A stretch of 64,000 nt of DNA from Malus domestica (taxonomy: Eukaryota > Streptophyta > Magnoliopsida > Rosales > Rosaceae). Every line of letters begins with the position of its first letter. Within the stretch, counting starts at the first letter, position 1. Of this stretch, positions 1-64,000 are shown piece by piece. Both the position numbers and the translations under genes were made by a program. Below the pieces are notes generated by a model. It was given only the letters and a program-made list of their open reading frames with translations. It was not told where the DNA came from and ran no database searches. The stretch covers positions 689,501 to 753,500 of the forward strand of contig NC_091676.1 in assembly GCF_042453785.1 (NCBI RefSeq), written 5' to 3'.

Positions 1-737
1 AGGTGGCCCCCATTTTTACAGTCCCAGCATAAAACGACATACATCAGGCTGCGTGACCTGCATGAACAGCGACCCCACCGCCCCTCCCTTCCGTCCCTCC
101 CTCTCTATTCATCCCGATATTTTTATTTTCTTTTTCAATTTTTTAATATTGGTATTATTTTTAATTTACAGTGAGAGAGAGACGGATTGAGAAAGAGAGA
201 GAGTGCATGTATGTGTTGTGTATGTATGTGCATGACATTAAATGATTGAGATATGAGAGGAACACAATAGTGCGTTTTATTAGATGAGTTTCATTTTTTT
301 TTATATCGTCATTTAAAAAAAACAAGATAAATCTCTCTCTAGCTAAGGAGAGGAAGAAGAAGCTGGACAAAGGCCGCCCTTGACTCTTTGCGTCTTCTCT
401 CTCTATCTTCATATTTTCCCGATTTTAGCTGTCGTCCCAGCAGTTGCTTATTAATTTTTTTCTTCATAATTATTTTGTTCTCTGCATCTATGAAGCTGTA
501 GCTACCTAGAAAAAGGACGTTTGATTCGGAGAATTTTTATTTTACTTAATTGGCTATAAAGCTAGGTTTACTATATGTCTCTAGTATTCTAGGAGCTAAG
601 AGCGTCTAAATTTTTTCTGTGTGTTGTTGATTATATAATACCTTGAGTCCTTGATCAGTCTGAGCGCGTAGCTCAAAACAACAGCTGAATAATTAATAAT
701 ATTAATTGTTTTCTTTACCACACACACACACATATAT
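1..737 (+). promoter_or_regulatory. 5' flank and leader of the first IDD gene
   Basis: No gene seen. The stretch contains CT/GA-rich tracts near 165-205 and 335-410 and a short CA run just before the start codon at 738, which is typical of a plant promoter and 5' leader. I cannot place a TATA box or transcription start with confidence. Confidence 0.4.
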
Positions 738-3700
738 ATGGCGGCTGCTTCTTCATCGATGCCGTTCTTTGGAAGTAGTAGTAGCAGAGAAGAAAACCAA
801 AGCCAGATGACTTCGTCGATCCTTCCACCTTCCTCAAATGCTACCGCCGCAGCCACAGTCACAGCCCCACCACCTCAAAAGAAAAGGAGAAATCAACCTG
901 GAAATCCAAGCAAGTACCTCTTTACTTTTCCTCCTCATCAATTCTTTATTCATATCATATTTATCGATTTATAGATTTCAAAAAAGAAACTTTAAACGAG
1001 TTGAATCTTTATAAATTCTTTGGTTTGATGAATTAATGGTTGCTAGTTTCTTTGAACTTACTCCTATATTTGGCTTTGAATTCTAAATCTTTTCGTTAGA
1101 AATGATGTGTTATTTTTTGTTATAATTTGAATAATTTTAAATTTTCAACAAATAAAAATTGTCACTCTTGTTTGGCATTTTTCCCTAACAGATCCAGATG
1201 CGGAGGTCATCGCACTATCTCCCAAGACGCTAATGGCAACAAACAGGTTCATATGTGAGGTGTGCAACAAAGGGTTTCAAAGGGAGCAAAACCTACAGCT
1301 CCACAGAAGAGGACACAACCTGCCTTGGAAGCTCAAGCAGAAGACTAATAAAGAACCCAGGCGCAAGGTCTATCTATGCCCTGAACCATCATGCGTTCAC
1401 CATGACCCCTCTCGAGCTCTCGGAGACCTCACCGGCATCAAAAAACACTACTCAAGAAAACACGGCGAGAAGAAATGGAAGTGCGACAAGTGCTCCAAGA
1501 GGTACGCCGTTCAATCGGATTGGAAGGCTCATTCTAAGACATGCGGAACTAGGGAATACAGATGCGACTGTGGCACTCTCTTCTCAAGGTAAATTAATTA
1601 GTAGTTGCTCTTGATTTTGTATCTGGCGCCTATTTTTTGTTAATTCTCATTCATTCATTCATTCATCCATACATTCATTTTGGAGATGTTCTCAAAATCG
1701 GTCGAGAGACGAAAGCACGGCGGTTTCTGGGTGTAATAGTTCTCTTTTGGCTAAGAATATATAGGTGCCACGCGCGACTATAACTGAAGTGTTAATCTAG
1801 CCTGATCATTTTCTATTATCAATTTTAAAGACTTAGAATTTTATTGGAATTAATTAAACCAAATTTCTGTCTTTCTCTATGAGTGTGTCTGTATGTGTAT
1901 GAGTTAATATGGCAGGACTGTTTCCACGTGATAACTAGTAATCTGTGACAAACTGGCATGGCAAGGTTATATATGTATATGGGGGTTTCAATCACAATTT
2001 CAAAAGGAAAATGAAAAGAAATAATATTAAGAGGACATGGGAGGAAAAAAAAACAAGAAAGATCATCTTTTTATCTATCCTCGAAAACAACGCCCTTTTT
2101 ATCTTTCATCATTTGGATACTCACGTGTGTAGTAGTAAAAATGATGAGTTGGATTATACAGACTCTCAACAGAACATATATGTGGAATGGAAGTGGAAGT
2201 AATGTAAGTAGTGGAACTGTGGAAGGGGGAGAAAGAGCATAATATTAATGTTACTGGAGTTGAGTGGAGTGGAGTGGAGTGGAGGTGGAGAAAATAAGCT
2301 AGCTAGGCTTTATCTTCGTTGTCTCATATAATGAGTTGGATGTATATGTCACTCATGAGTTTTGTTCTCTTCCTCGTTGGATTCATGTAACAGAGCTACA
2401 GCTCTTCCCTTCCAGTCCAGATACTCCTTCCCATGAAATTAAAACGTATACTCATGGGACCAACACCATATTTCCCTCTCTCTCTCTCTCTCTCTCCCCT
2501 CCCCCCCCCCCCCCCCCCCCAAGTAGAACTGGTCCAACACCATTGACAGTCCTTATTCTGATATGAAAATTTACAAGTCACGTCAGACTGTTCAATGATT
2601 AGGGTGATGAGGTTTGTGAACTTGTGACTATCTAATGGAAATATTCTCTGTGAAAAATTAATTGAACAATGGACCGTTCATGGTTTCCTGTTTTTTTTTC
2701 TAGTTTACTTTCAAGCACTAGCTACTGACTTTTTTTCTCAAGTACTAACATTTTAACTTAAATGGGTAATAATGATTGGTACTATTTTTTTATTTATCTG
2801 GATGCATCATATATATCCGTGTCACCCACATATATGATATTTGTCTTGTTCTTCTATACATACATACATTTTACTGTATATACGTTCATGAGCATATGAT
2901 GATATGATGAGGATTTTCCTTTTCATTTTTTTGTGTGATATACAGGCGGGACAGTTTTATCACTCATAGGGCTTTCTGTGATGCACTGGCTCAGGAGAGT
3001 GCAAGGCATCCTTCAAGCTTAAGCACAATGGGCGGCAACCTCTATGGAAACAACCACATGAGCTTAGGTCTATCCCAAATCCCCTCACTCCAAAACTCAA
3101 CCCACCTCCCTAACAACATGTTGAGGTTAGGTAGTGGCGGCAGCGCAAAGTTTGAGCACCTCATCCCACCATCAAATCCGTCTTCGTTCGGATCACAAGC
3201 CATGCCTAATTCCCCCAATTTCTTCATGAGAGACATTGCTAACCAGCAAGGGTTTCAAGATCAGCACCAATTTCCAAGCAAGGCATTACATGGACTAATG
3301 CAACTTCCTGATCTCCAAAGCAACCCTAACAACAACTCACCCTCATCGAATAGTGCTGCGAATCTCTTTAACCTGGGCTTCTTTTCCAACAATAGTACCA
3401 GTAACAGCATTACTCCTCCTGATCATCAATTTGGTGATGGTAACGGCGGTGGCCAAGGGTTTAGCATGGGTAATGATCATCAAATTGGGTCGGGTTCTCT
3501 ACCATCTCTCTATGGGAATTCGATGCAACACGAAGGTGGCGTGGCTCCACACATGTCTGCCACTGCATTGCTTCAGAAAGCTGCTCAAATGGGTTCAACT
3601 ACAAGCACCGAAAGCTCGTCTTTGCTTAGGGGATTAGGCAATTCATCAACAAGAGCAGCTAAATCTGGAAGGCAACTAGTGTCTGCGCCCTCAAGCGTTG

Positions 3701-4176
3701 GAGTCAGTTTTAGTGGTGATCATCATCACAGTACTAATGGGGGTGAACAACACTTGAGATCATCACAGCAGGTGGAAAATGAAAACCATCTTCAAGGACT
3801 AATGAACTCTCTTGCAAATGGAAACTCTTCGATTTTCGGAGGTGGGGAACAGGATCATAATAACAACTTTGGCGGGTTTAGTAGCGGCAGTACTGCTACT
3901 AGGGTTAGTGCAATGGACCAACAGCATAATAACCCTAATTATGATGAGGCCAAGATGCACCAAAATTTGGGTGTAAATTTTGGAGGATCTGATAAATTGA
4001 CCTTGGATTTTCTTGGTGTTGGAGGGATGGTAAGAAATATGAGTGGTGGCCATGGATACTCACAGAGAGATAATCTACAACAACAACATCATGGCATCAA
4101 TATGATCAGTTCTTTAGACCCAGAGTTGGAGTCAGCACAGGCAAGTCAACCCTTTGGAGGCACTACACTACAATGA
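738..4176 (+). CDS. IDD: INDETERMINATE DOMAIN (IDD/BIRD) C2H2 zinc-finger transcription factor, IDD4/5/6 clade, copy A
   Basis: Exons 738-909, 1192-1588 and 2946-4176 join in frame to 599 codons plus stop. The protein starts MAAASSSMPFFG, has a basic nuclear signal KKRRNQPG (residues 48-55), then the IDD domain: C2H2 finger 1 (C79, C82, H95, H99), finger 2 (C120, C125, H143, H148), and two C2HC fingers (C155/C158/H170/C174 and C181/C183/H196/C200). The Gly/Asn/Gln/Ser-rich tail carries the two usual IDD motifs, MSATALLQKAAQMGS (about residue 393) and LTLDFLGVGG (about 541). IDD proteins of this clade bind DNA in the nucleus and work with the GRAS proteins SHORT-ROOT, SCARECROW and DELLA in root patterning, growth and starch or flowering control (family knowledge). 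The first intron uses a GC donor. A paralogue lies tail to tail at 12250-16317. I cannot say which Arabidopsis member is the orthologue. Confidence 0.93.
910..1191 (+). other. GC-AG intron 1 of IDD copy A
   Basis: Reading A|GCAAGT as the donor and AACAG|AT as the acceptor gives the family sequence PGNPNPDAEVIALSP across the junction. The GT two bases downstream (GTACCT) would shift the frame. A|GCAAGT is the classic strong context for GC donors. The paralogue shares this donor. Confidence 0.8.
2474..2520. repeat. (CT)n followed by a run of about 20 C in IDD copy A intron 2
   Basis: A CT dinucleotide run (about 2475-2496) passes into an uninterrupted C run (2501-2520) inside the 1.36-kb second intron. 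The length of the C run may be affected by sequencing. Confidence 0.9.
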
Positions 4177-5623
4177 GCCTGCTAGATCGAGGAATTCCAA
4201 TTAAGTTCATGATATAGGTGAGAGAGTCGATCTTTTTATTATGTAGGGAAAAAGGAACGGCATTCATTAATTATCCACTAGTTATCTTGACCCCCAAGCA
4301 ATAGGGTTTCTTGAATTTTATTTCTATATGTGCTTGCCTTAAGGCCTACACTAATTTATGATGTCCAGTACTTTCATCGGTTACTATATTATGTATAATG
4401 TAGTACCTTAATTAATTGCTTGCTTATATAGTTGGCGATAAAGGAATCCTAAATTAATATCACTCCTCTCTCTTTTGTGGACCGATTAAAGAATATAATT
4501 TGGTGCATGCTTAATTTTCACATAACAAAATAAAAATATCTAATAATTATTTAATTAGTAATGAGATCGATGCTCATAATTTAACCTGTATTAATTAATT
4601 AAATATTGTATGTATGAGGTAAGCCATGTTTGAGTATATATGTGGAATCAGAATGTCACAGCAGCAGACATGCATGGGCGCTAGCAGCTGAGCAGGTATT
4701 GTTTGCCCAGAATCTTCAAAATGGATACATTCCAACATAATGGACAAGTGAATTTATTTTCTTATTTGACTGGTTACGAGATATCCCTAACTAATAATTT
4801 AATATTGCCATATGCACCAAGAACTAAGAAATCATATAAATTAATTTTAATCATAAGATTTAGAGGAGAGGCTCCGGGCGACGAATAATGTATGCCCAGT
4901 TGCCAGTACCCATATAAACTATGCACAAGAATTTGTTCGGCTACCTAATATGTACCTAACCCTAATGCCCACTGGTAAAACTAAGTACAAACATTGCTTG
5001 GTTTGATAATATTTAATTAATTAATTAATCGTCCCTCCCTGGCGCTTTCCAACAATATATTCTTAATTTACATTCTAGTTCGTTCCTTAAGGTCCACGTA
5101 CGGTGATATTTAAATGTTATTCAACTTCACTGCTCCTGATGATAGATATATAATTAGATATTTTACTTTAAATGTTGAAATTTAATTAATTTAATTTTAC
5201 GAGCATATGCATGTGTGTTGCCATTGGGTTTAGGGCCGACTGAAAGACTGAAGAATATATACCTGCTGACCATGTATATATATATATACACACACACATA
5301 CATACACACACTACTCAACCAGATGCAGCATATGATGAAATATTCGAGTATATAATAACCTTTATTGTAATTATTAGGAAATTGATGGATGATGATAGGG
5401 CTGTCTACTATTGTCGTAATTGTTGTCTCTTCTATCTTACAAGGAATCAATCATATATCATCCCGTGACTACCAACGTGTGGATGCCTTTTTTCTTCTTC
5501 TTTTTTTTTTTCTTTCAAAATTTGAATTTATGCCCTATAGTTTGACTAAAAAAAATGTTTTGAAGAAAAAATAAACAAAATTGTTTAGTTCATGAATATT
5601 CATTAACTCATTCAACAAATAAT

Positions 5624-5664
<41 letters not shown>

Positions 5665-7292
5665 TTTGAGAATGAATCTCACATTGATGGAATAAATGAT
5701 CATACATGAACTTATAAGTAAGTTTAGACAACTTCTTACATTACTAATTGATTTCATGGTATAACTTCAACTAACTTCATAATGAACTTAAAAAAAAAAA
5801 AACTGAAGAGGAACTCCGTCTTAGATATATATCCAAAATCCCCAATGGTGTCTTTTGAGGGATTGAAAGAGTTCTCTTTTGTCAAATGGAACCATACTAA
5901 TTAACCACTTCAAAAGTCACTCTCCGAAAGATATCTTTATATATCCTATAAAAATGATAAGTTTGGATTTTTTTCGCCTACATATTCATATTTAATTTTG
6001 TTCATATTCAATATGATGATAAAAAATATAAAAGGTATGTAAGAAGTTAAAAGGAGTGCATACTACAATTTTGGATATAGGTGGACAGAAAAAATCTTAC
6101 ATCAAATAAGCATTATAATAAGGATAATACTTGTATCATATTATGTGGATAACAACTTATATGGCACAAGTAAACAACTACGATGGTGTCTCGTGTCAAA
6201 CGAAATGAAGATATATTTAAGCTTTTGTCTACATGTATTTGTTTCAATAGCACAGGATGTCACGTGTCAGTGTATCCAGCCTGATGGGGTTGTCGGCCAC
6301 CAATGTGCAATCCCAATTGCTCCATTTTGATCGGATGCCATGGAGAAGAAAACTTTAACCCATCAAGGTTGGAGAAGAAAAATTGTGTATGGATTAAAAA
6401 AATTTAGTTTTAATCCAAGGGTTGGAGATGACCTAATCCTACTCTTTTATTTTATTATTTCTATATTTATAGTTACCCTCATTATCATACTTTATGTTCT
6501 ATTTAGTCTAGAGATTCTCAATAAGCGCTAATTTTTTGGCATTTATACTCACTTTTTTAAGTCGGTCCTGTTATAAAAGTTACTCTCCGCAACTTTTTCT
6601 ATGTGCTTATGTATTTTATTTGAGTGTTCATCAACAATTGAATGCCAAAATTTCAAACTAGGAATCGGGAGAGAAATGAAATTGTTTTAGGTGGTAAATG
6701 AAGAAAAATTGTTCATATACATGGGGTTTTTAATAATTTCCTAGAGATAAAACCTGAAATTGAATAGGTTCATTGAGCCTACGTCATCTTAATATATTAG
6801 ACACAATGTAGTTATGTTGAAAACAATATTAATACTAATTCCTGTTTAATAATAGTACAAACTTGTTCCTCTCGAAGGAAAGACGCGTTGGAAGTGTTGG
6901 AAAAAACATAATCACATAATTCCCGGCCCTTCCCATTGATAAGAGACAATTGTATACAACTTTGGATACTCTCATGGAACTTATGCCATATATATTAAGA
7001 CTTGATCAGAGTGTCAACCAAATGAAAATGAGAGAGAAGGTCAGATGAGAAACCTATACATGTTTCAACGAGATGTCAACAAAGTTCCGTGGATTTATGT
7101 TTTAATGAGTAAATATATGCTAAGGTCTTAGTAGAATACAAAAATAAAATAATAATTAATAATACAATCTTGTCGATCTCTGTATTTCTTCCCCCAACCG
7201 TACATTGAGTCCGTGAGGGTGGGGTTTGGCTTCAAAAGTTCTGTCTTATTAATACAAAGAATTGACTGCATATTCTCTCTCTCATAAAATAT
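4177..7292. other. intergenic DNA 3' of IDD copy A, no gene seen
   Basis: AT-rich sequence without a supportable gene. It holds a (TA)n microsatellite at about 5629-5660. Short ORFs here show no family signature and no splice-linked continuation. Confidence 0.6.
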
Positions 7293-8303
7293 CAAGGTTC
7301 TAAAAAACGCTAGATACTAGTCGGGCAGCGGGCTAGCGCCTAGGCGGCTAGGCTGAGTCTAGACGGATTTAGGTAAATTTCTTGTATAGTTTGTAAATAA
7401 GTGCATATTGACACTTACAAAAAATTATATACTTGTATGAAATCCATAAATAAGATAATAAAAATTTGATAAAATGCAAAAAGAGTATCCAATAAATCCA
7501 AAATTTAAAAATACATTAAGCATATATGTCATATAACCATAGTGAAGAGTATTGTAGGATGACACATGTACAACAAGTTTACAATTTAAAACCATATAAA
7601 ATGCAAAATATGGGGAAAATAAGGAAATATAATAATGTAAGATACTTATCTATTAAAAGCCCACGGTACACGTTATTTAGTTTGCAATTAATTTTGTAAC
7701 AATGCAAATTGCTTTGGTACAAATATGTTAAAGGACCTTTACAAATTCCGAAACTAAAAAGCCCATGGTACTAACCCTCAAAAAGGCCAACAAATTGTAA
7801 AAAAGGCATGCAAATTACAAATTGCTTGTATATCCAATTAAATTAACATGAAATCCAAAAAAAGCTTGCTAAGTTATTCACTTCACGCGGGTCTTCTACG
7901 TAGTCCTAGGCTTGCACCTAGCACTAGCAACAACAGTGAAATACAATAAAAGAATTTAAAAATAAGTAAAAGGAAAAAATGGTGAGGACCATCTTGATGA
8001 TAAAACTGTGCAATTAAACAAACAAAAGAGCTTCATCTTCTTCCTCGCGCGACGTTGGGCTTTGTAACAAAAAAAATTCCAGATTACGACATTCTCCACA
8101 TACACCCGCCTAGACCCCACCTAGCTCCGCCCAGCTCCTCCTAGCTCTGCCCAACCCTGCCTAGACCCGCCTAGTCCCGCCTAATCCCGCCCAGGCGTCC
8201 GCCTAATATGCTTTTCGATTTTGTGACTGATTAGGACTTAATTGCGGTGGTAACCTGCCGTTTAGCGCCTAGGCGGCCGTCTATACCGATTTTTAGAACA
8301 CTG
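7293..8303. mobile_element. non-autonomous hAT element, CAGTG-type ends, copy 1
   Basis: The element runs from CAAGGTTCTAAAAA to TTTTTAGAACACTG, an imperfect terminal inverted repeat. Next to each end are blocks of CCTAGGCGG-type subterminal repeats. The flanks TAAAATAT and CCAAATAT agree at 6 of 8 bases, a decayed 8-bp TSD as expected for hAT. A second copy at 29651-32569 has the same ends and a perfect 8-bp TSD, which is the main support. There is no transposase; the interior is AT-rich. Confidence 0.8.
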
Positions 8304-8949
8304 CCAAATATATATATTGACATCAAGCACTAATTAATTAATCATTTAATAACTATTAGTTTGGGTTGGTTCTACAAAGTAATTTCATAATTTGAATTGT
8401 TCATTTTTTAAGTCACAATTCATACTTGTGTTCCTCCGGTTATCAGTTCACAGTTGGATAACTAATTAAGTGATTTTCAAATTCTATAAACTTTTGCAGA
8501 GTTGATTTATCAATGATACGTAACCCAAAAGTAATCGGTTTAAATTATAAGAAATATTAATTGTCACTAGTTAATACTTGAGCGCTCTTATATTTGCATT
8601 AGTAATACTGCCCCAGTCACTTGTATAAGATATTTATAGTTGGTATCTAATTTTGCACAAATAATAGTGTGAACATTATTTATAACTGCGTGCAAAATTT
8701 TGCTGAGACGTACCTTTCACAGGGCACACGTCAAATCCAATATTATGAACAATAATATGTTAATCTTTGGTTCTATACAAATCATGCATTTTTCTGTACT
8801 TGTCCAGAACGCAGCTACTGAAGTACTTCTTAGACTATAAGAGGCACGAAAATGTACAAACACATTGTCCTCTTCCCTTAAACAAAAATAATTGTCATCA
8901 TCTTTCAGACTTAACTTGTGCTGGTCATGATTTTTCCCTATGGGGCGCC

Positions 8950-8980
8950 CGCGCGCGCATATATATATATATATATATAT
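8950..8980. repeat. GC/AT alternating microsatellite
   Basis: An alternating purine-pyrimidine tract: a short run of GC followed directly by about ten AT units. Confidence 0.9.
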
Positions 8981-9006
8981 GTACTTTTTGTTAAAGGAAA
9001 GTGTTA

Positions 9007-9434
9007 GGGGGTGTATTCAATTGGGATTTTAAAGGATTTTAATTCTTTTAATGAATCTAGGGGTATTCAATCATGATTTTAAGTGATTCTCTGAAATTCT
9101 AGGTGTATTCAATTAGAATTTTAAAATAGTTTATTAAAATCCTTAGAAATCCAGTTGTATTCAATTAAGATTTTAAAGAAGTTTATAACATTCCAGGTGT
9201 ATTCAATTAGAAATTGATTTTAAAGAATTTGAGAAAGTTAAGGAATTAGAGGGAGTTGGAGAGATTTCGTAGTGTATTTTAAGTATCCACAAATCTCACC
9301 TCTTCCCATGAGATTTCGAGGGAATTGAATCAAAATTTTATATGGAATCTCTACAAATCAATTAAACTCCATAAAAATCCATGGATTTATAAATCCATTA
9401 AAATCTCTCACATTCTCAATTGAATACACCCCCC
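9007..9434. mobile_element. PIF/Harbinger (Tourist-like) MITE
   Basis: The terminal inverted repeats are GGGGGTGTATTCAATT at the left and its complement, ending AATTGAATACACCCC, at the right. The 3-bp TSD TTA (9004-9006 and 9435-9437) is the signature of PIF/Harbinger. Inside, the phrase GTATTCAATT recurs several times in degenerate form. Length is 428 bp with no coding capacity. Confidence 0.85.
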
Positions 9435-9437
9435 TTA

Positions 9438-9571
9438 GTTACACATTCATTTTTATTTTTCATATATTTTTGTTAGTTTTTTGACATTGATCTTCTTCAA
9501 TTCATTTGATCTACCGGTCAAAAATTGAAATAAATGTGTGAAAAACAAAAATGAGTCTGTAAATAACACTA
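9438..9571. mobile_element. degenerate Mutator-type MITE (GATCTTCTTCAATTCAT family)
   Basis: The core GATCTTCTTCAATTCAT and the flanking inverted tracts match the MITEs at 11646, 20321, 48679 and 48835. The ends are weak and no TSD is clear, so this is an old copy lying against the Harbinger MITE. Boundaries are approximate. Confidence 0.5.
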
Positions 9572-11645
9572 CCATTTGTTAAATTTCGTTTCAAACATTT
9601 AATCATCACTTAAGATGCCCAGGCACAGTATCCATTGAGGCCAGGGATCCGTTGTCTCCAATTTGATGTCTCTTTTGTGTCTTTTTTTTTATATTTTTTG
9701 ACACTTGTCCATTAACATCAATGTTTTCATAAACTAATTAAAATAAAATAAAAATTAAAGAAAATAAAAACCATCACTCGGATAATCACCCACTGCAACT
9801 ATAGAACCCATCGCCGTCTACACTGCTCTTCACAGTCGGCAAAGCTTTCTTTCCTTTCCATTCCCTCTCTACAAATTTCCGTACTAGATCATGATCGATC
9901 GAGTCAATGCATGTGAAGTTTGAAGTTTGCAATTTAGAATATCTAATCGATATATGATCAATCCATCTTGTCACAACTGACAAATAATGTGTGAAGTTTG
10001 AAATTTGAGAATATCTAATCCATTGATACGTGACCGAAATGCATGGTGGGAAGGTTGGAGTTGGTGGCTGCAGTGTTGGGGGAGGTTGCTGAAAGGTTTT
10101 TTTCAGCCATGGTGATGGTCGTCTTTAATTTTTCAGTTTTTTTATTTTTTTTAATTTTACGCAAAAGTAATAGTGTTACATTTAAGGTTAAGTGGAGAAA
10201 TATGTGTCAAACTAGAATAAACACATAGAGGAGATGCATCTATTGAATATGCATGCAACTAATTGCAGTATAGGAAAGGCAACCTCTGTGTCATAATTTT
10301 TCTTTTGCGAACGCACTGTCATAAAAATTAACTAGTACCAAAACAAAATCAAGGAAAATGATAAAAATTAATTTTTAATTTGTCTAGGTAGATGTGCCTA
10401 CATATACATATATATATATATATATATGTGTGTTTAGAATATATTTGGGAGAATGGAAACTTAAACTACGTTATTTCCTAGCCATATATGATACAAATTT
10501 ATAAAATTAAACAATAAAGGCTTTTTTTGTTTACTTATTAAGTAAAACAATCATGTTTTTAATGCCATTGAAACAAAGAAATGACAATAAGTATATGAGA
10601 AATGGTAAGGAGACTTCCTCAAAAGTAGGACTCCCTGCCACTTTATGTTTTTGGCACATAAATTGACTTGTATACATTTTGATGTGGTAGAGAGTCCGTA
10701 GAGAGTCTCAGAGAGTCTCTTTGACATTTCTATAAATATGAATATGTTTTAACGCTATATGTCCTCGTAACATACTTGGAAACGGCTCTTAAAACATGAA
10801 TTATGACATGGTTGCATTGCATGCATGTCCAGTCAAAATACTTCACTAAAGTTTCTAAGGATTTCAATTTTGTTGAAATGCTAATACATAAAGGAGTACA
10901 TCAGTTTAACATTAAACAGAACAAACTGTCGACTAGCTAGTCATCATTTAAATTTAAACTACGAAAAAGTTCTAGCCCTCATTGACTTTGGAAATTAAAC
11001 CCCCGGTCCTCAAAACACGTTTTGAGGCTTGAGAAAAAAAAAGGAAAAAAAAATATACAGCTAGCTCAAACAACCTTAAGTAATCTGCACTAATCTCCTT
11101 GGTGTCATGTCGAGCTTCATGCATATGGCTTTAGTCCGGAACAAGTAATTATATTCCCTGCAAACAAACCCAAATTTATATAATAATTGTAAAAGCTCTA
11201 TTTTATTAAGGTAGATAATTACGTTGTGAACAAGAAATAAGCATAGTGGTCATCGATAAATGTGAACGAGAAGAGTCCCATAGACACAGACTTAACCATG
11301 CATCTTAATTGTATAATCACTTCAATTCCAAGGAGTTGTTATTTAAAATCTTAAGTGAAAAACATTTTACTTGTAATTATTAGTATAAACTTAGGGATAA
11401 TGGAACTTTTAAGTACTCGACGAAAAGAAAGAAACAAAGGAACGACTTAAGTTATTTTTCCAAGAAAATAATATTCAACACATAGGAAAGAGGTCAATCT
11501 CATCATGTATAAAAATGTTCTTAAGAATCTTAACAAAAAGGAAAATTTTTAAATATGTACAAATGTAAGTTAAATAATGAAATAGTTTAACAGTAAACAA
11601 ATAATTCCTGCATGCGACAAGTAAAAATCGAAGACAATTTGGAAA
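9572..11645. other. intergenic DNA, no gene seen
   Basis: AT-rich and low in complexity with a (TA)n run near 10400. Several 60-65-codon ORFs occur but lack codon bias or family motifs. Nothing supportable. Confidence 0.6.
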
Positions 11646-11791
11646 GGGATGTGTTATCCACATACCCCAAATTACTTTTCACACACCCTTGTTAATTTTT
11701 ATTCGTTGATCTTCTTCAATTCATCCGATCTGATGGTCGAAAATTAAAAAGATGTGTGAGAAGTAAAATGAGGTATGTGAATATCACACAT
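11646..11791. mobile_element. Mutator-type MITE, GTGTTATCCACA family
   Basis: Ends GGATGTGTTATCCACATACC and GGTATGTGAATATCACACATC form an inverted repeat. The core matches the copies at 20321 and 48679, for which 9-bp TSDs can be read. The TSD of this copy is not clear. Confidence 0.7.
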
Positions 11792-12249
11792 CTTTAAAAA
11801 ATGCATCTTTTTATTGAGAGGATATTTATTTTATCTCATCCATGCAAATTGCAATGCAGTGCACTCACTCTACATGTCCAGCGCTCGTGACTCTCTGCCA
11901 TCCAAAATAAAAGTTAAAAAGGAGTAGAGGTATCATGTTTATATAAAAACAAAAAGACAAGACACCCAATGTGTACACCAGGTCGTCACTCATGAGTCAG
12001 GACTGCCTCAATTTTGTGTAACCATGCAAAGACATTGTGTCAGGATTTCAGTTTTCATTTTAATTTTCTTTTGTTATATTATTTTAAAAGTACAAAAAAG
12101 CCAGTGAAAAGTAGTAGCAGTGTACAGAAATTACACAATTACCAAAGAAAACTAACCCCTTTAATAAAATATATTCATTTTTAACCTAGGTCAATCGTCA
12201 CTAATTTTCACGTACCTCTATCTCTCTCATCATCTCTGTACTTTTTTGT

Positions 12250-15200
12250 TCACTGAAAATTCCCGCCTCCTCCAAAAGATTGGGTTGACGGCGCAGCTGC
12301 TGCAGCATTGCTCTCGGAATCCAATGAGCTCATCATCTCCATGCCGCCATGCTGCTGCTCTGATCTCTGATGAGAAAATCCACCGCTCATGCTCCTCACC
12401 ACTTGTCCAACCCCAAGAAAGTCCCTCGTTAGCCTATCCGACCCTCCGCCAATATTGCTCAACCCTAGATTCTGCTGCTGCAACTTTGTATCCTCCATGT
12501 TAATTGCCCTATTTTCCGAAGCATCGTATCCACCAAAGGCCGTGTTTCCGAAAATCGATGAGCCGCCTCCTCCGCTAGCAAAGGAGTTCATTAGGTCTTG
12601 GAGGTGGCTCTGGTCGGTTTGGTCACTTCCGAACATCCCACCTAAGCTGGAAGGAACTAGGGTTCCGAGCCTATCTGGTTTTGTAGTGGTCGAGGAAGAG
12701 CTTCCGAAGCTACGGAGGAGCGAGGCGGTGGTGGTGTTGTTTGAAGTGGTGGATCCCATTTGAGCAGCCTTCTGAAGCAGCGCGGTTGCGGACATGTGCG
12801 ATGACATAGCCTGCTGCTGACTATTACCATTGTTGCTATAGAGAGAAGGGACTCCGGAACTCATGTGATCGCCGCCACCCATAATGTGTCCGGTAAAGAG
12901 ATTATTCGAGACGTCGCTTCCACCTCCCGTGGTGCTGCCGTTTGCGTTGGTGTTGAAATGGTCGGGACTAATTAGTAAGTTGTTGTTGTTGTTGGCACTG
13001 TAGCTATTAGTATTGTTGGTGGTGCTGTTGGAAAGGAAAGGTAGGTTAAAAATATTGGCTCCTCCTCCGGAGTGATGCTGATGTGGTGATTGAAACTGCA
13101 TGAGTCCATGAAATGACTTGTCCTGGTCATGGTATTGTTGTTGGTTGGATTGATCATGATCAGAGGCTCCAGTCATGAAGAAAGATGCAGCTGACGACTG
13201 AGCCGATCGGAAAGATGACCCCATTGAAGGGGATGAGAGGAGGTGATCGAATTGTCCGGTCCGAGCGGCAGCGTCAGCACCTGAAGACCCACCAAGTCTA
13301 AGGAGACTGGATTGATTGTTGTGGTCGAGTGAGGACAGTTGATGGGGAGGGCCCACAACTTGCTGAGATAATCCGAGGCCAGTGTTGCTGAGGCTTCCTC
13401 CTCCGTATAAGCTGCTGCCAATGGTGCTCAAACTGGGTGGATGCCTTGCACTTTCCTGAGCCAGTGCGTCGCAGAATGCCCTATGCGTGATAAAACTGTC
13501 CCGCCTGCACTCACAATACATCATTTTCAATTTCATGGTGAACAGAAAAAAACAATACAATTAAGTAGCTAGGTTGAAACATTTCCTGATGACAGTAGTC
13601 ATATGACTGTTGCATACATTAGCTTAGAAATGTACGAAAAACATTGCATTGCATTCACATACATAATTGGAAAAGGTAGAATTGAATTGGATAAAAAAAT
13701 GAATGACACAACCTCCATATATATGGAGATAGGCCATTTAAAACTCAATGGCTGTGTAAAGTCTTTGCACAATAGGTTAAAAGCGTTCACCTTTGAAATG
13801 GAGGTCCCAAAGTTCGATTCCCTCTCTTTCAATACCGCTTGTTTCTTTAAAAAATCTCAAAGTCCCCACTAGGCTTTAGAAAATTAAAATTGTATACAAT
13901 TCTATCCTTAAAATGAAACCATTTTGTTCCTGTCCATAAGTGAGTTCCCCAATTTTAGTAGTATAATTGTTCTGATTTTAATTGGAAATTGATGGTCTAA
14001 TTAATCACACCAATTAACAAGGAATCATTTCGAGTTGCAATTCTATTAATAGATGAAAATGAAGGAAGATATCAAATCTCAAAACCCTAATGTGTGAACT
14101 CTGAAGGATTCAAAATACAAAGACTAATTAAGAATTTGTGACAAACTCAAATGCACTATAATTACATTTTTTAGGGGGAGGACACATTTAATAACTTTCA
14201 CAATTGCACGCACTAATATGCGATAACAGAAATAATTGCACAAGGAAAATGAACCAGTATTTCCCAAGAAGATATAGAGAATTAAAAGGGGATGGAAGTG
14301 TGAATTTTTCTGAAAAATGGAAAAGAAATTTGAATGAAATTAATTAATTAACAACCAAGAAATTCCATTTCAAGGACTTGCACTTCAATAAATGCAGCAT
14401 GAGAATGTATTCGAAGTGATGAAAGTAAATCTATCAAAAACCCCATTTGAGGACTTATGCTCAAGTAGTAGAAAACTCATGATCCAAATGTCTGTTTTTC
14501 CAGTTGAGAATTATTTCCCCAAAGCCATATCAATATCCTCAATTACTGCTCCTATCTAGTCGCATCATCCCCAAATTATGACACTGCAATTCTATAAACC
14601 CTACATTTTGACCAAAAACCCATTAAATTTGACACAATTTCAAACTCCTGCAAGGTCATGAACTGAAGCCAACTCAAAACCAATTTTTAGAGAGAGAGAG
14701 AGAGAGAGAGAAGCGTTGTGATGAAAGCGAACAGTAGCAGTACAAGTACCGTCTTTCTCTTCTCTTCTCTCACATTACGTAGCAATTGGCATAGCAACAC
14801 GTGAATACGAAAAAGCTTTTGCTAAACACCGAAATCGGGGTTGTTTCCGAGGTGAAACAAAGTAAAAGAAATTAAATCAAGTACTAATATGACGACCATA
14901 TATGGCCTTTTTTTTTTCTTGAAAAAACAAAAACAAACTGGGGCTTCCCAACTGGGGATAAAATCATATATAAGTATCCGGAAACCACCACGACCATAGC
15001 AGTTTCCACAGATTATTCACGTGGGAGCATGTTTTTCTGCCATTTTCCTCTTCCCCAAAGAAAATTTTTAAAAATTAATTAAAACACATTTGACAGGAAA
15101 AAAAAAATTAACGCATATACTAAAAGCGTGAAAACTTTTTTCTTCTCTTGTCACTGAGGACTCGAGGAATCTAAATAGCTTAAACAAAAGAAAAAGGTCA

Positions 15201-16317
15201 AGTTTCGACACAAGAAATTTTTGTGTGCACCGAGAACACCGAACTCATGAATTAAAGTAACTTGCTGTGATTATGCGTATGTTTGATTAATGGGAAAACG
15301 AGCTAGATAAAAAGTTGATTTTGATTTGGTGAATAATTTACCTTGAGAAAAGAGTGCCACAGTCACATCTGTATTCCCGAGTACCGCAAGTCTTAGAATG
15401 TGCCTTCCAATCGGACTGGACGGCGTACCTCTTGGAGCACTTCTCACACTTCCATTTTTTTTCGCCGTGTTTTCTAGAGTAGTGCTTTTTGATGCCGGTG
15501 AGGTCGCCGAGAGCTCGAGAGGGGTCGTGGTGGACGCATGTGGGCTCCGGGCAGAGATAGACTTTGCGTTTGGGTTCTTTTGTAGTCTTCTGCTTGAGCT
15601 TCCAAGGCAGGTTGTGTCCTCTTCTGTGGAGCTGTAGGTTCTGCTCCCTTTGGAATCCTTTGTTGCATACCTCACATATGAACCTGTTTGTTGCCATTAG
15701 GGTCTTGGGAGATAGTGCTATGACTTCTGCTTCTGGATCTGTTCTCTCATGAAAAATGCCAAACCACAACAAATTAGAAAATTCATATCTTTATTAATCA
15801 CAACAACAAAATTGTATATATCTTACAAGACACATCATATTTTGTAAACTTGCGTAATCATTTTTCAATCCAACTAATCATAAACTTTTATATCTATCTG
15901 TATATATGTGTTTTCCCATTTCAATTAGTTTCTCTGCCAATTTAGGGTTCCTTATCCGTGAGAGAGAAAAAAAGGGATGGAATACGAGCCAGAATTCAAT
16001 TCAGAAAATTAAACCATATATATTCTTAATCTACTTTGCTTTTGTGTGTTGGGTAGCTAGTTAGGTAGATCCTAGCCAATGTCAAGATTTCAGAGGTCGG
16101 GCCAACAAGTAACTAGAAAAAGAGAAAGAAAATCAATTGTTGGATACTTGCTTGGTGTTCCAGGTTGGTTTCTCTTTTTCTTCTGAGTTGGAGCAGCTGG
16201 TGCAGCTGTGGATGAGGTTGGTGTTGTGGAGGAATGTTGTTGCTTATTCATCTGCTGATTTTGATCTTCTTCTCTAATTCCAAAAAGCGGTGCGCCTGAC
16301 GAAGAAGACGCAGCCAT
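12250..16317 (-). CDS. IDD: INDETERMINATE DOMAIN (IDD/BIRD) C2H2 zinc-finger transcription factor, IDD4/5/6 clade, copy B
   Basis: On the minus strand, exons 16317-16152, 15738-15342 and 13504-12250 join to 605 codons plus stop. Exon 2 is 397 nt, exactly the length in copy A. The protein starts MAASSSSGAPLFG, carries KKKRNQPG, and has the four-finger IDD domain nearly identical to copy A, then a Ser/Asn/Gln-rich tail with MSATALLQKAAQMGS and LTRDFLGVG. Intron 1 uses a GC donor (A|GCAAGT) as in copy A. I chose the ATG at 16317 because it aligns with the copy A start; an in-frame ATG 48 nt upstream (16365) would add a lysine-rich stretch. The function is as for copy A: a nuclear regulator that partners GRAS proteins. 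Its 3' end faces copy A across 8.1 kb. Confidence 0.93.
13733..13868 (+). mobile_element. probable tRNA-derived SINE fragment in IDD copy B intron 2
   Basis: The piece GTTCGATTCCCTCTC looks like an RNA polymerase III B box, and the preceding GGTTAAAAGCG and GGAGGTCCC resemble a tRNA-related head. It lies in the opposite orientation to the host gene. Boundaries and A box are uncertain; it may be only a fragment. Confidence 0.4.
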
Positions 16318-19300
16318 CTCTTTCTGATCAATCTTCTTCTTCTTCTTCTCTTTCTGCCCTTTCAATAACCCTCCCTGAGCAATCTGAGATGTTCTCTAGC
16401 TAGAAACCAGCAAAACCCCACAACCAATTTATAAGTCCTCAAATCTTATCCCAAAGAACAAATGAAGAGAAAGAAAAAAACTTGAAAGGAAGAAAATATT
16501 AATCAAGGGAGTTGAAGAGAGAGTAAAAGGAATCAACTCCATAACTAAGCATTTGATGTTTTCTCTCTTCTTCTACTAGTTTTTTTCTCTTGTTTTAAAT
16601 GAAAATTTCTGAGGAAAGTGATGCTGTTACGGTTTTATGATTTGGTGTCATGCACATACAGTAACACATATACACAGAATCTTTTCTTTTTTCTTTTAAA
16701 TCTTTTGATTTTTTTTTCATAGTTTTTTTCCAGAATTTCTCAGTATTTTTTCCTCTTTAAATAAAATACAAAAAATTGAAAATTAATTGACAGGGGGAAG
16801 AGAGAGAGCGACGTAGAGAGAGAAGGTGAGGCCTACAGGTCGGTGGACCCAATCCATACGCACATCACGACATGGTATGGTGCGTGAGAGGAGCATGAAG
16901 CAGCTAGCTACTCTCTCTCTCTCTCCCTCCTTTTCGTATCTTCTTACTCACATCCAGACAAGCTATCCTTCATCACCCCTGTCCCAAGTGGACCTCACTG
17001 TAAAAAATTTAAAATCAAGAAAAAACAGAGAAAATAAACCTAAACCATATGTATACACATTTTCAAGAGAATTAGTGTGAGAAATGATAATAATATACAC
17101 AATAGTCATCTAAACTACAAAAAGAAGAAGTTTTGATCTCGGAATGCAATGAGATGAATTGAAGAACCTATTCATCTCCACCACTTTCTTCTCAAGAGAA
17201 TTAGTTGAATAATAAACAAAATTTCAAACGCAAAAGAAAGAACTACCAGAAAGAAAATTAGATATATATACCTGATGAAGGTAGTTTGAGACGGGGCTGT
17301 GTTGCTGAAATCCAGCATAAGCTAGCAGACTAATGTTGTCATTTGAGAGCTCTCTCTCTCTCTCTCTCGGTCTCTGGTCACTGACATGTAAAGAGCAACG
17401 CCTACTAGGTCCAGTTTCAGTTACATGCAATTGATTCTCCTCCTACGGGCAGACATTTAATGGGAGGCCATGAAAGGTTGTTTTAGTCCTTTTATAATTA
17501 CATTCGAAAATCATACTTAAAAGACTAAGAACAATTAAGAAAAGACCAATTATCCAACTACTATATATCGATACACAATTACCTGGGAAAATTAGTTTAT
17601 TTAGATAAATAAACATTTACACCACCACTAATTATAATTGCTATCATCATCAACAACCCTATCATTTCCCAAGCCCTAGCTTTGTAATTAAATAACAGTA
17701 AAAATATTATGAGGTAATTATTAAATTAAAGTGATTTGATTTGAGTCACTTCTCTGATTTTCAAGGTTGATATATATGTAATAGAGTGCAAATTTTGCTT
17801 TATTTGTAGAATTTGATAAGTGATTGGGACACTTTTTCTTTTAATTTCTTCTTTTCTCTTTGAGTATTTAGAAATGACAGTTTTTATTCTGTGCCAGCTA
17901 AAGCCTTTTTCCTCATACAAGAACGCTTGCAGCATATCTGTCATTCCTTGAAACAAGGACACCTTAACTACGACTATGCACATCACTTTCATGTGTAGTC
18001 ATTTTGGTAATGTGATGAGGGTGTAAATATTCTTCATTTCTTTGTGTGGATGACATTCAAATTTGGACCTTGAGCTAGCAGACTTAGTACCCACTAAGCC
18101 TATTTATCTGCTATTAATTAAGCTGTGCTAATTAATCCGGAGTTTCTGCTTGGATACAATGTTCCAATTGCTAAAAGGAAAAAATGATGCCTTAATTGAG
18201 AAAAATATTAAATTTCCTTGTTATGTTGTTTATTAACAAGTTATCTTCCTAGTTTAACATGAAAATGACAACTAATAATGACTATAACGTGGCATTACCT
18301 TTAAGGAGAACTTACTTGGCACCGTGCATGCATAACTGACTAATAAAACGTGGCATTAAGCTGACCCTTCACTCTGTTCGATGATGAAAACTTACCTGTG
18401 AAGTGTGCATGCAACTTGTTGTTCTTATTTGTTTCTCACATTATATTATGTGTGTCATGTGACTAGATATATAAAGAATAAAAAGTTCGTGCACCTTGCA
18501 GCAAAGTTTTTCTCTGATTGAGAAAGGTTTTGATTGTAACTCTCAATACAGTAAATAGTCAAATTCTCACTTAAAGTTTTGGTAATATCGTTAATTATAT
18601 CCTTAATTTAGACAAGGGGATGATAGTCTGTGTAATAAGGTAAAAATGTCAAGATGTAGCAACTGATATTTTGTAACTTATATGTTGGAAGTATATATAT
18701 GAAGTCTATACCCCATATCCAAAAAGCACCAACGAGTTGAAGAAAACCTGGGCTGTGACTGAACTACACACAACACCCATATATATATACATGTAAAAAA
18801 AAAAGGACGATCCTAAGCAAATAAGACTTCTGCTTTGCAAAGATCAAGGGAAACGTCTTATCTCTCATAACTTTATATTCTTATTTTGGAAAGAAACTAT
18901 TTTTACGAGTCGAACGCATGACCAATGGATCACAAAAAACAAACTTTCCTTGCGCCAAGGCTTTAAAAAGACGAGACCATAAAGTGACAACACAGCAGTT
19001 TGTTGCTACACGAGGACGATGGTTCTGTTAGAAGAAGTACACGCTGCATTTTTCAACAATGGCGGCACACTTTCCAGTTCACAATCGCTGCCCTCAAATT
19101 CTTCTGTAATTGCTGTCTGCCCTCTCACTAACCCTAACCCTATTAACTAATCATCTCATTTACTCCTTTCTGTTTGCCTTTTTACTTGCACCTTTTACGT
19201 TCCCATGCAATTTTCAAATTTGGTCAAATATTTTTGTAGTTTGCAGTCAGACCGTTAAGGACTTGGTCTTTATTGCTCTGTTGGGAATTTGGAAGGGACA

Positions 19301-19440
19301 CCCGGATTTTAGGGCTTTTTGGGGGTTGAATTAAGAGGCCCAAACGTTTTTTATATTTCTGTTTCTTTTGGGCCCAGATGACGTTGCTTTTAACCTTTTT
19401 GGGGTTGCCACTTCCCGAAACCCTCGTAGTAATACTATTA
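16318..19440 (-). promoter_or_regulatory. 5' flank of IDD copy B and intergenic DNA
   Basis: The first kilobase upstream of the minus-strand start is rich in CT/GA tracts (16905-16925, 17350-17370), similar in style to the leader of copy A. No other gene is seen. Short ORFs are not supported by splice signals or known motifs. Confidence 0.45.
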
Positions 19441-20282
19441 TGGTGCGTTTGTTGTACCAGACTATCTCAAACTGAACTAAGCTCAGGGACTAACCTAGAT
19501 TGGCTTAGACTAGATTAAGCTGGACTAACTTAGTGAAGCGTTTGTTGCAGTGTCAGACTAACAATAAATTATTATTATATTATAATTTTTTTCTATTAAG
19601 AATATCAAAATTAATAGATTAAAGAAAGAGGATATCTTCTTCGCCAAATTGCTGGTGTTCCTCAACAACTTGGAAGTTACAAAATTTCCAATAACAAAAG
19701 GCTTAACCCTGATCCTAAAGAGATAGACCTCCGCTACTAAAGACCCAATTCCCAAATTTCCAAATATTTTGATTATTACAAATAAAAAGTACCAAGAACC
19801 CTAAAAATACCCAATCCCTATCCTTTTCGCCCTCAGATTCCTATACCCATGGCCATGTATGCGGCTGAAGATAGACATCGACGACTAAAGGCCGTCGTTG
19901 AAGAGCCGAGCTTAATCACGCAAAGAAATCGCGAGACTGTAGAATCAATCCGGTTTGAGATTTGCATCAAAGGGGACCGCCAAGAGGAACTCATTAATTA
20001 ATTTCCCAACGAACTTGATATAGCAGAGAGAGGGGTAGAGACAGAGATAGATGAGGAAAGACGAAGAATGAGGCAGCGAGTGAGGAAAGCAAAGAATAAG
20101 GCATATCATAGTCCTTGGCAATCCCATGGTTCAACACGGGACTATTTTGGACAATCTAACGAGGCCCGGAGTCCACACGAGTCCGGGCTAGTCTCATTTA
20201 AGTTAGTCCCCAAGCATACAAAACATGAGACAATAATCATAGCTAGTCCAGTCCCACTTAAGAAGGTGAAACAAACACACCC
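19441..20282. mobile_element. PIF/Harbinger-like element with GTTTGTT ends
   Basis: The ends TGGTGCGTTTGTT and AACAAACACACCC form an inverted repeat flanked by the 3-bp TSD TTA (19438-19440 and 20283-20285). Repeats of GACTAG/CTAGTC type lie inside each end. Length is 842 bp. The middle (about 19840-20110) is less AT-rich and could be acquired sequence, but I do not recognise it. No transposase is seen. Confidence 0.65.
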
Positions 20283-20451
20283 TTAGCGTTTGTTTGAGAT
20301 TGCTTTTATAATAATTAAAAGGGGTGTGATATCCACCCACCTCATTTTACTTCTCAAACACCTTTTTAATTGTTGGCCGTATGATCGGATGAATTGAAGA
20401 AGATCAACGGACGTAAATTATCAAGGAGTGTGTGAGAAGTAAAATGAGGTG

Positions 20452-20966
20452 TGTTGATGCACAAAATTAGTGAGGACTTTGGTACAACAGAAAATGTTAA
20501 GTTTGTGACCTTCGCTAGATTACTCCGGTCACTAGTGTGGATAAGTATGTAAATGGATAGGAATAGGGAAGCAAACACAAAATGTACGTGGTTCACCCAG
20601 ATTGGCTATGTCCACAGAGTAGAGGAGTTCTCATTAATTGTGAAGGGTTTACACAAGTACATAGATTCAAGCTCTCATTTTGGGAGTACTAGTGAATGAT
20701 TTAGTACAAATGACATTAGGAAATATTGTGAGAGAATGATATCTATTTATAGAAGAGAGTTTCTAGTTTCATTCTGACATTGACATGTGTCATGTTGTGA
20801 TTGGCTTCTGATGTTGACATGTGTCGCGCTATGATTGGCTTCTGATGTCGACATGTGTCGCGCTGTGATTGACCTCTTGGTTTGAGGGAAACTCTTCTGG
20901 GTCCTTGACGGTATAACGTTGACCGGTGCTCAGTAGTTTCGGGATTGGTCAAGTATGGTACAAACA
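20452..20966 (-). repeat. LTR of outer element (its 3' LTR)
   Basis: The sequence matches 36677-37958. On the minus strand it carries a TATA box (TCTATAAATAGAT, about 20742-20756). A 34-bp unit containing ACATGTGTCGCG and ATTGGCTTCTGATG is repeated about three times at 20779-20880, in what would be U3. Confidence 0.92.
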
Positions 20967-22288
20967 GTGCTCCCTTAAGTTCCCGAGTGAGGGAAGCTCC
21001 TCGGTTGGGGACTTGCAAGATCCAAGCCATTGAGTAATCACGAAACTTCTAAGTACCGAAGTGTGGTATCATTTTCACTTGCCTTATCTGTCTCATATGT
21101 AGATGTTGCATCTTCTTTGGAAGTACTTTTCCTCCATCTAGGGTGGTATCTTTAACTGATGAAGATGCACAAGGTAATGTATCAATTTCACTTGAAGCTT
21201 ACTTGTAGTTTCGGGCTTGATCAAGTGCGATACAAACCCTATAGTAGGAGTTCCCCAAGTCGCTGAGCTAGGAGATTTGCCGAATGAGGTAACAGACAAG
21301 GTAAGCAATCAGACTTCCAAGCAAGCAACCTGGATCGGAGGTTCGACTTCGGCTTCCGGTTGATTGTTCTCATTCTCCTTGTGCCGTAAACAGCAACAAG
21401 GATAAGGAGAAGCAAATGGAGAAGAGATGATATGAGATACTTTTGCTTTTGAAGAAGTAACTTTCCACAAGCTTATTCTTAAACTAGGCTTGAGGGTTTT
21501 TTGGTTTCCTCTAGAGTATAAGGCCGACTCAAGAATTTGAAGGTCAAAACAAGTCCATCAAATCTATAGTACGTTCGACCCTGATGATATGAGATACTTT
21601 TGCTATTGACAAAGTAGTGGATGTATCGGCACGTGTTCTGTTACGCTTGTCTTTATATGCTTCCTTGTATCCTTCTCACTTGCCCTATATGTTCCTCAAG
21701 CAGATGTGGTATCTTCTCTTGAAGCATAAGATGTTGAAGATGAGTACTCGAGAGTAATGCCAGGTAAGTAATCAGGCAAGGGGTTGTAGGCAATCAGTTC
21801 CTGACTGGAAGCTTGATTACAAGTGCTGACTGATTACTCTCTTTCTCCTTGTCTTGCAGGTAAGAACAAGGCCAAAGGGAAAGACAGGGAAAAAGCATGA
21901 TATGGGATACTCTTGCTTTTAACCCTGATGATATGAGATGCTCTTACTCTGGTGTGGCTTGTTTGCAGATGTATTATCGGGAGGAAAATAAGTTAAGTAT
22001 TTCGAGAAACTCTGCTGAGAGTGCCCTCTCGGATGTGAAGAAAAGTTGAGCATTTTTTTTATTTGCAGGTCTACCTGGCTGTGGAGGATGAAGGTCGACA
22101 TATATAGGAGTCTTCCTAACAACAAGTAGTAATGTTATTCCTTTACCCTTATTGGTCATAGCAATGTAGTTGGAGCTGCAAGCTTCATTTGTTTTAACTT
22201 TTTCAGAACACTTTGAAAAAGTGGTCTGTGGTATCTAGAAAGCTGATGTTGCGTGTGAAGATTACGGACAAGCTTTATCCAATGAAAT
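20967..22288. other. internal region of outer element, no gene seen
   Basis: Repetitive non-coding interior between the left LTR and the 64-bp array. Phrases such as GATATGAGATACT recur irregularly. No conserved protein domain is recognisable on either strand. Confidence 0.6.
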
Positions 22289-22800
22289 CTGGCTCTCGAA
22301 GTTCGGAGAGCGGTGCCTCTTCGGTTTTTGAACAAGCAATCCTGTCGAGGATCTGGCTCTCGAGATTCAGAGAACGGTGTCTCTTCGATTTTTAAGAAAG
22401 CAATTATGTTGGGAGTCTGACTCTTGAGATTCAGAGAGCAGTGTCTCTTCGATTTTTGAGAAAGTAATCATGTTGGGAGTCTGGCTCTCGAGATTCGGAG
22501 GGCGGTGCCTCTTCGATTTTTAAGCACGTAATCCTGTTGGGATTCTGGCTCTAGAGATTCGGTAAGTGGTGCCTCTTCAATTTTTGAGAAAACAATCATG
22601 TTGGGAATCTGACTCTTGAGATTCGGAGAGCAGTGTCTCTTTGATTTTTAAGAAAGTAATCATGTTGGGAGTCTGGCTCTTGAGATTCGGATAACGGTGC
22701 CTCTTCGATTTTTGAGCACGTAATCCTGTTGGGAGTCTGACTCTTGAGATTCGGAGAGCGGTGCCTCTTTGATTTTTGAGCAAGCAATCTTGTTGTGAGT
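22289..22800. repeat. 64-bp tandem array, 8 units
   Basis: The phrase CTGGCTCTCGAG or CTGACTCTTGAG recurs at 22289, 22353, 22417, 22481, 22545, 22609, 22673 and 22737, exactly 64 bp apart each time. Each unit continues with GTGCCTCTTCGATTTTT. Units differ by base changes but by no net indel. Confidence 0.93.
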
Positions 22801-23185
22801 GTTTTCTCGAATGTGAGTAAAGGTTGGGCATTTTTGCCAGTCTGCCTTGCCACAGAGCACGGAGGTTGACACACATTGAGACTTTCTAGTTATCAAGCAG
22901 TGTTGCTGTTCCTTTACCCTTGTGGGTAATAGTAGGGTAGCTGGACCTTCAAAATTTATGTGTCCAAACTTTGTCAGAGATCTTTGGCAAAGTTATCTGT
23001 GGTACCCGAGGAGCTGATGTTGCGTGTGGAAAGTGGTGCCTCTTCAGAATCCGGAGAGTGGTGTCTCTTTGATTTTTGAACCAACGACCTTGTTGCCCTT
23101 TCTTTTATAAGGGACCAATTGTGTGCAAGAAGTACATTAAGAGAGTTATTGCTTGTAGGAATTTTTCCCTTTCTTTATAGATTTA

Positions 23186-23893
23186 TTGCACCTCATTTCT
23201 CCTTCATCATTTCTGAGAATGTCTGGCCCATCTGACCGTCGTTTTAACTTGAACTTTAGTGAAGAGGCAGCCATGCCTTCTCAAGACAACATATGGTGCC
23301 CATCATTCTTATCCCGTACTGGTTCTCTTACCGTTGGGGACTATGTGATGAAGAATGATATGACCGCTGCGGTGGTGGCCAGAAACCTTTTCACTCCCAA
23401 AGATAACATACTACTTTCCAAACGGTCTGATGAGTTAGCTGTTAAGGATTCTCTGGCTCTCAGTGTTCAGTGTGCAGGTTCTGTGTCTAATATGGCCCAA
23501 CACCTATTTGCTCGAACCCGCCAAATTGAATCATTGGCGGCTGAAGTGATAAGTCTCAAACAGGAGATCAGATGGCTCAAGCATGAGAATAAACAATTGC
23601 ACAGGCTTGCACATGACTATGCTACAAACATGAAGAGGAAGCTTAACCAGCTGCAGGAATCTGATGGTCAGATTTTACTTGATCATCAGAAGTTTATGGG
23701 TTTGTTCCAAAAACATTTATTGCCTTCGTCTTCTGGGGCTGTGCCGCGTAATGAAGCTCCAAATGATCAAGCTTCGGTGCCTCCTCATTCTAGGGTTCTG
23801 CCTAGTACTGAGGCTCTGAATAATCACCCTCTAGTGCCTCCTCTTTCTGGGGCTCTGCCGACTGCTGAGACTTCTCCCAAGCAACCTTTGTGA
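23186..23893 (+). CDS. antisense additional ORF of the outer LTR element, coiled-coil protein of unknown function
   Basis: An intact 235-codon ORF; the likely family start is the second Met at 23219 (MSGPSDRRFNLNF), giving 224 residues. A central segment (about residues 108-165) is rich in Gln, Glu, Lys and Leu with heptad spacing, as in a coiled coil. The tail has three similar Pro/Ser blocks (APNDQ, ALNNH, ETSPKQ). It runs on +, opposite to gag and the LTRs, near the 3' end of the element. I recall near-identical uncharacterised proteins scattered through apple and pear annotations, so this is probably a retrotransposon-borne additional ORF and not a host gene. Function unknown. Expression from an antisense promoter is possible but not shown by the sequence. 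Confidence 0.7.
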   Translation: MHLISPSSFLRMSGPSDRRFNLNFSEEAAMPSQDNIWCPSFLSRTGSLTVGDYVMKNDMTAAVVARNLFTPKDNILLSKRSDELAVKDSLALSVQCAGSVSNMAQHLFARTRQIESLAAEVISLKQEIRWLKHENKQLHRLAHDYATNMKRKLNQLQESDGQILLDHQKFMGLFQKHLLPSSSGAVPRNEAPNDQASVPPHSRVLPSTEALNNHPLVPPLSGALPTAETSPKQPL

Positions 23894-24540
23894 AGGCTCC
23901 CTCTTGTTTGCTTATTTTGATTCATGTATAGGTACATATTTGTAACTTATCGGAGATATCGATAAACAAACTTTGCTTCATTTCAACGTATTGTGTTAAA
24001 TACACCAAGGCATTCTTCACTAAGTTCTTTGAATTTTTCATTTTGTTGAAACTTGTATGTTGAAGCTTTGTGAGTGGAGCATATAGGTTGAGGTAGTGCT
24101 CCCTTAATTTCCTGAGTGAGGAAAACTTCTCGGTTGGAGACTTGAAAAAATCCAAGTCACTAAGTGGTCGTGAGACTTTCGAGTATCAAGGTGTAGTAGC
24201 ATATGGTAAGAGTCTCCTAAGTCTCCGATCGAGGGAGTTGACGAATGAGGTGTCTTGCTAGTGGCCAAGTTTCCAAAGTAACAAAACTTCACCATTTTCA
24301 TTTCTAAGTGGTAGCCCAAAACTCATCATTCATATATATTTGTTATGAAAGTTGTTATGCCTAACGTAGATGAGGCATAGGCAATTTTTTTTTTTTGAAT
24401 TTTTTTGATTTTTTTTTTTGAATTTTCGAATTTCCAAAATATATATATATATTTTTTTTTAAGTTTTATAGGTGAAGGTTTGTTGGGTACCATGAATTGA
24501 TTTTGCTTCACACTATCTTAATCAAGATAGTGTGAACCTT
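23894..24540. other. internal spacer of outer element
   Basis: Non-coding, with T-rich runs near 24385-24460 and the phrase GTACCATGAATTGATTTTGCTTCACAC, which recurs after the minisatellite. No gene is seen. Confidence 0.55.
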
Positions 24541-25100
24541 TTGTGTTGAAGCTTTGTAGGTGAAGCTTTTGTAGGTGAAGTTTTTATGGGTGAAGCTTTT
24601 GTGGTGGGTGAAGCTTTTGTGAGTGAAGCTTTTGTGGTAGGAGAAGCTTTTGTGGGTGAAGCTTTTATGGTGGGAGAAGCTTTTGTGGGGGAAACTTTTA
24701 TGGGTGAAGCTTTTGTGGTGGGGGAAGCTTTTGTGGTGGGGGAATTTTTTGTGGGTGAATCTTTTGTGGGTGAAGCTTTTGTTGGTGAAGCTTTTGTGGT
24801 GGGTGAAGTTTTTGTGGGGGAAGCTTTTGTGGGTGAAGCTTTTGTGGTGGGTGAACCTTTTGTGGTGGGTGAAGCTTTTGTGGGTAAAGCTTTTGTTGGT
24901 GAAGCTTTTATAGGTGAAACTTTTGTAGGTGAAGCTATTGTGGGTGAAGCTATTGTGGGTAAAGCTTTTGTAGGTGAAGCTTTGGTAGGTGAAGCTTTGG
25001 AGTTGAAGCTTTGTAGGTGAAGCTTTGGAGTTGAAGCTTTGTAGGTGAAGCTTTTGTAGGTGAAGCTTTGTAGGTGAAGCTTTGGAGTTGAAGCTTTTGT
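24541..25100. repeat. 15/18-bp minisatellite (GGTGAAGCTTTTGTG)
   Basis: About 35 units of GGTGAAGCTTTTGTG, some with an extra GTG. Every unit length is a multiple of three, so long frames stay open on both strands: a VGEAF-repeat reading on + and a KSFTH-repeat reading on -. I treat these as array by-products, not genes. Most units hold a HindIII site (AAGCTT). Confidence 0.93.
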
Positions 25101-25974
25101 TGGGTACCATGAATTGATTTTGCTTCACACTATCTTGATCAAGATAATGTGAAGCTTTTGAGAATTTGTAGTTGTCCTCCATTGATGAAGCTTTTGTTGG
25201 TGAAGCTTTGTTGAATTTCCCAATTTCCTTTTTTTTTTTTTTTGGGAAAACTAGAAATTTGTTGAATTTCCCAATTTCCTTTTTTTTGGGGTGGGAAATT
25301 TAGAAATTTGAAAATGTGGGAGAGACAACATATACAAATTTTGCTTTCACACTGTTGAGCAAGAGATTATGATGCCAGCCACACCTTGTAGTAGTCGAAG
25401 GTTTGGATGAACCACATAAATTGAATTTGCTTCGAATAGTCTTGATCAAGAGTGTGTGAAGCTTTCTACGAGTTGTAATTGCCCTTCATTAATGAAGCTT
25501 TTGTTGGCACCATAAATTGATTTTGCTTCACACTGTCTTGATCAAGAGCGTGTGAAGCTTTTGAGAGTTGTGATTGAACTCATTTGATGAGGCTTTTGTT
25601 GGCACCATAATTTGGTTTTGCTTCACACTGTCTTGATCAAAAGTGTGTGAAGCTTTTGGGAATTGTGGTTGCCATCTATTGATGAAGCTCTTGTTGGAAC
25701 CATAAATTGGTTTTGATTCATACTGTCTTGATCAAGAATGTGTGAAACTTTTGAGAATTATGGTTACCCTCCATTGATGAAGCTCTTGTTGGCACCATAA
25801 ATTGGTTTTGCTTCACACTGTCTTGATCAAGAGTGTGTGAAGCTTTTGAGAATTGTGGTTGCCCTACTTTGATGAAGCTCTTGTTGGCACCATAAATTGG
25901 TTTTGCTTCACACTGTCTTGATCAAGAGTGTGTGAAGCTTTTGAGAATTGTGGTTGAACTCCTTTGATGAAGCT

Positions 25975-26321
25975 TGTTTATGCCATATTTAGGGTCTCTG
26001 TATTTAGACCTCGTATAAATACTCGGGGGACTTAAATGTAATTATGTAATAAAGGAATGGGCATATATGTAATAAGTGAGGAGCCCTTATTTTATAAAAG
26101 AACTCATCACCTTCACAATTAGATGAAGCCATTTCTGAAGCCTTCTCACCCTTCTCATATTCATAGGTTATCTCCCTCACCTCTCAGATAAATACAATAA
26201 TCAGTGTGGACGTAGCCCAAACCTTGGGGTGAACCACGATACTTCTTGTGTTATTTATATTTCTTGCAGATTCACGGTCGGATTTACGTTGTTCCAAGAC
26301 CTCCGATTTTGTGCATCAACA
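25975..26321 (+). repeat. 5' LTR of inner element
   Basis: Starts TGTTTATGCCATATTTAGGG and ends GTGCATCAACA. It contains the likely TATA element TTATTTTATAAAAG. It matches the split 3' LTR except for a 12-bp gap and scattered substitutions. Confidence 0.9.
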
Positions 26322-27248
26322 TTTGGCGCCGTCTGTAGAAATCGACACAAAAAACTATGTCGGTTCTCTTTCATTTTTTTCACCTCCATCGTGAATCTGC
26401 AAAATCACAAAAACCTAGAAACATAAAATATCCAAATCTCAAGCACTCCTCACAAGCCCACAAGGAAGATAAAAGTATTTTGCTTTTTGGGTTGGTATTC
26501 AGGAAACCAGGGAATCAGATCTTTCTCTCATCAGCTCTCGATCCTACTAATGCACCAGTAGCTTATCATGTTTCGCGGTGCAGTGTCGTCTCATGACGGA
26601 GGAGATCAGAGAGGCTCGACCTCTCGCCCCCATTGACTTCGGAAGAAACTCGTGTGCTCGCCGTCGACAACATCCTTATGCAAAGTGACGACTGTTGACA
26701 GCGGAAGAAGAGCTTTGTAGTCCTTTCAAACCTCAGAATCATCGTCGTTTTCAAACCCAGGCCATACTCTTGCTCCATGCAAGGTCAAAACTGCGATTAC
26801 AGATCCCGGTGCTCCAAAAAGGTTTCGATATGAGATGATGGTGATGAGATCCCGGTCATTCTCTCTCTCCTATCCTCCGCCACAGTCCCCAACGACATCG
26901 ACCGTCTTCTCCACGACAATCTGGCTGTTAAGGATGCATCAACATCTTGGGCATCTCAAACACCCTCACCACCCCGCCATACTCCGATTCTGATATGATG
27001 TCGTCCGACAATCAGTGATAGATTTCATAGCTGAACCAAAACTAGACTTCAAACAGGCCACGTCAGCAAGTCAGTTAGTCATTAGTTAGTTGCTTGGATC
27101 GAGCGGGAAGGAAATTGAGAGATTATATAAGTACATCGAAGGTGTTTGATAGAATGTCGTTGAGAGAAAAGATAGAGGCAGAAGCTTCATTTAAGATCAG
27201 CAAGAAATACCCTTTCATCTTCGCGGCACACTCAGGCGGAAAGTACGG
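26322..27248 (+). other. inner element 5' interior, possibly acquired DNA
   Basis: Follows the primer-binding site. It is more GC-rich than the surrounding repeats (about 26540-27010) and reads like broken coding or leader sequence, but I recognise no protein family in any frame. Confidence 0.35.
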
Positions 27249-27500
27249 ATGAAGAATTTGATGGCATCTTTTGAAGCGGTGGCTGGCAATGAACTTGGGA
27301 ATAACAGTAGTAGAGATGAGCCAGTGCAAAACAGTGATGCTATGAGGAAACCTCGGATTTTACTTGCTGCTACTGGAAGTGTAGTTGTCCTAAAGTTTGT
27401 CAACCTCTGCCAGATTTTTTCTCGATGGGTGGCAGTAAAAGCAGTTGCCACAAGAGTATCTTTGTGTTTCATTGATCAAGCATCGCTTCCAAATGATGTT
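27249..27500 (+). pseudogene. captured fragment of a HAL3-type phosphopantothenoylcysteine decarboxylase gene
   Basis: An open frame gives a HAL3 N-terminus: a variable leader (probable native Met at 27261), then RKPRILLAATGSV (flavoprotein beta-strand and glycine turn), NLCQIFSRW, VKAVATRVSLCFIDQASLP. HAL3 proteins are FMN-binding decarboxylases of coenzyme A synthesis. Similarity stops after LPNDV at about 27500, where a real HAL3 would continue toward the catalytic region. The following codons (to 27644) are unrelated. The piece is uninterrupted, so it is an exon-sized capture inside an LTR element on the same strand. It cannot encode a working enzyme. Confidence 0.8.
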
Positions 27501-28129
27501 TCTGACTTGTACCAGGCGGTATTGGATATCTGGCCTGAGATCGAGTCCATTTTCTCATTCAAACCAACCTCCGCCGTCCGATCTCTAGCGGTTAACTCCA
27601 ATCTGATGCGAGGCAACAACATCAACAGCATCAACAAAAGCTGACGCATGAGGATAACCCAATCCGAATATACTACCAGAAGGCACGATGCCAGCACAAC
27701 ATCACCATCATGGCCAACCTACAGATTCAAGGGTGCACATGCATGACAGCTCAGAGACAGAAAGAGAGGGTCAAGAAACAGAAAGAAAATCAGAAAGAAA
27801 AGCAGAAAGCATGGCTACCCATTAATGCACAACAGCCCAAGCTCCAAGTTGATTAAGGGAATCAACTTGGCACAATGACAACGCAGAAGATGCCCACCAA
27901 CTTTCATCATGCATGTTCCCACTCTTTACAGACGACACCATGATGTTAAAGTGAAAAGAAAAGGCAAAACAGAAAGCAAAAGTAAGGAATAAACACCTCA
28001 CCAGAATGATGTGATTTACTTTTTTGATAGATGTATGATGTAATTTATTTTTCTTATCTCTCGGAGACATCTGTATAAATGGGTTGGAATGTTGTGTGGA
28101 GAGCGAATGCCCATAAGCCTAAAATAGCA
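27501..28129 (+). other. inner element interior, no gene seen
   Basis: An A/G-rich stretch with AGAAAGAAAA-type runs (about 27765-27810) and no recognisable domain. Confidence 0.5.
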
Positions 28130-28540
28130 CCAACCAGGTGATCAACAGTACGCCCAGTACTCCAAAATTATTCGGCAACTTGCCGCTATTACCACCAACC
28201 AGATGATCAAAAGTACGCCCAGTACTCCAAAATTATTCAGCAACATGCCGCTATTACCACCAACCAGGTGATCAAAAGTACGCCTAGTACTCCAAAATTT
28301 TTGGCAACCTGCAGTTATTACCACCAACCAGGTGATGAAATGTACAACCCGTACTCTAATATCATTTGGCAACTAGCCATTCATGTCATCAACCAGGTGA
28401 TGAAATGTACAACCCGTACTCTAATATCATTTGGCAACTAGCCATTCATGCCACTAACTAGGTGATGAAATGTACAACATGTACTCTCCTTCATGCCACC
28501 AACCAGGTGATCAAAAGTACGCCCAGTACTACAAATTATA
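28130..28540. repeat. about 63-bp tandem array (CACCAACCAGGTGAT)
   Basis: CACCAACCAGGTGATC or a variant recurs at about 28130, 28193, 28259, 28321, 28388, 28452 and 28497. The same words, on the other strand, make up the array at 33530-34400 in the outer element; in each element's own orientation they read the same way. Confidence 0.85.
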
Positions 28541-28770
28541 CATGAGCATTACTCATGTCATTCATACATAAACATTTATGAGCATCACTCATGACAATCT
28601 TACATAAACATTCATGACCATCATTCATGTCAACATTCATGAGCATCACTCATGTTAACATTCATGAGCATCACTCATGTTAACATTCATGAGCATCACT
28701 CATGACAACATCCATGAGCATCACTCATGTCAATCAACATAAACATTCATGAGCATCACTCATGTCAATC
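28541..28770. repeat. CATGAGCATCACTCATG short tandem array
   Basis: About eight copies of a 25-30-bp unit containing the imperfect palindrome CATGAGCATCACTCATG. Confidence 0.88.
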
Positions 28771-28905
28771 AGCTTCAAAAGCTTCATTTACAGAGCTCTA
28801 GCTTCAAAAGCTTCATTTACAAAAGCTCCAGCTTTGAAAGCTTCATTTACAGAGCTCTAGTTTCAAAGTTTCACTTGCAAAGCTTCACCTACAAAGCTTC
28901 AGTGC
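28771..28905. repeat. GCTTCAAAAGCTTCATTTACA tandem repeat
   Basis: Four or five units of a GCTTCATTTAC / AAAGCTTCA type, related on the opposite strand to the GGTGAAGCTTTTGTG minisatellite of the outer element. Confidence 0.8.
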
Positions 28906-28967
28906 AGGGTATACAAATACCACTTCCGAACAACCGCCACTTCGGCCCATACATGGATTTAATTTGA

Positions 28968-29640
28968 AGTCTCCAGCCAACAAACTCTGTTGACTGAAGA
29001 CTTGGGGGACTAGATTATATACCATATATTGGGCCTCAACTAGACCTCATGAAAATACTTGGGGGACTTAGCCCATTATCTATGTATTGAAAAGTGAGCC
29101 CTTATTCTATAAAAGGGATTCCCTCACTTTCATTAGAGAACACTTATGAAAAATACTTGGGGGACTTAGCCCATCACTTATGTATTGAGGAGCGAGCCCT
29201 TATTTTTTAAAAGGGACTCCCTCACCATCATTAGAGAGCATCAACTCTAGCTCATTATTCATAAATTGAGGAACGATCCCTTATTCTATAAAAGGGACTC
29301 TCTCACCATCATTAGAGAGCATCATCGCCTACTGAGCAACCGCCTCGCCGCGAGCATCAACTCTAGTCTATCACTTATGTATTGAGGAGCGAGCCATTAT
29401 TCTATAAAAGGGACTCCCTCACCTTCAACGCCACAAGCCTAGCCAACCAAGGCAACATAAGCCACAAGCAGAACAGCCTCGCAATATGTGCTACATCTAG
29501 TTGAGCCTCATTTCACATTGAGCGCCGCCTTATATCGAGTATTCAGCTCTAGACAATATCTAGTTACTTCGGCCCACACATGGACTGAATTTCAAGTCTC
29601 CAGCCAAAAGATTCTTTTGACTGAAGACTTAGGGGACTAC
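28968..29640 (+). repeat. internal duplicate of polypurine tract plus U3, with tandem TATA units
   Basis: TTGAAGTCTCCAGCCAACA then GACTTGGGGGACTAGA at 28968-29016 is a near copy of the tract that precedes the true 3' LTR at 29590-29640. It is followed by an LTR-like start (ATATACCATATATTGGGCCTC). The U3-like part has expanded into about four tandem units, each with CCCTTATTCTATAAAAGGGA or a variant (near 29094, 29197, 29278, 29393), a TATA-box-like core. This looks like a degenerate extra LTR or tandem-LTR remnant. Confidence 0.7.
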
Positions 29641-29859
29641 TATTTATACCCAAGGTTCTAAAAAATGCTAGGCGCTAGTCGGGCGGTGGGATGGCGCCTA
29701 GCGCCTAGGCGGCTAGGCGGGATCTAGGTAGGCGCCTAGGCGGCCTAGGCGGATTTAGGTAAATTTCTTATATATTATATGAATGAATTAAACTTACTAT
29801 ATCAGATGTAAATAATTATTGAATAATATGTTATTTCTTATAAAAAAAATACATATATG

Positions 29860-31519
29860 TAGGGGTGGGTTCAAAAAATCGAAAATCGAAAAAAACCGAA
29901 AATCGAACCGGACCGAGGCCGAAAAACACCGAACCGAAAAAAAAATCGAACCGAAACTGTCAAACCAAACCGAACCGAATCTGGCCAGTTCGGTTTCAGT
30001 TTTTGAGGTTCAGAAACCGAACCGAACCGATATATATATATTTAATTGTTTTTTTCTTATAAATATTTTAGTCATACAATTACAACAAAACCGAACATGT
30101 TGCCAAGTTGGTTTCAGTGAAACTTTTCAAGCTAAGAGCGTATGGGTTCGAACCCTCGGCTCCAGGATGTTGGAAATTTTTTTTAATTTTCATGAGAAAT
30201 GAACAAAACCCTTTAAAGTTTTAACCCTAGCCGCCGTCACTCCCATTTCAGTTTTCACCTCTAGGTTTTCTCAAACACTCTATTTCTCTCTCCCCTCCGC
30301 TGCTTTCTTCCTCTCTGGTCTCTGCTTCGTCAGTCTCTCTCTCTCCTTCCTCTTTTCCTCCAAATCACTCGCCCCTTTCGAATTGGAAGTCTCTCATCTT
30401 GCTGCAACTTCTTCTTGTCGTTTCGAGTCTCGACAGCAAAGGTTAGTCTCACAGTCTCACTTCTCTGTGATTATTTTGATTGTCCTTTTATTTTTTATTA
30501 TCCTTGCATGTGGATTTGTTTTAGTTTCTGGGTGGATTTGTTTCAGTTTTTGGGATGGATGAGGAGCCCTGCGGTACTAATTTGTATCGACGGGATCCTC
30601 GGCGAGGCGGAGAAGAAATCGACTATGATGGATTTCACAGCTGAGATGAGGATCCAAGCTTTTCTCCGACTCTTTCATGGTTTTGGTTCGATTTCAAAAC
30701 TACCCAAATGATAAAAAATTAAAAAACTATGATGGATTTCTGGGTTTTTTTCTTTCTTTCTGGATTTGGGTTTTTTGTTGAATATAAAGGCTTCAACTTC
30801 ATGACTACAAAACGATTTGAGCTTTTTAGAGAGAGAGAGAGAGCGGCTTTTGATGATTTCAACGAGTAAATGCTGTAAGGAAGAAATACAGAGATCCAAA
30901 ACAAGTTAATGTTGGGGAGGACCTTTCTTGTTTATCAAAAGCCGGTTAAACAAGCAGCACCAACAACCTTAGGAGGTGGAACCTGCGCCGGCTCCTCCAC
31001 TGTCAGCTGAAAAGTCTGAACACTATCTGTTCTGGAGGAAAAGATAAAGAACTTACTGGAACAAGTGGAGGCCCTAGGTGAAGCTGGAAAGGTCGATGAA
31101 GCTGAAACACTCATGACAAAGATGCTGCTGTTGGGGATTTTTAATTATTACTGTGAAGTATACTGATACATGAAATTTGACTACTTGATTTCTTTATCCT
31201 TTCATTTGGTAGGTGGATATGCTTAATTCCGAGAAGACAGCCTTGGCTCAGCAGCCCCAGAATGATAAAGTGTTGATGTTGGCACAGTGGATAAGTTTAA
31301 CCACTCTGTTGCTGGTGCTGCTTGTTTTAACCACTCTGTTGCTGGTTCTTTCTTGTTCTTACTGCATTTTTGTATCATTGGCTTTGAAAAATGATCACAT
31401 AAGATTAAATCATAATTTTTTAACTTTTAAACCAATGAGGATGATTGGCCTTCCAGATTTGATATCATTGCCTTTTTAGAATGGCTGCAAGCTTTGTGTT
31501 CTTCGAAAATTTGTTTGCT

Positions 31520-31558
<39 letters not shown>

Positions 31559-31681
31559 GAACCGGGCCGAAACCGAACTGGAAAAAACCGAACCGAATGC
31601 AAACCGATAAAAAACCGAACCGAACAGTAATTTCGGTTCGGTTTCCGGTTTTGACAAAAAACCGAACCGAACCCACCCCTA
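29860..31681. mobile_element. Pack-type hAT carrying a LUC7-RL gene fragment
   Basis: The terminal inverted repeats TAGGGGTGGGTTC and GAACCCACCCCTA are perfect over 13 bp; the 8-bp TSD CATATATG is perfect (29852-29859, 31682-31689). Both subterminal regions are arrays of AACCGAACCG-type words. The middle is host-derived: a leader-like segment with a CT-rich tract and a GTTAG donor (about 30210-30450) and LUC7-RL exons (30973-31287). A run of 33 A lies at 31524-31556. It has no transposase, so it is non-autonomous, and it is the innermost layer of the nest. Confidence 0.93.
30973..31287 (+). pseudogene. captured fragment of LUC7-RL (U1 snRNP-associated splicing factor)
   Basis: Segment 30973-31121 reads EVEPAPAPPLSAEKSE, then after a one-base loss EEKIKNLLEQVEALGEAG and KVDEAETLMTK. 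After an intron-like gap ending TTGGTAG, segment 31213-31287 reads VDMLNSEKTALAQQPQND and KVLMLAQ. This is the coiled-coil stretch before the second zinc finger of plant LUC7-RL; the finger itself (normally after MLAQEKKMALCE) is absent because the sequence diverges at TGGATAAG. Keeping an intron indicates capture from genomic DNA and not from mRNA. The frameshift and missing ends make it non-functional as a protein. Confidence 0.85.
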
Positions 31682-32114
31682 CATATATGAATGTTTTATG
31701 TACATATATAATATGCTTGCCTAGGGAAAAAAAACTATTATCTAAATAATTTATATAACATTTATATACATATAATATACACCCCAAATTTTTAAAATAT
31801 AAAAAGCCCACGCAAGTGGGTGGTTTTCATGAAACCATCTGATGGCACTTCATATAATATATAACTTTGAAAAATATAAAAATCCCACACTGGTGGGTGG
31901 CTTTCATGATGACAACCATCTGATAACCCTTAAATACTAGCTTACCTCTTTCACGCAAGTGGGTGGACATCTGATATCCACCTTACCTCTCACATCACCC
32001 AAGAATCAAGATAGACAGTAACCACCAGCTTTTGACTTTACTTATTTCCACCTTACCTCATTCACGCAACCGGTGCTATTCGTTTCTTCTTCTTTGTTCG
32101 TTTAGTTGGTTCTT

Positions 32115-32166
<52 letters not shown>

Positions 32167-33529
32167 CTCATCTTCATTCTTCTTATTCAGAACCTCAAAA
32201 TTGGATCTCAAATCCAACTTGTGCCACCATAGATTGAAATGTTTAATACTCTCTCTAAAGTGTTTAATACTCTGTCTCTCTTTCTCTTCGCACTCTCTCT
32301 TGCCACATCTTCACAAAGGCGAGTTGCAGAAACTCTCCGGGGTTCTACTGCTACATACGAGATCGGAAGTTGTAGATCCGTTGCGAAAATAACAGCGAGT
32401 TTAGAATTTTCAGCGAGATTCAAACCGCCTAGCCCACCGCCTAACTTGCCTAAGGCGCCTAGCGAGCGCCTAGGCGGCCGCCTAAATCCTCCCTGCCTAA
32501 CTGAACGTTTTGGTCTAAATCGGGTCGGAGCTCCCCCGCCCAGCGCCTAGGCCGATTTTTAGAACACTGTTTATACCATATTTAGGGCCTCAATATTTAG
32601 ACCTCGTATAAATACTTGGGGGACTTAAATGTAATTATGTAATAAAGCAATGGGCAAATATGTAATAAGTGATGAGCCCTTATTCTATAAAATGACTCCT
32701 CACCCTCACAATTATAGGAGGCCATTTCTAAAGCCTTCTCACCCTTCTCACATCCTTTCTCATATTCAGAGGTTCTCTCCCTCACCTCTCAGATAAATAC
32801 AATAACCAGTGTGGACATAGCCCAAACCTTGGGGTGAACCACGATATTTCTTGTGTTATTTACATTTCTTGCAGATTCACGGTCGGATTTACGTTGTTCC
32901 AAGACCTCCGGTTTTGTGCATCAATAAAGCTTTTGTTGGCACCATAAATTGGTTTTGCTTCACACTGTCTTGATCAAAAGTGTGTGAAGCTTTTGAGAAT
33001 TGTGGTTGTCCTCAATTGATGAAGCTCTTGTTGGCGCCATAAATTGGTTTTGCTTCACACTGTCTTGATCAAAAGTGTGTGAAGCTTTTGAGAATTGTGG
33101 TTGAACTCCTTTGATGAAGCTCTTGTTGGCACCATAAATTGGTTTTGCTTCACACTGTCTTGATTAAGAGTGTGTGAAGCTTTTGAGAATTGTGGTTGCC
33201 CTCTATTGATGAAGCTTTTGTTGGCACCATAAATTGGTTTTGCTTCACACTGTCTTGATCAAGAGTGTATGAAGCTTTCTACGAGTTGTAGTGTTTGCAT
33301 TGTTACAGGGGAAATGTCTGAAGTAGATGCAAGATGGCTGAATAGCTTGATCTTCGTATGCCATGCACTGAAGTTGTTGTTGGCTTGCAATAAGACTTTA
33401 TTGGTGACTATAACTCTTGTTGAGCATAAGTGCTCCCCTAGTTAAGTTGTCAAGCTTGAGGGTTTTTGATTATTTGTGAATGCTAGAAGTTCACATGTAC
33501 AAGTTGTATCACTCGTCTTCTGGTAGGTG

Positions 33530-34400
33530 GAATGAATGGTGAGTTGCTTTCATCACTTGGTTGGTGGTACGAAGATGGGTTCCTTCTTCACTTAGTTGGT
33601 GGCATGAGTGGCAAGTTGCCAAATGATATTAGAGTATGGGTTGTACATTTCATCACCTGGTTGGTGGCATGAAAGAGAGTACGGGTTGTACATTTTATCA
33701 TCTGGTTAGTGGCATGAAGATGAGTTTCTTCTTCACTTGGTTGGTGGCATGAGTGGCAAGTTGCCAAATGATATTAGAGTACGGGTTGCACATTTCATCA
33801 CCTGGTTGGTGGCATGAAGGAGAGTACGAGTTGTACATTTAATCACCTGGTTGGTAGTATGAAGATGAGTTCCTTTTTCACCTGGTTGGTGGCATGAGTG
33901 GCAAGTTGCCAAATGATATTAGAGTACGGGTTGTGCATTTCATCACCTGGCTGGTGGCACGAAAATGAGTTCCTTCTTCACCTGGTTGGTGGCATGAGTG
34001 GCAAGTTGCCAAATGATATTAGAGTACAGGTTGTACATTTCATCACCTGGTTGGTGGCATGAAGATGAATTCCTTATTCACCTGGTTGGTGGCATGAGTG
34101 GCAAGTTGCCAAATGATATTAGAGTATGAGTTGTACATTTCATCACCTGGTTGGTGGCATGAAGGAGAGTACGGGTTGTACATTTCATCACCTAGTTGAT
34201 GGCATGAAGATGAGTTCTTTCTTCACCTGGTTGGTGGCATGAGTGGCAAGTTGCCAAATGATATTAGAGTACGGATTGTACATTTTATCACCTGGTTGGT
34301 GGCATGAAGGAGAGTACGAGTTGTACATTTCATCACCTGGTTAGTGGCATGAAGATGAGTTACTCTTCACATTTCATCACCTGGTTGGTGAGAATAAAGG
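33530..34400. repeat. CACCTGGTTGGTGGCATGA tandem array in outer element
   Basis: More than a dozen copies of CACCTGGTTGGTGGCATGA are embedded in longer units with GGCAAGTTGCCAAATGATAT and GAGTACGGGTTGTACATTT. Units of two lengths alternate, giving a higher-order pattern of about 125-180 bp. Confidence 0.88.
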
Positions 34401-34976
34401 CAAGGTGTCGAGGCACATTGTAATAAGTGTCGAAGACATAAAGTATGTTGAACCTTTTCGAAGCACTGTTGGCTTATGTATGGATGTGTTGGAATGTATG
34501 ATATTTATGTATGAATGTGTTAGAATGTATAATGTTTATGTATGAATGTGTTAGAATGTATGATGTTTATGTTGATTGATATGAGTGATGCTTATGAATG
34601 TTTTGCTATGCATGAAGGGATCCATGTTTTTGATATGTGAACCATGTTGGTTGTAACACTTAGTATCACATACTTTGTGTTAAAGTATGCATGTTGAAGC
34701 TCTGAGTTGGAGTATAAGGGTAGGTCAGCGTAGACCAAGTGTTACAGTGTTAAGAACGCAAAAGACTCAGAAGAAATTGTCTGAATTCCCTCTTCTTTAA
34801 ATATTTGTCGAATGGCTTGTGTGACAAAAAATCTCAAGCGGTTGAGAGTCAAAACATTTGTAATGTGTATGCCTTATTATAATAGCATTTCCCTCAGTAC
34901 ATAGTTCTCCACTTTGAAAGAGTGAGGCTTGGCCCCATAGTCATAATAGTCGACGGTACGTTCACCCCTGGTTGTC
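34401..34976. other. outer element spacer downstream of gag
   Basis: Non-coding, with TGTATGAATGTGTTAGAATG repeated about three times near 34480-34570. No pol domain found here, where protease and reverse transcriptase would be expected. Confidence 0.6.
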
Positions 34977-36676
34977 TTAATACGAACTTTTATCCCTCTT
35001 GTTGTAATGAGCTTGCTGAGAGTAAAAATCATTCCTCTTACCAAGAGACAGATACATTTGGTGACTTAGCAAGTAGCTAAATGAGGCAAGAGATGATGCA
35101 ATGGGTGTCTGAATGGCCAAGATCTCCTCACTTGGTAGAACTTGACTTCCATTTCCCACTTGTTGATAGGGGTTAACCATATGGGGGTTCCCTTGGTATT
35201 TCATTGATTCAGCAGAGGCGTGGTTGTAAGCCTGTGCCATCACCTCAGAGTAAGTCTTCCAAGTGTTGGCATTGATCATGTACTTGAAGAAACAATCACG
35301 TAGGCCTGCCATGAAGGCCTTGAGGGCGGTCTTGTCATCTGCCTCAGCACAGCGAGAATACTCATGGCTGAAGCGACCGGCATACTCTCGTAGTGACTCG
35401 TCCGGCTTCTGGCAAATAGTGTACAAGTCATTTGTAGAATGCAAGCGATTGGTCTGGAAGATGTGTTGAGAAACAAACAGTTTCCTCAGTTCCTCAAATG
35501 AGTCTATTGTCTTAGGTGGAAGACGACAATACTAGTTTAGAGTTCCGCCAGAGAGGGTGGAGGGGAAGAGAATACTTCACTCTTCGTCGGTGTGCATCCG
35601 ATATGCCATGGTGGACTCAAAGAGGTTAAGGTGTTCAATTGGGTCCTCCTTTCCAGTATATAGTTGTAAACCAAGCTTTTGTTTTGTCTTCGCTTAAAGG
35701 GGGTGTCGAGGATCCTCCTTGTGAAAGGGCCAGGCCTGGATTGGTTCCAATCAGGTATCTCGGCCTGACGTTCGGCCTTCAACTTGTTTACTTCTTCAAT
35801 GAGCTGTATGACAAGGGGGTCCTAAGTGGAGCCATGTACCACTGAAATTTTCTTTCGTAAGTCTCTATCGCCTCTTGGAAGTAGGAAAGTTTGAGCAAGG
35901 GCGTGTGGTTTTTTCTTGAACTCGCCATACCGACTTCTAGGGTGAGTTTGTCGGAATACCTCAAAGTCTCATGTACCTTCATGTTCCTCTGGGACCTATT
36001 GTTCTTTCCCTAGATTGGCAGCGGGCCTGGGTCATGGTAGGGGACCGAGTCTTTCAAAAACCCTTGGGTCATTGATCTTCGAGCATATGTGGAGGGGATT
36101 CTCTTGACGTTGCTTTAGGAAGTCTCGGCAGTCAAGATAAACGGTTTTCGATCCTTCTAACCCTTCTGCAATGAGGTGTCTTCTTCCACTTCTCCTGCTT
36201 CGGGTCGAATCATCTGGGTTGAGAGAAGTCTCATGTTGATCAATGTTTTGATGATTAACTCGCTTCTCATCAGGGATACCTATGTCAAAGGAAGGTGACC
36301 CTCAGTTTTGGGGGTACCCAGATGATGGTTGATGTCCACAAGGGCAACGAGCTCGCGTGTTTGAGTACGCCTAGTTTCGTGGAGCGTCTCAAAGAGCTTC
36401 TCATACTACTCCTAGAGGACCTCATTCTTCATTGCTATCTTGTTGTTCTGAGCTTTTAGCTCATCGACTTTAGCTTGAAGAGCAACCCTTTTTCCTTCAT
36501 TCTTTCGTTGCTTCACACTAGGTGCAAGAGGGGTGTCATTCTGTGTGTTGTTGCTTCCTTCGCTCCCCATGTTGGAGAGGGATGCCTGGTCAAAAGAGAG
36601 TGTACAAATGGTGGAAACCAGCTTGGCAAAGCTGAAGAGAGTGGGAATAAGTGTCGTTCCCACAGACGGCGCCAAA
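34977..36676 (-). pseudogene. decayed retrotransposon gag of the outer element
   Basis: On the minus strand, starting behind the primer-binding site, several frames read in sequence: a lysine/glutamine-rich coiled-coil start (MGSEGSNNTQNDTPLAPS, about 36571), middle pieces near 35982-35537, then the core of a plant retrotransposon gag domain (35444-34977) with LREYAGRFSHEYSRCAEADD and ALKAFMAGLRDCFFKY. At least four frame changes or stops separate the pieces, so no full gag can be made. The gene would package the element's RNA. No protease, reverse transcriptase or integrase follows. Confidence 0.82.
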
Positions 36677-37958
36677 TGTTGATGCACAAAATCAGTAAGG
36701 ACTTTGGTACAACAGAAAATGTTAAGTTTGTGACCTTCGCTAGATTGCTCCGGTTACTAGTGTGGATAAGTATGTAAATGGATAGGGACAGGGAAGCAAA
36801 CACAAGATGTATGTGGTTCACCCAGATTGGCTACGTCCACGGAGTAGAGGAGTTCTCATTAATTGTGAAGGGTTTACACATGTACATAGGTTCAAGCTCT
36901 CATTTTGTGAGTACTAGTGAATGATTTAGTACAAATGACATTAAGAAATATTGTGAGAGAATGATCTCTATTTATAGAAGAGAGTTTTTAGTTTCATTCT
37001 GACATTAACACATGTCGTGTTGTGATTAGGGGTGGGCGCGGCGCGGTTTGGTGCAGTTTCGAGTGAAACCACAACCAAAACCGAAACATTTTGCGGTGCG
37101 GTGCGGTTTTGAAGCCAAAACCGAAATGAAACCAAACCGTTCAGTTCGGTGCGGTGCGGTTTCAAACGGTTTCGGTTTGATTTTTAAGAAAAAATGTACA
37201 ATTTAAAATATACACATATTTATGCATAAGACAGTCTTATTTTTCTCGTATATTAATTAATGAATATGTAGTAAAATTGCAGCAAAAAAGAGTCAAAACT
37301 GAAAGAAAAAAAAATGCAGCAAAACTGCACCCAAACAGCACCAAAAACAGCAGCAAAACTGCACCAAAAAAATGCATAAAAAACAGCAGCAAAACTGCAC
37401 CAAAAACTGCACAAAACTGCACAAAATTGCACCAAAAAATAATGCAGCAAAAATGTAGTCGCAAAGGCAGAAGTAGAGATGCAAGCAGAAGCAGTGGAGT
37501 CAAAGTGCAAACCCACAGCAAAACCAAACCTATAAGTTATAACCTAGTTGAAAAGTTGAAAATATAAGTTATATAACATTTATTTTATTATTTATTATAT
37601 GGTGCGGTTTCGGTTTCGGTGCGGTTTTGAAAACCCAAAACCGAAACCAAACCGTTTTGTGTGTCGCGGTTCGGTTTTGAAACCGAAACCGTTTCAAAAC
37701 CGCAAAACCAAATCGTTTGGTGCGGTTTGATTCGATTCGTGTTTCGGTTTTGGTTTCGGTTTTCGGTTCCAAGTGCCCACCCTTAGTTGTGATTGGCTTC
37801 TGATGTTGACACATGTCGCGCTATGATTGGTTTCTGATGCCGACACGTGTTGCGCTATGATTGGCCTCCTGGTTGGAGGGAAACTCTTATGGGTCCTTGA
37901 CGGTATAACGTTGACCGGTGCTCAGTAATTTTGGGATTGGTCAAGTATGGTACAAATA
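36677..37958 (-). repeat. LTR of outer element (its 5' LTR), split by a hAT
   Basis: Matches 20452-20966 over 515 bp once 37027-37793 (hAT plus one TSD) is removed. On the minus strand it is followed by the primer-binding site at about 36660-36676. The outer terminus reads CAAATA where the other LTR has CAAACA. Confidence 0.92.
37027..37785. mobile_element. non-autonomous hAT element (TAGGGGTGGGC ends) in the outer LTR
   Basis: The ends TAGGGGTGGGC and GCCCACCCTTA pair as inverted repeats; the 8-bp TSD GTTGTGAT is perfect (37019-37026, 37786-37793). Length is 759 bp. Subterminal regions are dense in GTGCGGTTTCGGTTT words, and the centre (about 37265-37455) is an array of CAGCAAAACTGCACCAAAAA-like units. 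The family is related to the Pack-hAT at 29860. No coding capacity. Confidence 0.92.
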
Positions 37959-38050
37959 AGGTGTATGGATAGCATACCCGTAATTAAAATCATTTTTTAA
38001 TTACGTTTAGTGTAAAAAATTTATGTGATTAGAGATCATAGAAGTTGTTT

Positions 38051-38357
38051 TAGAACATCTCTAAGAAATGCTGTAAAATAACCAAAATTCTATTTTAAAA
38101 AATACAACTCCAACAGACTCTATAAAAGAGTCTATTATATCACACTAAAAAGTCACTTTTTAAATATACAGAGCAACTTTTTATCAACCAAATTAAAAAA
38201 AATAAAACTCAAGAGTGAAATACAATATTTAAAGTTTGTTAAAATGTAGAATGTTATTGCACATGAAAAGTTAAACTGAGTAGTTAAAATTGTTATTTAA
38301 CACCGTTCACTTGCTAGTTTAACAAAATTTTAATTTTTTTTCTTGAAGATGCTCTTA
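38051..38357. mobile_element. probable MITE with TAGAACATCTCTAAG ends
   Basis: The left end TAGAACATCTCTAAG and right end CTTGAAGATGCTCTTA are inverted repeats of a common plant type (TTAGAGCATCTCCAA-like). The TSD is not clear; no coding. Confidence 0.5.
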
Positions 38358-38689
38358 GTAAGTAGTTCGAAGACATTATTATAAAAGTAAATTTAGCAAA
38401 AATGCTTACGAGTAGGACTACTTTCGACAATAGAAATCCCATACGAGTCCTTAAATTAACTATGTTGTTATGTTATGGCACAATTTATATTCGCATCACA
38501 AAGCTAGAAGTGGATTGTACAATTGGCATTACGCAAGTATTAGCAATTGTATTAAGAAGTTAATTATTCCATCATTAAGAAAATATAAGTGGTATGTTCT
38601 CCATGACACTCGCTCTATTGCACTTGTGTTTGGGCCCCTTAAATTAGAGTATCACTTCAGGAGATAACTTTGTTTTGAGTACATCGATA

Positions 38690-38830
38690 TCTTTATACTA
38701 AAGAGAGAGATAATTCGGTTAAGCCACACAGTAGGCAGCCTAATTTGTTATCGAATTCGCCATCTACGGGATTCGAATCTAAGGCCTCTCACTTCTGAGT
38801 GAGGAGAAATACCACAAAAACATAGTACTG
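38690..38830 (-). mobile_element. probable tRNA-derived SINE
   Basis: On the minus strand GTGGTATTTCTCCTCACTC, then AGTGAGAGGCCTTAGATTCG and AATCCCGTAGATGG, resembles a plant SINE head with a B box (GATTCGAATCC). Boundaries are approximate and no TSD was settled. Confidence 0.5.
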
Positions 38831-39177
38831 AGTTGCAGGAGATCACTTTGTTAGAACAAAAAACAAAATGAATTAAATAAAAATAAAGACATTTGGTGTG
38901 GACTGTTGGTTGGTTGAGGTGGGCTAATTGGTTGGGCTGTGTGGACTGTTGGTGGGCTGGGTCTTCGACATCTACAATTCGTTTAGTGGGCTTAATCCTA
39001 GCCCAACTCACTATTTATTTATTTATTTATTGTTTGAAAAAAGAATTAAGGAGCTGAAATCTCCACCGATACTTGATGCTAGTTCTTCGTCCCCAAAACC
39101 CTCCCGCCCAATCTGCCACCGTACCAGCTCCTCCGGAGTTGCAGCAGCCGCATATCTTTCAATAGCGGCCCGTTTCA

Positions 39178-42100
39178 ATGGAGCTTCCCGCCGCATTCAC
39201 AAGTTTCCGATCATATTACGGTGTTTCTCTGCGCCCTTATTCTTCAAGGTTCTCTGGACTTATCTTCAGTAAATGCTCCTTCCGTCGCCGAAGAAAGCAC
39301 AGTTTGAGCTGCCGGGGTAGTTCCGGCCGGAGTTCGCATTCGCTTCGAGTAACGGCGAGTTCGGCCGGCAATGGACCTGGCCGAGCGGACAGTGAAGTGA
39401 ATTGCGAGGATTTTTGGGGAAAGTCTGAATTCGTTGAAGTGATCAGTATTGGCAGTCGCAAGGACGCGGTTCTCGATTTCTGTCTCGAATCACCGTTCCA
39501 GTTTTCGTCTGTGCGATTTTGGTGAGTTCACTGTTCTTTGTTGCTGAGAACCGAAGCATATTCATAAAAATAGGAGTTATAAGCAATGGGAATTTCTTGC
39601 AGGCACATTCTCATCAAAGATTCGTCGAAGGTGCAGTTACAGCAACGGATTTTCGGAAAAGGTTCGTGCTTTACTTCGCTCTACTTGTCAAAATTTTAAC
39701 AAGAAAATTTGAAATTATTTTCTTGAATTGCATCTGATTTGCAAGTTTGTATTGTGTGAATTTGGATACATTGATGTCTGTGTAGTTTCATTTCATGGAC
39801 TTGTCGTCGTTTTTAGCTAACTTGTATGGAGACTTGGTTATTGTTCATAAGCCAAATAGACACTTGATATGCTTTATTGTGTTTTTTTTATTGGCTATGA
39901 TTGCAGATGTGACTCCAATGATCTTTGAAGTTCCGCCGTCCTCAAAGTCATGTCCAAAGGCTATTATCCTTGTTTGTACATTTCTTACCTATTACTTGCG
40001 TTTATGATTCTGTTTTCCAAACCATATTTGATTATTATACATTGGGGGATTGTTGGATGTGTTTTGTGTACTTGGTTACAAATGGGTTAGGTTTTTCGGT
40101 GCCAGCCAGCGTAATGAATTTTCAGACTTTATCCTTTCACATATGATTATATGATTCCACCTTAGTTTACTTTTTGCATAAGAAACACGGACTTATTAAT
40201 GATAATAAAAAAGACCAACTTATTTGATTATCATTACTAGCGCTAGTTTCATGTGTGAGTGCTAGGTTGTTTATCAGCTTCCTCCCCCCACTCTTGTATC
40301 TGTTTATTTCTACAATAGTCTTTTGCCGTACTTTTAGTATCTTCTATGGCTATTACTTGGTGCCTCTTGATCTGATGATTGGTACCATGACAAGAAGGAT
40401 TATAATACAAATTGGAAATTGTATTGATTCACTTATTATTTTACTGCAATTTGTCAAAATATTTTGACCATGCATGTACACCTTGGTTCCTTTATGAAAC
40501 TTACTGGCATCCAAAATTTCCTGTTACTTCTGTCTGTAGGTGGCAAGTGCAGGATATGGGTTAGATCTCATGGTAGCAATTGATATTCTGAGAACAATAA
40601 GATCTGCAAATGGATTTGTAGTCACTATTATTATGAAGCCTTTCAGCTTTGAAGGACAGAGGCGCCAAGTTGAGGTATTGTTTCTTTGGCTGGAACTTTG
40701 ATTACACCTGTTGACGTGAATATCATATATGCAGCATTGTTCATTAATTGAAATATTTTGCTATGCATCTTATGGGAAAAATTTTAAACCAAAAAAGTTA
40801 TAGAAATTAGAAGTAGTAATGGAGCCAGGGTGAATTCGTCCTAATTTTCTCTCTTGAGAATCTTGTACATCTAGACAGAAAGAAAAATGGCAGTTATGTA
40901 ATGATTTGTTGATAGCATCAGAGACCAAATCCATCTTATTTTGGCCCCATGTAACCATTTTAAAAACTGTTATCAAAGCCTCTCTAAGACATAATATCCT
41001 CATGCAAGCTGTTAAGAATATTGCGTTTAAGAATGAGAAAAATAGAACAAACTCGGGAAATCGAAAACAAATAACCAAGATAAATAGCACCAAGAATTTA
41101 CGTGGTTCGGCAATATGTGCCTACGTCCACGGGACAGCAACAACAATCTTTCACTATATCAATAATGAGTACAACAAATAATCTTGCCAAATCTCTAGAA
41201 CTAGGACTTGACGAAAAACCTGAAAGAACAAGAACAAGAAATACACTATCTCTTTTCTTTTCTCTCGCACACACTTTACAATATTCTCTCACTCTAATCC
41301 CTTGAGTGGTATACAATTTATTGTTTTGCTCCCTTCTCAAAACTAGTACAATAGCCCCTTTATATAGACATAATAAAGGTCTTCTTCAATAAGGATTATT
41401 AATCCTAATTGGAATCTAGTTATGAATCCTACTCCAATTGAGAAATAACTCCAATTGGGTAAACAACTCCAATTGGGAAAACAATTTAATCCTCTAAGAC
41501 TATTAATTCCCAATAAACTTAGGACAACTAATCATGGGCTGGAAAAAACCCAACACAAGCATCCATAGATGTCTTTATAGCTCGTTTAATTATTCCGTTT
41601 CAACTTTTTGTTGCAACATCCATTCACTTGAGAGGTATAATATTCGCTGGAGTTTTCTAAACTTATTTCTGAACTCAATGTTCCATGATTTGGCCCTTCC
41701 TGATTGAGTCCATGCTTGAATATTGACACTTTCAATCTAATTTTCAGGCCAAAGATCTAACGGAAAAACTTCAGTCTCATACAGATTTGTTTATTGGTGA
41801 GTTTGTTATAGTCTGTTAGATAAGCTTTGAAGTCCCACTTATTTTGAGCAGTTGCACATTATGTTGTTTCTTTTTACATGCAGGTCTTGACGCTGACATG
41901 TTACTCAAAAAGGACTTGGTAACTTTAGATGAAGCTGTCAAGACTGCAAATAGTGCTGTTTTAATGTCAATAACTGCTGTATCTGTTCTAACAACTGTAA
42001 GTTTCCCTTTCATATTTGTGTTTATCTAAGTTAACAGTACGTTGGTTGTGACTTGGTTATTGCTGGTGTACATATAGGATATACACAGAAAACTTATTGA

Positions 42101-44949
42101 TGCATCCCATTATGATGCGAAAGAGATCGAAGCCTCAGAAGTGATTAAAGTAAGTGTTCACAAATCATATCATACACCTTTGTGCAAGTTATGATGAACT
42201 TTATTAGATCATTTATTTATTTATTTATATTTTGCTTATTTTTTGCAACTCTGTGCAGATTTTGGAAGTATACAAAGAAGCAAATATTGGATTCGGTGCT
42301 GGCTACAATATCAAAACTTCAATACTACGATCTATGTATGACTGCCCCTTCCTTAGTATGGGTGTAAAGGTATGACCAAATTGCACTAAATGCAAGAATT
42401 GATTATGTTCCTGTTGGTCAATTGTGTCATAGACATGTTTTCGTTCTGTTTCTCATTGATTTGTTGCTGTTTCCCAGTCTTTTTTACTTTATGTTGTTCT
42501 CAATTGGGTGTACATAACCCGCAATTTATTTGTTACGGTTATAATTTTATAGCAATGTTCTATTCTTTGCGACCATTCTGATTTTTGGGTTGTTTCCATT
42601 TTTTTTACCCTCTGTTGCATAGGACTTGGATGGTATGATTATATGCATCATTGCAAGTTCGAGCACTATCGAGAACAGTGATATACATGCAATTTTGCAT
42701 ACGTTTCGTCAAACTACAGAATATGAAGGGAAAATCTTAGTTTCTACAGTTCATGAACCTAATCTAGAACCCAACTTGGTAGTCACAACGGTTCTTATTG
42801 TAGGGTAATGTTTTTCCTTCATGCCTCATGTTAATTATTTAACAGTAGTATTTGCTACTTACTTTCTGACTATTTATCAAATTTTGATTTGTTGATACAT
42901 GATGCATCTCGTGTCTGGTGTTGTTCTAATGCACATTTTATGTGATCACCAGTTTTGCCAGAAAACAAGCTTCTCAGAAAAGCGGCATAATTTCGGGACT
43001 GGCCGAGCATTTTCCTTTCATTTTTAATCTCTTCAATAGGCACCAGTGGCTACTAAATGACACTCGGGAAAACCTACCTCTTGATAGTGCAGATTCACCA
43101 GATTCTAGTGAGATGGGAAATAGAAAGGCTGTTGTTATAGCCGAAGGTTTTGATAAGTACTCTGAAGGACCCGAGGAAGTAACAAACACCAACTACGATG
43201 AGTTCCACCTTTCAAGGTTAAATTGGTTTCCCTATTTTAATTAAGTTCTCCTAAAGATTTGTCTGACATGCAGATTCTTTTAAACTGATTTCTTTTATTT
43301 ATGTGGATTTTTAATAGTGGGTTGGAACAAAATGAAGATGGAAATTATGAGGCCACTGCTGAATCGTCTAGTTTATACGATCCGATCACTGAAGGTAGCA
43401 CTACTATTTCGTTTGCTCTCCTTGAAATGTGAATTTACTTGTTTCCAGTTTGATGGAGTAGTCATTCCTTGGTGTCCTAGTAATTGTTAAAAGGACGCGG
43501 CAGCACTTTTATTTCTTGTAGTCTTCATTCGACTAATCATGGTTAAAAAATTTCTTTGCCAAGTAACTCCAGCCTTCCAAAGACAGCCACTTGTTAGTTG
43601 GAACTTAGGACCAGGATCTCAGCTTGCAGAGGATTGGGCAAAAGAGAGGGCAGCTGAAGATGGAGCTACTGTGATGCTAGATAACCTGACCATCTTCCGC
43701 CTTCCAGTTGGTGTAAAGCCTCCAGAAGAGCTGAAAGATGGTGTCAATGCCTCATTTCCAACACAAGATCCAAAGACAAAATCCGATGATGGTGTGAAAG
43801 CACAACCAGCTTACAATTTAAGTATGTCTTCAAGGAATTCATTTACTGACACAGGGCTCGGAGCAGTCAGGGAATTTTACAACACAGCATCAACACTTGT
43901 AAAGGGAAAAGATGCTGATAATCCTAAAAAACAAAGAAATCTCTCTGCTCGTGCAGCATCTATGTTGGTAATGAGCTTGCTTTAAATACATACTTTTCTG
44001 TTAAAGAGTCAAAAGTTACTATATTAGTTGACTGGTTCTTATACTTGAGGATTTAGTTTGGTTACATATTCTTCGTACAGGAAGCAGAACGAGATTCACC
44101 AAAAAAGTGGAGTCCTATGGTGGAGATGCCATACAGAGGAGGAATCTACGAAGGACGGTGCCAAGGAGGTCTTCCTGAAGGAAAGGTATTGTTCCACAAA
44201 ATCATAAAAGCTGAAAATCTAAGTTCTTGAGGTGTCATGATTTGATCTGTACAAAACGGAATTAAATGCTAATCCTAAGAAAAACTCTACAGGGTCGTCT
44301 GCTTCTTGGGGATGGAAGCATATACGATGGCATGTGGCGATATGGAAAAAGATCAGGTCTTGGTACATTCTACTTCAGCAACGGGGATGTGTTCCAGGGA
44401 TCATGGAGGGACGATGCCATGCATGGCAAGGTAAATTTCTTCATGTAAAAGTGTATCAATAGGTATATCTCTTTCATTTGATATCATTTTGTAATGTGCT
44501 GTTTCTATGGTCATGTATAGGGTTGGTTGTATTTTCACACCGGAGACCGATGGTTTGCAAACTTCTGGAAAGGGAAAGCCAATGGCGAAGGTCGCTTCTA
44601 TTCAAAGTCCGGTGATGTCTTTTTTGGCCAGTTCCAAGATGGTTGGCGACATGGCCACTTCATCTGCATTGATGTTGACGGGACAAGGTTCGTGTAACAT
44701 ATTTTTCCCCCTCTTCAACTAAATATAGGGCTCCCCTCGAAAACAAGGTTTGTTGAGCCTCACAAGCCGTGCCCAAGCAATCCAGCCCGAGCTTGAGATT
44801 GTTGGGGCTCGGCTTATGAGACTCACGAGCCAGTCTGTTAAAATGGTATATGAATAATCTGTGACCTCCATGTGTGCAGGTGTACTGAAAATTGGGATCG
44901 AGGTGTTCTTGTAAGCCGTAAATTGGAATCTGATAATGGTGATGGATAA
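39178..44949 (+). CDS. ARC3: ARC3, chloroplast-division FtsZ-like protein with MORN repeats
   Basis: Sixteen exons: 39178-39521, 39603-39661, 39907-39971, 40540-40674, 41748-41796, 41884-41996, 42078-42149, 42259-42369, 42623-42804, 42953-43216, 43318-43394, 43522-43967, 44081-44185, 44293-44430, 44521-44687, 44880-44949 (798 codons plus stop). The N-terminus (1 to about 60) is rich in Ser and Arg like a plastid transit peptide. An FtsZ-like domain follows (EVISIGSRKDAVLDFCLES, ASAGYGLDLMVAIDILRTI, LVTLDEAVKTANSAVL, ANIGFGAGYNIKTSILR), then a linker and C-terminal MORN repeats (YRGGIYEGRCQGGLPEGKG, LLGDGSIYDGMWRYGKRSG, FSNGDVFQGSWRDDAMHGK). ARC3 acts in the stroma with MinD/MinE and PARC6 to stop Z rings forming off-centre (family knowledge). 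Intron 4 has received a solo LTR, and a Mutator element lies 140 bp after the stop. Confidence 0.93.
41010..41555. mobile_element. solo LTR in ARC3 intron 4
   Basis: A 546-bp sequence starting TGTTAAGAATATTG and ending AAAACCCAACA, flanked by the 5-bp TSD CAAGC (41005-41009, 41556-41560). It contains ATTTACGTGGTTCGGCAAT and CCTACGTCCACGG, phrases common in plant LTRs. No internal region is present, so unequal recombination between two LTRs is the likely origin. Orientation is not certain. Confidence 0.88.
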
Positions 44950-45088
44950 AGAATCTACTTGTAATTATTTTGTAAATTAGTTTTTGGTTTTTTTATTTAC
45001 ATTTCATTTCAAATTTTTGTATAATTGTTTACTATACAGTTAACAGTTTTCAAAGGATATAAACTAAGGAGGCAATGCGACTCCAAAA

Positions 45089-45585
45089 GAGTATACTGCC
45101 GATTTGCCCCCTGAACTATCACCCAACTTTCGATTTCCCCCCTGAACTTTTTAATTGGAAAATTAAGGACTTAAACTAATTTTTTTGGCCGATTTGCCCC
45201 CTGCTGTCAAATTTTCATTCATTCCATCCAAATTTTTGTTAAATGGAAGCATATGCACAACATGTGTGAGTAGTTCGATCGCTTCATTCTTTAAAATAAT
45301 TGAAAACCTTAGATTTCTAAAATATAAACCTATGCAAATATGTGTGATTCTATAGCTTTTGTATCTAAAGGTCTAGTGAAATGACACTTTTGTCCACAAA
45401 TGAGAGTTACGTGGTTTGCACATGATAAGAGTTAACATTAATTTGGATGAAATCTATGAAAAACTAACTGTAGGGGGAAATTGGCCAAAAAAAATTAGTT
45501 TAAGTCCTTAATTTTCCAATTAAAAAGTTCAGGGGGGAAATTGAAAGTTGGGTGATAGTTCAGGGGGCAAATCGACAGTTTACCC
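45089..45585. mobile_element. Mutator-type element with long inverted repeats behind ARC3
   Basis: The 9-bp TSD ACTCCAAAA is perfect (45080-45088, 45586-45594). Inverted repeats of about 110 bp with few mismatches run inward from each end (left: CTGCCGATTTGCCCCCTGAA; right: the complement). The centre is about 270 bp without coding. It is close enough to the ARC3 stop (44949) to lie in its 3' UTR; the transcript could then fold into a long hairpin. Confidence 0.9.
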
Positions 45586-45619
45586 ACTCCAAAATGATTA
45601 TACATTGTTTAATACAGGT

Positions 45620-45840
45620 CTCAGTTTAGAAGTGCCTTTAGAACGATTGAAGTCGCTTTTACTGAAATTGTTTTTAGGCTCCAAAAACACTTCCAAGTAG
45701 AATTTGAAGGAAACACTTGTTATGTGTTTCTTGTAGAAAACACTTCAAGTGCCTTCAATTGGATTTTTATTGAGATTTGATTCTAAAACACTCACGAAAA
45801 ACACTTTCAGTCATTTCAAAATTACCTCCGAACTGGTTCT
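45620..45840. mobile_element. probable MITE rich in AAGCACTT-like words
   Basis: Inverted and repeated AAACACTTC/GAAGTGCTT-like words form a foldback pattern related to the element at about 57527-57812. Ends and TSD are not clear. Confidence 0.4.
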
Positions 45841-46197
45841 TAATTAAATTTTTCTATCGCGTGGTCTTGTGGTATTGAAACTTAAAAAAGCCTTTAATGG
45901 AAGCATTTTGCAAATTAAAATTTGAAAGAAAAAACGCTGACGTCGAAAAGAGGCAGAAACTACACCAAAAATAAGCTACCAGTCGGATAACAATGCTTAA
46001 ACCTAAACCTCTGAAATTGTTTACTACAAAAAAATGGTCTACGAATTTCCCTACAAGAATTTTCACACCACATCATATGTGTGGTTTAAGATATCACCTC
46101 TTCCTTCAGGAGCCTCGGGTCCTTCGAACCCGCCCTTCGCACCACTTCCACAAATTTCTGTCATTCAAGAAGGCTTCAAAACTTACATACAGCTCCA

Positions 46198-48209
46198 TCA
46201 TTCTTGTGAACCATGTTGAGCATCGCTCTCCAGTGCATCAGAGTGACGGAGAGAGTCGAGGCTGGAAGGAACATTCACAAAATTAAGAATTATACGAGAA
46301 TATGATGGAAAAGGAATGAATAACTTCACATTTTAGGCAACAATAACTTCACATTTTAAAAAATCAGGACAACCAAAATTTCTATGTGCTTGTCTTACCT
46401 GCAGTTCTGCGGAACGCCCCATGGTAACATCAAATCTCTCTTCAAATCTGGCGGCAAGGACACAAATCGCTTCCAATTCCGAACCATGATTCTAAGGTCG
46501 TGAAGCTTGCTATCTAGACCATAACAACAATTTGCATGCATTGTACAAACTTGATTCAAATCTTTACTGGGTTCACAAAATCCACCAAAGTAAGCCGTAT
46601 CCAAAAATTTTATTTTCAGTCCGATACTAAAGGTGGTTGGATCAAACTTAATAATATTGAGGACATCCTGATCATGGAACCCAGGGTAGGTTTCCCGCGA
46701 GGAATACCAAAATTTGTAGAACGCTATTGACCTGCTATTGGACTTTACATAGTTAAACCCTCCATTCGGTCTGTTCTGTAAATCGTCCGAGTTGCCTAAG
46801 AAATTATCGCATGCAATCTGAAAATCTGCATCCTCATAAAACTGTGGAAACGGATCCCTGAACCACATAATATCAGCATCCTGGAGGAGGAAAGAACAAC
46901 CAGGAAGGCATTCAAGAAAAGAAAATTTGATTTCAATCAATAAGAACCATATTAAAGCACGCCAACAAGTCTGCACTGAGTCTTACAAATGTATTTTGCA
47001 ATTAATTCTTAAATCCGCCAAGGGGCTGCACGACGAGATCAATATCGAATCAAAACAGAATTGGGAAACCATTACAGATTTAGAGCAGAACCCTACCAAA
47101 TGTATCCTCAACTAATGTAATTCGAGTCTAAAAGTTTCTCATCAGGTTGTTTCAAATATAATTTTTAAACTAATGCAAACTTCGTAATTCAAGCTTAACA
47201 GTTTCTAATCAGGTTGTGCCATAATAAGTTCCAAATTACGAAATTTCAAGTTCAAGTTGCAGAAGAGATTACCGTGAAAACGAAATTGTAGCCCATCTCA
47301 AGAACAGAGCGCAGAAAATCGATCCTTGCCCACATCATCTTCAAGTAGTGAGGGGTCATAAAATAAGCCTCCTGACGAAAATCAAAGTCTTGAATGACAA
47401 GAGCAAAGCAATGGTTATGCACCTCCAAACAACGCTCAAATGCCCTTTGATCCAAGGCAATGATCACCAAATGGTTCAATAGCCTATGAGTTCCAACTCC
47501 AATCCTAAAGCTCTCCAGAAAGAGATCGAGGATCGAGCCGGGAGCTGCCCATGCTTCATTCAAAGTTGTTAAAATCACAGTGCCGTCTTCCATGGTAGCA
47601 TTCTTTAAAACCTTTTCAAGCCTATGTTCCTCGCTAACCTACACAAAGTTTCGAACTTTCTATGAATTTTATGCCATTAATCTAAATTTTCACACTTTTG
47701 TCAGTCACCCAGTAACAATTGTAAGGAAATTAACAATAACTGATCAAAACACAAATCACCCATTTTTAATAGCTCGAGAAAATAAAGAAATATGAGAAGA
47801 ACAATGTCACAATGCTCATTTTTCTGCACACCCATTTTCTTATGTCCCTCGATACTCCTTTGATTTGGGCGTCGAGAGAAGAAAAGGGTGTGCAGAAATC
47901 ATTTCTTTACGGAAAACAAAAAAGCAAAAAATTGAAGGTAGAAATGAATGAGAGTGAGAAGATTAAAGTAAAGGAACTCACGAGAGGGGAAAGGTAGGAG
48001 GAGAAGGAGGCGGAGGGAGAGGAAGAGAAACGGTGGAGAAATCGGAGGGCATTGGAGTCGTTGTAGAGGAGCAGGCAGGAGAGACAGACCGCCACAAATA
48101 AGAGAAACCGGCGGATGAGGACAACGGATTCAGGCATGTCGGAGGCGGAGGAGTTAATGGTCGATGTGCGGCGCGTCATCGCCGGTAGACGCCTCCGGTG
48201 CGGCCGCAT
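46198..48209 (-). CDS. nucleotide-diphospho-sugar transferase family protein (PF03407-type, At4g15970-like)
   Basis: Minus-strand exons 48209-47982, 47638-47273, 46880-46399 and 46261-46198 give 379 codons plus stop. A short basic N-terminus precedes one membrane segment (VVLIRRFLLFVAVCLSCLLL, about residues 28-47) and a Ser-rich stem, the layout of a Golgi type II enzyme. The catalytic domain has VILTTLNEAW, RAFERCL, an NFVFTDADIMWFRDPF stretch with the metal-binding DxD (DAD), NGGFNYVKSN and HDQDVLNII. Proteins of this family transfer sugars to wall polymers or glycoproteins; the substrate cannot be told. The ATG at 48209 was chosen; the codon before it is TTG. It is divergent from SEC24, with two MITEs in the shared 1.47-kb interval. 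Confidence 0.9.
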
Positions 48210-48351
48210 CAATGGAGGTGGCTCGGGATCCGGGCATTGTTTGGTGAGAAATTACGAAATGTCAAAGTCTGTGGGTTGGTGAGTGGAGTGTTGAATGAGG
48301 GTCGATTCCAGTATGTAGATAGATTGATAAGAACTGGGGTCGGTGTGACCG

Positions 48352-48383
<32 letters not shown>

Positions 48384-48678
48384 GGAGTTAATCCAATTAT
48401 ATTTTACTAATAAGCGAGAAATAAATTAAGATTTAAATTTAAACCCTCTCGTAAATAAAAAGGAGCTCTATTAAAGTGTATTATTAACTGGCAATCTAAC
48501 CATTATTCGTTTATTAACATGTGACTAATACGTAATCTGGGAGAATTTAATTGATGAGGGTTAATTAGATTGACAAGAGGTTAAATTAAGGAAGAATTTA
48601 ATTGTGGGAGTTTGGTACACCTACTGCTAAAGCTAATACATTTATAGAATCCTGAGTACGAATGATGTATATTATATG

Positions 48679-48825
48679 GAGGTGTGATATTCACACACTA
48701 TTTTTACTTCTCTCACATTCTTTTAATTTTCGGTTGTCGGATTAGATGAATTAAAGAAGATCAAATGACAGAAATTAAAAAGGGGTGTGGAAGAAATAAA
48801 AAGAGGTGTGTGGATAGCACACCCC
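48679..48825. mobile_element. Mutator-type MITE, twin 1
   Basis: A 147-bp element with ends GAGGTGTGATATTCACACAC and GTGTGTGGATAGCACACCCC; perfect 9-bp TSD TATTATATG (48670-48678, 48826-48834). Same family as 20321-37980. Confidence 0.9.
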
Positions 48826-48834
48826 TATTATATG

Positions 48835-48981
48835 GAATATGCTATCCACACATCTTATTTTACTTCTCACATCTTTCTTGATAAATTTTGTTCGTTGATC
48901 TTCTTCAATTCATATGATCCGACAACTGAAAATTAAAAAAATGTATGAGAAGTAAAATAGGATGTGTGGATATTACACTCC
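48835..48981. mobile_element. Mutator-type MITE, twin 2
   Basis: It begins directly after the right TSD of twin 1 (GAATATGCTATCCACACATC) and ends GATGTGTGGATATTACACTCC. Its left flank is the shared TATTATATG; the right flank TATTTTATA matches only in part. About 147 bp, same internal GTTGATCTTCTTCAATTCAT core. Confidence 0.8.
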
Positions 48982-49678
48982 TATTTTATACTACTTTGTT
49001 AATTTTTTACCATGCATACAATTTCGTTAACTTTTACCATTGATTTCGCGTCGATTTACTTGACGTTGACGAGACATTCAAAAATTGAGAAGTAAAAATG
49101 AATACATAATCCTACAAAACTTTATGTGTGGAACACGAGAAATGTTGCAAAACAAAAGTGCGAAGATCCGTCCATCATAACTTCCAAAAGCTTTTGGATT
49201 TTCTTCGATGTCCTATATGATTCTCTCTCTCGAGACCGGTAAACAGATCGAATTTATTGAGTTTGGATCAGATTCAACTTGATTCGTTAATTTAACGGAT
49301 CATCTGAACCAATTCGTTAAGTTAACGAATTTTACAGATTAATTCAAAATAACCCGTTAAGCATTTATCCAAACTTTAATTTTAACGAGTCAGGTCGGAT
49401 TCAAAATGCCAGGCCTACTCTCAAGACAAAAAACTGAAAGCGAAATAACGGAGATAAAATTTAACCGTTGGAATTAACAGCGGTAAAATCAAAAACCCTA
49501 ATCGTCTCTCGAGCTTCTTCCTCCCCAAGGTTCTTCTCACTTGCCCTAAAAAATCCTTCCTTTTCAGTTCGATTTTCTGAATTTAATCGTAATTATCGAT
49601 CGGAATTGAAAATTGAAGTAGAATCAATAAAGAATTCGAAAGCGGATTAGGGATTTTGGTCTGAATTCGAGCGATCAA

Positions 49679-52600
49679 ATGGCAGCTCCAGGGCCACCCC
49701 GACCCGGTAATCGTCCACCGCCCCCTTATTACAACCCTAACCCAAATCGTATAATTCCTCCCCCAAATTCCGATTCTTTGTCGGACAATTTGCACAATTT
49801 GAATCTCAATCGACCGCCTTCGATGCCCACCTCTGCCCCAAGACCTTCACCTCATTCCCAACCACCGCCGTCAGCACCGCCGGGCCCATTTTCTCGGACT
49901 GCGCAGTCCAGACCTTTACCGGGTCCCCCTCCAGTGGGACCCCCCTCCTCGTTTCCACCGTACGTGGGCCCGTCAATGTCTTCCGGGCCTCCTGTAGCTT
50001 CACCACTTGGCAACAGACCGCCTCCTCCCAATGCTTTCCCGCCGGCACCCCCACCAGGTGTTTTTCTCGGCGGGCCCCGTTTTCCTCCACCTGTTTGCGG
50101 GACTGGACCTTCGGCAACAATGGCTGCAGCTCGGGCACCGCCTCCTCATCATCAGCCTCAGCCTCCGCCAACCATGCATTCTGTATTGGGCAGTTCAGTG
50201 GGCAGAGTGCCTCCAGGTCCGCCCGTGCAGCCGCCGCAACCAGTTTCTCAACCTCCACAAACGTGGTCCATGCATAATCAAGTAAGCTCAAAGCTTTAAA
50301 CTTTTTTTCAGACATTGTATGCAAGTTTTTTTTTTTTTTTCCTCCACTCAATAATCTGACTGAAATGTTTTCAACTGTTTTAGGCACCGCAGCTGCCGCC
50401 AACTTCAGCGTCTGTGCAACCACCAAGAATGTTTGGCATGCCACCACCGTTGCCAAACCAATCCATGACTGCCATATCACATGCTGTGGGGCAAACTGGA
50501 GCTCCGGCGGCAGGACCGTCAAAGATTGATCCGAATCAAATACCACGACCTATTCCAAGTTCCTCAGTGGTTGTGTATGAAACTCGTCAGGGCAATCAAA
50601 CAAACCCTCCTCCGGTATTCATTTAGTTAACTTTTCTGGCCATTAATTGATCTTTAAGAATCATTTTGTGTTTTTTATACGTGCTCGCTGTGTTAGCGTT
50701 TAATGATCTTTCACCTATTACTAAATGTTACTTTTCTGAAGCCTTCTACAAGTGATTACACTGTCAGAGACACTGGGAACTGCAGTCCACGCAATATGAG
50801 GTGCACCATTAATCAGGTATCAACCTGAGCAGTCAACAATTACAAACAAGTAGTTGATTTTGATGTTTGAGATTGTGATTCATTGGATTATGTGAGGAAA
50901 AATCAATTATTCTCAGCATTTTTTATATACATATTTCGCTTTTATTTTAACAGGTTCCATGCACTGCTGACCTTTTGGCGACATCGGGCATGCAGTTGGC
51001 TTTGCTGCTCCAACCTTTGGCCCTTCCTCATCCATCCGAAGAGCCTATTCAAGTAATGCATAAATATTCTTTAGACTGTTTTTTCAATAATATGGTAACT
51101 TAACAGTTTATCATGCGTTGGTCAGTGAGTCATAATCGAGATCTGACGGATCACCGAAAATTTGGGATCACCGCTTCTCTTTGCTATTTGCGGATTTTAT
51201 CTTAGTGTATTAATCGTCCATGTCAAAAGCTCCAAAATTTGTGGGTACACATACTAGATAATTGAAAGATGCATGTCTGCATCCTGGTCCTTCTTGATAA
51301 ACTATTCTTGTTATAGGTTGTGGATTTTGGTGAAAGTGGTCCTGTTCGTTGTTCTCGTTGCAAAGGCTACATAAACCCTTCCATGAAGTTCATTGATCAG
51401 GGCAGGAAGTTCATCTGTAGCTTGTGTGGTTAGTCCAACTTAGGATTGCACCAGTTTTTTATGTATCTACTATCTTTCTTTTAAACTTTGTGTATGCTTA
51501 CTTTTATGAAAGATACTATCAGCCATTTCTGTCATCTTCACTTCTCACATCTCCCAAAGTTTTACATTTATGTTATTCCTTAATTTAGGATAGTTGTCCT
51601 TGTTTTTCCATGTTGAAGTTTTTTTTTCATTGGTATTGATAACATGGGGATTTTACGACATGCACTTGTTTAATTTGCAGGATTTAGTGATGAGACGCCC
51701 CGTGATTACCACTGCAATCTTGGTCCAGATGGTAGGCGTAGAGATGCTGACGATAGGCCCGAGCTTTGTAAAGGAATGGTTGAATTTGTTGCTTCAAAAG
51801 AGTACATGGTTAGTTGGTTCATGAGATTTCCCAGCTTTATGCAGCTTCATGTTTGGTTAATGTTGTTTCTTTTCTGTTTCATTTAGATTCAAAATTAATT
51901 ATCATGTTCCAGGTGCGTGATCCAATGCTGGCTGTGTATTTCTTCCTTATTGATGTATCTATGATTGCTATGCAAACTGGAGCAACTGCGGCGGCATGCA
52001 GTGCAATCAGTCAAGTTATTTCTGATCTTCCTGTAAGTTTTATGCCTATTTTCAGTATGCTAAAGCATGTAATTGCACCTGCTTATATAAAATTTGACAT
52101 ATACTTGTCACCTTGGTTTTAGAGTATGTCAGGTTTTTTAAGTTCTTACAAGAACCTGCTTATTGGATTAAGGTTTTTAGCGACTGATGTAATTGATGAT
52201 TCTACTATTTCAGGAAGGCCCTAGGACTATGGTGGGAATTGCAACATTTGACACTACAATTCATTTTTACAATTTGAAACGTTCATTACAGCAGGTCAAA
52301 ATATTACTTTGTAACTCATGCTCTCTTCTGCAATGAATTTAAAAATTGCATTTGCTTCATTATCTCATCATTTCTCATCCTGGTCTATGGCATGAAAGTA
52401 TACCCCTTTCAATTGTGCTGTCATTCAAAATAGGTGGTTTCTCTTTGTTGGGAGAAACCTTGTTTCAATATACGGCATTAAAAGCATGTCCTAAGTATGG
52501 TTCTGAGAATATATGGTTTCCTGTTGTTATAAGGATTGTACTCCATTTAAACCATGTTACGGTTATGGTTAATACATTTGATCATTTCCCTGTTTACTCA

Positions 52601-55600
52601 ACAACACTAAAACATTCATTTCGATAGAAGATTGCTCACTGATTTTATATTTGATATGTTTTGCAGCCACTGATGCTCATTGTTCCTGATGTACAAGATG
52701 TTTATACTCCTCTGCAGACTGATGTAATTGTACAGATTTCTGAGGTTAGATTTAGACTTCAGTTTTGTTTGTGTTCTCTAGTAAAGCTGTTGATATGTGT
52801 AGGGCAATTTCTTAGCAACCCCAGATACGTCAAACCATTACTTGTTTGACAAATGTCCAAATGATTTTTTGTTAAGCCTTTGGTTGTTTTTGACATGTAT
52901 CCAGTGCCGTCAACATTTAGAACTACTTTTGGAAAGCATCCCATCCATGTTTCAAGATAATAAAACAGCTGACTCAGCTTTTGGTGCCGCAGTCAAGGTA
53001 TGGTATTCATATCTTCTTGCGTTTATTCTGGCTTTTCTGGGTGAGTGTTAAAGATGGTGTGGGAGAGTAAAAAAATAAAAAATTGGAGTTCTTGTTAAAT
53101 TGGGTTTTCCGGTGTTTTATACTGTTATGTTTTTAAAATCACCAGCTTAATGGACACTGTATAATCACATTGATTGATGTCTAAGGGTTTATAGCCTGCA
53201 TTCTAACGTGTTGCCATTTTGTTTATATTTTTCAGGCTGCATTCTTGGCAATGAAAAGGAATGGAGGAAAACTTTTGGTATTTCAGTCAGGTAAGTTCAG
53301 AGACATGTGTAATTTTAGTTTTATGGACTTTCTTTTTACAACATTGTCATGCTTGTTACAGCAATGCTATATTTATCTTGTTCATCTCTCTAAAGAGTGT
53401 TTTTAGAAGTTAAATCTGTTTCTAAAATGGACTTATGAGTATATTCTAAAAACGATAGATGTTGTCTACAGTCTTGCCATCAATTGGAATTGGAGCCCTT
53501 TCAGCTAGAGAGGCTGAAGGAAGAACTAATAGCTCTGCGGGGGAGAAGGTATTGATATATGATATACTGATTTTCTCCAACTACATGTTCTTCCATCTCT
53601 CGTTCTACCTTGAAATCCTGCGATCTGCAAAACTATATTATTTGAGTACTTCATTTGTCCTAACTTCTAACAGAATTATACTCTATGTTTGTGAATCTCT
53701 CTCTTCACCAGGAGGTACATAAATTACTTCAACCAGCTGACAAGATTTTAGAAACAATGGCTATGGAACTTGCTGAGTATCAGGTAAACGTTTAGTGTTC
53801 TGTTTGCATTTGATAAGTAGTTTGTTATAATTCTGAATTCTGCTGATGGTCATTGGTTGGCATTTGTAGACATAGATGTTGATGGGATTACTTATTCATG
53901 CTAATGATCTTTGTCTTTATATGTTACAGGTCTGCGTTGATATTTTTGTAACTACCCAGGTATACATAGACATAGCTTCTATGTCTGTCATCCCAAGAAT
54001 CACTGGTGGCCAGGTACTGGAAAATGTCTATTCTTGCAGTATATTATATAAAATATGGGTTATAGTTCCTGCCATTTTTTTCTTTGTTTAGCCATTTGGG
54101 ATTTTATTAACGGCACTATTCATGATTTCTGTCATTGCAGACTCGACTTACCTCACATTTCCACTCTGTTCCAGGTCTATTATTATTACCCTTTCTCTGC
54201 GGTTGCTGACTCTGCAAAGATCTACAATGACCTTAGATGGAATGTCACACGGCCTCAAGGTTTTGAGGCAGTGATGCGTGTGAGATGCAGCCAGGTAACC
54301 TATTTGGAGTGCTGACGTTCATTTTCTCGTCTTTTCCTTTTGTGTGATAGCAAATGGTTACTTATAATTTCTCTGTTCTGCAAGTGATTGTTTTTCCTGA
54401 TCTACTGTAGGGTCTCCAAGTTCAAGAGTACCATGGGAACTTCTGCAAGCGCGTTCCTACTGACGTTGACCTACCCAGTGTAAGTTATACAACACAAACA
54501 CACATATCATGTACATTCACACACCTATGTTTGCATGTTCTACTTTTGATGGTCTTTGAGTCTTTTTTCTCCACCATGGACTGCGTATAAATGCTGATCA
54601 TATTGTTAGCTTGAATACCAGTATTTATGAAACCTTAACTAATCTTTTATTGTGCAGATTGACTGTGACAAAACTATAACGGTAACCATAAAATATGATG
54701 ATAAGTTGCAGGATGGCTCAGAATGTGTGTTTCAGGTACTAACTAGTTTTACTTTCTAAGTTTCTTGGAATATCTGGTCCAATATCTCCCCATTTTGATG
54801 CTGTGGAGCTTCCCATAATTCCTGTTAATGTTGAAGAAAATGACTCTTATTTTCCTTCTAATTACTTTGTCTTGTCCATTGTCCAGTGTGCGCTTCTATA
54901 CACCACTGTGTACGGTCAAAGAAGAATTCGAGTTACAACGTTAGCTCTGCCATGTACAAGTATACTGAATAATCTTTTCCGTACAGCTGACTTGGATACC
55001 CAGTTCGCTTGTATATTGAAACAAGGTATTTGGTTACACCTTTTTTCACAATCTTGTTTTTTACCTTTGTACCATGCAATTTTCTCATTCACTTTCTTTG
55101 TGCACTCACGCTCTAGTACCAGAAGTCCCTTTTTTTTCATCGCTTCCATGGCACTTTAGTTATCTTTGATGTGGGGAAATGATACTCACAATATACTGTC
55201 GAATTTTCTTTCTGCAGCTGCAATTGAAATTCCTTCTCGCCCGCTCATGCAAGTCCGTGAAAGACTGACTGACCGTTGCATTGGTATTCTGTGTTCTTAT
55301 AGGAAATTTTGTGCTACAGTTTCATCATCTGGACAACTTGTTCTTCCGGAAACACTTAAGCTCCTACCGTTATACATCCTTGGTATCTTCTTCTATGCCT
55401 TTAAGTTATAAAACTTATACTAGTTGTATTTGTGAAGCTAAATGTGCTTTCTCCCTCCAAATAAATAAAATCAGAATTTTGTTATGCCCCAATGCATGGA
55501 CTATGTTATGCATGACTCTTCCGATAAGCATATTAGCAGTCATTGAGGTATGACATTCGTACATGTTTTAATAATTCTGTTTAATTTTTTTTTTCTTTTT

Positions 55601-56617
55601 CAGCACTAACTAAAAGCACGGGATTGCGAGCTGAAGGGAAATTAGATGAACGATCCTACTGGATCAATTATGTGTCCTCTGTTTCTACTCCTTTAGCAAT
55701 AGCACTTGTGTATCCTCGAATGGTGGCAATCCATGATTTAATTTCCAAGGTCCGAAAGGTTTTACCATTACTTAAGTTTGATTTTTCCCTTGCTCTGCTC
55801 TCTCTCTCTCTCTCTGAGACACAAACCAATGCTAGAAATGTGCTCGCTTTCAAGTTATTGATCCTAAAACCAATGGATTTCTGTTAATTGACAGACGGAT
55901 GGATCAATTGTTCCTCCTGCAATTCCACTTTCTAGTGAGCATATCAGCGATGAGGGAATTTATCTTCTTGAGAATGGAGAGGATTGTCTAATATATATTG
56001 GCAGCTCGGTAGATCCAGATATCTTGAAGAAGTTGTTCGGTATTTCTTCAGTTGATGAAATTCCTGCTCAGGTACATGTTAAGCCAAATCATTCTTATAC
56101 ACAATGTCTGTCCAATATGATGCCTAACTACTGACCGACTTGCATATTGGCAAAGTTAATTCTCAGTTTATTTCCCAGTATAAATATCATCCGGTCGCTA
56201 ATATTCTCGCATACACAGTTTGTGCTGCAGCAGTACGATAATCCATTTTCAGCTAAGCTAAATGACATGGTAAATGAGATTCGACGCCAAAGATGTTCCT
56301 ACCTCCGGTAACCTTTTGTTTTTCTGTTACTTTCTCAATCATACATCGTGTTGATTCGATGCAAGTCTAATCAATTCCTCGATTATGTTCTTGCAGCATG
56401 AAATTATGCAAGAAAGGAGATCCATCAGGTCAGTGCGTTGTTGTGCTGTGTAATAATTGTGTTACATAAAAGTTACGGGTTTATGTATTAACTCTTGTAT
56501 TCTACTTTCCCAGGGATGCTCTTCTTCTCGTATATCGTCGAAGATAAAAATTTGAATGGCCTCTCCTATATCGAGTTTCTAATACATATCCATCGGCAGA
56601 TTCAAATGAAAATGTGA
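49679..56617 (+). CDS. SEC24: COPII coat cargo adaptor SEC24, CEF-type
   Basis: 24 exons: 49679-50281, 50384-50614, 50742-50816, 50954-51052, 51317-51428, 51681-51808, 51913-52032, 52214-52294, 52667-52744, 52905-52997, 53236-53290, 53472-53548, 53712-53783, 53930-54013, 54175-54294, 54411-54479, 54658-54735, 54887-55025, 55218-55382, 55604-55749, 55895-56071, 56219-56307, 56397-56428, 56514-56617 (1008 codons plus stop). A Pro/Gly-rich disordered N-terminus (about 280 residues) precedes the zinc finger (CSRCKGYINP and CSLCG), the trunk (YFFLIDVSMIAMQTGA, VGIATFDTTIHFYNLKR), the beta-sandwich (ALLYTTVYGQRRIRV), the helical region and the gelsolin-like end (GEDCLIYIG, NEIRRQRCSYLRMKLC). It packs cargo into ER-to-Golgi vesicles with SEC23. 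The sequence is closest in my memory to Arabidopsis CEF (AT3G44340), with a somewhat shorter N-terminus. Confidence 0.94.
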
Positions 56618-57101
56618 TTAGCTTCTTCGGTCCGATACCGGTCGTGATACCTTCGTTCTGGGCAGCCGCGGGGGGATAGAAAACAAGAAAGGACACCTTC
56701 CTTCACTGCACAGTTTGGTCATAACGAAGGACTTATGGAGGGGAGGGGGTTGGTGCCAGGATTTGTGTTAGTTTATATAGTCAATGGTAAATATTGAAAA
56801 GAAGTAAATTATAGAGCCCCACAAAAGTGGTAAATGGTGAATTAATAAATATAAGAGCTCTCAAGTTTTGTGAAAACATACTATTGTCGACACTATATAT
56901 TTTGTGTGGAAAAAAAATGTTAGAGGCTATTTAACAAAAATTCTAAAATTCTTGGGTGGCCCGGAGGATCAGGTACCCTTAATGTTTTATCCATTAGATT
57001 TTGGTTTTTAATTTTAAAGAATATCTAACAGTTAAAATATCGGTACTATTGAGTACCCAAGAAAGTCCTGTTATAGACCTAAAGTTATCTAATGGGGAAA
57101 T

Positions 57102-57505
57102 TACAGCAATGATTCTTTAACTTTAACCCAATTGAAGTAATAGTTCATCAACTAAAAATTTGTAATCATTTATCCTTTTAACTCATTAAAACGTGTAGTT
57201 ATGATATTTTTTTGTTAACTTTGTTAGAACTTCTTCAAAATGACTCATGTACCATGCATATTATGCATATGAGGTTGAATCTGGGGTCATATAAGGAAAA
57301 CTAAATGAGAAAATTGTGGCAATAGTCCCTCAACTTTAACCTAATTGTAGCAATGGTCTTTCTAACATAACTCATTTTGACGGAAGTTTTGACGTAGTTG
57401 ATGAAAAAGACTATAGCTGCACATTTTGATGAGTTAAGGAACTAATGATCATTGATTTTTAGTTAAGAGAACATTACTTCAATTAAATTAAAGTTAAGGA
57501 ACCAT
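57102..57505. mobile_element. probable foldback or Mutator-type MITE
   Basis: The left arm (GCAATGATTCTTTAACTTTAA, then AATTGAAGTAAT and CATCAACT) is mirrored at the right end (TTAAAGTTAAGGAACCATTGC), giving imperfect inverted repeats of over 100 bp. No clear TSD; boundaries approximate. Confidence 0.6.
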
Positions 57506-57526
57506 TGCTACATTAGTTGAGTGACT

Positions 57527-57812
57527 ATGGCTTGTTTAGACGTGTTTTTAAAATGACTAAAAGCACTTGTAGTCATTTTAAAAGTACGTCCAAACGAGCC
57601 CTAGTCACTCAATTAAAAAAGCTTTTAGAAAAAATGTTTTTGATTTCCAAAAGCACTTCAAGTGCTTTCTACAATAAGCACCAGTTATGTGCTTCTTCCA
57701 GGAAGCACTTTAAGTGCTTTTCCGGAATTTACTCAAATTTTTACTAAGAATTGTTTCCAAAAATATTTTTATCAAAAGTGCTTTCAGTTATTTTAAAAGC
57801 AAATCCAAACGA
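57527..57812. mobile_element. probable MITE with CAAACGAG ends
   Basis: It starts GGCTTGTTTAGACGTG and ends AATCCAAACGAGTCC, inverted with mismatches. The middle is full of AAGCACTT/AAGTGCTT words. No TSD settled. Confidence 0.5.
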
Positions 57813-57849
57813 GTCCTGTTACTCTATATAGTTTCTAGAAGTCGTTTCA

Positions 57850-60100
57850 TTTTTATCCACAGGGGGGACATAAACCTTACCCCTCATAAACAGAGATAAC
57901 AAAAACAATACACAAAAAAGAAGGGGGACATAAACCATATCCTTCTAGAAACGAAAACAAGAGAGATACAAAGAAAAGAGGAGGGGCATGAAACCTAACC
58001 CCTCTAAAACCAAACCTAAATGTCTAAACCTGCAAAACAAGTTGAGCAACACCACAAAGTTAGGGGAAAAAAAGAGTGAGACAAACCTGGATGCCAAAAT
58101 GAACATTAATTTGTGAAGCAATAGCCAGGCAAGCCAACATAGTCCGAAAACAATGCAGCACGAGCCGCTGGCAGAGGAGAATCATGCCAAGTTTAAGTTG
58201 GAGAAGACAAGCCCATGTTAGCAAAATTGTTCGCACCAAAATTTCCTTCCCGATATATTTGAGATAAGTAGAAAGTCATTTTCCGAATGCGGTCCAAACA
58301 AATAGACCATTGGGTACGAAGAGGCCATGGAGGATCAAAATCAAACGATTGAAGAGCAGAAATAACACCAAAGCTGTGACTTTCCAACCAAAGACAATGC
58401 TAATCCAGCTGATATACAAACTTTACACCAATAATAATTGCATATAATTTTGCAAAAAAAAGAATTGCGATAACCAATTCATTGGCAAAAACCACCAAGA
58501 AAATGACCATGACAATTCCTGAAAACTCCTCCACAAGCAGCAGGATCAGGATTTCCTTTAGATAAACCATATGTATTAAGTTTAATCCAAGGAAACCAAG
58601 GAGGAGACCAAAGGACAGGAAAAATAGTAGGCGCCTTGCAAGAGATAGGTCAGATCCCCATCGAAGAGATGATTCGAGTATCAAAACCTTGAGAGTAACC
58701 ACGAATAAACTTTCCACCATGAACAATCACATAATTGATAAACATGCAAAGACGATGAAAACAGAGTGGTCGGCCTTAAAAAAATAAACTTATTTTGAGC
58801 CTTCCAAATAGCCACAATAGTATACAGATCCGAAAAATCCAGAGATTGTTCAATGGTTGGGAAAAGGGCTTATGCATATAGATATCCCAAAAAACATCCA
58901 AAAATTTTGAAAGAGACAAAGAGGTACCAAAATGGCATGCTAACCACCTCAAAAGTTGCCTAGATATCCGACAGCCGAAGAAAAAATGAGTAGTAAATTC
59001 TTCAAAATTATGACATAAACAACAAATGGATACCAAAGAAATACCACGTCGTTGAAGCGCACCCTCGATAGGCAGTTTATCATGAAAAAACCGCCAAGCC
59101 AAAATAGTTAGCCGTGGTGGAATAAAATGCTGCCAAATAACCTTAGCCCAAGCACAATCACTATGTTTCCTTCGAATAAGTTGATAACCAGAAGAAAAGG
59201 AAAACTTCCTAGTAGGTGAGGGCTCCGAAATCAATTTACCATCCTCGACATTTAAGGGAAAAGGTAGACATAAAATTTGTTGCACCACATAAGGGAATAA
59301 ATTTATAAAATAATATGGGAAAGACCAACTTTGTGCTTCAATAACATCTGAAATCCGAGGAAGAACCTTAGGTGAAATGACCGAAGATAAACAAGGGCTA
59401 ATAAATGGGTTTTCCAACCATTTGTCAAACCAAAAGGAAACGGACCTCCCATCACCAATAATCCAACGACTATTATTATTCAGAATAGGCAAAGCACGCT
59501 TCAAACCATGCCACACAGAAGACCATAAATAGATATTTAGTTTTTTGGAAGGTGAAAGAGGAAAACGCTGACGAGCAAAAGAACCCCACAGAGAAGAGGA
59601 TTGTAAAGCATTCCATCCAAAACTAAGCAAAGCCATCAAGTTCAAGGAAGCTAAATCATGAAAACCAAGCCCACCTTCATTTTTAGGTCCACACACCATA
59701 CTCCAATCAACAGTTACCAACTTCTGGGAAGCTAAATCCCTTGACCAAAAAAAATTCCTTGCGCAAGCAGAAATATGTTTTAAAAAGGCAAGATGGCAAT
59801 TGATAAACTAAGAAATTATGGAGGAACAAACTTTGATAAACAGAATGCACTAATTGAAATCGTCCAGCCATTGAGAAAAGTTTTCCTTTCCAACAAGAGA
59901 GGTGGGCTTTAGCCTTGTCAATCAAAGCTTGAAAGTGAATTCTCCTTAACTTACCACGAAAAATGGGTACCCAAAATAAGTGAAAGGAACAACACTCAAA
60001 TAAAAACCAATGTGTCTCGAAACATGCACTTTACGATGAACAAAAGAGGATTTTATGTTCCCATTTAATAACATTTCCTTTTACGAGCACGTAGGAAATC
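57850..60100 (-). mobile_element. 5'-truncated LINE (L1-type) retrotransposon
   Basis: On the minus strand, from about 60075 downward: the end of a reverse transcriptase (KAHLSCWKGKLFSMAGRFQL), a 314-codon piece (59720-58776) with GLGFHDLASLN, WIIGDGRSVSFWFDKW and a zf-RVT cysteine cluster (CCLCHNFEEFTTHFFFGC), then RNase H remnants in other frames (58726-58400, 58387-58193; YREGNFGANNFANMGLSSP). The order RT, zf-RVT, RNase H is that of plant L1 elements. Several frameshifts and stops, a missing 5' half and no endonuclease show a dead, truncated copy. The 3' end lies near 57850, after GGGGGACATAAACC-like repeats; no clear poly(A) or TSD. Confidence 0.85.
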
Positions 60101-60300
60101 TTAGAAAACCCGATAATAGAAATTTCGGAACATAAAATACTTGAGGGTTTTAGGATTAGAAAAAAAAAAGAAATAAAGAATTATTTTGAATTTCAATTTA
60201 GGTAACACAGTCACATACAATATAAGAAATTTAAAAGTACAAACTTGGAAATTCTGTCGAACTAAAGAAGTGTGTGTCCTTTCTCTGAAGGCTCGAAAGA

Positions 60301-62149
60301 ATGGCGATACCGGTGGAGGCGGCGGCGGCGGAAGTAGAAAGAGAGAAAGAGATGGAGTCGACTAGGAAAGAGGAGATGGCGCCATGGGAGCAACACTCGA
60401 CTGTAATCAGCATCCCTCGCTTCGACTACAACGCCCCTTCTTCTCTTCTCCAACGCTCCCACTCCGGCTTCCTCATTACCTGCCCCATCAGTCTGTCACT
60501 CTCCTCTTCTTCCTCTTTCAAATTTATGACCCCTAATTTAACAAAGAACCAACGATTCTGATAGAAAGTTTGTTTCTTTGTGTTTCTGCTGTGATTAATT
60601 TTGATCAGAGAGGGAGAAAAGCGCCACAAAAGAAGCAATTTCCCTCCTTGCAAAGGTAAAATCCCTTCTTTTATGCCTTTGAAATTACCAACTTGTTTAC
60701 TGCAAATGTGATTGATTTATTATTTATTTATGGATGTGAACTTTTTAATTGTGATCACAATTTTGGGGTTTTTGTATGTTTATGTTTTCAGTATGTTCAG
60801 TGCTTTAATAGTTGCAGCTCAGAGGACAATACCAGTTCGAAAAGAAGGAAGCTTTCGAAAGAGGATATCGATAGCGAGTGCTGCAATGGCGGCGGGGAAA
60901 GCAAAGATGCTGCTACTGCTAACTCTGAGGACGCTCGTGGTATCACTTGCATATGTTGTGCTATTAGTATTAGGTTCTGACTTTCTGTATTTGTTGTGAT
61001 ATGACTTGTTTGTTATTGTAATGCTGTTGGCAGATGATCTTCAGGAGCGTACTCCTCGTTTGTCTCCTGCAAAGGTCGATGCGGAAGGAGATGCAAGTCC
61101 ACTTCTTTCGCTGGTTAAGTTGACAAAGAGTGGTCTGCTTCTCTTTACTTTCCGCAGAAACACTTCTCCTGACGTTGTTGATACTGTATCGAAAATTATT
61201 CAGGCTGTGGAATCCAAGAGTGTTGGTTCACCACTGTGAGTAGATAATTTACTTTCTTCTGACAGATTTTCTGTTTCAAAGCTTTTATAATTTATGCTAA
61301 AGCATTCTTTGTTTTGAGGATGAGGGCTTCTAGTTGTTCCCTATAGCCCACTTTGAGGTTGTGCCGCAGCTCTTCAATGTTTTTGCACTCAGTATTCATT
61401 TGCATTTCCATATGAAGGGTCCAGTAATATATATGATCCTTTTTCCCCCATTATGAACACTAATTGGGAGTTCTTTGGTGCAGTTGGTGTAATCGCATTT
61501 TCCCTATCCAAGCTACTTGTAGTTTGAAAGAGAAGGAACTGCATGAAGTTGTATCAAGGCTTGTTCTTCAATTCGTGAACGATAATCAGAAGCTTGTGCG
61601 GCCCATAAAGGTAGAAGTCAAATCCGTTATCACTTCATAACAATAGTTTCATCGTTACTTTTTTCAGCAACCATTGAAAGGGATTAATTATTTTATAGGA
61701 GTTATAATATTTTGATGTGCAAATGAAATTTCTACATGATTTTGTAGTTTGCAATTGCATATAATAGAAGAGGGATAGAGACAGAACTGAATATTCCCAA
61801 AGAATCTTCAAATGCAATTGATATGTTGGACCGTGACAAATGCTTTGCCGCAGTGGCTACTGCTGTCAAGGGTGTTCTATCAGATTCGGTGGTGGACCTC
61901 AAATCTCCGGAAGTGAGAATTCCCTCTGCATTTTCTTAAATTGGCATGTTATTCTTATGCTCATTCTAACTATTCGACCAAAATTTTCAGCTCTGTGTTC
62001 TTCTTGAGCTACTACCCCTTTCTGGTGTACCCAAAGAGTCGTTAGTGGTTGCTGTATCAGTTCTTCCTCGATACATTGTTAATGCAAAGCCGAAACTATG
62101 CATCAAGGCACTGGTTTCCGATACAAAAACGAAGGGGAAAAAGCAGTAA
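60301..62149 (+). CDS. THUMP domain protein, TAN1/THUMPD1-like tRNA acetylation cofactor
   Basis: Seven exons: 60301-60490, 60609-60655, 60792-60939, 61034-61235, 61484-61610, 61748-61912 and 61991-62149, 345 codons plus stop. The N-terminus has the fold start typical of Tan1 (GFLITCPI, then KREKSATKEAISLLAKYVQC). A charged linker with KRRKLSKED follows, then the THUMP region (LVKLTKSGLLLFTF, WCNRIFPIQATCSLKEKEL, IKFAIAYNRRGIETEL) and a C-terminal strand-helix (LCVLLELLPLSGVP). Yeast Tan1 and human THUMPD1 bind tRNA and help NAT10/Kre33 make N4-acetylcytidine at position 12 of tRNA-Ser and tRNA-Leu; the same role is inferred here. The stop follows a lysine-rich tail, KTKGKKQ. Confidence 0.88.
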
Positions 62150-62371
62150 GAAGGATTAAAAAGTTTCATGACATCCAACAATACCCTGCGGGCGGGAGTT
62201 GTAAAGTTCTCTGATAGTGATGATAAAAATGGGAGGTCTGTAGCTGATGTTAGATATGTTACAAAATTCGATCCAACCGATTCAGCTGTTTGTTGTACCC
62301 TAACAGTCACCCCAGTTTTGTGTTTCGCTTTTCTGTGGCAGGTCTTTCTTTTCTTCGTTCTTCATGTATTT

Positions 62372-62793
62372 GTTCTTGTTTTCGAGTTTTAAAGGATCCG
62401 TCTTAATTCATATTGTTGCAGACATTGGTATTTAGTCATATTGGCTATTCGGTAGAGCTGATGGTGCTTTATTTATGCACTCGAGTTTGAATTTTAAAGT
62501 AGAATAACAAACGCATTAATGTTTGAATGACCAGACTCGGCCCATAAAGCTAGAAGTTAACCCACAAATACCACCCGGATTCGTTCTTGTTTTCGAGTTT
62601 TAAAAGATCCGTCATAATTCATATTGTTGCAGACATTGGTATTTAGTCACATTGGCTATTCACTAGAGCTGATAATGTTTTATTTATGCACTCGAGTTTG
62701 AATTTTAAAGCTAGAATAACAAACGCATTAATGTTTGAACGACCTGACCCGGCCCATAAAGCTAGAAGTTAACTTACAAATACCACCCGCGTA
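62372..62793. repeat. 211-bp tandem duplication downstream of the THUMP gene
   Basis: GTTCTTGTTTTCGAGTTTTAAA begins at 62372 and again at 62583. The following 211 bp are nearly identical (shared ATTGTTGCAGACATTGGTAT, TTTATGCACTCGAGTTTGAA and CGGCCCATAAAGCTAGAAGT), with a handful of changes. Confidence 0.9.
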
Positions 62794-63519
62794 CCAATGG
62801 GTCCAACAGACCTCGAAACAGATCTTGCTACGACCTTCTTGTCCCCATATCGGTACATGTACTTTGATTTACGAGTTCTTAGGCACACCCTTTACTTACA
62901 AACCAGATATTTGGGCAATTGCAATTGAGCTCCATGAAAGAGACGATCTAGAGGCGACGCCGGTGTCGATGGAGTAGGCCGACAGGGTAATTTTCTTCGC
63001 TCATATAGTTCAACATTTTCCATCGAAAAACAAATTTTACACTACTTTTCTCTTAATGCACTGACATTTGAATCGAACAAAACCAAGCGACAACTAAAAA
63101 GAAGACGAAAACATCGGGTACAAATTCATTTCTGTTTTCTTCGATTCAACCAAGACGAATTGGATTATTGAATGACAGGAGGGACTGAAAAGAGATGAAC
63201 GTTCCAAATGCAGCTTATTTGTTCTAATTGTACAAATGTTTTTGGCCTGGTGTCTGCTGTCAAAGATACATTCTTTGTTCTACTCCTCCGTCCAGACGGG
63301 TAAACACTCCATCGTAAATAAAAATTCAGAGCTCATAACAAAGATATATATGCTTTGCGGTTCTAAAACGAAAAGTGGAACTCAAATGACTAGTAAACCA
63401 CCCGAAGACCTAATCGATAACTTAACTACAACAACAGTAAAAGAACTAACAAGATGTGGGGTGAGTGCGGGAAGAAATCCACTAGCCTAAAACAGATGAT
63501 TTTCCTTTTTACAGCAGCA
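62794..63519. other. intergenic DNA or 3' flank of the edge gene, no other gene seen
   Basis: The frame at 62735-62977 has no recognisable motif. The stretch next to 63520 is probably the 3' UTR of the minus-strand gene at the edge. Confidence 0.5.
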
Positions 63520-63765
63520 TCAGTTACCGCAGAGAGCAATCGAAAGATTCAGATTAAGATTCCGATTCCCGGAAGAAGAAGCGGAGCAGTCTTTGGAGTT
63601 AGGCCTAGAGTATGACGATGAGATTGCACCACTGAAGTCACTTGAAGAAGCATTACTCTTGTGGGAGGAGGGCTGATGTAACGAGAGTGACAGTGATAGT
63701 TCACATTGGCCAGCTTCATGATGGTCTTCGACGTGTGCTCCTCCTGCCTCTGGTAAGGTGGCAAC
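63520..63765 (-). CDS. terminal exon of a probable GARP/MYB-related transcription factor (partial)
   Basis: Minus strand: acceptor CCCTCCAG|GTTGCC at 63765 and stop TGA at 63522-63520. The 81 residues include CELSLSLSLHQPSSHKSNAS, SSYSRPNSKDCSASSSG and end NLNLNLSIALCGN. The SLSLSLH and NLNLNLS strings are LxLxL (EAR-type) repression motifs, and the whole tail resembles C-termini I remember from the At1g14600/At2g02060/MOF1-like GARP group. The DNA-binding domain would lie beyond the right edge of the window, so the assignment rests on the tail and on neighbours: the same gene type sits beside IDD genes in Arabidopsis. I could not place the preceding exon. Confidence 0.55.
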   Translation of the reverse strand, partial: VATLPEAGGAHVEDHHEAGQCELSLSLSLHQPSSHKSNASSSDFSGAISSSYSRPNSKDCSASSSGNRNLNLNLSIALCGN

Positions 63766-64000
63766 CTGGAGGGAAGGACAATTAATTAAACACCATGTCA
63801 GTAGGGCACATTTAATTTTCAAAGAAATACAACAATGCTCCATGAATATGAAATATATGATTCAATAAGACGAAGTCTGAACCGGAAGGACTTACATCCG
63901 TCCCTCAAGACGCTAGCTAATATTACAATGTTGTCTTGTGTGTTTTCACCACTCATTTAACGTTGTATTATTAGTCTGAGATGACACTGTAGTATCCCGA

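Follow-up and report, generated by a model that had tools for sequence, protein, structure and literature searches.

Insertion order without dates in a legible nest of plant transposons from Malus domestica

Nested insertion of transposons is common in plants. LTR elements that sit in other elements are found preferentially in the 3′ UTR of their hosts (PMC6911290, in part), and described nests of plant LTR retrotransposons include Ty3/gypsy-type elements in the 3′ region of a relative, in which the divergence of the inner LTRs equals or exceeds that of the outer pair (PMC7251063 and PMC6911290, both in part). The Retand lineage (Tat, Ty3/gypsy), some elements of which are non-autonomous, has a long 3′ region with tandem arrays, an ORF of over 600 bp antisense to gag and a 5-bp target-site duplication (TSD) (PMC11963269, in part). 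The same source reports Transposase_28 in nearly all Retand clusters, and the cited part of PMC6317226 reports it in 23% of Retand elements. Pack-TYPE transposons, including Pack-hATs, are non-autonomous elements with inverted ends that carry a host gene fragment (PMC8903248, in part). Here, we describe a locus within a 64,000-nucleotide stretch of Malus domestica DNA (the window) that resembles these nests in its pair of LTR elements, unlike them in having three DNA-transposon insertions and a MITE as substrate, all with legible ends. The new details are the LTR end, primer-site-like sequence and arrays common to both LTR elements, the gag fragment and antisense ORF of the outer element, and fragments of HAL3 and LUC7 genes.

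The nest is real, clearly legible and ordinary, and illustrates cleanly how transposons come to lie one inside another in a plant genome. We consider it very probable that plant transposons piled up at this intergenic locus in the ordinary way, by successive independent insertions. Boundaries, nesting and gene fragments were read directly at base level. The earlier note had described layers lying one inside another, with readable boundaries and a perfect TSD at each. Indeed, six of six TSDs are exact (9, 5, 5, 8, 8 and 8 bp), and together with the restored empty sites they support this description. The MITE is flanked by TAATTAAAA (20312-20320 and 37981-37989), the outer LTR element by AGGTG (20447-20451 and 37959-37963), the inner LTR element by AAGCT (25970-25974 and 32927-32931), the hAT by TTTATACC (29643-29650 and 32570-32577), the Pack-hAT by CATATATG (29852-29859 and 31682-31689) and an extra hAT by GTTGTGAT (37019-37026 and 37786-37793). 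An 8-bp TSD is typical of hATs. We scanned the window for exact 8-bp repeats around 14-bp inverted ends (at least 11 matches, 300 to 3500 bp inside) and obtained 39 matches. Of these, 29 lay in AT microsatellite and 7 inside a tandem array, and the remaining 3 are exactly the three claimed hATs. As a null, ten first-order Markov sequences, each of 64 kb, were scanned in the same way and returned 0, 0, 1, 0, 0, 1, 0, 0, 1 and 1 matches (mean, 0.4).

The MITE comprises 131 bp on the left (20321-20451, plus strand), delimited by closed-site length, paired ends and copies in the window, and 17 bp on the right (37964-37980, plus strand), delimited by closed-site alignment. The closed MITE measures 148 bp. 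Its first 48 bases pair with the reversed end at 38 of 48 positions; for the left part alone, the figure is 30 of 65 columns. Together with its TSDs, the closed MITE could be placed at four further sites in the window, with 111-125 identities in 148-162 columns; the alignments extend over 11 or more of the 17 bases that lie to the right of the LTR element. Alignment resolved these placements into three copies (11643-11798, 48671-48808 and 48851-48985), one of which is palindromic and was read on both strands. The MITE call thus rests on the restored inverted ends and the copies. When the scan was repeated for 9-bp repeats, with the ends relaxed to 9 of 14 and the distance extended up to 20 kb, 56 matches were obtained; with no null for comparison, they are uninformative on the MITE and were not used. 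The 9-bp TSD, which we take to be a mark of Mutator elements, occurs here with inverted ends and multiple copies, and the element is probably a Mutator-type MITE.

The outer LTR element was delimited by alignment of its two LTRs and by its TSD. Its 3′ LTR covers 515 bp (20452-20966, minus strand), and its 5′ LTR lies in two parts which are, in window order, 350 bp (36677-37026, minus strand) and 165 bp (37794-37958, minus strand) long. Removal of the extra hAT had been said to restore two LTRs of 515 bp. This proved correct: once the hAT (759 bp) had been taken out together with one copy of its TSD, 350 + 165 = 515 bp aligned with the other 515 bp with 0 gaps, at 34 differences (29 transitions and 5 transversions). 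Tandem-repeat finding gave, all on the minus strand, a 64-bp array in the 3′ region (22288-22800), a 15/18-bp array (24532-25105) and a 45/100/145-bp array (33548-34390). A further array of 95-bp units, also on the minus strand, has a left part that ends with the TSD AAGCT (25415-25974) and a right part that starts with it (32927-33278). A gag fragment was detected at 34980-35531 on the minus strand (PF03732, E 8.6e-12). The ORF listing showed an ORF antisense to gag on the plus strand, which runs from an ATG at 23219 to 23893 (the listed start is a TTG at 23186). A primer-site-like sequence lies beside the right LTR and, with the gag fragment, the arrays and the antisense ORF, places the outer element on the minus strand.

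The outer element shares with Retand elements the 5-bp TSD and the long 3′ region with tandem arrays, a feature of about half of Retand/Tat elements, and it has an antisense ORF of over 600 bp that may correspond to theirs. It differs from them in that pol domains were absent from the 24 pieces scanned with Pfam (a subset of the listed ORFs, some overlapping) and in that Transposase_28 (PF04195) gave no match to the antisense ORF at E values up to 1; this ORF yielded weak coiled-coil matches and no Pfam family above the cut-off. Membership of the Retand/Tat lineage is judged by reverse-transcriptase phylogeny, for which the scanned pieces offered no pol; by its layout, the outer element appears Retand/Tat-like and is a putative member of the lineage. 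It also presumably resembles the TR-GAG type of non-autonomous LTR elements, which have LTRs and a gag domain with no detected pol; unlike in these, a Pfam match was obtained here for just one gag piece. Searches of the window found no tRNA gene, for priming or otherwise, and no Rfam match at gathering scores. Likewise, the outer-LTR pattern had no match in viral and prokaryote sequence collections, and short MITE or LTR strings were not found printed in the literature.

The inner LTR element lies on the plus strand within the 95-bp array. Its 5′ LTR (25975-26321, 347 bp), delimited by LTR alignment, is followed by the primer-site-like sequence TTTGGCGCCGTCTGT. The first 10 bases of its 3′ LTR (29641-29650, plus strand) begin with TA in place of the TG of the other LTR, and the remaining 349 bases, delimited by LTR alignment, follow at 32578-32926 on the plus strand. 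In correction to an earlier reading, the two LTRs are unequal (347 versus 359 bp, with one 12-bp gap), and they show 26 differences (16 transitions and 10 transversions). Both LTR elements have paired LTRs, a 5-bp TSD and, beside the 5′ LTR, a primer-site-like sequence, as is expected of LTR retrotransposons. Moreover, the two have ATTTTGTGCATCAACATTTGGCGCCGTCTGT in common as LTR end and primer-site-like sequence, and a 65-bp array in the inner element (28128-28475, plus strand) belongs to the same family, in the same element-sense, as the outer array at 33548-34390. The inner element is thus a relative of the outer one. Its removal had been claimed to restore the 95-bp period of the array that it entered, and we could confirm this by joining the array flanks and searching them with a 94-base probe: units matching at 88-91 of 94 bases start at offsets 86, 181, 276 and 371, spaced by 95 across the junction at 275. 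The inner element also carries a fragment of a HAL3 (phosphopantothenoylcysteine decarboxylase) gene (27309-27512, plus strand), which matched AtHAL3a (1mvl and 1e20) over 68 residues in phmmer (E 3.7e-15); in Pfam it gave Flavoprotein only, below the cut-off (E 0.067). A candidate second captured gene beside it, EXO70 (Pfam E 0.12), was dropped, the piece alone giving no match.

From the nesting, the order of insertion is MITE, outer LTR element, inner LTR element, hAT and Pack-hAT. A strict order had been proposed for the whole stack; it stands for these five layers and fails for the extra hAT (37027-37785), which must postdate the outer element and is unordered relative to the inner element and the inner stack. 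Since this hAT cannot be placed against the inner stack, the order is only partial. In the mechanism that we propose, a 148-bp MITE with a 9-bp TSD would have been struck, close to its right end, by a Retand/Tat-like LTR element that is non-autonomous and has an own length of 9783 bp on the minus strand. A relative of this element, likewise non-autonomous (4025 bp, plus strand), would next have entered the 95-bp array of the first. A 1089-bp hAT, read as non-autonomous, would have landed within the first ten bases of the inner 3′ LTR, and a 1822-bp Pack-hAT with a LUC7 fragment would then have entered this hAT. As a separate event, a 759-bp hAT-type element would have inserted into the outer 5′ LTR. 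Each TSD was presumably made by integrase or transposases supplied in trans, as the biology of these classes suggests.

The stack had also been described as a natural clock, and its one internal test failed. Divergence (K2P) was 0.0701 for the outer LTR pair (95% interval, 0.047-0.096) and 0.0793 for the inner pair (0.051-0.113), with overlapping intervals. The inner value was the lower one in a fraction of 0.325 of bootstraps, and of 0.157 when CG/CHG positions were masked. The sign of the difference is thus opposite to the nesting order, yet within error: the counts of all substitutions (26/347 inner versus 34/515 outer) do not differ significantly (Fisher P 0.68), and transversions lean against the nesting order (5/515 outer versus 10/347 inner, Fisher P 0.059). 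With the inner pair no less diverged than the outer pair, and with both values too noisy for dating, the locus does not serve as a clock. Rates of 1.3e-8 to 4e-9 substitutions per site per year are used for dating, and at these assumed rates the ages of the two LTR pairs would lie anywhere between 2.7 and 9.9 million years. The wider lesson is one of caution, in that legible nesting gives order whereas LTR divergence at a single locus gives no dates.

The divergence values bear on two rival explanations. In the first, the inner element would have entered a parental copy of the outer one, and this composite of up to 17 kb, perhaps with the hAT already in it, would have moved to the MITE as one unit; inner and outer elements would then not represent two insertions at this locus, and this would account for an inner LTR pair with no less divergence than the outer pair. 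The values themselves (0.079 versus 0.070) and the transversion counts point this way, and the two elements run in opposite senses, which would put the termination signals of the inner one outside the outer transcript. However, the difference lacks significance. A survey counted such a reversal in 1042 of 4126 nested pairs and proposed gene conversion to explain it (PMC7251063, in part), so that a reversal here is ordinary. Moreover, in 26 candidate co-mobilised pairs the sites were always at least 50 bp apart and none lay at the same base (PMC6911290, section 7); that section deems simultaneous retrotransposition unlikely and leaves room for a composite move with later reshaping of sites. We therefore regard transposition as one unit as very improbable.

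Sequential insertion with distorted LTR dates, through gene conversion of the outer LTRs or through inner LTRs that were non-identical at birth, is a minority possibility. It would fit the ratios of transitions to transversions (outer 29:5, inner 16:10, Fisher P 0.069), the 12-bp length difference of the inner LTRs and the potential conversion tracts seen in 25% of LTR pairs (PMC7251063, in part), but sampling error, as seen in the two overlapping intervals, suffices to account for the values. This reading bears on the dates and leaves the best explanation untouched. The region is repeat rich, which might suggest an assembly artefact joining unrelated repeats; six exact TSDs and in-register empty sites are unexpected from misjoins, and we hold such an artefact to be exceedingly improbable. 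Successive independent insertions thus remain the preferred reading.

Each of the three hAT-type elements (29651-32569, 29860-31681 and 37027-37785) has an 8-bp TSD and short inverted repeats at its ends. The hAT inside the inner 3′ LTR (29651-32569, plus strand) has the ends CAAGGTTCTAAAAA and CAGTGTTCTAAAAA, and a relative with the same two ends lies at 7293-8303 in the window (1011 bp; the hAT itself measures 1089 bp once the Pack-hAT is taken out). Aligned globally, the two scored 247, compared to a maximum of -12.5 in 20 shuffles, with 620 identities in 814 paired positions over 1286 columns; the alignment is good only at the ends and weak in the middle. Similarly, blastn of the hAT against the window at E 1e-4 recovered the left part only, apart from simple repeats. 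Thus, the relative backs the ends and the size of the hAT and not the exact Pack-hAT junction, for which it provides no independent empty-site copy. No hAT transposase was matched with Pfam in 17 pieces of the 51 ORFs listed for 29651-32569. The extra hAT (37027-37785, 759 bp, strand not assigned) has the ends TAGGGGTGGGC and TAAGGGTGGGC and 16 listed ORFs, the longest of 128 aa. All three hATs are tentatively read as non-autonomous.

The Pack-hAT (29860-31681, plus strand, 1822 bp) has TAGGGGTGGGTTC as its end on both sides. It contains a LUC7 gene fragment (31020-31287, plus strand) that consists of two exon-like pieces, 31020-31121 and 31213-31287, with an intron-like stretch between them. 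With LUC7 PF03194, the first piece alone remained below the cut-off of 33 (E 5.8e-7, 29.9 bits) and the second piece alone gave no match; the two pieces joined passed it (E 1.4e-11, 45 bits). This fragment between inverted ends supports the label Pack-hAT given in the earlier note. A search of LUC7 against solved structures returned 16 matches, including pentatricopeptide-repeat and designed helical proteins, with no LUC7 entry, and was left unused. The stretch between the pieces has an AG at its 3′ border, but GT is missing from the 5′ border. Should this stretch be an old intron, LUC7 would have been captured from genomic DNA and not from mRNA. The LUC7 cargo is absent from the main text of PMC8903248, and the element is otherwise an ordinary Pack-hAT. 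The extra hAT and the Pack-hAT have one weak stretch in common (94 columns, 75.5%), as well as similar end sequences.

We observed that the stretch adjoining the 3' LTR is present twice both in the outer, minus-strand LTR element (20966-24202) and in its plus-strand relative nested inside it, the inner LTR element (28939-29650). In the outer element, 24095-24202 resembles 20966-21072 (77%), and in the inner one 28939-29023 resembles 29566-29650 (85%); there, repeated LTR-like pieces come after the second copy. This arrangement suggests template switching. The inner element also contains a HAL3 gene fragment (27309-27512), a second captured gene, which was absent from the earlier note.

A relative of the split hAT, the copy interrupted by the Pack-hAT, was found at 7293-8303. 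The two elements share their ends, and the flanks of the relative, TAAAATAT and CCAAATAT, match as a target-site duplication only in part. A reverse-transcriptase zinc-binding domain (zf-RVT) at 58776-59720 probably marks a LINE remnant.

ORF translation and Pfam identified two convergent BIRD/IDD zinc-finger transcription factor genes, at 1233-4176 (plus strand) and 12250-15772 (minus strand). Their translations look similar, and the pair is perhaps an inverted tandem duplication.
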